This document shows positions 1 to 33,421 of a stretch of 33,421 nucleotides of DNA, piece after piece; within the stretch, counting starts at the first letter, position 1; each line of letters starts with the position of its first letter. The notes beneath the pieces were generated by a model, which worked only from the letters and a program-made list of their open reading frames with translations, had not been told where the DNA came from and did not search any database. Source of the stretch: Polyangiaceae bacterium (GTDB lineage Bacteria; Myxococcota_A; Polyangia; Polyangiales; Polyangiaceae); NCBI GenBank assembly GCA_025353725.1, contig JANXOF010000059.1, positions 1 through 33,421 on the forward strand, read 5' to 3'. A program made the position numbers and the translations under genes.

Positions 1-38
1 AAGGCTCAGGGTTTGTGCCCCTGGGCCTTTTATTTTTT
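1..38 (+). terminator. Rho-independent terminator of a gene left of the window
   Basis: Bases 1-11 (AAGGCTCAGGG) pair with 19-29 (CCCTGGGCCTT) in an 11-bp stem with one G-U wobble and a 7-base loop. The stem runs straight into a T-rich tract at 28-38. This is a classic intrinsic terminator reading left to right, so it should end a gene or stable RNA just outside the window. The sequence that follows, up to the transposase, shows no recognisable gene. Confidence 0.75.
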
Positions 39-135
39 GCGGTCTGCACGATCGCCTACGCGATTCACACAGCCGTCACCACTTTTCGGCGGACTTTTCG
101 CGACGAGGCATTTCCTACGCTTTTCGGCGATCGTT

Positions 136-1511
136 AACAGGCATTCCATCGAATCGCACAACAAGTGACGGAACGCGAACTGGAGGTCGCGCAAGTCTCG
201 CTCGCGCGGGCAGCCGTCGCGCGCTTCAAGCTGTCGACGGACGTGCTTGCCTTCGACACGACCAACTTCGACACGCACATCGCAACGACGACGCCTGGCG
301 AGCTCGCGCGTCGGGGCCACGCAAAGAGCAAACGAAGCGACCTTCGGGTCGTCGGTCTCGGAGTGTTGGTCAGCGAGACCGGACATGTCCCGTTGCTCTA
401 TCGGACGTACGCCGGCAACGGCTCCGACCAGGGAGTGCTCCAATCGTGTCTGGACGGATTGAGCGAGCTGCACGACGCGCTCGACCAAGGCGAGGGACGC
501 AAGCGTCCTGCCCAGCGCACAGTGGTGCGCGACGGCGGATTCTGGAGTCCGCAGCTCGAGCTCGAGCTCGACTTCATCGGCTACTACAGCCTCATTTCGC
601 TGCCGCTCGGGCACAAGGCGGCCACGGCGGCGCTCGCCTTCGCTGCCGGTCGCGGCGCGATGAAGAAGCTGTCCGGAAACCTCGGCGACGTGCGCGCGGC
701 CAGGACACGCATTGTCTTTGGCGACGACGACGATCTCGATCGGACCTTGGTCATCGTCGAGAGCAAGGAGCTGCTCGAAGGCCAGAAGCGTGGCATTGCG
801 GTGGCTCTACAGAAGGCGACCGCAGAGATGGAACGACTCAAACGGCTTGTTGCGGCCGGCCGCATCCGAAGTGCAAGTTTGCAGCTGCGAGTGAACAAGA
901 CGCTGCGGCGCGAGCACCTCTCGAGGTTTGTCGTCGTCGAGATCGGTGGCACCGACAAGGCGCCCACTCTCCGCTGGCATGTCGACGCGGAGAGACGGCG
1001 AACTCTCGAGCAGACGCGACTCGGGCGCCGCGTGCTGTGCACCGATCAACATAGCTGGAGCACCGAGCGCATCGTCCACGCCTTCCGCGGGCAGTGGGGC
1101 GTGGAGGAGCTCTTCCGCCGGGCGAAGAAGGGCGGTGTTGCGCCCTGGGGCCCCTCCTTCCAGCGCGCCGACGGCTCCCTGCGGCTTCACACCTTTGCGA
1201 CCGTCATCGGGCTCATGTTGGTAAGCTTGGCGAGGATCGCGCTCGGCACAGAGGCTTCGGCGCGCGCGATGATGGCAACACTCGCCGGAATCAGCGCGAC
1301 CCTCGTCCGCACGACGACCGGTGGCAGAGGCCGGTGGCCGACAGTGATGCTGCCGCCCGAGCTGACGGCAAAACAGCGCCGCGCCGTAAGGGTCTTCGAG
1401 CTTGCGCGATGGATGCCGTCACTTTCATCATGTATGAACACGCGACCGCTCCGCCTCGCTGGATAGGGCTTCCACCGGGCGCGCGAACAGTTGCCGCGCG
1501 AAAGTAGGGCT
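136..1511 (+). mobile_element. IS1634/IS4-like insertion sequence, probably degraded
   Basis: The element is defined by its transposase. The right limit is set at about 1511 because a minus-strand glycosyltransferase-like reading frame loses its similarity exactly there. The left limit is uncertain: the transposase frame is closed by a TAA at about 135-137, so an N-terminal section seems lost or frameshifted. I found no convincing terminal inverted repeat or target-site duplication, so the coordinates are approximate. Upstream DNA does not continue the interrupted gene, which suggests a deletion or a rearrangement as well as the insertion. Confidence 0.5.
165..1466 (+). CDS. IS1634/IS4-family DDE transposase, N-terminally truncated
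   Basis: The protein resembles IS1634-group transposases of the DDE RNase H-fold type. Visible landmarks are the first catalytic Asp (D31, in AFDTTNFDT), an SK-x-R-x-DL-like stretch around residues 55-60, the YAGNGSD motif near 82-88, the second Asp (D123, in VVRDGGF), and an IS4-type Y-R-E-K block (FRGQWGVEELFRRAK) with E314. Family members are usually about 500-600 aa, so 433 aa with D31 so near the start means that the N-terminal domain is missing. The GTG at 165 is the first start after the TAA at about 135. The codons between them (QAFHRIAQQ) already look like family sequence, which supports a truncated or frameshifted 5' end. Transposition activity is therefore doubtful. Confidence 0.85.
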   Translation: MTERELEVAQVSLARAAVARFKLSTDVLAFDTTNFDTHIATTTPGELARRGHAKSKRSDLRVVGLGVLVSETGHVPLLYRTYAGNGSDQGVLQSCLDGLSELHDALDQGEGRKRPAQRTVVRDGGFWSPQLELELDFIGYYSLISLPLGHKAATAALAFAAGRGAMKKLSGNLGDVRAARTRIVFGDDDDLDRTLVIVESKELLEGQKRGIAVALQKATAEMERLKRLVAAGRIRSASLQLRVNKTLRREHLSRFVVVEIGGTDKAPTLRWHVDAERRRTLEQTRLGRRVLCTDQHSWSTERIVHAFRGQWGVEELFRRAKKGGVAPWGPSFQRADGSLRLHTFATVIGLMLVSLARIALGTEASARAMMATLAGISATLVRTTTGGRGRWPTVMLPPELTAKQRRAVRVFELARWMPSLSSCMNTRPLRLAG

Positions 1512-1649
1512 AGCGTAGCGGAACGAGATGAACGCATCATCCTGGACAAAGCGGAAATGAACCGCCAGCGAAAAGCCAAGTACGACGATGGCGAATGGCA
1601 CGATGTGTGCGCGCACATAGCTGGATAACGAGAGATTTGCGGTTTTCAT
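1512..1649 (-). pseudogene. N-terminal stump of a membrane glycosyltransferase cut off at the IS
   Basis: Reading leftwards from the ATG at 1649, 46 codons give a short basic N-terminus, a hydrophobic segment (VPFAIVVLGFSLAVHF, residues 17-32) and the motif QDDAFISFRYA (36-46). In family terms, a first transmembrane helix followed by DDAFISFRYA is typical of ArnT/PMT- and AftB-like polyprenyl-phosphate-dependent glycosyltransferases, which normally go on with a (N)-G-x-GL(V)-(F/Y)N-x-GE-x-VEGYTN stretch. Here the frame instead runs into IS sequence (SPTFARQLF) and stops at 1428. I infer a gene broken by the element. The rest of the gene is not on the other side of the IS within the window. 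A chance match of this short motif is possible but unlikely. Confidence 0.55.
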
Positions 1650-1996
1650 TATCGTTATCGTTGGTCAACAGTTGATAGATTCGTAGCGTCAGCATCGCAC
1701 CAAAAGTGCAATGCGCTGCAAGTCAACCTTTACAGGCTATGGCTGTAGCCCGCTGCGGTAGCAAAACCAACCCTCAACGGACCTCGTGTCAGCTGGCACA
1801 GGTTCGCTTGCGGACAACGCGTAATCCGACGGAAACGCGTCCCAGCCGCGGTTGGCGTTGCCCAATTGTACAATCGGCGCTCACACTTCCCGACTCTTGA
1901 GCCTTGGGGGGGGACAAGTTTTTCGCGCCCGAGCGTTGCGGGAAGCTCGTGGAGCTCAGGTTCCTAAACGGCTCACAGTGTCTCGAACGGTCCTGG
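1650..1996. other. Intergenic region with no recognised gene
   Basis: These 347 bases lie between the glycosyltransferase stump and the end of the envelope operon. The part next to the stump (about 1640-1700) is more AT-rich than its surroundings and would hold the promoter of the broken gene. A run of eight G lies at 1906-1913. Short open frames here have no coding character that I can recognise. No clear terminator for the operon ending at 1997 is visible. Confidence 0.5.
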
Positions 1997-2932
1997 TTAG
2001 CGCGTCGCTATTTCAAGCGTGGTGAAGGCGATGCCTCCGCGCGCGTCGCGAAGGACGGTAAAGACGTGGGTGAGCCTAGACTCGGTGGGCGCCGCCCAAA
2101 CGTTGTCTGTATACGTCTCGAATTCTTCCTCGTTGCGCCCGCTGCGGTCTTGCTCGAACGCCCCAGCGGTTGCGTACCACGACACGCGGAGACTCTCCCG
2201 GCGCGTCGTGAGCGTTTGGCTTTTCACGTCAAACAGCACGTAGGTTTCGGCGGATTCGGGCGGCCACGCGGCGCGCAACACCACACGCGTTCCGGGGTCG
2301 ACAGTGACGCGTGTGTTTTGCCCTAACGCCTCCGAGTTTCGGTCGACACGCACCTCGAGCGGAAGAAGCACGGGGTGCGTATTACGGCGCGCGTCGCGGG
2401 CGTACTGCACGACCACGTCCGCTGGGGCACGAGTGAGATTACACGCGAGCCGGGCGAATCCAAAAGCGACGGCTCCAGCTGCGCCGCGAAGACGAGCGCG
2501 GATAGGCAAGTAGTATCCACCCGTGACATCGGCGTCGCGCGGCCGAACGTCGGCGGACTGCGTTTCCGGTCCAAAGTCGAAACAGCTCGTCGTCGGGACG
2601 ACCGCGCTCGCGCTGGGGCTGTCGTCGACAACGGGGATTACCCCCGTCGTGGCGCATGCCGCACTCACAGCCCCGTTGTCGTTGATCGACTTCGGCGTAG
2701 CGCACAAGGCCCAGGCCGCATGAGGCGCGGAATCTCGGCCCGTTGGCGTGGCGACAAGCAGCGTCGTCGTCACGCGCTCACCGGGCTTGGCCTCGGCCGG
2801 CTCGACGCGTACGGCGAGCACTCGCACGCGATCGACGAGCGACTCGCGCTCCTCGAACTCCGGTTTGCACGACGTTGTGCCGTGCGCCGTCGTCGCCATG
2901 AGCGCAAACCGAAGAACGCCGCGCGGCGTCAT
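1997..2932 (-). CDS. Hypothetical probable lipoprotein, last gene of the envelope operon
   Basis: This 311-aa protein has a basic start (MTPRGVLRF), a weak hydrophobic stretch and TTSC with Cys22. That resembles a lipoprotein signal but lacks the usual Leu at -3, so lipidation is uncertain. The mature part is Thr/Val/Arg-rich, without transmembrane segments, and looks like beta-sandwich periplasmic or surface protein; I recognise no named domain. Its ATG at 2932 overlaps the stop of the upstream receptor gene as ATGA (2929-2932), so it is probably translationally coupled and made with the receptor. By position it may be an accessory surface or periplasmic lipoprotein of the receptor, but that is inference. 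Confidence 0.75.
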   Translation of the reverse strand: MTPRGVLRFALMATTAHGTTSCKPEFEERESLVDRVRVLAVRVEPAEAKPGERVTTTLLVATPTGRDSAPHAAWALCATPKSINDNGAVSAACATTGVIPVVDDSPSASAVVPTTSCFDFGPETQSADVRPRDADVTGGYYLPIRARLRGAAGAVAFGFARLACNLTRAPADVVVQYARDARRNTHPVLLPLEVRVDRNSEALGQNTRVTVDPGTRVVLRAAWPPESAETYVLFDVKSQTLTTRRESLRVSWYATAGAFEQDRSGRNEEEFETYTDNVWAAPTESRLTHVFTVLRDARGGIAFTTLEIATR

Positions 2933-5418
2933 AGCTCGAGCCTCGCCCCGACAACCGCGACCGTGGGTAGCCCTTGAATCGTACGCTGCTCGCGGAAGCT
3001 CGGCGAGTAAACGATCTCTTCCGCATTTGCGCGGTGAGTAGCATTCTGGACGTCTGCGAAGACGAGCATTGTGACGCCCCTCCCAAGGCTAAACAGGCGA
3101 TCGACGCGCACGTCGAGCTGCCAGAAGGCGGGAATGCGGATCGCGTTTTGCGCGCCGAATGCCGGATCGTAGCGGTCCGCGTTGGCGTCGTACGAGCTCC
3201 CTACAACGGGGGTTCGAGGATTTCCCGATGCGGCTCGAAACCGAGCGCCGAAGCTCCACTTCCCCACGGTTTGGCTTGCGACGATCGACACGACGTGCGG
3301 TTGATCGAAGTCGAACGCTCGCCACGCCTCTTCACCTTCGAACCGACGCTCGCTCCGGCTCATGGCATACGAGACCCAGCCAAAGAAGCCATGCCACATC
3401 TCTTGGCGTAAAAGCAGTTGAAGACCGTGACTTCTCCCCTCGCCGTTTTGGTTGAGGGCGCGAGCAAGGCGTGGGTTCGTGAGCTGACTGCGCACGACGA
3501 GATCGCGCATTGTCTTTTGAAACGCAACCACGTCGGCCGACAATGTGGGTGTAATGTGCAGTGATTCGCCGAGCGTCACGTGCGTCGCGCGCTCAAGTGC
3601 GAGGTCGGGCGTCCCGAACACCGCGGAGAGATCTTCAGGTTCGGGAGTCTGGTGGTACGTGCCGTAGGTCGCATAAAACGATACGCGCGGCGTCACCTCC
3701 CATCGAGCTTTGAACCGCGGTGCGATGGCGGTCTCCAGGCGTGAGAAGCCCAAGCCCGGCGCGCGCCCTGCGCGAGGTGTCTTGCGGTCTCCTTCGATGA
3801 GAAACGCATCGGCCCGCACGCCCGGCGTCGCCGTGACGGGACCGAACTTCACGTCGGCGTGGGCATAAGGGCCAACGTTGGTGATCGACGTTCGCCACGA
3901 ATCGGCGGTGTAGTCCGAGCCTGGCGGTTGTCCGAAGACGTTAATGTCGCCTTCGCGGGGCGGCAGAGTGAGAGAGCCCTCACGCTCGAGCGAAGAGAGG
4001 GAGGCAAGCGCGTCGATTCCTGTCGTGAAGGAGAGCGCGGCGGCGAGCCTCGATCGAAGCGAAGCGCGGACGCCGTACTTCGGTCCGCTTGCCGTCAGTC
4101 GAGCGGGTGTTCCGCCAAAGCGCTGAACGAGCTCGCGGCTGTCGATGCCCACGAACGGGGTTATCTCGACCGAGTCTGATGCAGAAGCGCGCGTGTAGCG
4201 GAGGTACGCGCGCCAGAAAGATGTCTTCTGAACCTCGCTCCGTGTGCTGGCCGGATCGGTCGAAACGACGCTTCGCGTAAGGTCGTCTGCTGCGCCGAGG
4301 ACGACAGCGTCGAGGGCTTCGCCCCCGCGGAGATCGAGTGTGGCTTTGACCTGTCCGTCGCGGTAGCGAGGAATAGGAAAGACCTCACTGACGTCGCGAA
4401 CGCCCGATGCCGCGACGATTCGGTCGAGCCAGCTCTGTCGGACGGCCACAGCCATGCGCGCGCGCTTTGACAGGTCCGTCGACACGAGTGCCGCGGCATC
4501 GAGTGTGTCCGCGCTCACGAGACCGTGCGTCCCCGAAGAAAGCTTACGTGTCTCGACTCGGACAAGCCCGCCGAGGCCTCGTCCGTAGTCCGAACCGAAG
4601 CCTCCGGCGACCAGATCGACGCTCGAGACGAGGTCTCCTTGCAGAACCGAGCGAAGCCCGCTCCCGTGATAAAGCGAAGGAATATCGACGCCGTCGACGT
4701 AAATTCGCGTGTCGCGTGGGGCTGAGCCCCAGACGACGATTTGGCCTGACGCCATCGCGGGCCGAGAAATGCCCGGGAGGTTCTGAACCACTTTAAGAAC
4801 GTCGCCCTGCGTGCCTGCGACCTTCCGCGCTTGCTCGGCGCGAAGGGTTACCTGGTTCGCTTCGCGGCCTGAGCGGGGGCGTCCGACGATCTCGATCGTG
4901 TCGACAGTGGCGACCTTTTTTTCTTCCGCCGACGGGACGCGAGCGGGCTCCCGGGCGCGTTCTTCGAGTTCTTCGTTCGGGGCGCGCTCGCTCTCCGTTT
5001 TGGCGGGCGGCGCCACGCGGGAAAGGACGAACGCGTACCGATAGGTAAGTTTTACGGGCGCGGGGAGGCCATCGACCTCGGTCGGTGAGAAGCGAAATTG
5101 CCTTGCCGCAGTCACGGCCGCGGCGTCGAAGTCGGGCGCGGCGGTTCGCGCGACGACGACATCGACGACAGAGCCTTCGGCGTCTATCTCGATAGTGAGT
5201 AGAACGACCCCTTCAACCAAGGCGGCTTTTTTCTCGGGCGGATACTCGGCTTCGACAAAGGTTGTCAGGATTGGAGCTTTCGTGACTTCGCGCCGTGCCG
5301 GAGTTCCGCCGACGTCACTACCGCGCGGCTGGGCGTGCGAAGCGCGCAGCGTAAACGTGGTGTGCATCGCGAACGCGAAGGCCACGCCACGGCCGAACGT
5401 GCGCCGCATGAACGCCAT
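2929..5418 (-). CDS. TonB C-terminal domain fused to a TonB-dependent outer-membrane receptor
   Basis: This 829-aa protein starts with a signal peptide (about residues 1-30). Residues about 50-132 form a TonB C-terminal-like domain, with a VEAEYP motif followed by VVLLTIEIDAEGSV and ending in the AARQFRFSP and YRYAFVL strands. A charged linker rich in Glu, Arg and Pro (about 135-170) follows. Next come a receptor plug (about 170-290), with DTIEIVGR, the NLPGISRP turn, RIYVDGVDIP and GGFGSDYGRGLGG, and a beta-barrel of about 530 residues. Receptors of this type import bulky or scarce nutrients across the outer membrane with energy from TonB-ExbBD. Here a TonB-like domain lies at the receptor's own N-terminus in the periplasm, without the usual TonB membrane anchor, so it cannot replace a normal TonB. 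It may act as a signalling or docking module. The start ATG overlaps the previous stop by one base (5418). The substrate is unknown. Confidence 0.9.
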   Translation of the reverse strand: MAFMRRTFGRGVAFAFAMHTTFTLRASHAQPRGSDVGGTPARREVTKAPILTTFVEAEYPPEKKAALVEGVVLLTIEIDAEGSVVDVVVARTAAPDFDAAAVTAARQFRFSPTEVDGLPAPVKLTYRYAFVLSRVAPPAKTESERAPNEELEERAREPARVPSAEEKKVATVDTIEIVGRPRSGREANQVTLRAEQARKVAGTQGDVLKVVQNLPGISRPAMASGQIVVWGSAPRDTRIYVDGVDIPSLYHGSGLRSVLQGDLVSSVDLVAGGFGSDYGRGLGGLVRVETRKLSSGTHGLVSADTLDAAALVSTDLSKRARMAVAVRQSWLDRIVAASGVRDVSEVFPIPRYRDGQVKATLDLRGGEALDAVVLGAADDLTRSVVSTDPASTRSEVQKTSFWRAYLRYTRASASDSVEITPFVGIDSRELVQRFGGTPARLTASGPKYGVRASLRSRLAAALSFTTGIDALASLSSLEREGSLTLPPREGDINVFGQPPGSDYTADSWRTSITNVGPYAHADVKFGPVTATPGVRADAFLIEGDRKTPRAGRAPGLGFSRLETAIAPRFKARWEVTPRVSFYATYGTYHQTPEPEDLSAVFGTPDLALERATHVTLGESLHITPTLSADVVAFQKTMRDLVVRSQLTNPRLARALNQNGEGRSHGLQLLLRQEMWHGFFGWVSYAMSRSERRFEGEEAWRAFDFDQPHVVSIVASQTVGKWSFGARFRAASGNPRTPVVGSSYDANADRYDPAFGAQNAIRIPAFWQLDVRVDRLFSLGRGVTMLVFADVQNATHRANAEEIVYSPSFREQRTIQGLPTVAVVGARLEL

Positions 5419-6329
5419 CAGGGGACGTCGAATTCAAGCGCCCGTACGCCCGCGCCGCGATCGTGGGCATAGGTCGTATCGGCATTCGCCGACGTTCCCT
5501 CCGCGGCGCCGACGCTCACGTCGTCGACGAACGCCTCCAGGCGCCAGTGTGCGAACGCGTCACGACACAGCGCAAACGTATCGACCCGCGCCACGTAGTG
5601 CCCCGAAGGCGGCGCGTCGGCGTAAACGACGTTTTCGGCGCTCCGCCCATCGGGAACGCATTGCGCGTTCGAGTCGAAGTCGAGAATGCCGCCAGGGTGC
5701 AGTGTGCCCGGAGGCTCGGTCGCAGCACCTGCCGGGCGTTCGTACGAGTTGATGTTGCGCTTCCAAATCTCGACGCCTTTCGGGTCGACGAGATGCAAGT
5801 CGAGGTCCGCCTGCGTGTCCCACGAGAGCGCGACGACGAGACGTCCTTGCGGCCGCGAGCGAACCACGCCGTCAACCTCGAGAACTCTCGTGAACGCGGC
5901 GCCGAACCTCCCCTGGCTGTCGATCGCGCGCGCGGTAAACGAGCGACGACCCTTCGAGATCGCACGGGAGAACGCGACTTCCGCGGAGAACGTCGGAAAG
6001 CCAGGCGCCGAAACGTCGGGGGCGCCTGCCGCGACGACCCAGAAGCCGACGTCTTGGTCGAGAGCGAGGGCCACCGACGTGGTGGACGCCGCGGCGACGC
6101 CCGAACACGAGCGACCGACGCTTCCCGGCTTCACCGTGGGAGAGAGCGTAAGCGCACGCACGGCCGGGCCGTCTTCGCTTGAGGGCATTTCACTGCGAAA
6201 AAACTGGCCGCCCGTCACGCGCACCGTTGCGTCGAGCGCGAGGTCTGGAGTGACGGAAGCGTCGCACGACGCGAGCAGGCCGAGCGAGGCGACGGCGCAT
6301 CGGACGACGCGTTGCGGGAGGCGCCTCAA
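5418..6329 (-). CDS. Lipoprotein with a DUF2135/YfaP-like domain, TTG start
   Basis: I place the start at the TTG at 6329-6327, which overlaps the porin stop as TTGA (6326-6329) and gives 303 aa with a good lipoprotein signal (RRLPQRVVRCAVASLGLLASC, Cys22). The longer open frame up to 6578 is antisense-like and Arg-rich and is rejected. The C-terminal half carries LVVALSWDTQADLDLHLVDP, a GILDFDSN stretch and SAENVVYADAPPSGHYVARV. That pattern resembles the DUF2135/YfaP-type beta-sandwich, whose aspartates may bind metal. No enzyme motif is seen. It lies between the porin and the receptor in the operon, so a role as a surface-exposed or periplasmic binding lipoprotein of the same system is likely. 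This is inference from context. Confidence 0.75.
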   Translation of the reverse strand: MRRLPQRVVRCAVASLGLLASCDASVTPDLALDATVRVTGGQFFRSEMPSSEDGPAVRALTLSPTVKPGSVGRSCSGVAAASTTSVALALDQDVGFWVVAAGAPDVSAPGFPTFSAEVAFSRAISKGRRSFTARAIDSQGRFGAAFTRVLEVDGVVRSRPQGRLVVALSWDTQADLDLHLVDPKGVEIWKRNINSYERPAGAATEPPGTLHPGGILDFDSNAQCVPDGRSAENVVYADAPPSGHYVARVDTFALCRDAFAHWRLEAFVDDVSVGAAEGTSANADTTYAHDRGAGVRALEFDVP

Positions 6330-7762
6330 AATCCCACCACGGCGCGAAGCATAAAGGAGTCGTCCGCGAGTGTCGTGGGAGCGCCCGACACGTCTCTGCC
6401 GAGGGCGTTCTTGCGATGGTCGTACTCGGCGATGATCCGCGCCGCCTTCCAGCGCGCCGTCGCCATGAATGTCCACGTGGAGACGCTTGCGTCTTTCGGG
6501 ACCACGGTGAAGGGACGCGCGTCTCTCGCGTCGGCATCGGGATCCAACGTGTCGTAGCGCACGCCGACGATCGCCCATCGCGTCAGCTCCTGCGTACCGC
6601 TAAAGACCCAGCCAAGTTCGCGCAAATCGCGCGAGGCGCCCACCGGATCGGCCACCAAGGTGCCACGCGCGAGGTTCGACGCTCGGACAAGCTCTCCGCG
6701 GAGTGTGAGCTCACCGACGTCGCGGATGGGGAGAACGAGGCGCATGTCAGCGCCGAGTGCGAACCTTTGAAACCCCTGCGATGGCGTCGCTGGCGACCCC
6801 GAGAGCGCTTGCAGCTCGGTCTGCTGAACGAGGCCGTCTTCGTTCTGATCCCGCCACACGAGTTGATCTTTCGACCCCGCGACTCCCTTGTGAAAGCCGC
6901 GGCCCGTGAGGCCTGAGAAACCAGCGTCAAGGCGAATGCCCCTTGCTATAGGCGTCGAGCTCCCGAGTCGAAACACGAGGTCTTTGCTTTTGTTCGGGTC
7001 GCGCCCTGGAAACGTGGCTTCGCCTATGGGGTCGCCGTTTACGATCGCGAGCGCGTAGTTGAGGAACTTGTACCCGCCAAGAATGCGGAGGCCGAGGTCG
7101 TACGACTGCGGAAAGAGCTCGTTTGACATCGACGCTCGTTCGAGGAAAGGCCTCACGTTTTCTCGCTCAGGAACGTCACCCCCGAACGGTGTCATGAGTA
7201 GGCCGGCCGAGATCATAAAGAAGGCGCCGTTCGTTGTTTGCCGCGCCACACCCGAGGGACCGAGGTAGGGCGTCGCTTCAGGCCACTTGACCGAAACCTC
7301 GGCGTTCCAAGGCCGAACCTGCGGCCCGCGAATGGTATTCGCGTCGAGCTCGAAGGCGCCGTGCAAGAGCCCGTAGTCGCGCTCGAGTCTGATCCGCGCA
7401 CGCCGTAAGACAAAACGGTCCTCATTGAGCGGCTCACCCGTCGACGAGTTCACCTCATTTTGAGACGAGCTTCGAAACGCCACCCAATCGACGTGAACGA
7501 AGCCGCTTACAATGGTCGCCTCAGCAGGATTGTGAACCCCCGCTTGCCGCCGCTCGATCTCGGCCACGCGCGCTTCGAGGTCTGCGGACGCTAGCCTGTG
7601 TCGCTCGGATTCGGGCGCGTCAAGCGCGTCGGGCCCGCGCGCAAAGACCGCCGGGTTGACCGACCCTGCGGCTGAAATGTCTTCCGCGTGCGCCGACGTG
7701 ACCAACCCTGCCACGGCGGAGGCCGACAACAGGCCGACAGCAACACGGGCGATTTCGAGCAC
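6326..7762 (-). CDS. OprO/OprP-like (phosphate-selective porin family) outer-membrane porin
   Basis: This 478-aa protein has a signal peptide (cleavage after about A26, SAHA), a short coiled-coil segment (ADLEARVAEIERRQ, about 59-73) and a barrel of alternating strands that ends in Phe, the usual C-terminal signature for outer-membrane insertion. The layout of coiled coil, then barrel with FVLRRARIRLERDYG and FELDANTIRGPQ, matches the phosphate-selective porin O/P family. The N-terminal helix of such porins helps trimerisation and cell-wall contact. Members conduct phosphate, polyphosphate or other anions, and the name does not prove phosphate here. The gene follows the small lipoprotein gene after a 73-base gap and is overlapped by the next gene. 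With a PstS-like protein in the same operon, anion uptake is a reasonable but untested reading. Confidence 0.8.
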   Translation of the reverse strand: MLEIARVAVGLLSASAVAGLVTSAHAEDISAAGSVNPAVFARGPDALDAPESERHRLASADLEARVAEIERRQAGVHNPAEATIVSGFVHVDWVAFRSSSQNEVNSSTGEPLNEDRFVLRRARIRLERDYGLLHGAFELDANTIRGPQVRPWNAEVSVKWPEATPYLGPSGVARQTTNGAFFMISAGLLMTPFGGDVPERENVRPFLERASMSNELFPQSYDLGLRILGGYKFLNYALAIVNGDPIGEATFPGRDPNKSKDLVFRLGSSTPIARGIRLDAGFSGLTGRGFHKGVAGSKDQLVWRDQNEDGLVQQTELQALSGSPATPSQGFQRFALGADMRLVLPIRDVGELTLRGELVRASNLARGTLVADPVGASRDLRELGWVFSGTQELTRWAIVGVRYDTLDPDADARDARPFTVVPKDASVSTWTFMATARWKAARIIAEYDHRKNALGRDVSGAPTTLADDSFMLRAVVGF

Positions 7763-7835
7763 GGTGGAGGATGCTACTTCAACGACGAAAAAGAAGTCAG
7801 CCCGCGCGTCACCGCCTTGAAGGCATCCACTTCCT

Positions 7836-8177
7836 CTACGGGAGCGGCGGAAGCCCGCCGTCGGGGCTCAGGAGCGGCAGCACGGGGGTCTTCGCGATTT
7901 TCACGGCGTTCGTGCAGCCGTTAATGATCTCTTCGGAGGTTTTTGGATTCTGCACGCAATCGTTAGCAGCTCCGTCAGCGCTCGTGCCAGGGCCGCCATC
8001 TTGTGTGGTAGGCGGGTTGATGCGCCCACCGCTATCGACAACGGGAATCGGGTCTTTGACAGCACTCGTATTCGTGTCACACGCCGCCAGCGTCGCGGTC
8101 GCGGCGAGCCCGACGAGGAAGAGGACCGTGAGGGGGACCGTGTTGCGCGTCAGCTTTCGTGTTGTCAGATTCATCAT
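7836..8177 (-). CDS. Small lipoprotein of the envelope operon
   Basis: This is a 113-aa protein with a clear lipoprotein signal: basic N-terminus, hydrophobic core (VPLTVLFLVGLAATAT) and lipobox LAAC with Cys33. The mature part has a Pro/Gly/Asp-rich flexible stretch, then a compact conserved-looking end with two further cysteines (NDCVQNP and INGCTNA) and a Pro/Leu-rich tail. I chose the first of two adjacent ATG codons (8177) because it forms an ATGA overlap with the stop of the binding-protein gene (8174-8177). The second ATG at 8174 would be one codon shorter. I do not know its function. Its place between a periplasmic binding protein and a porin suggests a tether or accessory factor of the same machinery. 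Confidence 0.75.
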   Translation of the reverse strand: MMNLTTRKLTRNTVPLTVLFLVGLAATATLAACDTNTSAVKDPIPVVDSGGRINPPTTQDGGPGTSADGAANDCVQNPKTSEEIINGCTNAVKIAKTPVLPLLSPDGGLPPLP

Positions 8178-9421
8178 TGCACCTCGCAGAAGCCACGTCG
8201 GCACTTCCCCGCCCCGCACACGCCATCGCTCGAGCAGGTTGCGCACGACGTCGCGCCCTGCGGAACCTTCGACTCGTAGTAGCAAGCGCACGACTCCGGC
8301 GGAGCGTACAGCGAGAGAGGTCCGCCATCGAACGAGCGCTGAACCCCCATGGCGCACTCGGGAACAAGTCCACTCGCGATGACCTGGTCAAGGCCACTTA
8401 CGTCGGCATCCACACGTGCCCCGAGCACCAAGTCGACAATTCGCTGGACGTTCAGATCAACGGCCTTGCCGTTGCCGCCGACGCGAGTGAGGTAGGGCGT
8501 CGGCGCCCATGGCAAGTAGTGACCGTCACGCACATTTTGTTTGTCAAAGCTCGTCGCGCTCTTGTCAGGATAATACGCGTAGCGCTGGCCAAAGCTCTTG
8601 AACGCGAGAAGCTTCACCTTGTCGCGCGCGGCATCGTAAATCTCAGTCCCCATGATTCCTATCGCCGCTTCGGGAGCTACCGAACTTGCGACGGCATTCA
8701 GTATCTCGGTTGACGTGTTGCCTGTCGGAACGGTCCCTTTGAGCTGCGACGCCTTTAGCCCGATGGCCGCAGCGCAGGTGAGCGCGGTGCTGGCGGTCGG
8801 CCCGCGGCTGTACCGCTGCCCTTGGTCGAGCCAGGGTATGGCTTGACCGGTTCCGCCTGGAAAACCGTAGGCAAAGTAGCCCTCCTCAGCCGTGATGGCG
8901 ACCTGCGAACTCGCGAGCGGAGCGATAAAACCGTACGCTTGAACGGGTCCCTTGATCTCCGTCAGGTCGACGGGTCTTGGTGTCGGCAAGGTGGTGCAAC
9001 TCGACAAGAACGTGGCACCGATTCCGAGCCCGAGAACGTTTCCGCCCACGTCCGCATCGCACACGGGCGCGGGTGACCGTGGGGTCCACGCCGGATCCTC
9101 TGCCGCCGAAGGAATGTACTTGATGGGGATCGAATCGTTCACCATCGCGTTGGGCGTAATCATGTCAAGCGCGAGGTCGCACGTGCGCTTGTTCTTGTAG
9201 ACGATGCGGACGGGCGAAGCCGCGTTGACGAGGCGTTCGCCCAGCCGCTTCACGAGCGGTTCTTGCGTGTCGCCAGCCTCGATGAAGACGATGGGCTGCG
9301 TACCCAGCGTGGTGCAAGCAGGCGCCGCACGAGCGGGCTTCGCTGCGGTCGCGAAAGTGCCAATGAGTGCGGTGAAGGTAGCGAACACCAAACGAATGGG
9401 CCGTCGTTCTTCGATGTGCAT
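8174..9421 (-). CDS. PstS-like periplasmic substrate-binding protein with a Cys-rich tail
   Basis: This protein is about 415 aa from the ATG at 9421, which is followed directly by an export signal (IRLVFATFTALIGTFATAAKPARA, cleavage near residue 33). The frame is open further upstream, but that part is Arg-rich and lies over the regulatory spacer. The body looks like a PstS/PBP-like type II binding protein: QPIVFIEAGDTQEPLV at the start, SQVAITAEEGYFAYGF in the middle, then GIMGTEIYDAARDKVKLLAF and NVRDGHYLPW. The last 40 residues have about nine cysteines (CACYYES, CATCSSDGVCGAGKCRRGFC), like a small disulfide-rich module. The gene heads the operon. No PstC, PstA or PstB gene is in the window, so its partner across the inner membrane is unknown. 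Phosphate as ligand is inferred only from fold similarity. Confidence 0.75.
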   Translation of the reverse strand: MHIEERRPIRLVFATFTALIGTFATAAKPARAAPACTTLGTQPIVFIEAGDTQEPLVKRLGERLVNAASPVRIVYKNKRTCDLALDMITPNAMVNDSIPIKYIPSAAEDPAWTPRSPAPVCDADVGGNVLGLGIGATFLSSCTTLPTPRPVDLTEIKGPVQAYGFIAPLASSQVAITAEEGYFAYGFPGGTGQAIPWLDQGQRYSRGPTASTALTCAAAIGLKASQLKGTVPTGNTSTEILNAVASSVAPEAAIGIMGTEIYDAARDKVKLLAFKSFGQRYAYYPDKSATSFDKQNVRDGHYLPWAPTPYLTRVGGNGKAVDLNVQRIVDLVLGARVDADVSGLDQVIASGLVPECAMGVQRSFDGGPLSLYAPPESCACYYESKVPQGATSCATCSSDGVCGAGKCRRGFCEVQ

Positions 9422-9652
9422 GGTGGCAAGTGTCGCACTGGACCTTGACGCAGGGCTAGGCATTTGGGGCGCCGTGCGGTCGCGAAACGTGACCGCTCTG
9501 CAACAGGAGATTCCAGTGCAGAGTGCGACGAGGCCTGGCGCACTTCGCCCGGTGCCGTGGGCGTTTTGAGTTCTTGCCTCTTGCGAGTTCGGAAAAGCCT
9601 CTTTAGCGTCTTCGTTCGGCAGAGCTTCGCCTCTGTCAAAGAGGATGAACCT
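9422..9652. promoter_or_regulatory. Divergent control region with several inverted repeats
   Basis: This 231-base spacer separates the minus-strand envelope operon from the plus-strand cNMP-domain gene. It contains a near-perfect palindrome at 9476-9496 (arms GCGGTCGCG and CGTGACCGC, 3-base centre AAA, one mismatch). Next to it is an inverted repeat CTCTGCA (9496-9502) and TGCAGAG (9517-9523). GTCGCACT (9432-9439) is also repeated inverted at 9522-9529, and CACTGGA (9436-9442) at 9512-9518. The cluster looks like operator sites, possibly with a large stem. No consensus promoter could be assigned with confidence, and no pho-box-like direct repeat was seen. Confidence 0.5.
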
Positions 9653-10519
9653 GTGAAGATCGAACTCTCCCTGCAATCTCTTCCGCTGTTTCAAGGCATC
9701 TCGGAGGCGCGCCTCCGCGAATTCGTTGCGGCCTGTCGACTCGTGACACGTCGGGCGGGCGTCACCCTTTTTGACGTGGGCGACATCGCGACGCACTTTC
9801 AGTTGCTTGTCAGTGGAGAAGTCTCAGTCGAGGAATCTCCTGCGACGCGCTTCGAGCTTCGTCCCCTCGCGCCACTCGGCGAGCTCGGCGCGCTCACCGG
9901 AATCCCCCGCAGTACGAAGGCCACGGCGACGTCGGACCTCGAGCTCCTCGAGGTGCCGCTCAGCGATTTGCGCGGCTTCTTCGACGCGAATGCCTCGACG
10001 GGCCTCGCGTTCTACAAGAATCTTCTCTCACTGGTAAGCGGGAAGGTTCGCAGCGACCGAAGGCGCCTGTCGGAAATGCGTGCAAACCTTATCGACACGC
10101 AGAAGGCGATGAAACGGATGCGCGAAGAGGTTCTTTCTGCACCCGAAACGCCGCTCTCGAAGCCGCTCTTCGAATCGCTCGACCGGCTCATCTCGAAAAA
10201 TAGGCGTGCGCACTACCGCGTTTCGCCAACACCAGGGTACTCCGCCCAGGTCCGGCTCGAGAGCGGCCACCTCGTGCGGATCTTAGAGCTTAGCGAAGGC
10301 TACCTCAAGGTCGAAGGGAAGGCCTCGGACCTCACGCGAGACCCAAGCTACTGGGCAGGCGTGCTCGTGATGCCCACCGGTGAGATCCTCGTCAGCGGGA
10401 CGGTCGTCCGCGAAGACGCGGATGCCGTGGTGGTGAAACTCGATACGCTGGTCGACGAGTTCAAAACCAAGCTCGACGATTACAGCGTACGTCTGCAGCT
10501 GCTCGATTACGTCGTCTAG
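9653..10519 (+). CDS. Cyclic-nucleotide-binding domain protein with a PilZ-like C-terminus
   Basis: From the GTG at 9653, preceded by AAAGAGGA, this gene encodes 288 aa. Residues about 8-125 form a CAP-type cyclic-nucleotide-binding domain. The phosphate-binding cassette is well kept (PLGELGALTGIPRST, with the Arg that normally contacts the cyclic phosphate). A basic, helical linker (SDRRRLSEMRANLIDTQKAMKRMREEV) follows. The end (about 185-288) starts with NRRAHYRV and contains LELSEGYLKV, which recalls the RxxxR and (D/N)xSxxG motifs of PilZ but lacks the key acidic or Asn residue, so c-di-GMP binding is uncertain. There is no DNA-binding helix-turn-helix. I read it as a cytoplasmic second-messenger sensor, divergent from the envelope operon. 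Regulation of that operon is only suggested by position. Confidence 0.8.
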   Translation: MKIELSLQSLPLFQGISEARLREFVAACRLVTRRAGVTLFDVGDIATHFQLLVSGEVSVEESPATRFELRPLAPLGELGALTGIPRSTKATATSDLELLEVPLSDLRGFFDANASTGLAFYKNLLSLVSGKVRSDRRRLSEMRANLIDTQKAMKRMREEVLSAPETPLSKPLFESLDRLISKNRRAHYRVSPTPGYSAQVRLESGHLVRILELSEGYLKVEGKASDLTRDPSYWAGVLVMPTGEILVSGTVVREDADAVVVKLDTLVDEFKTKLDDYSVRLQLLDYVV

Positions 10520-10522
10520 CGA

Positions 10523-10557
10523 GCCGCGAGCCTAAGCCGCGGCAAGGGCACCTTGGC
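10523..10557. terminator. Paired small hairpins between convergent genes
   Basis: In the 48-base gap between the cNMP gene and tex there are two short hairpins. GCCGCG (10523-10528) pairs with CGCGGC (10538-10543). GGCAAGG (10541-10547) pairs with CCTTGGC (10551-10557) with one mismatch. They share bases, so they are alternatives. There is no T tract, so a bidirectional or Rho-assisted terminator is only a guess. Confidence 0.3.
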
Positions 10558-10567
10558 GTAGCGTCGG

Positions 10568-12745
10568 CTACGGCTTTACGAGCTTCGCCGAAAGTGCGAT
10601 GCGCTTTCGTGCCGCATCTACGTCGAGCACGCGCACCTTGATGCGGTCGCCTACTCGGACGACCGCATGAGGATCTTTGACGAAACGGTCCGAAAGTTGT
10701 GAAACGTGAATCAGTCCGTCTTGATGTACGCCGACGTCGACGAATGCCCCGAAGGCCGTGACGTTGGTGACGCATCCTTCAAGCTCCATTCCTGCCTTCA
10801 CGTCTTGGAGCGTTCGGACGTCGTCCCGAAACGATGGCGCTTCAAAGCTCTCACGCGGGTCCCGCCCGGGCTTTGCGATCTCGCGCCGAATGTCTTCCAA
10901 GGTCGGTAAGCCGACGTCCGCCGACACATACGTAGCCCACGGGATTTTCGACGCGAGGTCTTCGTTACCGACGAGCGCGCGCACCGCGACGCCGGCGTCT
11001 TTCGCCATCCGCTCGACCAACGCGTAACGCTCAGGGTGTACCGCGCTCCCATCAAGCGGGTGCACCGCGCCTCGAATACGCACAAACCCAGCCGCTTGCT
11101 CGAACGCCTTTGGGCCAAAACCTGGCACCTTGAGCAGATCGCGGCGCGCTGAAAAGGCACCCACCTTGTCCCGCTGGGCCACGATCTTTCTCGCGAGCGC
11201 CGGCCCCACGCCAGCGACGCGCGACAACAGCTGCGCACTCGCCGTGTTCAACTCGACGCCGACGGCGTTGACGCACGACTCGACGACTTCGTCGAGCTTG
11301 CGCGTCAGCAGAGAAGCCTTCACGTCGTGCTGGTATTGACCGACGCCAATGACTTTCGGATCGAGCTTCACGAGCTCGGCCAACGGATCTTGCAGACGCC
11401 TCGCGATCGAAATGGCGCCTCGCACGGTCAGGTCGAGATCAGGAAATTCTTCGCGCGCGACGTCACTTGCGGAATACACGGATGCGCCCGACTCACTCAC
11501 GAGTACGACAAGCGTTTCGGGAGCAGAGACGGCGAGTACTTCGCGGCAAAAATCTGCGGTCTCGCGCCCGTGGGTACCGTTTCCGACGGCGATCGCGAAC
11601 GGACGGTACTTCGTCACGAGACCGAGAAGTATCTCTCTGGCGTGCTGAAGTGCGCTTTGGCCTCCGACGAGTTGAATCAGCGCGTGCGACAAGAGCTTGC
11701 CGGTGTCGTCGACCGCGACACATTTGCAGCCCGTGCGCTGACCGGGATCGATGCCGAGCACGATGCGGCGACCGAGCGGCGGGGTGAGCAAGAGCTTCGT
11801 GAGATTCTGGGCGAAAATGGTCACGGCGTCGACGTCGGACGACTCTTTCAGGCCGGCACGCAGCTCAGACTCAACCGACGGCGCAAGCAACCGCTTGACC
11901 GAGTCGACAAGCGCTTCTTGCAGCTCGCTCGCGAAGGGCGAGCCGCGCCGGTATCCAATTTTCAATGCGATATCGAGGGCCAGCGCGTCCTCGTCCACGC
12001 GAATCTTTGTCCGTAAAATTCCCTCCTCTTCACCCCGCAAGATCGCGAGAAAGCGGTGCGAAGGGATGGTTTTCGCCCGCTCGCTGAAGTCGTAGTAAGC
12101 CTCGAACTTCGTCGGCAGTTTGGTCTTTGCGGGAACCGCGGTGCACACGATGACTCCCTCGCGTTCGAAGCGCGCTCGCACGAGTCCGCGAACGTCGCTG
12201 CGCTCGGCCACTCGCTCGGCGACGATATCGCGCGCCCCCGCGAGCGCCGTACAGGCGTCAGCGACGTCTCGCGCGGCGTCGACGAACGAAGCCGCCTCCC
12301 TCTCTGGATCACCTTGCAGCGGCTGCTCTATCAATCGTTTGGCAAGTGGCTCGAGGCCGCGTTCGCGGGCCATCGCCGCGCGTGTCCGCCGCTTGGTTTT
12401 ATAAGGCAGGTAGAGATCTTCGAGCTCTGATTTTACGCCGCACGCTTCGAGAGCGCGCCGGAGTTCGTGCGATAGCTTTCCCTGCTCCTCGATGGCGCTG
12501 AGGATCGCTCGCCTGCGTTGATCGAGCTCATTCAGGTATTCGACCTCTTCGGCTATCGCGCGGATCTGAACCTCGTCGAGGCCACCCGTCTGTTCTTTGC
12601 GGTAGCGCGCGATGAAGGGAACGGTCGCGCCCTCTCCGAACAACTTCGTCACGGCGCGCACGCTGGCGCGCGGAAGCGTCAGGGCCTCAGCAACCTTGCG
12701 TTCGATGACACCGCTCGGATCCGTGACCTCTGCATCTTGCACCAT
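10568..12745 (-). CDS. tex: Tex-family RNA-binding transcription accessory protein
   Basis: The length (725 aa) and domain order match Tex/YhgF: an N-terminal helical Tex domain (VPFIARYRKEQTGGLDE near residues 42-58), a YqgF/RNase H-like domain (VLGIDPGQRTGCK and the GNGTHGRET loop), helix-hairpin-helix motifs (SRVAGVGPALARKIV and LLKVPGFGPKAFEQAAGF) and a C-terminal S1 RNA-binding domain (VTNVTAFGAFVDVGVHQDGLIHVSQ). Tex binds nucleic acid in the cytoplasm and affects transcription and stress or virulence gene expression in several bacteria; its exact reaction is not settled. The gene is single, convergent with the cNMP gene and divergent from the next gene across 140 bases that contain a heptamer repeat. 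No odd residue was noted. Confidence 0.95.
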   Translation of the reverse strand: MVQDAEVTDPSGVIERKVAEALTLPRASVRAVTKLFGEGATVPFIARYRKEQTGGLDEVQIRAIAEEVEYLNELDQRRRAILSAIEEQGKLSHELRRALEACGVKSELEDLYLPYKTKRRTRAAMARERGLEPLAKRLIEQPLQGDPEREAASFVDAARDVADACTALAGARDIVAERVAERSDVRGLVRARFEREGVIVCTAVPAKTKLPTKFEAYYDFSERAKTIPSHRFLAILRGEEEGILRTKIRVDEDALALDIALKIGYRRGSPFASELQEALVDSVKRLLAPSVESELRAGLKESSDVDAVTIFAQNLTKLLLTPPLGRRIVLGIDPGQRTGCKCVAVDDTGKLLSHALIQLVGGQSALQHAREILLGLVTKYRPFAIAVGNGTHGRETADFCREVLAVSAPETLVVLVSESGASVYSASDVAREEFPDLDLTVRGAISIARRLQDPLAELVKLDPKVIGVGQYQHDVKASLLTRKLDEVVESCVNAVGVELNTASAQLLSRVAGVGPALARKIVAQRDKVGAFSARRDLLKVPGFGPKAFEQAAGFVRIRGAVHPLDGSAVHPERYALVERMAKDAGVAVRALVGNEDLASKIPWATYVSADVGLPTLEDIRREIAKPGRDPRESFEAPSFRDDVRTLQDVKAGMELEGCVTNVTAFGAFVDVGVHQDGLIHVSQLSDRFVKDPHAVVRVGDRIKVRVLDVDAARKRIALSAKLVKP

Positions 12746-12810
12746 GGCGCGCGAACTCTAGCGGATGTCGCCTCACGCGGAGAGAAGTACACGAGCGTCG
12801 CCTACCTTCC

Positions 12811-12852
12811 CGGCGTGCGGCGTGCGGCGTGCGGCGTGCAGCGTGCGGCGTT
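12811..12852. repeat. Six-copy tandem heptamer CGGCGTG
   Basis: Four perfect copies of CGGCGTG (12811-12838) are followed by CAGCGTG (12839-12845) and CGGCGTT (12846-12852). The last copy leads into TTGACA at 12851-12856. The unit length is not a multiple of three and the array lies outside genes, just before the gene that starts at 12886. Confidence 0.9.
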
Positions 12853-12879
12853 GACAACGCGCGCGGGCGCGTCGAGGCT
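12851..12879 (+). promoter_or_regulatory. Possible promoter with consensus -35 at the repeat edge
   Basis: TTGACA (12851-12856) is a perfect sigma-70 -35 box. With a 17-base spacer the -10 would be GAGGCT (12874-12879), which is a poor match, and transcription would begin at about 12886, the first base of the ATG. GAGG (12874-12877) could instead be a ribosome binding site eight bases from the ATG. The two readings exclude each other. Confidence 0.3.
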
Positions 12880-12885
12880 CGCACC

Positions 12886-13548
12886 ATGGCATCGAAAAAA
12901 GATACGGGTGTACTTCGCGGCGCGAAGCTCGTGAAGAAGGCGACCACCAGCGCGAGCGCAAGCGGCATCCTTGCCTCCCCCGAGCCTCTCAAGGCTTCGC
13001 TCGCAAAAAAGATGGTCCTGCCGAACGGTGAGCCTATCTCCGCCGGAATGAAGGAGCTTCTCACCACGGACACGGACTGGATCGGGATCGACTACGACGA
13101 CGAAGAGGCCGAAATCGAGGGCATGTCGCTCGAGGAAGTCGTCGAAGAAGCGTTTGGTGAAGAGGCCGTCGCCGCCTTCGGCGAGGCCTTCGAGATGCTT
13201 TCGGAGGACGTCGTTTACTTCAACGGCGAAGTGTCGCGCCCGTCATGTCTCTACTGCGGTACCCCCGATGACGCCGGCGAATATCCTGTCCTTCAGCTCT
13301 CCTGGGAGAACGGTGTCGCGTCGATTGGCGGTTTCGTTCCGTTTGACATCTGGGTAGCCCAGGAACTCGGAGCGCTCGAACGCGCAAAGCAGATAGGCGA
13401 CGTGCCTTCCGAGTACGCGGAGTTCCCGAAGGCACTGGCGACGTCAAACGGAGACGGGCGCGTCGTCTTCACCCCCAAAGCGGGCGAAGCGAGCGAAAAA
13501 GCCGCGGACGACGAAGACGAGGACGAAACCGACGACGACGCTAGCTGA
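12886..13548 (+). CDS. Acidic hypothetical protein, possibly SMI1/KNR4-like
   Basis: The start is the ATG at 12886; an in-frame ATG 57 bases earlier would put the heptamer repeat inside the protein and is rejected. The 220-aa product has a Lys/Ala/Ser-rich N-terminus, a strongly acidic middle (IDYDDEEAEIEGMSLEEVVEEAFGEEAV written in segments of Asp/Glu runs from about residue 66), a CLYCG motif near 122-126 and a segment EYPVLQLSWENG followed by GGFVPFDIWVAQEL. The tail is almost all Asp/Glu (DDEDEDETDDD). The EYPVL-type strand followed by a FDxW helix recalls SMI1/KNR4 (SUKH) proteins, but the match is weak. No signal peptide or membrane segment is seen, so it is probably cytoplasmic. It ends eight bases inside the convergent hydrolase gene. 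Confidence 0.7.
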   Translation: MASKKDTGVLRGAKLVKKATTSASASGILASPEPLKASLAKKMVLPNGEPISAGMKELLTTDTDWIGIDYDDEEAEIEGMSLEEVVEEAFGEEAVAAFGEAFEMLSEDVVYFNGEVSRPSCLYCGTPDDAGEYPVLQLSWENGVASIGGFVPFDIWVAQELGALERAKQIGDVPSEYAEFPKALATSNGDGRVVFTPKAGEASEKAADDEDEDETDDDAS

Positions 13549-14362
13549 GGTAGCCCAAGACGCAGGAACGCAGCGCATCGGGCGCGTCGACATGAACCCA
13601 GTGGTCCGCCTCGGCGATGACGTCGAGGGTGGTCCCTTGGATGTTCGCGGCGCGTCGTCGGTCCGCCTCATCGACCACGCCCGACTTGCCGCCCACAATA
13701 AGGTGGCTCTTCATGTCACTGCCTTCGGGCGGTTCTTCAAGAACGCTCCACAGATCGCGCAAAAAGTAGTCCGCAAGTAGCTCGCGGATACCCGCGAGGT
13801 CGACGCGAAACGTAAACGCGCTCGCCGAGGTGGCCTGCCGTACGTTCATGGCAAGCCACATCGCCGTAGGCCGTGACACGCCGCGTTGCTCTATCCACTC
13901 AGTAAAGGCGGTTCGCTCCGCAAACTCACTCGGAAGGTCTTTGAGGAGGTCGACAATGTGCTGGGTCGACTCTGAACCCTTCGCGTCGGGCCGCGCGCTC
14001 GGAGTGGAGTCGATGACAAAAAGATGGTCGAGGTCGCAGTGACGTTGACGTGCGACCTCCAACGCGACTTTGCCGCCAAAGCTATGACCGAAAATTCCTC
14101 GGACCGGCAGGCCTAAGGCCGCTATCAAGTCTTGCACGTCGCGGCCCGCGGCTGCGAGCGTATGCGGCGCTGAAAACCCGTGTCGCGACTCGCCGTGGAG
14201 TCGGAGGTCGACCAAGACGGCCCCCCACGACGGTCGCTCTTGAAGGATCTGTTTCGCAAAGGTTCGCCAGTTGGCTCCTGATCCCAGGATCCCATGAAGA
14301 AACAGCAAGAGCCGGTGCGGCGTCGACGCGGGGGCCGCTACGATTTGGTGAGTGAGGGGCAT
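13541..14362 (-). CDS. Alpha/beta-fold hydrolase
   Basis: This 273-aa protein has the order of an alpha/beta hydrolase such as the YbfF/esterase group. It shows the oxyanion-side motif LLFLHGILGSGANW (about 19-32), VDLRLHGES (51-59), the nucleophile elbow GHSFGG with Ser94, and a C-terminal ADHWVH with the likely catalytic His254. It has no signal peptide, so it should be cytosolic. Known members hydrolyse small carboxylic esters or thioesters, and the substrate here cannot be told. The 3' end overlaps the acidic gene by eight bases in convergent orientation. The start overlaps the end of the next minus-strand gene by 25 bases, so the two are likely cotranscribed. Confidence 0.85.
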   Translation of the reverse strand: MPLTHQIVAAPASTPHRLLLFLHGILGSGANWRTFAKQILQERPSWGAVLVDLRLHGESRHGFSAPHTLAAAGRDVQDLIAALGLPVRGIFGHSFGGKVALEVARQRHCDLDHLFVIDSTPSARPDAKGSESTQHIVDLLKDLPSEFAERTAFTEWIEQRGVSRPTAMWLAMNVRQATSASAFTFRVDLAGIRELLADYFLRDLWSVLEEPPEGSDMKSHLIVGGKSGVVDEADRRRAANIQGTTLDVIAEADHWVHVDAPDALRSCVLGYLS

Positions 14363-14880
14363 CGCGGCCGAGCGTAGTCAAAACGAAGGGAATCCGCTCG
14401 AATCTGCGAAAGCGCGAGCCTTAGCGTCACCACGCCGGCCGCAAAGCAGGCGAGGATGGCGACGTCCAGGCTCGCGCGCGGGCCTGCCCCTTCTGTCAAC
14501 GCCGTAGCCGTGGCGCCCATCGCAAACGTCGCGAACGGCCACCACGCAGAGGAGGGCGCGCGTCCCGTTGTGCTGACGTGGAGTTGCCGATGCACTTCGT
14601 GCAACTCACGCACCTCGGCATCGAGCGAGCCGTATGTTTCGACGCGTCGGGCGGGCTCGCCCGACGCACCCGTTCGTCTCTCCGCGCGGGTCCTTGAAGG
14701 GCCGTTCGCCGACCCGCACGCAGGACTTGAGAAAGGCGAAGGAGTGGGCAAAGTCGCGAAGGCTTGCTGGACGTCCGCGGCGCGAGGCGCGCGACGGTTA
14801 CGGCTCACGAGTCCTGGCGGAGTTGCCCCGTCGAGTGTAGGGCTCGAACACACCTCCACGCCAAGACTCAACGTCAGCAT
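14338..14880 (-). CDS. Hypothetical protein with two predicted membrane helices
   Basis: I do not recognise this 180-aa protein. The first half is Arg/Pro/Ser-rich and low in structure. Around residues 85-103 there is a charged helix (SLDAEVRELHEVHRQLHV). Two hydrophobic stretches follow, AWWPFATFAMGATATAL and LDVAILACFAAGVVTLRLAL, which are likely membrane helices with a short basic C-terminal tail (DSLRFDYARPR). The layout of a soluble coiled segment before two helices is common in small inner-membrane proteins. It is upstream of, and overlaps by 25 bases, the hydrolase gene on the same strand. The N-terminal third may not be coding: the true start could be later than 14880. Confidence 0.5.
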   Translation of the reverse strand: MLTLSLGVEVCSSPTLDGATPPGLVSRNRRAPRAADVQQAFATLPTPSPFSSPACGSANGPSRTRAERRTGASGEPARRVETYGSLDAEVRELHEVHRQLHVSTTGRAPSSAWWPFATFAMGATATALTEGAGPRASLDVAILACFAAGVVTLRLALSQIRADSLRFDYARPRCPSLTKS

Positions 14881-14978
14881 GCGCGCCCTTTCGTCCGAGA
14901 TCGGCCGAGGTTGCGTGAACTCTTGCGTTAGCCGTTACAAACGTTGCTTCTTTGCGTTCGTCGTGGCCGTCTGACGCC

Positions 14979-15896
14979 GTGGCTAAACGCGCGGCGGTGG
15001 ATGACGGGATTGTGGTGGTCGGCGCGCGTTCGTACCCGCTTCGCGACGCGTATCACTCCCTCCTTCGGATGCGTTGGTCCGGAGTCCTCGCGGTTATCGC
15101 CACCTTGTACCTCGTTGCAAACCTCGTTTTCGCGGCCGGATACACGCTTACGGGCGGCATTCACGGCGCGCGACCAGGGTCGCTACGAGATGCGTTCTTC
15201 TTCAGCGTGCAGACGTTGGGAACGATGGGCTACGGGACCATGGCTCCGAGCTCGACCCTCGCCAACGGGCTCGTTGTTGCCGAATCTATCGCTGGTGTTG
15301 TTCTCACGGCCCTCGCGACGGGTATCGTCTTCACGCGCTTTTCGCAGACGCGTGGCGAGCTCGTTTTCACGTCGCGAATTTGCATAAGCCCCATGAACGG
15401 TATCCCGACCGTCGCGATGCGCGTTGGAAACGACAGAGCGAGCGCGATCGTGGACGCGGTCGTTCGCGTGGTGGTCACGCGCACCGAAAAAACGCTTGAA
15501 GGCGTGACGTTCTATCGAATGTTGGACCTGAAGCTCGTCCGCGATAGGGCGCCTGTTTTGAGTCGTTCATGGACGATTCTTCACACGATCGACGAAGAAA
15601 GCCCGCTTTGGGGCCTTACGCCCGAAACGGCAGCCGAAGACGACGTTGAACTCTACGTCAACATCACGGGGACGGATGACACCTCGCTTCAACCCGTGCA
15701 CGGACGCCGTCGCTATCTAAACGACGCGTTAGCCTGGGGCGCGAGGCCCGCGGATGTCCTCTCGGACCTTCCGGATGGTCGGGTACAGCTTGACGTTCGA
15801 GCTTTCGACGACGTCGTCGCAACTCAACCAACCGTTGCGTTTCCCTATCCCACAAAAAACGGTCGCGACAACGTCGACGACCTCTTATCCGAGTGA
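14979..15896 (+). CDS. KirBac-type inward-rectifier potassium channel
   Basis: The selectivity filter TMGYG (residues 82-86 from the GTG at 14979) sits after a pore helix (RDAFFFSVQTLG) and between two membrane helices: about 33-55 (WSGVLAVIATLYLVANLVF) and about 92-115 (NGLVVAESIAGVVLTALATG). The C-terminal 190 residues form the cytoplasmic beta-rich Kir domain (ICISPMNGIPTVAMRVGN, LVRDRAPVLSRSWTILHTID, ELYVNITGTDDTS). In KirBac channels, four subunits form an inner-membrane K+ pore gated by this domain. The length fits the family (about 300 aa). The start is uncertain: a TTG at 14952 would add nine residues, and neither has a clear ribosome binding site. It is divergent from the preceding hypothetical gene, with about 100 bases between. 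Confidence 0.9.
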   Translation: MAKRAAVDDGIVVVGARSYPLRDAYHSLLRMRWSGVLAVIATLYLVANLVFAAGYTLTGGIHGARPGSLRDAFFFSVQTLGTMGYGTMAPSSTLANGLVVAESIAGVVLTALATGIVFTRFSQTRGELVFTSRICISPMNGIPTVAMRVGNDRASAIVDAVVRVVVTRTEKTLEGVTFYRMLDLKLVRDRAPVLSRSWTILHTIDEESPLWGLTPETAAEDDVELYVNITGTDDTSLQPVHGRRRYLNDALAWGARPADVLSDLPDGRVQLDVRAFDDVVATQPTVAFPYPTKNGRDNVDDLLSE

Positions 15897-15968
15897 ACCG
15901 GCGCCAGCCTTGGACGGCGGTGTACCCTACTGGCGCGATGCCCGCGAACGTGGGATCCTCTGGCGCCG

Positions 15969-16580
15969 ATGGACACGGGGGCGTCTTTCTTGATCGCGGA
16001 GGATGACCGGCTCGTCGGAAACGTCTTGGTTCGCACTCTTTCGGGGCACGGCCGAACGGAATTGGTCACCACGGTAGAAGACGCAACGAATGCTTTGCGC
16101 GCCCGTTCGTACTCGGCGGTTGTCGTCGACGTCGGATTGCCGGACGGATGCGGCCTCGATCTCATAGCGCTGGCTCGCTCTCACGACCCTTCCGTCTATG
16201 CCCTTATTGTCTCGGGCTGCGTCGATGAGCGGCGCCTCGCCGAGGCGCATCACCTCGGGGCATCCTACCTCCTCAAGCCCGTGGACACGAAGCAACTCGA
16301 CGTCTTCGCCACACGCATGCGTTCGAGGCAACGGCAGCGTCATGCGAAGATCTCGGCGCTCCTCGAACGCTGGACACTCGAGTATGCATTTACCGCTGCC
16401 GAGAGGGCGATCGTGGAGCTGGCGGCTCACGGCGCGCCGCGCTCTAGCCTCCCCGAACTCCGCGGCGTAGCGTCAAGTACGGTGAAGAAACAGGTTCAAA
16501 TCGTGCTTACGAAGACCGGTGACATCTCGCTCGACGCCGCCGTGGCGCGCCTGCTGCGCTTGGTCGTCGACGAGGGCTGA
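15969..16580 (+). CDS. Orphan response regulator with a C-terminal helix-turn-helix
   Basis: This 203-aa protein has a receiver domain (about 5-120) with the acidic pocket EDD (11-13), phosphoacceptor Asp54 (VVVDVGLPDG), Ser82 in IVSG and Lys103 in LLKPVD, all the residues needed for phosphotransfer. After a basic linker (RMRSRQRQRH), residues about 137-200 (AFTAAERAIVELAAHG, then SSTVKKQVQIVLTKTGD) resemble a LuxR/GerE-type helix-turn-helix with the TxAE-x-x-(I/V) start. It should act as a phosphorylation-dependent DNA-binding regulator. No histidine kinase gene is adjacent, so the partner is unknown. It lies 72 bases after the channel gene and 71 before trpB, on the same strand. A regulatory link to either is not shown. 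Confidence 0.88.
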   Translation: MDTGASFLIAEDDRLVGNVLVRTLSGHGRTELVTTVEDATNALRARSYSAVVVDVGLPDGCGLDLIALARSHDPSVYALIVSGCVDERRLAEAHHLGASYLLKPVDTKQLDVFATRMRSRQRQRHAKISALLERWTLEYAFTAAERAIVELAAHGAPRSSLPELRGVASSTVKKQVQIVLTKTGDISLDAAVARLLRLVVDEG

Positions 16581-16612
16581 CGCCTCACTTACGTCTTAGC
16601 GCTAGCGGATAA

Positions 16613-16645
16613 CCATTCTTGATTGGAATGGCTCTCTGGTAGTCT
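16613..16645 (+). promoter_or_regulatory. Possible promoter and operator of trpBA
   Basis: A 6-bp perfect inverted repeat, CCATTC (16613-16618) and GAATGG (16626-16631), is centred on TTGATT (16619-16624), a plausible -35. TGGTAGTCT near 16637-16645 could be an extended -10 after a short 15-base spacer. A palindrome over a -35 box is what an operator would look like. The gene starts at 16652, so any leader would be very short and there is no room for a classic attenuator. Confidence 0.35.
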
Positions 16646-16651
16646 CTGCGC

Positions 16652-17863
16652 GTGAATACTTCCTGCCTTGGCACCGGGCGGTTCGGCCCTTACGGCGGAC
16701 GCTACGTCTCCGAGACTCTCATCCACGCCCTTGATGAGTTGATCGATGCCGTCGAGCACATCGTCTCGACGCCCGCGTTTGACGCCCAGCTGAAGAGTCT
16801 TCTTACTCACTACGTCGGTCGACCTACTCCCCTCACGGAGGCGGCGCGTCTCGCACGCGCCATCGACCCACGTGGTCAAGCCCTCGGCCGCCTCTTTCTC
16901 AAACGGGAAGACCTTTGCCACACGGGCGCGCACAAAATCAACAACGCTCTTGGGCAGATTCTCCTTGCGACGAAGATGGGTAAGACCCGGATCATCGCCG
17001 AGACGGGCGCGGGTCAACATGGCGTGGCCACCGCTACGGCGTGTGCGCTCTTCGGACTTCCTTGCGAAGTGTACATGGGCGAGGAGGACATCCAGAGACA
17101 AGCTCCAAACGTGGGTCGAATGAGGCTCCTTGGAGCGCGCGTCATCCCGGTTCAGTCGGGGGCTCGAACTCTCAAGGACGCCATGAACGAGGCGCTTCGC
17201 GACTGGGTGACCAACGTGGCCACGACTCACTACTGCATTGGCAGCGCGGCAGGGCCACACCCGTACCCTGAACTTGTCGCGCGATTTCAGAGTGTTATCG
17301 GCGAGGAGTCGCGCGCGCAGATGATCGAGCGAACGGGGGCCCTCCCCGACGCGGCGATCGCGTGCGTCGGCGGCGGCTCGAACGCTATTGGCATGTTCCG
17401 CGGATTCCTCCAGGATGACCGCGTTCGTTTGATTGGCGTGGAGGCTGCTGGCTGCGGCGTAAGTAGCGGCAAGCACGCCGCGACCTTGACGGCGGGTCGC
17501 GTCGGCGTGCTGCACGGTTCGAAGAGCTACGTGCTCTGCGACGACCAAGGCCAAATTCGAGAAGCTCACTCCATAAGCGCAGGGCTCGACTACCCCGGCG
17601 TGGGGCCCGAGCATGCATGGCTTAAAGACTCGAAACGTGCATACTACATGTCGGCGACGGACGAGGAAGCCCTTGCTGCGGCGTCGCTTGTCTCACGTAC
17701 GGAGGGCATTATTCCCGCGCTCGAGACGTCCCATCCGTTCGCGAAGTTGGCGACGATAGCCACCGACCTTGCCACCTCACTCGAGCGACCCGCCACGCTT
17801 CTTTTGTGTCTTTCCGGTCGAGGCGACAAAGACCTCGAAACACTGCTACGAGAGCTGACCTAG
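16652..17863 (+). CDS. trpB: Tryptophan synthase beta chain
   Basis: This 403-aa PLP enzyme joins indole and L-serine to give L-tryptophan in the last step of tryptophan synthesis. Seen are [13 protein letters not shown] at the start, Lys95 in HTGAHKINN (the PLP Schiff-base lysine), Glu117 in [11 protein letters not shown] (the catalytic glutamate of the family), the phosphate loop GGGSNAIG (240-247) and CLSGRGDKD near the end. The size is normal and no key residue is missing. The start is GTG at 16652, which places the conserved FGPYGGRY at the usual distance. Its TAG is followed at once by the ATG of trpA. Other trp genes are not in the window, so the pathway is split in this genome. Confidence 0.97.
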
Positions 17864-18679
17864 ATGGGACGCATCGAAGACACGCTCGCTGAGCGAAGAG
17901 CGGTTGAGGGCCACCCGAAAGCGCTTGTGACGTACCTGTGCTGCGGCGATCCCGACGAAATAGGCTCCGTCGACCTCGCGGTCGCATGCGCGGAAGAAGG
18001 CGCGGACATTCTCGAGCTCGGCATGCCCTTCAGCGATCCGACCGCCGACGGGCCGGCGATCGCCCGCGCGAGCGAACGGGCACTCGCGAAAGGTGGTGGC
18101 CTCGACGCTACGCTACGCGTGGCCCGCGCAGTGCGCGCGCGATGCGCCACTCCGATCGTCCTTTTTGGCTATTACAACCCCTTGTTCGTGCGGGGCGAGG
18201 AGTCGGTCGTGGCGATGGCGGCCGACGCGGGGGTCGATGCTTTCCTCGTTGTCGACTTGCCCATCGACGAGTCGTTGCCTCTCCGCGAATTCGCATTCAA
18301 GCGAGGCCTTGGCGTCGTTCCGCTTGTGGCGCCGACGAGTCGCCCGGCGCGTGTTACTTTGATTAAGGAAGTCGCGAAAACGTTCCCCATTCCCTTTGTC
18401 TACTACGTATCGATGATGGGCGTGACGGGCGGAGCGGGCTCTGTCGCCGTCCTTGCCGAGGCCGGGCGCCAAGCGGCAGAAGTTCGAAGCGTGACGGGCC
18501 TGCCCACTGTGGTCGGGTTCGGTATAGACTCCCCCGAAGCGGCGAAAATCGCTGGCGTGGGAGCCGACGGAGTCGTCGTTGGGTCAGCCATTGTCCGAAA
18601 GATCGAAGCCAACTCCGACGCTGACGTCACACTCGCGGCAGTGCGCCAGTTGGTTCGAGGGCTCCGGGGCGCTCTTTGA
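17864..18679 (+). CDS. trpA: Tryptophan synthase alpha chain
   Basis: This 271-aa TIM-barrel protein cleaves indole-3-glycerol phosphate to indole and glyceraldehyde-3-phosphate and passes indole to TrpB through the alpha-beta tunnel. The catalytic residues are in place: Glu51 in ILELGMPFSDP (E49 in E. coli) and Asp62 in DPTADGP (D60 in E. coli). Further family signs are the strand VDAFLVVDLP, the loop YYVSMMGVTGG, and the phosphate-binding GFGIDSP and GSAIV. It begins directly after the trpB stop with no gap, so the two chains should be made in equal amounts. Nothing unusual was seen. Confidence 0.97.
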   Translation: MGRIEDTLAERRAVEGHPKALVTYLCCGDPDEIGSVDLAVACAEEGADILELGMPFSDPTADGPAIARASERALAKGGGLDATLRVARAVRARCATPIVLFGYYNPLFVRGEESVVAMAADAGVDAFLVVDLPIDESLPLREFAFKRGLGVVPLVAPTSRPARVTLIKEVAKTFPIPFVYYVSMMGVTGGAGSVAVLAEAGRQAAEVRSVTGLPTVVGFGIDSPEAAKIAGVGADGVVVGSAIVRKIEANSDADVTLAAVRQLVRGLRGAL

Positions 18680-18685
18680 ATGTCA

Positions 18686-18735
18686 CCACGCGCTCGTGGG
18701 CAAGGAGGAGCCGGTGCGGGTGAGTCTTTTCACCC
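18686..18735 (+). terminator. Hairpins after trpA
   Basis: Two short stems follow the trpA stop: CCACG (18686-18690) with CGTGG (18695-18699), and GGGTGA (18718-18723) with TCACCC (18730-18735). Neither is followed by a T tract, so termination here is a weak call, perhaps Rho-assisted. Confidence 0.25.
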
Positions 18736-18847
18736 CCAGCGATCGCCGTGAGTCCCCCGAGGTGAGTAGGTAGAGTTCAAATCCATCGACGATTTCTGCG
18801 TACGGAAGAGTAGGCAAAGGGCACACCTGGTGCATAGTGGGTTGGCT

Positions 18848-20944
18848 ATGCGCCGCCTCACACTCTTTCCATTCCTCCTCTCGTTACCGTCGCTCGCAGC
18901 GTTAGCGGGCGTTGTCCCGGGCTGCGCAGCAACGACGACAACCTCTTCGGGTGAAAGCGAGGTAGGCACGGGGTCTCGTGATTGGCCCGTGAATCTAGCC
19001 GCCGGCTCGTCGGTTCTCTACGAGCTTCAAGTTCGAACGGCAAATGCGTGCCGGACCGATACGGGAAGTGCTGAACAACGTGCCGCGTGTGCCGCCAAGC
19101 CTGCACCGCGCGTCAAGTATCGAGCCGAAGGGACAACGTGCGGGGACGCGGGCAACCTCGAAGACATCAAACTCGGCACACTCGATGACATGCTCGAGGA
19201 AACGGCCGACTATAAAAAGGGAATTACGCTCCGCTACATCCGTGAGCGCGTCGGCGCCAACATGGTGTGGATGATGCCGCTCTTTCCAAACAACGACCGC
19301 TGGAACATTCCCGACGCTTGCGACAACCTTGGCTCGCCCTATGCGGTCCGAGACTACTTCCACGCAAGCGGGATGCTCTCCCGTGCATGCATCGCAGCCG
19401 GAAAGGACGAGCACGATGCGGAGCCATGCTTCGGCAACGCGTCAGCCGACGCTCTCGTGCAAAAGGCACACGAACGCGGACTCAAAGTGATGTTTGACGT
19501 TGCGTTGAATCATTTTGGACACAACTACAATGCGTACGATTACGGCGATTACCAGACACTGCCTAGACTCATAGACATGGTCGGCGGAAATGCCGCAAAG
19601 CTTTGGGACCACGACTCCACCTACGACGTCGGCCTCATGCACCCGACGTTGCTCGATTCGCCTGAGTCTCTTTCGGCACTCGAGATGAATCCTCGTACGA
19701 AAGACGACGTTGCGGCGGTCAAAGCGAAATGCCCGTCCGCCAGGGGTGATGCGCTGGTCCGCGCCGTTGTCGCGCATCGCATGGCGTTTGACTACGAAAA
19801 GGTCAACGTTGGCTGTGGTGGTGAAAGTCTCGAGGCCGAGCTCCCGGGATTCTACATGGGCCGGGACAGGTTCAGTCCAGCGACGAGTATCAGCGATACC
19901 TTCACGAACGAATGGCGCGACGTAAAATTTCTCTACCACCGCGAAGAGAATACTGGGAAAGCGTGGGAATTCGCACGCCAGCGCGAATATCTGTTTAGGA
20001 TTCTCAACTACTGGGTTTCGCGCGGCGTCGACGGGTTCCGGCTCGACCATACGACGGACCCTGACAGCGGAATGGGCGCGAACGAGTGGAAATACATTCT
20101 CGGAAAGGTAAACTATTATGCAAAAAAACGCGGCCAAGCGGTACCTACGTACCTTGCCGAGGAGTTCCATGACCAAGGGGAAATGAACAAAGTCATCGAC
20201 ATCATGACTGAAGGTTACGTCGGAGACATGACAGCCCGAGGCGGTCAAACGAAAGACACCTCCCACGTCGAAAGAGTCGTCAACAACGCAATGCGTTTTG
20301 GTGATGGTGCCTTCACCATGTCCGCGCTCGAGACTCACGACGAACACCGGCTTACCGACGGTACCGGGTTTAATGCCTGGACAGGTGCAGGATTTTGGGG
20401 AATCGGAGCCGCGCTTCGGTCGACGCCAATGATTGTGATGGGCCAGGAGTTTGGAGAACCATGGGGTATTGGCTTTCGCCGCTCCGACTTTCTGAGGAGT
20501 CGCTTTGAAGGAACGGACCAATTCCGACGTGACGGAGACGATCTCGTCAACTTCTACGGGCGCATGGCGTCACAAAGACTCGCGAGTGAGAATCGAGCCT
20601 TGATGTCGCCGAAGCGCTCGTTCCTCAGGCCGCGGACCCAGCCCGGAGCGCCCGACGCGCGGATGTTGGCCATGGCGAAGTGGACGACCGACGGGAACGC
20701 GATGTTCGTGTTCCACAACTTGTGGGAGCAAGACGTCGAGCAGAGTTTTTTCATCTCGCCCGAACTCGCAGGCCAGCTCTCGATCTCGGACGACACGCTG
20801 TATCGCCTGACGGACGCCATCTCGGGCCGCACGGTGAGCACATGTCGCCGGGGGAGAGACCTCAAGTTCGACTTTTTCGTCAAGCTCGACGCCGGCACGC
20901 GGGCCCAGTGGCTGCGGCTCGAGGTCGACCAAGGATGTCGCTGA
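18848..20944 (+). CDS. GH13-family alpha-amylase-like lipoprotein
   Basis: From the ATG at 18848 (a GTG at 18830 is less likely), this 698-aa protein starts with a lipoprotein signal (RRLTLFPFLLSLPSLAALAG, VPGC, Cys26), so it is likely anchored to the outer membrane or exported. The GH13 signature regions are present: region I DVALNH (Asp217), region II GFRLDHT with nucleophile Asp400, region III LAEEF with acid/base Glu438, and region IV ETHDEH with His497 and Asp498. The Asn of the usual NHD in region IV is Thr here, and the proteins near sites I-II carry extra cysteines (about residues 165-195). The family cuts or rearranges alpha-glucans. The exact substrate is not clear. The C-terminal part (about 600-698) looks like the usual amylase beta-domain. 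The gene stands alone, with a 168-base gap after trpA. Confidence 0.88.
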   Translation: MRRLTLFPFLLSLPSLAALAGVVPGCAATTTTSSGESEVGTGSRDWPVNLAAGSSVLYELQVRTANACRTDTGSAEQRAACAAKPAPRVKYRAEGTTCGDAGNLEDIKLGTLDDMLEETADYKKGITLRYIRERVGANMVWMMPLFPNNDRWNIPDACDNLGSPYAVRDYFHASGMLSRACIAAGKDEHDAEPCFGNASADALVQKAHERGLKVMFDVALNHFGHNYNAYDYGDYQTLPRLIDMVGGNAAKLWDHDSTYDVGLMHPTLLDSPESLSALEMNPRTKDDVAAVKAKCPSARGDALVRAVVAHRMAFDYEKVNVGCGGESLEAELPGFYMGRDRFSPATSISDTFTNEWRDVKFLYHREENTGKAWEFARQREYLFRILNYWVSRGVDGFRLDHTTDPDSGMGANEWKYILGKVNYYAKKRGQAVPTYLAEEFHDQGEMNKVIDIMTEGYVGDMTARGGQTKDTSHVERVVNNAMRFGDGAFTMSALETHDEHRLTDGTGFNAWTGAGFWGIGAALRSTPMIVMGQEFGEPWGIGFRRSDFLRSRFEGTDQFRRDGDDLVNFYGRMASQRLASENRALMSPKRSFLRPRTQPGAPDARMLAMAKWTTDGNAMFVFHNLWEQDVEQSFFISPELAGQLSISDDTLYRLTDAISGRTVSTCRRGRDLKFDFFVKLDAGTRAQWLRLEVDQGCR

Positions 20945-21016
20945 TGCCTTAGCGTGAAAGGGCGCGACCGTAGGTCTAGGATTTGCGCGCGTCGCTGCTA
21001 AGCTCCCGCCGACTCG

Positions 21017-21727
21017 ATGCTCCTCCTTTGCGTTTCAGACATCCACGGAAACCTCGACGCACTTCGTGCGGTACTCGCTACGGCGGAGAAACGAGCGTTC
21101 CACAAGTTGCTCATCGCGGGCGACATCGTGTTCCCGGGCGACCAGCCACTCGAGACGTGGAGACGCCTCGTCGCGGCTGGCGCGGTTATGGTCCAAGGGG
21201 TGTCGGACCGCGCGCTCGCGACCCTCGATCCCAACTCACTGCGCCCGCGCAGCGACCACGAGCGCGCGATGATCGAGCGGATGAAGGCCGTGCGGAGCGA
21301 ACTCGGAGACCTCGTCCTCGAGCGCGTGAAGCGCCTTCCTACGCACGTACGCATCCCCCTCGAAAATGGCGGTGAGTTGCTTCTGGTGCACGGCTCACCG
21401 GTCGACCCCGCCGAGCCCTTGACCTTCGACATGACCGATGACGAACTCGACTCCCTCATTGGTGATGACCCTGCCGACGTGATCGTGTGCGGCATGAGCC
21501 ACACGCCTTTCCACCGCACGGTAGGAGACATTCAGATCATCAACGTGGGCAGCATCGGAGAGGCTCCCGACGGGCTTATGGAAGCGCCGTCGTTCGGAAG
21601 CCCGACGCGACCGCTTGTGGCTCACGCGACGTGGATAGAGTCAACGCCGCAAGGCATCCAGGTCGAGTCGATCTCCGTCCCACTCGACGCCGTGTCGGAG
21701 CGACGGCTCGCCGCACTCGCGCGTTGA
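21017..21727 (+). CDS. Metallophosphoesterase (YfcE/MJ0936-like)
   Basis: This 236-aa protein shows the calcineurin-like metal-binding motifs: SDIHGN (Asp8, His10), AGDIVFPGD (Asp36), LLVHGSP and GMSHTP (metal-site His residues), and the NVGS(I)G turn that follows in this family. The motif that normally reads GNxD, where Asn binds metal, is GVSD (61-64), so that Asn is missing. The enzyme may have changed activity or use another ligand. Known members cleave phosphodiesters such as cyclic nucleotides or small phosphate esters. There is no signal peptide, so it is cytosolic. It is alone, preceded by a 72-base spacer after the amylase gene. Confidence 0.85.
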   Translation: MLLLCVSDIHGNLDALRAVLATAEKRAFHKLLIAGDIVFPGDQPLETWRRLVAAGAVMVQGVSDRALATLDPNSLRPRSDHERAMIERMKAVRSELGDLVLERVKRLPTHVRIPLENGGELLLVHGSPVDPAEPLTFDMTDDELDSLIGDDPADVIVCGMSHTPFHRTVGDIQIINVGSIGEAPDGLMEAPSFGSPTRPLVAHATWIESTPQGIQVESISVPLDAVSERRLAALAR

Positions 21728-21824
21728 GTTGGTTTGAGCGGTCAACTGCCGATGGCTCGCGCAACTCGCCGTCGCGCATCCGAGAAGTTGCGCACAGGTA
21801 GGTCGGCAAGCCACGATCCCCTGC

Positions 21825-22262
21825 GTGAGACTTCATGCCGGGCCAAGCATCAAAAAAGCGCGTCTGCCTGCGCTTTTCGAACGTCGAGGGGCGTGGGTTC
21901 GCACGACGGAAAGCCGATGGCGCACGCTTTTCAGCGACGCCGATGTCGTCAGCGAAGGCGGACTTAGGGAGGAACTAGCGGGACGCGTTTGGTACGGCTC
22001 CACGAGTCTCATCCTCGGACTACCCCCGGAAACTCCGATGGAGGAACGCGCCTTTCTCGTCGCGCTCGCAGGGAAGGACGTACACATCCACGTGAGAGCT
22101 CTTCGGTGCGCCACGCGCGAGGCGCAAAGTCGGGCACCTGGCATGCTAGGACGAACGATGTGCGAGCTTAAATTCCGCGAAGATCCCAAGGGCGTGAGGA
22201 TTGACGTCGACGTGCAGGCGCCTTTGATAGAGCGTAGGAAGCTGACGCGCGCTGGCCCATGA
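21825..22262 (+). CDS. Conserved-looking hypothetical protein
   Basis: I do not recognise this 145-aa protein. It starts with GTG at 21825 and has a basic N-terminus (LHAGPSIKKARLPALFERRG). The rest alternates strands and helices: GRVWYGSTSLILGLPPETP, KDVHIHVRALRC, MLGRTMCELKFRED and GVRIDVDVQAPLIERR, which suggests a small cytosolic beta-rich domain. There is no signal peptide or membrane helix. Codon use has the strong third-position GC of its neighbours, so I think it is real. It sits 40 bases before the MerR-TPR gene on the same strand and could be in the same transcript. A different start (after 21825) is possible. Confidence 0.55.
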   Translation: MRLHAGPSIKKARLPALFERRGAWVRTTESRWRTLFSDADVVSEGGLREELAGRVWYGSTSLILGLPPETPMEERAFLVALAGKDVHIHVRALRCATREAQSRAPGMLGRTMCELKFREDPKGVRIDVDVQAPLIERRKLTRAGP

Positions 22263-22302
22263 AAGCGCTCGATTACGTTTCCGGTTTTGTTTGCACACCA
22301 AG

Positions 22303-23412
22303 ATGACCAACTCGTCCAAGACTTCGCGCTCGAAGATAAAAAAGAAGCGCGGTGGTGAGCTTATCCACGTTGCCTTCGGGCCGGGTGGGGGTCGCATCCG
22401 CCACGCGGATTCGCTAAAGCTAGGCGACGCCGGATTCGTCGGTCCCCTGGAAGGCAACGTGAACCTCGACGTTGACCTTGACGTGGCGCGTCGGGCAGAC
22501 GGCACGGTGGATCGGTCACCCTCCGAGAGCGCACGGACGAACGAGCCCGTCACGGACGTGTTCACGGCACGCGAGGTCGCAAAGCTGCTGGGACTTTCGA
22601 GAGCGCGACTCCGTCGCCTCGAGAAGGCCGACATCGTCGTTCCGAGCGCCGTGCGGAACGGCCGAAAAGCCTATACATTTCAAGATCTTATCGCGTTGCG
22701 TGCGACGCATGACCTTCTCGCAAAGCGCATCCGCGTGCGTGACGTAGCGCAGGCGATTGGCGCGCTACGGCGTGCGCTGCCGCGCGTGACTCGGCCCTTG
22801 CAGGAGCTTCGTATCGTCAGCGACGGTCGACGCGTCATCGTGCAGTCGGAAGGCACGACTTTTGAAGCCGTCAGCGGCCAGATGGTGCTCGACTTTCGCG
22901 TCGAAGGTCTGCGAAACGACGTCGTCCGTATGCTGCGCCCGGACACGCCCGGCTCACGCGCTCGCACCGCCTACGATCTCTACGTCCGCGCGAGCGCTCT
23001 CGATGAAGACCCTTCGACGTTCGACGAGGCGGAGGGGCTCTACGCGCGTGCTCTCGACCTCGATCCGCACCTCGCGATTGCTTACACGAACTTAGGCAAT
23101 CTGCGTTTTCGTCGGGGCGACGAGGTGGCCGCAGAGAAGCTGTATCGAAGGGCTCTTGAGCTCGATGATCGGCAACCCGAAGCGCACTACAACCTGGGTT
23201 ATGTCATGCTCGAAAATGGCTTCGCGACGAAAGCGATAGTCTTCTTCGAGGCGGCTATTCGGATGGATCCGCACTTTGCCGACGCGCACTTCAACCTTGC
23301 AATGGCCCACGAAGCGCTGTCGGATAAGGCTCGCGCGCGCGGTCACTGGAAGCGCTACCTCGAGCTCGAACCCACGGGTACATGGGCAGACGTGGCTCGT
23401 GATCACCTTTAG
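22303..23412 (+). CDS. MerR-type helix-turn-helix protein with C-terminal TPR repeats
   Basis: The ATG at 22303 gives 369 aa; an in-frame TTG 12 bases earlier is less likely. A basic N-terminal tail with KSKIKKKRGG-like lysines comes first. Residues 87-155 form a MerR-like winged helix (FTAREVAKLLGLSRARLRRLE, then KAYTFQDLIALRATHDLLAKRI). Residues about 223-355 hold several tetratricopeptide repeats (AEGLYARALDLDPHLAIAYTNLG, AEKLYRRALELDDRQPEAHYNLG, FFEAAIRMDPHFADAHFNLA written in segments), a protein-binding scaffold. The combination suggests a DNA-binding regulator that senses or recruits a protein partner, not a small molecule; there is no metal-binding Cys cluster. The gene converges with the nitrilase gene, 43 bases apart. 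Confidence 0.88.
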   Translation: MTNSSKTSRSKIKKKRGGELIHVAFGPGGGRIRHADSLKLGDAGFVGPLEGNVNLDVDLDVARRADGTVDRSPSESARTNEPVTDVFTAREVAKLLGLSRARLRRLEKADIVVPSAVRNGRKAYTFQDLIALRATHDLLAKRIRVRDVAQAIGALRRALPRVTRPLQELRIVSDGRRVIVQSEGTTFEAVSGQMVLDFRVEGLRNDVVRMLRPDTPGSRARTAYDLYVRASALDEDPSTFDEAEGLYARALDLDPHLAIAYTNLGNLRFRRGDEVAAEKLYRRALELDDRQPEAHYNLGYVMLENGFATKAIVFFEAAIRMDPHFADAHFNLAMAHEALSDKARARGHWKRYLELEPTGTWADVARDHL

Positions 23413-23455
23413 ATTTGCGACGGCACGGAAACGAAGCGGCGAGGGCTTGTAAGAC

Positions 23456-24298
23456 TCAGAGTTTTCGGTGCGTGAGGCACGGAAGCGACGCGCGAACGCG
23501 GTCTTGTGAGGCGAAGTCGAGCCTTGCCATGGCAAAGCCCTCACCCTCACCGCACTGTGCCAGCACGTCCCCCCAGGGGTCGACGATAAGGCTTTTCCCG
23601 TAGGTTTGCCTGCCGCGCGGATGTCTGCCGTGCTGCGCTGCCGCGAGGACGAACGTTTGGTTCTCGATGGCGCGCGCGCGGAGGAGCACATGCCAGTGGT
23701 CCTTCCCCGTGGTGACCGTGAACGCCGCAGGAACGGTAACGACGCGCGCCCCCTTTTCAATGAGCGCTCGATAGAGCTCTGGAAAGCGAACGTCATAGCA
23801 GATGGTCATGCCGAGTCGGACCGCGGTGCGAGCTCGGCTCGTCACCTCGTGGACTACGGCGTCGCTCCCGGCCATCGTCGCGCCGCTCTCGAGCAGCGTG
23901 GTGCCGTCGGGCAAGTCGACGTCAAAGAGGTGAATCTTCCGGTACTTCGCAACAACCTCCCCGGCTGCGTCGACGAGCACCGACGTGTTGTACGGCCGCA
24001 CCGCATCCGAGCTTTGCTCGGGCATTCCGCCCGCAACGAGCACCACCCCGCCGTCACGCGCCAAATCGCGTAGCGCGGAGACGATGGGCCCATCCGCCTC
24101 GCCCGACGTACGAAGACCGACCACGATTCGTTCGGCGCATTCGCGCTTCGTGCTCTCCTCACCCATAAACGCGAAGTTTTCGGGCAACACGACAAGTTCC
24201 GCGCCGAGCGCGGCCACTTCGCGAACCCGAGCACGAACCCGCTCGAGGTTCGCGTTGACGTCGTCTTGACTCGAAAGTTGAAGGACGGCCGCGAGCAT
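23456..24298 (-). CDS. Nitrilase-superfamily carbon-nitrogen hydrolase
   Basis: The start ATG at 24298 lies only four bases after the stop of the upstream acyl-CoA synthetase gene; a start 30 bases earlier would overlap it. The 280-aa product has the Glu-Lys-Cys triad of the superfamily: Glu40 in VVLPENFAF, Lys121 in KYRKIHLFD, and Cys167 in ICYDVRFPELYR. The last motif is typical of the Nit/omega-amidase branch, which removes amides such as deaminated glutathione or alpha-ketoglutaramate. The substrate is not proven. The protein is soluble and of normal size. It is likely cotranscribed with the synthetase gene, though no shared pathway is evident. Confidence 0.9.
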   Translation of the reverse strand: MLAAVLQLSSQDDVNANLERVRARVREVAALGAELVVLPENFAFMGEESTKRECAERIVVGLRTSGEADGPIVSALRDLARDGGVVLVAGGMPEQSSDAVRPYNTSVLVDAAGEVVAKYRKIHLFDVDLPDGTTLLESGATMAGSDAVVHEVTSRARTAVRLGMTICYDVRFPELYRALIEKGARVVTVPAAFTVTTGKDHWHVLLRARAIENQTFVLAAAQHGRHPRGRQTYGKSLIVDPWGDVLAQCGEGEGFAMARLDFASQDRVRASLPCLTHRKL

Positions 24299-24302
24299 CG
24301 GT

Positions 24303-26144
24303 CTAGGCCGACGCGTTCGCCTTATCACGCTTAGGTCGGTCGTCGTCCGCGTCTCTTGCGGCTTTTTTGGTGTAGACAGCCTCGATCACTGCCGCATAGG
24401 TCGCGACTACGGCGCGGCGCTTCACCTTGAGACTCGGCGTCAACATCCCGTTATCGGTGGTAAAGTCGTCCGTCACGAGTGCAAAGTCTCTCACGCCTTC
24501 GAACCCCTTGAACTTTTCGCCGTAGACCGCAATTTCAGACTTAAAGAGGCCCTGCAGCTTCGGGTGATCGAGCAGGCGCGCGGCGTCACTCTCGACGACG
24601 CCATTGGTCTCCGCCCATCCCTTGACGGCGTCGACATTCACGACGACAAGCGCGACGTTGTATGGCTTGTTGTCACCGTAGACCATGACATTGAGCACAA
24701 AGGGCGACAGCTTGAGTTGCTCCTCGAGCGGAGTCGGGACCACGTACTTACCGTTTTCAAGCTTGTACTGCTCTTTGATACGGCCCGTAATAAAGAGAAA
24801 TCCATCTTCGTCAATACGCCCCATGTCTCCCGTGCGGAACCCTCCGTCCGGCGTGAAGACAGCGTCGTTCTCTTCCTTCCGGTTGTGATAGCCAAGCATC
24901 ACGTTTGGCCCGTGAACGATAATCTCGTGGTCCGCGCCGAGGGTCACGGTTACGCCCGGAATGGCGCGGCCGACGGAACCAATCTTTCGACTATTGGGCC
25001 AATTGGCCGTCGCAATCGGGCTTGTTTCCGTAAGGCCGTAGCCCTCGTAAACCGTAATGCCAAGTCCGTCGATGAACTCGGCAACGTCCGTAGAAATGGC
25101 GGCGCCGCCGCTAAACGCATATTTAAGATTGCCGCCGAAGCGCGCACGAACTTTCGCGAACACCACTTTGTCGGTTAGCGCGAGGATGAGGCCTTCACGG
25201 AGCGATACCTCCTCCCCTAGCCGTTGCTTCCGGCGTGTGGCGAGGGCGCTCTTTACCATCGACTGAATAAAGGCCGGTTTGCTCGAAACTTGCTTTTGCA
25301 CAGACGCGTAAATCTTATTAAAGATACGCGGGACGCTAAAGAGAAGCGTCGGCTTTGTCTCCGCGAGGCCGTCCAGAATTTTATCAACGCTCTCACAAAT
25401 AGCGAGCGACGCCCCCATGGAGAAGAGCCCGTGCAGTTCGACGGTCTGGCCGAAGGAATGGGCCCACGGCAAAAACGACAACGAACGATCCATCGAAGAC
25501 ATAGGGAAACAGGTATGAATCGCGCTCACGTTCGAGGCGATATTCCCGTGAGAAAGAATGACTCCCTTCGGGGTTCCCGTCGTGCCACTCGTGTAGATAA
25601 GACACGCGACGTCTTCCGGTTTCGGCGTGAGGCTCGCAATGTGAGTCAACGCGTCACGGTCGCTTGCTTTGGAAGGGACAAGCGACTCGAACGATCGCAC
25701 GCGCCCTTGCGCCGTTGTCTTGGTCGCGGGGTCGAGACTGATGATGTGCCCGAGGCTCGGAACGGAGTCGAGGAACGGCAGCGTCTTCGCCGCGATGGCG
25801 TCCGTGGCTACGATAAGCGCTTTCGCGGTGCAGTCCTTGATGATGAACTCCCAATCTTTGGCGAGTTGAGCTTCGTACATGGGAACGAACGCGAGACCAA
25901 GTCCGAAGCAGGCATAGGCGGCTATGGCCCACTCAGGCCGATTGTTCGCGATGATAGCGACGTGGTCGCCACGCTTTAGGCCAAGCGCCGAAAGTCCAGC
26001 CCTGAACGCGTCCGTCTGCCTGCCAAACTCGAGATACGTCATCCACTCCCACCTACCTTCGCGCTTTGTCCCAAAAAGAGGGCTGTCGGGGAAGGTTTTA
26101 ACGGCCTCGGTATACACGTCGACGAGCGTTTGAAATCTGGCCAT
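24303..26144 (-). CDS. Long-chain acyl-CoA synthetase (AMP-forming)
   Basis: This 613-aa enzyme activates fatty acids with ATP and CoA through an acyl-AMP. The motifs are LIYTSGTTGTPKGVILSHGN (P-loop, about residues 185-204), GYGLTETSP (A5), RTGDMGRIDEDGFLFITGR (A7-A8) and KLENGKYVVP (A10 Lys region), all in the usual order for the long-chain FadD/ACSL type. A C-terminal basic tail (RDADDDRPKRDKA) follows. There is no membrane helix, so it is peripheral or cytosolic. It is divergent from the carotenoid genes, with 163 bases between, and has the nitrilase gene four bases downstream. Fatty acyl-CoA could feed an acyltransferase such as the one in the nearby cluster, but the link is speculative. 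Confidence 0.93.
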   Translation of the reverse strand: MARFQTLVDVYTEAVKTFPDSPLFGTKREGRWEWMTYLEFGRQTDAFRAGLSALGLKRGDHVAIIANNRPEWAIAAYACFGLGLAFVPMYEAQLAKDWEFIIKDCTAKALIVATDAIAAKTLPFLDSVPSLGHIISLDPATKTTAQGRVRSFESLVPSKASDRDALTHIASLTPKPEDVACLIYTSGTTGTPKGVILSHGNIASNVSAIHTCFPMSSMDRSLSFLPWAHSFGQTVELHGLFSMGASLAICESVDKILDGLAETKPTLLFSVPRIFNKIYASVQKQVSSKPAFIQSMVKSALATRRKQRLGEEVSLREGLILALTDKVVFAKVRARFGGNLKYAFSGGAAISTDVAEFIDGLGITVYEGYGLTETSPIATANWPNSRKIGSVGRAIPGVTVTLGADHEIIVHGPNVMLGYHNRKEENDAVFTPDGGFRTGDMGRIDEDGFLFITGRIKEQYKLENGKYVVPTPLEEQLKLSPFVLNVMVYGDNKPYNVALVVVNVDAVKGWAETNGVVESDAARLLDHPKLQGLFKSEIAVYGEKFKGFEGVRDFALVTDDFTTDNGMLTPSLKVKRRAVVATYAAVIEAVYTKKAARDADDDRPKRDKANASA

Positions 26145-26307
26145 CGAGCGCGAGACTACGCCCGAGCTTCACACTTCGCCAGATCCTGACGGCGCCCTGC
26201 AGCCTACGCGATGCGCGACTTGTGCCGAGCGCGCCCGGTTAAGACAGGCGGCAGCTAAACTCACCTCTCCCTGCATCGAACCATGGACAACTCTTGAACA
26301 CGGCCGC

Positions 26308-27867
26308 ATGCTCCGCCCCATGGGTGGCTCGTCGACCGTAATCATCGGAGCAGGATTCGGCGGACTTGCGGCCGCGATTGAACTCGCCGCGCGCGGCGAA
26401 TCGGTCACCGTCATCGAGCGCGAACCCGTGCCCGGCGGCAAGGCCCGCGCCATCGATGTCGCTGGCGGATCGATTGACGTAGGGCCCACGGTTCTCACGA
26501 TGCGCTGGGTCTTCGACGCCCTTTTTGCGACCGCGGGCAAACGCCTCGACGACGCAATCACGCTTGTTCCCTCTTCGATCCTCGCTCGTCACGCCTTTGG
26601 CGACGGTTCCCGGCTCGACTTGTTTTCCGAGGTCGAACGGTCGGCCGAAGCTATCGCAACGCTCGCAGGCGAGCGTGAGGCCAAAGCGTATCGCCAGTTC
26701 GCCGCACAGGGCGCCGCGATTGCCGCCGCCGTGCGCGGTCCGTTCCTCGAATCGGAGCGCCCGTCCCTCGGTGCCCTGCTCGGCCAAAGCGCAAAACTCG
26801 GCCTCCGCACCCTTGCGCAGATCGACGCTCACCGCACCATGTGGAAGGCGCTTTCGTCGACCTTTAGAGACGACCGCCTGCGTGCACTCTTTAGTCGCTA
26901 CGCGACCTACGTCGGGTCGTCGCCGTTGGAGGCGCCTGCGACGCTCAACCTTATCGCCCACGTCGAGCGCGAAGGCGTTGCCGTCGTCGAGGGCGGCATG
27001 GCAAAGCTGGCGAGCAAGCTGGCTGAACTTGCGCGAGAGCTTGGCGTGACGTTTCGCTATGCGACGCGCGCCATCGAGGTGACGATGAGCATGGGCCGCG
27101 CCTCCGGCGTCATCGTGGAGGGCGAGGCTGGCGCGCGTGAATGGGTCGCCGCTTCGGCCGTCATCGTCAACGCGGACGTGTCGATTGTCGCCGGCGGTCA
27201 CCTCGGCGACGTCGCGCGCGGCGCCGTACGAGCCTCGAGGCCCGGACGTCGGTCGCTCTCCGCTGTAACTTGGGCCATCGTCGGACGCGCAACGGGTTTT
27301 CCGCTCGCGCATCATAACGTGTTCTTTTCGGATGATTATAAGGCTGAGCACATCGCCCTCTTTGGCAAACGCCGCTTGGCGGATGACGCCACGGTTTACG
27401 TTTGCGCTCAAGACCGTCCTGCGCAAGAAGGGTCGTTGCCTGATCGGGACGAGCGGCTCTTCGTGATTGTAAACGCGCCAGCCACAGCCGATACGTCCCC
27501 CCTCAGCAGTGAAGAGGTCGAACGATGCGAACGCAGCATGTTCTCGAGGCTCTCGAAAGCGGGACTCCAGATCGCGCCGCGAGCCATGGTCGTGACCACG
27601 CCGACGTCCTTCGAGCGCCTCGCGCCGGGGACGGGCGGAGCGCTCTATGGGGAAGCCGCGCACGGAGCCTTTTCGGCTCTCCAGCGCCCCGAGTCGCAGA
27701 CGAAGCTCCCCGGCCTGTTCCTAGCTGGCGGGAGCATCCACCCGGGTCCTGGCGTGCCGATGGCCGCATTGAGCGGGAAAACCGCAGCAAAAGCGACCTT
27801 GGCGTACCTCGGTTCGACACGCCGATCCACGACCGCGGCTATGGCTGGTTCTACATCGACGGGGTGA
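26308..27867 (+). CDS. crtD: CrtD-like carotenoid desaturase (phytoene desaturase family)
   Basis: This 519-aa FAD enzyme belongs to the CrtI/CrtD family. The FAD-binding site is IIGAGFGGLAAAIELAARG near the start, and the C-terminal FAD motif is GLFLAGGSIHPGPGVPMAALSG. The middle stretch SRYATYVGSSPLEAPATLNLIAHVE is of the CrtD type, which introduces the 3,4 double bond into 1-hydroxycarotenoids. It could also be another carotenoid desaturase or oxidase. It is first of a plus-strand run with crtC, whose GTG overlaps the stop as GTGA (27864-27867). An ATG at 26320 is an alternative start. After about residue 500 the sequence (TRRSTTAAMAGSTSTG) looks like non-family read-through over the crtC region. 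Confidence 0.85.
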   Translation: MLRPMGGSSTVIIGAGFGGLAAAIELAARGESVTVIEREPVPGGKARAIDVAGGSIDVGPTVLTMRWVFDALFATAGKRLDDAITLVPSSILARHAFGDGSRLDLFSEVERSAEAIATLAGEREAKAYRQFAAQGAAIAAAVRGPFLESERPSLGALLGQSAKLGLRTLAQIDAHRTMWKALSSTFRDDRLRALFSRYATYVGSSPLEAPATLNLIAHVEREGVAVVEGGMAKLASKLAELARELGVTFRYATRAIEVTMSMGRASGVIVEGEAGAREWVAASAVIVNADVSIVAGGHLGDVARGAVRASRPGRRSLSAVTWAIVGRATGFPLAHHNVFFSDDYKAEHIALFGKRRLADDATVYVCAQDRPAQEGSLPDRDERLFVIVNAPATADTSPLSSEEVERCERSMFSRLSKAGLQIAPRAMVVTTPTSFERLAPGTGGALYGEAAHGAFSALQRPESQTKLPGLFLAGGSIHPGPGVPMAALSGKTAAKATLAYLGSTRRSTTAAMAGSTSTG

Positions 27868-28733
27868 GTGACGACGGAGCGTCGTCGATCGTGTTGATCG
27901 CAATGCTCGGCAACGTCTTCTCACCGCGATGGGTACGGGCGCGTCACCATGATCCCGCAGCGTCATCGCTCGACTTCTCTACGTTCAACGTCTCACTTCG
28001 CTCGGGCAGCCGGACTTGCTGGGCGCTCACGGAAAGAGCGCGGTCGTCCGTCTCGCGCACCCAGGACCATCTCGCTATCGGCGCTAGCGCCATGAAGTGG
28101 CACGGTGAAAGGCTCGTCGTGCGGATTGACGAACGTAGCGCACCGTGGGGTTCACCCGTTCGAGGCACGGTCAAACTCACTCCGCTCTCGGTGAGCGACC
28201 TGAGCGTCCCGCTGGACCCACGAGGCGTCCACACGTGGTCGCCGCGCATTCCACTTGCGCGCGTCGAGGTCGACTTCGAAGAACCGCGCGTCAAGTTCGA
28301 GGGAACAGGTTACTTCGACCTCAACCGTGGCTCCGCGCCGCTCGAAGACACGTTTGCGTCGTGGTCGTGGTCACGGACGTCGCACGGCGACGAAGCGACG
28401 ATTGCCTACGATGTGGCATTGCGCGACGGCTCGGCACGCGCGCGCGCGTTCAAGGTCGCGCTCGGAGGTGAGCTCCAGTCGATCGATGCCGGGGTGAGTG
28501 TTGATCTTCCTTCCACGCGATTCGGACTCTCGCGCACGGGTCGAAGTTCGTCGACGCCGATGGCGATTGTACGAACGCTCGAAGACGGGCCCTTCTACGC
28601 GCGCTCTCTCGTTTCGACCACGAGCGCCGGACGACAAGCTTTCGGGATGCACGAGACCGTGTCGCTTGACCGATTCAGATCACCGTGGGTGCGGTTTCTT
28701 GTCCCGTTCCGGATGCGTGTAGAGGCGGCGTGA
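27864..28733 (+). CDS. crtC: CrtC-like carotenoid 1,2-hydratase
   Basis: Family marks are IAMLGNVFSPRWVRAR, TCWALTERA and GTGYFDLNRGSAPLEDTFASW, which correspond to the IAFxGSVFSP, WAMTERG and GxGYxDxNxG blocks of hydroxyneurosporene synthase. This enzyme adds water across the terminal double bond of an acyclic carotenoid end. The GTG at 27864 gives 289 aa and overlaps the crtD stop as GTGA, like the other junctions of the cluster. Yet the same frame is open upstream and reads PRFDTPIHDRGYGWFYIDG, which looks like the conserved N-terminal strand of the family. No ATG, GTG or TTG lies between 27528 and 27863, so a longer protein would need ATG 27525, deep inside crtD, or ATT 27768. The start is unresolved. 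The gene ends at a GTGA overlap with the glycosyltransferase gene. Confidence 0.85.
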   Translation: MSDDGASSIVLIAMLGNVFSPRWVRARHHDPAASSLDFSTFNVSLRSGSRTCWALTERARSSVSRTQDHLAIGASAMKWHGERLVVRIDERSAPWGSPVRGTVKLTPLSVSDLSVPLDPRGVHTWSPRIPLARVEVDFEEPRVKFEGTGYFDLNRGSAPLEDTFASWSWSRTSHGDEATIAYDVALRDGSARARAFKVALGGELQSIDAGVSVDLPSTRFGLSRTGRSSSTPMAIVRTLEDGPFYARSLVSTTSAGRQAFGMHETVSLDRFRSPWVRFLVPFRMRVEAA

Positions 28734-30598
28734 TCGTTCGCTTTTTGGTGGCGACTTGGCTAGCCGTTTACGCTGTAGCTGCGACTCTCGCGATCGTTCG
28801 GGCCTTTCGAAGAAACGGCTCCAATCCTAGCGATGGCGACGCGAGGTTTTTGCTCCTAAGGCCGCTCGCGGGGCTCGAGCCGGGCCTGGCTGAACGACTG
28901 CTAGAGACGGGCGGCGCGCAAGAAGTCGTGTTTGCCGTGGGAACGCTCGAAGACCTCGCGGCTCCCGTGGCGTGCGCGGCGAGCGCAGAGCTCCGGCGAC
29001 GAGGCATCGAAGCGCGCGTGGTCGTAACCGGCGCGCGCGGTCCAAACCACAAAGTCGACCAGCTCGCACGCGCACTCGCAGCCACGGTACGCGTCGATCC
29101 GTACCCTGTAGTCGTGGTAGCGGACTCCGACGTCGACCTGGCAGGAGACGCGGCCGTGCGCCTCGTTGGGTCGATGGGCACGGCGGATGCGGCATGGGCG
29201 CCGCCCGTGGAGCGCGGTGACGTAGCGACCTGGGGCGACCGCGCATCACACGCTGTTTTGGACGCGTCTCTTCATTCGTTTCCGCTGCTCGCGAGCATCG
29301 ACCACGACGGTTTCGTAGGGAAGTTCTTCGCCGTTCGACGGGAGGCGTTGGATCGAATCGGTGGGTTTGAGGTCCTCAAAAACTTCCTCGGTGAGGATGT
29401 AGAGCTTGCGCGGCGCCTGCGCCAGATCGGCGCACGCATCGTCGTCGCACCTTTTGTGGCCCGCGCCATGGCATCGGGTCGAACGTTTCCAAGCGTCGTT
29501 GCCCGGTATTCGCGGTGGCTCATGGTCGTTCGCGCGCAGCGACCCCATCTGCTTGCGTCGTATCCTTTTCTCCTCGCGACATCGCCTCTCTTCGCGACGC
29601 TGCTTGCGCTGAGCTTGGCGTTGCAGGACCCTATACTTGCCGTGCACGCCACGTTCGCACTCCTTGTTCGCCTCGCCGTAGCGTGTGCGTCGCGCGCGCT
29701 TGCGGGACTGCGACTCGCTCCAGCTGAGGCGTTCGCGCAGTCTTTTCTTGGCGACGCGACGCTGCTCGCGGCGCTGGTACGTTCCCTTCCTAAGCGCGAG
29801 GTAACCTGGCGCGGGAGGCGTTTGCTACTTTCACGCGGTGGAGTGCTGTCAACCGCCGAGCATGCGAACGAGAAGCTTGGTCGCGAGGTCGCCGAAGAGG
29901 CTCGACCGTTTCGACAACACGCAGGTGAATCCAAGAGGAACCACGTCGACGCGGCTCTCAAGGCCGGCGTCAATGCGAGCGAGCTCGCGCTCAATGCCCC
30001 GTCGTTGACCTTGAACTCCCTCGAGAATGTCGCGTTGGGCGGCAAGCGGATGACCGAAAGAGATCCACAAATCCGGAAATTCAGTGGCTCCGAAGACGTA
30101 GCGGAGGCCGACCGGCAACACGACGGCGCGCTTGCTCACGCGCGCGATTTGGGCGGCGCCCGGCTTGAGGTCGAGGACACCGAACGGCGACCCTTCGCGA
30201 CCTTCGGGGAACACCCAAAGCGTTCGCCTTTTCTGGACGAGAAGCTTCGCGGCGTGACGAATCGCCCGCGCTCCAGAAGCGGGATTGTCGAGGTCCACGC
30301 CGAAGGCTCCGACGCGTCTGAAAAAGGGAGCCTTTCGCAGGTTCGAAGCGTCCATGAGGGCGTAGCCGTCAGAGTCGAGAAGGAGCTCGGACACGTAAAG
30401 TGCGACGAGGGCATCCCACCACGTGGTGTGGTTCGCCACGAGAAGCACGGGCGCTTCGGCCACGGCGGCGCGAGCGGTCTCGAGGCCGCCGACGAGGACG
30501 CGACCGAAGGTTTTCCCGATGCGACCACGGGCGTGCCGTGCGAACCACGCGTTGAACCATCGACTTTTCGCCGCTTCGATCATGGAGACCTCTCGTGA
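28730..30598 (+). CDS. Membrane glycosyltransferase (GT2/GT21, ceramide-glucosyltransferase-like)
   Basis: The GTG at 28730 overlaps the crtC stop. The protein starts with a membrane helix (FLVATWLAVYAVAATLAIV). A GT-A domain follows with NHKVDQL (about 106-112), the metal-binding DSDVDL (132-137), the GEDVELARRL acid motif (221-230) and RYSRWLMVVR (259-268, a Q/RxxRW-like signature), then C-terminal helices (about 276-345). This is the pattern of ceramide glucosyltransferase or HpnI-type enzymes; in a carotenoid cluster it may add sugar to a hydroxycarotenoid. Family similarity ends near 29848. From there the frame stays open for 250 codons exactly antisense to the acyltransferase gene, codon against codon, with no stop until 30598, which overlaps crtZ as GTGA. 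The tail looks like non-family sequence. Confidence 0.75.
   Translation: MIVRFLVATWLAVYAVAATLAIVRAFRRNGSNPSDGDARFLLLRPLAGLEPGLAERLLETGGAQEVVFAVGTLEDLAAPVACAASAELRRRGIEARVVVTGARGPNHKVDQLARALAATVRVDPYPVVVVADSDVDLAGDAAVRLVGSMGTADAAWAPPVERGDVATWGDRASHAVLDASLHSFPLLASIDHDGFVGKFFAVRREALDRIGGFEVLKNFLGEDVELARRLRQIGARIVVAPFVARAMASGRTFPSVVARYSRWLMVVRAQRPHLLASYPFLLATSPLFATLLALSLALQDPILAVHATFALLVRLAVACASRALAGLRLAPAEAFAQSFLGDATLLAALVRSLPKREVTWRGRRLLLSRGGVLSTAEHANEKLGREVAEEARPFRQHAGESKRNHVDAALKAGVNASELALNAPSLTLNSLENVALGGKRMTERDPQIRKFSGSEDVAEADRQHDGALAHARDLGGARLEVEDTERRPFATFGEHPKRSPFLDEKLRGVTNRPRSRSGIVEVHAEGSDASEKGSLSQVRSVHEGVAVRVEKELGHVKCDEGIPPRGVVRHEKHGRFGHGGASGLEAADEDATEGFPDATTGVPCEPRVEPSTFRRFDHGDLS
29849..30583 (-). 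CDS. PlsC-like acyltransferase, antisense within the glycosyltransferase frame
   Basis: This 244-aa protein has the glycerolphosphate acyltransferase motif NHTTWWD (N51, H52, D57; the H-x4-D catalytic pair) and the substrate motif FPEGRE (125-130), spaced as in 1-acylglycerol-3-phosphate acyltransferases. A GAFGVDLDN segment lies between them. An acyl chain from acyl-CoA or acyl-ACP would be moved to a hydroxyl, which in this cluster could be a sugar on a carotenoid (glycoside ester), but lipid synthesis is the default. The ATG at 30583 has GAGAGG five bases upstream, reading on the minus strand. The start is 11 bases from the crtZ start, back to back. The whole gene lies inside the open frame of the plus-strand glycosyltransferase, an unusual arrangement. 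Confidence 0.88.
   Translation of the reverse strand: MIEAAKSRWFNAWFARHARGRIGKTFGRVLVGGLETARAAVAEAPVLLVANHTTWWDALVALYVSELLLDSDGYALMDASNLRKAPFFRRVGAFGVDLDNPASGARAIRHAAKLLVQKRRTLWVFPEGREGSPFGVLDLKPGAAQIARVSKRAVVLPVGLRYVFGATEFPDLWISFGHPLAAQRDILEGVQGQRRGIERELARIDAGLESRVDVVPLGFTCVLSKRSSLFGDLATKLLVRMLGG
30584..30594. promoter_or_regulatory. Shared ribosome-binding segment for two divergent starts
   Basis: The 11 bases GGAGACCTCTC lie between the acyltransferase ATG (minus) and the crtZ GTG (plus). On the plus strand GGAGA is six bases before GTG. On the minus strand the complement gives GAGAGG five bases before ATG. One short stretch can thus serve both starts. No room remains for separate promoters. 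Confidence 0.5.
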
Positions 30599-31110
30599 AC
30601 GCGATCACAGTTGCCGCTGTGGGTACGGCCGTCGGTCTCACGGTCGCGGTAGCCATGGAACCCTGGGCACGGTTTCTTCATGGCAGTGTCTGGCACGGGG
30701 CGTTGTGGAGCGTGCACCGCTCGCATCACACAAGGCGAAAGGGGCGTTTCGAGACGAACGATGTGCTCTCGGCGACCCACGCTCCCGTCGCTGCGCTGCT
30801 TATCATGATTGGTTGTAATCTGCACGGTCTCGGAGCCGCCGTCACGCTCGGATTCGGGGCTGGAATGACCGCCTTTGGGGTCGCCTACGTTGTTTTGCAT
30901 GATGGCCTGGTCCACGGTCGCCTTCCCGTAACGTTCCTGAACCGCCTCCACTTTTTTCGCCGCATACGCGACGCGCACGCGGTTCATCACGCGCGCGGCT
31001 CCGCGCCCTTCGGGTTTTTCTCGGGCCCACGCGAGCTCACGCGCGCGCGTTCACGCCAGCAACTCGCGCGCGAGTCGTATGCCCCAGCGCGTCGCCGCAA
31101 CGGGGCCTAG
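30595..31110 (+). CDS. crtZ: CrtZ-type carotenoid hydroxylase
   Basis: This 171-aa protein matches the CrtZ family of membrane di-iron carotenoid 3-hydroxylases. The His clusters are in order: HG-x3-H (H29, H34), HRSHH (41-45), HDGLVH (102-107) and HAVHH (128-132). Around them are RRKGRFETNDV and SAPFGFFSG. Hydrophobic segments surround the clusters (about 5-25, 63-85, 88-102). The enzyme would put a hydroxyl on a beta-ring, consistent with a lycopene cyclase nearby. Its GTG overlaps the glycosyltransferase stop (GTGA, 30595-30598). The last 60 bases overlap the convergent cyclase gene. The C-terminal tail after about residue 150 is Arg-rich and shows no family similarity. Confidence 0.88.
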   Translation: MNAITVAAVGTAVGLTVAVAMEPWARFLHGSVWHGALWSVHRSHHTRRKGRFETNDVLSATHAPVAALLIMIGCNLHGLGAAVTLGFGAGMTAFGVAYVVLHDGLVHGRLPVTFLNRLHFFRRIRDAHAVHHARGSAPFGFFSGPRELTRARSRQQLARESYAPARRRNGA

Positions 31111-32481
31111 CGCGTGCAGAACCTCCCGATAGACGCTTGGGTGGCGCGACCCGGTCCGCCTCAGAAACTCCGTGAACGTTTTTCCCGCCATACGGTCTTT
31201 CAGAAGGTCCTCGAAGTCGTCGTTGCCCATCTCTTCCAGCACACCGAACGCGGCATCGAGCAGACCATTGAGCTTGGGTCCTCCAAGCGCTCCGGACGCC
31301 ATGACGGTTGCGAGTGCGCCCGTCCATGCGTGGACGGCGTCCTCCGGGACAAGGTTACGGCGCGGTGGTCTTCCCTCTTCCACCGCACGAGCGATTTCAC
31401 GGGCGACAGGCTGGAATGAACGAAGCATCGAACCAAATCCACAAAACGTAAGTGGGGAGTGGCGGGCAGCGGCGTCACCCACGAGGACGACGCGGTGCGA
31501 GGGCCCACGAGGCGCGGGAGCGAGGCGCGACCAGCCAGGAATGTACCCGAACGTGGGTCGAATCAGCTCGGGATCGCCTGTTTTATAGGTATCTAGTGTG
31601 TCGAAAAACCTTGCATAAAGCGACGCGAGCGCCTCGTTCGGAGCCTCGTGGGCCCGCGCGTAGTAGAACAAGTAGACGGTCACCTCACCGGGACGTCCTG
31701 GAAAGCCCTCCCATACGTGCTGGAGGCGCGACTCCGGATCGACGTCCTCGGTCGTCACTAAAATATCTCCAACCTCGGGGTCGACCTCCCGTGGCCCCCG
31801 GCCCTCGGCAAGCCCACGGACAACTCCGCCGACGGTAGGACAAACAAGGTCCGCGCTCGCGTAGGGGCTCGAAGCACCTCGGGCGTCGACCATCACACGC
31901 GCGAGGAGTTCATCCGCCGCGCCCGCGGCGTGTTGAAATCCGACGCGAACAGAGGTGGCTGAGGCTCCCACCGCATGGACTCGCGCACCGTCGACGAACA
32001 CGACACCGCGCGCCTCCGCGACACGGCGGACGCGGCTGAGGAGAGGTCCGGCATCGACGGCTCGATCGAGAACGCCGCGAACGCGCCGCGCCGTTCCGCC
32101 GTGGAACGCGCAGACGCCTTCGCGGTAACGAGCAATGACTAATTCGGTGAGCTCGGCATCGGTGACGATGCCGGCTGCAACGAGTGGGCGCAGCTCCTCG
32201 TCGCTCGCGTTCCATTCCCGATGCGCGGCACCGGCTCGCGTGCGTTCAATCACCGCCACGCGCAATCCGAGTCGCGCGAGTTCGGCCGCTATCAGCAGGC
32301 TCAGGCCGCCGCCGGCCACCACGACGTCGGTGTCGACGCGAGCCTCGCGGTCGGCCGCGCCAAGAATGCGATCGGCCACGTGCGCCGCACGCGTGCGGTC
32401 GAGGTGCTCGATTCGCTCGACAAGCTCCGCCCCTGCTCTCTCGCGAACGCGATCGAGTGCGGCCTGAGCTGTAGGGGTCAC
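31051..32481 (-). CDS. cruA: CruA-type lycopene cyclase (FAD-dependent)
   Basis: The GTG at 32481 overlaps the crtB stop as GTGA (32478-32481) and gives 476 aa; the longer frame up to 32586 is rejected. An N-terminal helical segment is followed by the FAD site DVVVAGGGLSLLIAAELARLG. The stretch REWNASDEELRPLVAAGIVT and FHGGTARRVRGVLDRAV is typical of CruA/CruP enzymes of green sulfur bacteria and cyanobacteria. The C-terminal FAD motif is VVLVGDAAARHSP, then TFCGFGSM. CruA adds one or two beta-rings to lycopene. Model myxobacteria use heterodimeric CrtYc/CrtYd instead, so a CruA-type cyclase here is notable. The gene lies downstream of crtB on the minus strand, and its 3' end overlaps crtZ by 60 bases. 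A related FAD enzyme such as CruP cannot be excluded. Confidence 0.8.
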   Translation of the reverse strand: MTPTAQAALDRVRERAGAELVERIEHLDRTRAAHVADRILGAADREARVDTDVVVAGGGLSLLIAAELARLGLRVAVIERTRAGAAHREWNASDEELRPLVAAGIVTDAELTELVIARYREGVCAFHGGTARRVRGVLDRAVDAGPLLSRVRRVAEARGVVFVDGARVHAVGASATSVRVGFQHAAGAADELLARVMVDARGASSPYASADLVCPTVGGVVRGLAEGRGPREVDPEVGDILVTTEDVDPESRLQHVWEGFPGRPGEVTVYLFYYARAHEAPNEALASLYARFFDTLDTYKTGDPELIRPTFGYIPGWSRLAPAPRGPSHRVVLVGDAAARHSPLTFCGFGSMLRSFQPVAREIARAVEEGRPPRRNLVPEDAVHAWTGALATVMASGALGGPKLNGLLDAAFGVLEEMGNDDFEDLLKDRMAGKTFTEFLRRTGSRHPSVYREVLHALGPVAATRWGIRLARELLA

Positions 32482-33386
32482 GCGCTTCGCACCGCGCCGA
32501 GAAGCGAGACGGCCTCCGGACTTATGGGACCATCGAGCGAGGCCGGTCTCCATGCTCGCGCGCCAAGAGCGCGAAGAACGAGCCAAAGCTTTCGACGAAG
32601 GGGCACCACGGCACGCCGCGTGACGGAATCAAAGTCCGCCCGCTTGACGGACTCTCCGATGGCGGAATAGACAAGGCGGGCCGCGCGAATCGCAGTTCGG
32701 CAGTCGCGCGGAAGGTGGGCAATCCCGGCATCTGACGCCGCGTAGAGCCTCGAGGCCTCTTCCAGGAGTTGCGCCGTCACCGCACGAATGGCGCGCGTTG
32801 GGGTGGGCCGCGCGAGAAACTCCTCGCGATTAACGCCCGCGGCGTCGAGCCACTCACCCGGAAGATAGAGGCGGCCACGGCGTGCGTCTTCGCCGACGTC
32901 CCGGGCGATGTTGGTGAGTTGCATCGCCACGCCAAGGTCACAGGCGCGGGCCAGCACGTCGGGCTCACGCCGGCCCATCACGAGCGTCATCATCAGACCC
33001 ACCGTGCCTGCCACGCGAACGCCATACGAACGAACCTCGGCCGCCGTTTCGTAAGTCCGGCCCTGCGCATCCCATTCCATGCCCTCGACGAGCGCGTCCG
33101 GAAGGGCGCGGGGAATGTCAAAGCGCTCGATGATGCCAGCAAAGGAGCGCTCGACGACGGCATTGCTCGGGCGACCCGCGTAAACGCGGTCGAGCCGCGC
33201 GCGAAGTCCGTCGACCGCACGCCGCGCGTCATGGTCGGACGGAGCATCATCCACGGCGTCGTCCGCAAAGCGACAGAACGCATAGAGCGCAAACGTCGGT
33301 TGACGTACGCGTTCGGGCAAGAGGCGCGAAGCGAGGTGGAAAGACTTCGACCCCGCGCGGAGTATCTCTTCGAGCTGAGTCGTCAC
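32478..33386 (-). CDS. crtB: Phytoene synthase
   Basis: This 302-aa protein joins two geranylgeranyl diphosphates to phytoene, the first committed step of carotenoid synthesis. The first Asp-rich motif is DDAVDD (42-47) and the second is in NIARDVGEDARRGRLYLP (Asp163, Asp167); SKSFHLASRLLP (13-24) is also conserved. Squalene synthase is related, but the spacing and context favour CrtB. The start is GTG at 33386, which overlaps a stop at 33383-33385 (GTGA) of a preceding minus-strand frame that leaves the window. The stop overlaps the cyclase start in the same way. Confidence 0.93.
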   Translation of the reverse strand: MTTQLEEILRAGSKSFHLASRLLPERVRQPTFALYAFCRFADDAVDDAPSDHDARRAVDGLRARLDRVYAGRPSNAVVERSFAGIIERFDIPRALPDALVEGMEWDAQGRTYETAAEVRSYGVRVAGTVGLMMTLVMGRREPDVLARACDLGVAMQLTNIARDVGEDARRGRLYLPGEWLDAAGVNREEFLARPTPTRAIRAVTAQLLEEASRLYAASDAGIAHLPRDCRTAIRAARLVYSAIGESVKRADFDSVTRRAVVPLRRKLWLVLRALGARAWRPASLDGPISPEAVSLLGAVRSA

Positions 33387-33421
33387 GACGTCACGTCATT
33401 GGGCCGCGGCGTCGGGCGCCG
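33383..33421 (-). CDS. Possible 3' end of a gene running off the right edge
   Basis: Reading left from the right edge, twelve codons (RRPTPRPNDVTS) are open up to a TGA that overlaps the crtB start as GTGA. All confirmed minus-strand junctions of this cluster have the same form. A preceding cluster gene, for example a phytoene desaturase, is a plausible guess. Twelve codons carry no family information. Confidence 0.3.
   Translation of the reverse strand, partial: RRPTPRPNDVTS

Follow-up and report, generated by a model that had tools for sequence, protein, structure and literature searches.

The window, that is, the whole 33,421-nucleotide stretch analyzed here, is contig C27 of genome G000 (6.6 Mb, 98 contigs). 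Six minus-strand open reading frames were read from its sequence between positions 1997 and 9421 (Table 1), and their arrangement was as claimed in the initial annotation: genes 1 and 2 and genes 5 and 6 overlap at ATGA, genes 3 and 4 overlap at TTGA, genes 4 and 5 share one base, and a single gap separates genes 2 and 3. The lipoprotein character of the gene 2, 4, and 6 products was read from their N termini by eye. It had also been claimed that the operon lacks an inner-membrane transporter gene, and no ABC-type or other inner-membrane transporter gene was found in the open reading frame list of the 33,421-nucleotide window.

Table 1. Features of the window. Positions are counted from the first letter of the window.
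Feature	Position	Strand	Start codon and length	Description
Gene 1	9421-8174	-	ATG, 415 aa	Secreted PstS-fold protein with Cys-rich C-terminal tail; candidate oxyanion-binding protein
Gene 2	8177-7836	-	ATG, 113 aa	Small probable lipoprotein; lipobox by eye
Gap between genes 2 and 3	7835-7763	-		73 bases; sole spacing within the operon
Gene 3	7762-6326	-	GTG, 478 aa	16-strand porin, nearest to OprP/OprO by fold
Gene 4	6329-5418	-	TTG, 303 aa	Probable lipoprotein without family assignment
Gene 5	5418-2929	-	ATG, 829 aa	TonB-dependent receptor with periplasmic N-terminal TonB_C (residues 57-132), plug, and barrel
Gene 6	2932-1997	-	ATG, 311 aa	Probable lipoprotein of a nameless family; conserved final gene of the operon
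Transposase-like gene	165-1466	+		IS4-type by eye; downstream of gene 6
Gene divergent from gene 1	9572-10519	+		cNMP-binding domain
Biosynthetic gene run	26308-33386			Carotenoid/terpenoid biosynthesis-like by eye

Searches of single window proteins against Pfam and NCBIfam returned matches for the gene 5 product alone. The gene 1 protein matched 0 families at E ≤ 1, the PstS and ModA models included, and searches of the window genome with PF12849 and PF12727 recovered ordinary PstS-type proteins and missed gene 1. No match in the PDB was found by phmmer for the gene 1 protein, the gene 3 protein, or the HTH–PBP_like regulator described below, and gene 1 profiles gave only weak PstS matches there (E 0.018 or worse). 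The AlphaFold2 model of the gene 1 protein (mean pLDDT 91.5) nevertheless has a PstS-type periplasmic-binding fold, as had been supposed, with Streptococcus pneumoniae PstS (4lat) as the best solved match (Z 25.5, rmsd 2.2, 251 residues) against Z scores of 16.4 and below for ModA structures. Plain PstS membership was rejected, since the fold is accompanied neither by a model match nor by a phosphate-type pocket. The Cys-rich tail of gene 1 is conserved.

The gene 3 model (mean pLDDT 80.5) consists of an N-terminal helix followed by sixteen long strands, and its nearest solved porins are OprP (Z 28.6) and OprO (Z 28.3), with other porins at 25.0 or less. No match to Porin_O_P (PF07396) was seen for the window protein itself; 14 of 30 family members matched at E ≤ 0.1 (best 5.8e-7), and the paralogue in L063, a second copy of the operon in the window genome, matched over the cut-off (7.6e-8), so that the proposed OprO/P-like identity is borne out by fold and by relatives. 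The reading of gene 5 as a fusion of a TonB domain with a receptor was likewise upheld by Pfam, with TonB_C, plug (PF07715, 1.8e-7), and a barrel of the 22-strand type (PF00593, 7.5e-24), the latter two over their cut-offs. The best NCBIfam match of gene 5 was MxcH (NF038079, residues 49–303), and membership in that family was rejected, as 87.8 bits lies far under the cut-off of 925. The claim that gene 4 is DUF2135-like did not survive: the window protein matched 0 families, and PF09906 was found in 1 of 30 family members at E 0.077. A weak match to PPC was seen in 6 of 30 gene 4 family members (best 3.6e-4). Profiles of genes 3 and 4 gave nothing convincing against the PDB, and no family match was found for gene 6.

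A single-sequence query found relatives of gene 1 in 56 of the 144 genomes from its order, and a profile search found them in 54 of the 377 from its phylum. A species-wide scan (one genome per species, 84,980 species) gave 125 relatives; the best 80 of these 125 were examined, and their titles name myxobacteria (Minicystis, Sorangium, Nannocystis, Polyangium, Pyxidicoccus, Hyalangium, Kofleriaceae, Sandaracinaceae, and others) except where an unplaced label like proteobacterium or bacterium is given. Loci, all chosen by gene 1, were classified with purpose-built HMMs, and 120 loci were reduced to 98 non-redundant ones by collapsing those with gene 1 sequences of >95% identity over at least 80% of length. 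A nine-gene architecture, in which exbB-exbD-tonB lies between genes 4 and 5, was found at 29 of the 98 loci, with 23 complete (gene 2 undetected in 3). The six-gene architecture, in which genes 4 and 5 are not separated by exb genes, was found at 25 loci, 21 of which are complete in the order of the window; one of these has a split gene 3 and one has exbB-exbD upstream. The other 44 loci include 35 bare pairs of gene 2 and gene 1. Whatever remains of the 98 loci consists of single genes and of sets that are partial or truncated where a contig ends. All three types occur in the window genome, as the window copy, the nine-gene copy L063 (= G000:C15), and the pair L062.

The reciprocal search gave the same picture from the other end of the operon: 44 of 58 strong gene 6 matches (E ≤ 1e-52; 144 genomes of the order) lie ~2–9 kb downstream of a gene 1 on the same strand. 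Ten of the remaining 14 were inspected, and in 7 more of the operon is present up to the point where the contig stops, while 2 are lone gene 6 sequences at a contig end and 1 (L253) is a lone match. The six genes are thus a conserved unit across Myxococcota. A chance row of genes is ruled out by the conserved order, and the suggestion that the products form one machine is supported by the gene order, which was checked across myxobacterial genomes and is kept well beyond close relatives, across the phylum. The window operon is the six-gene form without a motor of its own; many relatives carry exbB-exbD-tonB. At 17 loci, all without the porin (L056, L060, L096, L110, and L122 among them), a gene 2-like domain is fused ahead of gene 1 in one open reading frame, which hints that both proteins act together. 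Porin-less pairs of gene 2 and gene 1 (L062, L083, L094, L101, L107, and others) share kinase and TPR/PEGA neighbours, perhaps reflecting a signalling use of the binding protein. In Polyangium sp. y55x31 (L038/L121), genes 1, 5, and 6 are kept, genes 2–4 are absent, and gene 5 begins at the end of gene 1.

Binding pockets were compared by alignment with PstS, and trees were built from gene 1 proteins with fragments of 250 residues or fewer excluded (alignment A3 also omits L089, which has a stop codon). The window clade was recovered in both of the quick gene 1 trees. A phosphate-type pattern was defined as Asp at window position 136 (SDxF loop) together with S-G-T at 210–212 (RxxxSGT loop); the window protein has D51, T52, Q53, A136, R206, A210, S211, and T212. 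The pattern was absent from all 27 window-clade proteins, each of which instead has D-T-Q at 51–53 and retains Arg206, and from all 6 proteins of a sulfate-linked clade. It was present in 34 of 41 proteins from loci of the other class and in 15 of 27 from nine-gene loci; among additional nine-gene proteins it was seen in both basal ones and in 4 of the 5 later ones. The sulfate-linked proteins, namely L259, L266, and L267, which were read at places with sbp-cys genes, and L268, L269, and L272, group in a single clade (FastTree support 0.966) that has a pocket of its own. Loss of the pocket Asp is no proof against phosphate, because the ordinary PstS of the window genome also lacks it, with SSRP at that place. 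These patterns suggest ligand swapping within the family, whose copies carry pockets of three kinds: phosphate-type, sulfate-linked, and the third one of the window clade.

The clades also differ in gene 5. TonB_C was found in 24 of 24 nine-gene loci that have the gene and in the window copy; within the window clade it was seen at 5 of 24 loci, those nearest the window. The other 19 of the 24 have no visible TonB_C, contig ends or frame breaks interrupting some of them, and energy coupling may therefore differ within the clade. In the window genome, ExbB-ExbD-TonB is encoded in the nine-gene copy L063.

Transporter genes were found beside several relatives. At L079 (G022:C78, the same place as L067), pstB, pstS, and pstC, all over their NCBIfam cut-offs, and a second permease gene lie upstream of gene 1 on the same strand, and this gene 1 has the phosphate-type pocket. 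Genes of the sbp-cysT-cysW-cysA type lie downstream of gene 6 on the same strand at L249 (G118) and L256 (G121) and divergent from gene 1 at L266 (G090) and L267 (G114, where sbp-cysT-cysW was seen); the link from gene 1 to the sbp-cys genes in G118 joins two contigs by inference. An inspection of ~40 nine-gene places thus showed neighbouring sbp-cys genes in 4 genomes and, in a single genome, pst genes upstream of gene 1; most of these places had no ABC genes in view. At L146 (the same place as L048), the genes after a truncated gene 1 are an AA-kinase gene, modA (above the TIGR01256 cut-off), modB, and one resembling modC. The AA-kinase gene is one that we take to be molybdenum-storage-protein-like. 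On this metagenome contig (L048:4488-6353), gene 1 is without the Cys-rich tail and continues in frame into an AA-kinase-like piece, through a deletion or an assembly join. Within the window clade, modA lies 2.2 kb upstream at L155, on the opposite strand. No mod genes were found near the window operon; the window genome encodes ModB over the cut-off at G000:C13, and ModB is common, 8 of 14 control genomes having a match above the cut-off.

An HTH–PBP_like regulator gene adjoins gene 1, in the same direction or divergently, at 9 of the 24 window-clade loci that have at least 1.2 kb upstream (23 and the window), compared with 0 of 27 nine-gene loci and 0 of 39 other loci (0 of 66 outside the window clade). 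Regulators of the HTH_17 type were noted at L037, L088, L092, L097, and L121 and of the XRE type at L130, L134, L139, and L145. No such regulator was found in the window genome; the place that it occupies in relatives holds the divergent gene with a cNMP-binding domain (Table 1). The best long NCBIfam match of the sensor part is the C-terminal part of the molybdopterin-biosynthesis fusion NF011068, below the cut-off. COG1910 is, we presume, the cluster that matches this sensor part. It is termed a periplasmic molybdate-binding protein in passages of PMC4774088, passages that do not describe an operon of the window type. By homology, molybdate was assigned as the putative ligand of the PBP_like regulators. 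Elsewhere, 17 of 30 XRE-type regulators lie within 1.5 kb of ModA/ModB matches, 1 lies as close to gene 1, and 12 lie near neither; for the HTH_17 type, the corresponding counts are 2, 7, and 7 of 16, the ModA/ModB matches in both cases coming from one tblastn query each and some being weak. At L182, L199, and L202, HTH–PBP_like regulators stand beside porin- or receptor-like genes (by eye), which are perhaps other outer-membrane molybdate genes.

A scan for Pho boxes upstream of gene 1 showed no class to be enriched, and sites matching at least 11 of 14 positions were found at 2 of 25 window-clade loci (shuffled 1.4%). One of these loci, L155, has two overlapping Pho-box-like sites (L155:6642-6670), the better of which matches 13 of 14 positions and is the sole site of such quality in the 1.59 Mb of locus sequence. 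This locus, if no other, may respond to phosphate. The best site in the window matches 10 of 14. Neither the missing Pho box nor the missing pocket Asp is decisive, because the window genome's own PstS shows neither (8 of 14 upstream of its gene).

Taken together, neighbours, regulators, and pocket, the three lines that bear on the identity of the anion, agree in part, and the window clade appears to be linked mainly to molybdate genes. The operon is best explained as a module that acquires an inorganic oxyanion at the outer membrane. For the window copy, molybdate or tungstate is the most likely ligand and a ModABC importer encoded elsewhere in the genome the most likely partner. We give this reading a probability of about 0.5, lowered from about 0.6 because of the Pho-box pair at L155. 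Gene order, folds, pocket differences, and neighbours come from computation; transport, its direction, the ligand, energy coupling, and complex formation are what we infer from them. In the proposed mechanism, the OprP-like porin (gene 3) and the TonB-dependent receptor (gene 5) would move the anion through the outer membrane, powered by ExbB-ExbD-TonB, and the lipoproteins encoded by genes 2, 4, and 6 would assemble the complex. The secreted PstS-fold protein, held by the gene 2 lipoprotein, would capture the anion and hand it over to a cognate inner-membrane ABC importer. Having lost exbB-exbD-tonB, the window copy would depend on a borrowed motor, and the nine-gene copy L063 is a candidate source of it. 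The earlier supposition that the operon must borrow a partner fits these observations, with exbB-exbD-tonB inside the operons of relatives, pst or sbp-cys genes beside them, and both ModB and the nine-gene copy in the window genome.

The main rival, which we regard as unlikely, is that the same module takes up phosphate (or pyrophosphate) in the window copy and that the pocket changes tune affinity only. The PstS fold of gene 1, the OprP/OprO-like porin, the pst genes at L079, the Pho-box-like pair in a member of the window clade, and the existence of PstS proteins without the Asp all point this way. They are set against a phosphate-type pattern seen in 0 of 27 proteins of the clade, molybdate-type regulators at 9 of 24 of its loci, and Pho-box counts that show no clade-wide enrichment, with 10 of 14 at best in the window. 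Phosphate had been offered as a guess in the initial annotation, and the guess is weakened by the lost pocket and the mostly molybdate-linked clade, although L155 still speaks for it.

It is improbable that the operon is instead a sensing device, in which binding protein and receptor report oxyanion availability without transport. The porin-less pairs of gene 2 and gene 1 do adjoin a Ser/Thr-kinase cluster (30 of 44 loci) and TPR/PEGA genes (24 of 44), but a porin and a TonB system are present in the window and nine-gene operons, which contain no kinase or sigma/anti-sigma gene, and the partners seen beside them are ABC importers. Equally little weight is given to a metallophore importer, in which gene 5 would take up a chelate (e.g. 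iron or molybdate bound to a catecholate) and the porin and binding protein would be accessories, since the best NCBIfam match of gene 5 is indeed MxcH, the myxochelin receptor, but at 87.8 of 925 bits, and the PstS fold of gene 1, the oxyanion ABC neighbours, and a window whose listed open reading frames include no siderophore genes (by reading) all argue against it.

The cargo known for TonB-dependent uptake is organic or chelated and either large or scarce. If the oxyanion reading is correct, this family, with one outer-membrane set paired with phosphate, sulfate, and molybdate importers, would extend such uptake to simple inorganic anions and offer a natural series of pockets for specificity. 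More broadly, and with confidence somewhat short of even, Myxococcota may possess a dedicated TonB-energized outer-membrane importer for free inorganic oxyanions, a complex of porin, receptor, lipoproteins, and binding protein, its pocket re-tuned for phosphate, sulfate, and molybdate or tungstate and each form paired with the matching ABC importer, the window being the molybdate form that shares the motor of its sister copy. No description of such a system was found in full-text searches of PMC, a scope outside which most subscription journals fall; passages of PMC545781, which treats ModE/modABC of delta-proteobacteria, do not include the window operon.

Three known systems invite comparison. 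With PstSCAB and OprP/OprO, the module shares the PstS fold of gene 1 (Z 25.5), a porin nearest to OprP (Z 28.6), and, beside one relative, the pst genes themselves. The window operon differs in having no permease or ATPase and in adding a TonB-dependent receptor and three probable lipoproteins, and the phosphate-type pocket is missing from the window clade. Like MxcH-type receptors, gene 5 has TonB_C, plug, and barrel; unlike them, it falls far below the MxcH cut-off, lies in an operon with a porin and a binding protein, and has oxyanion transporters as the neighbours of its relatives. The likeness to ModABC and its regulators is that gene 1 adjoins PBP_like regulators where modA stands elsewhere, whereas gene 1 matches no ModA model, its fold is nearer to PstS (Z 25.5 versus 16.4), and the operon is an outer-membrane set.
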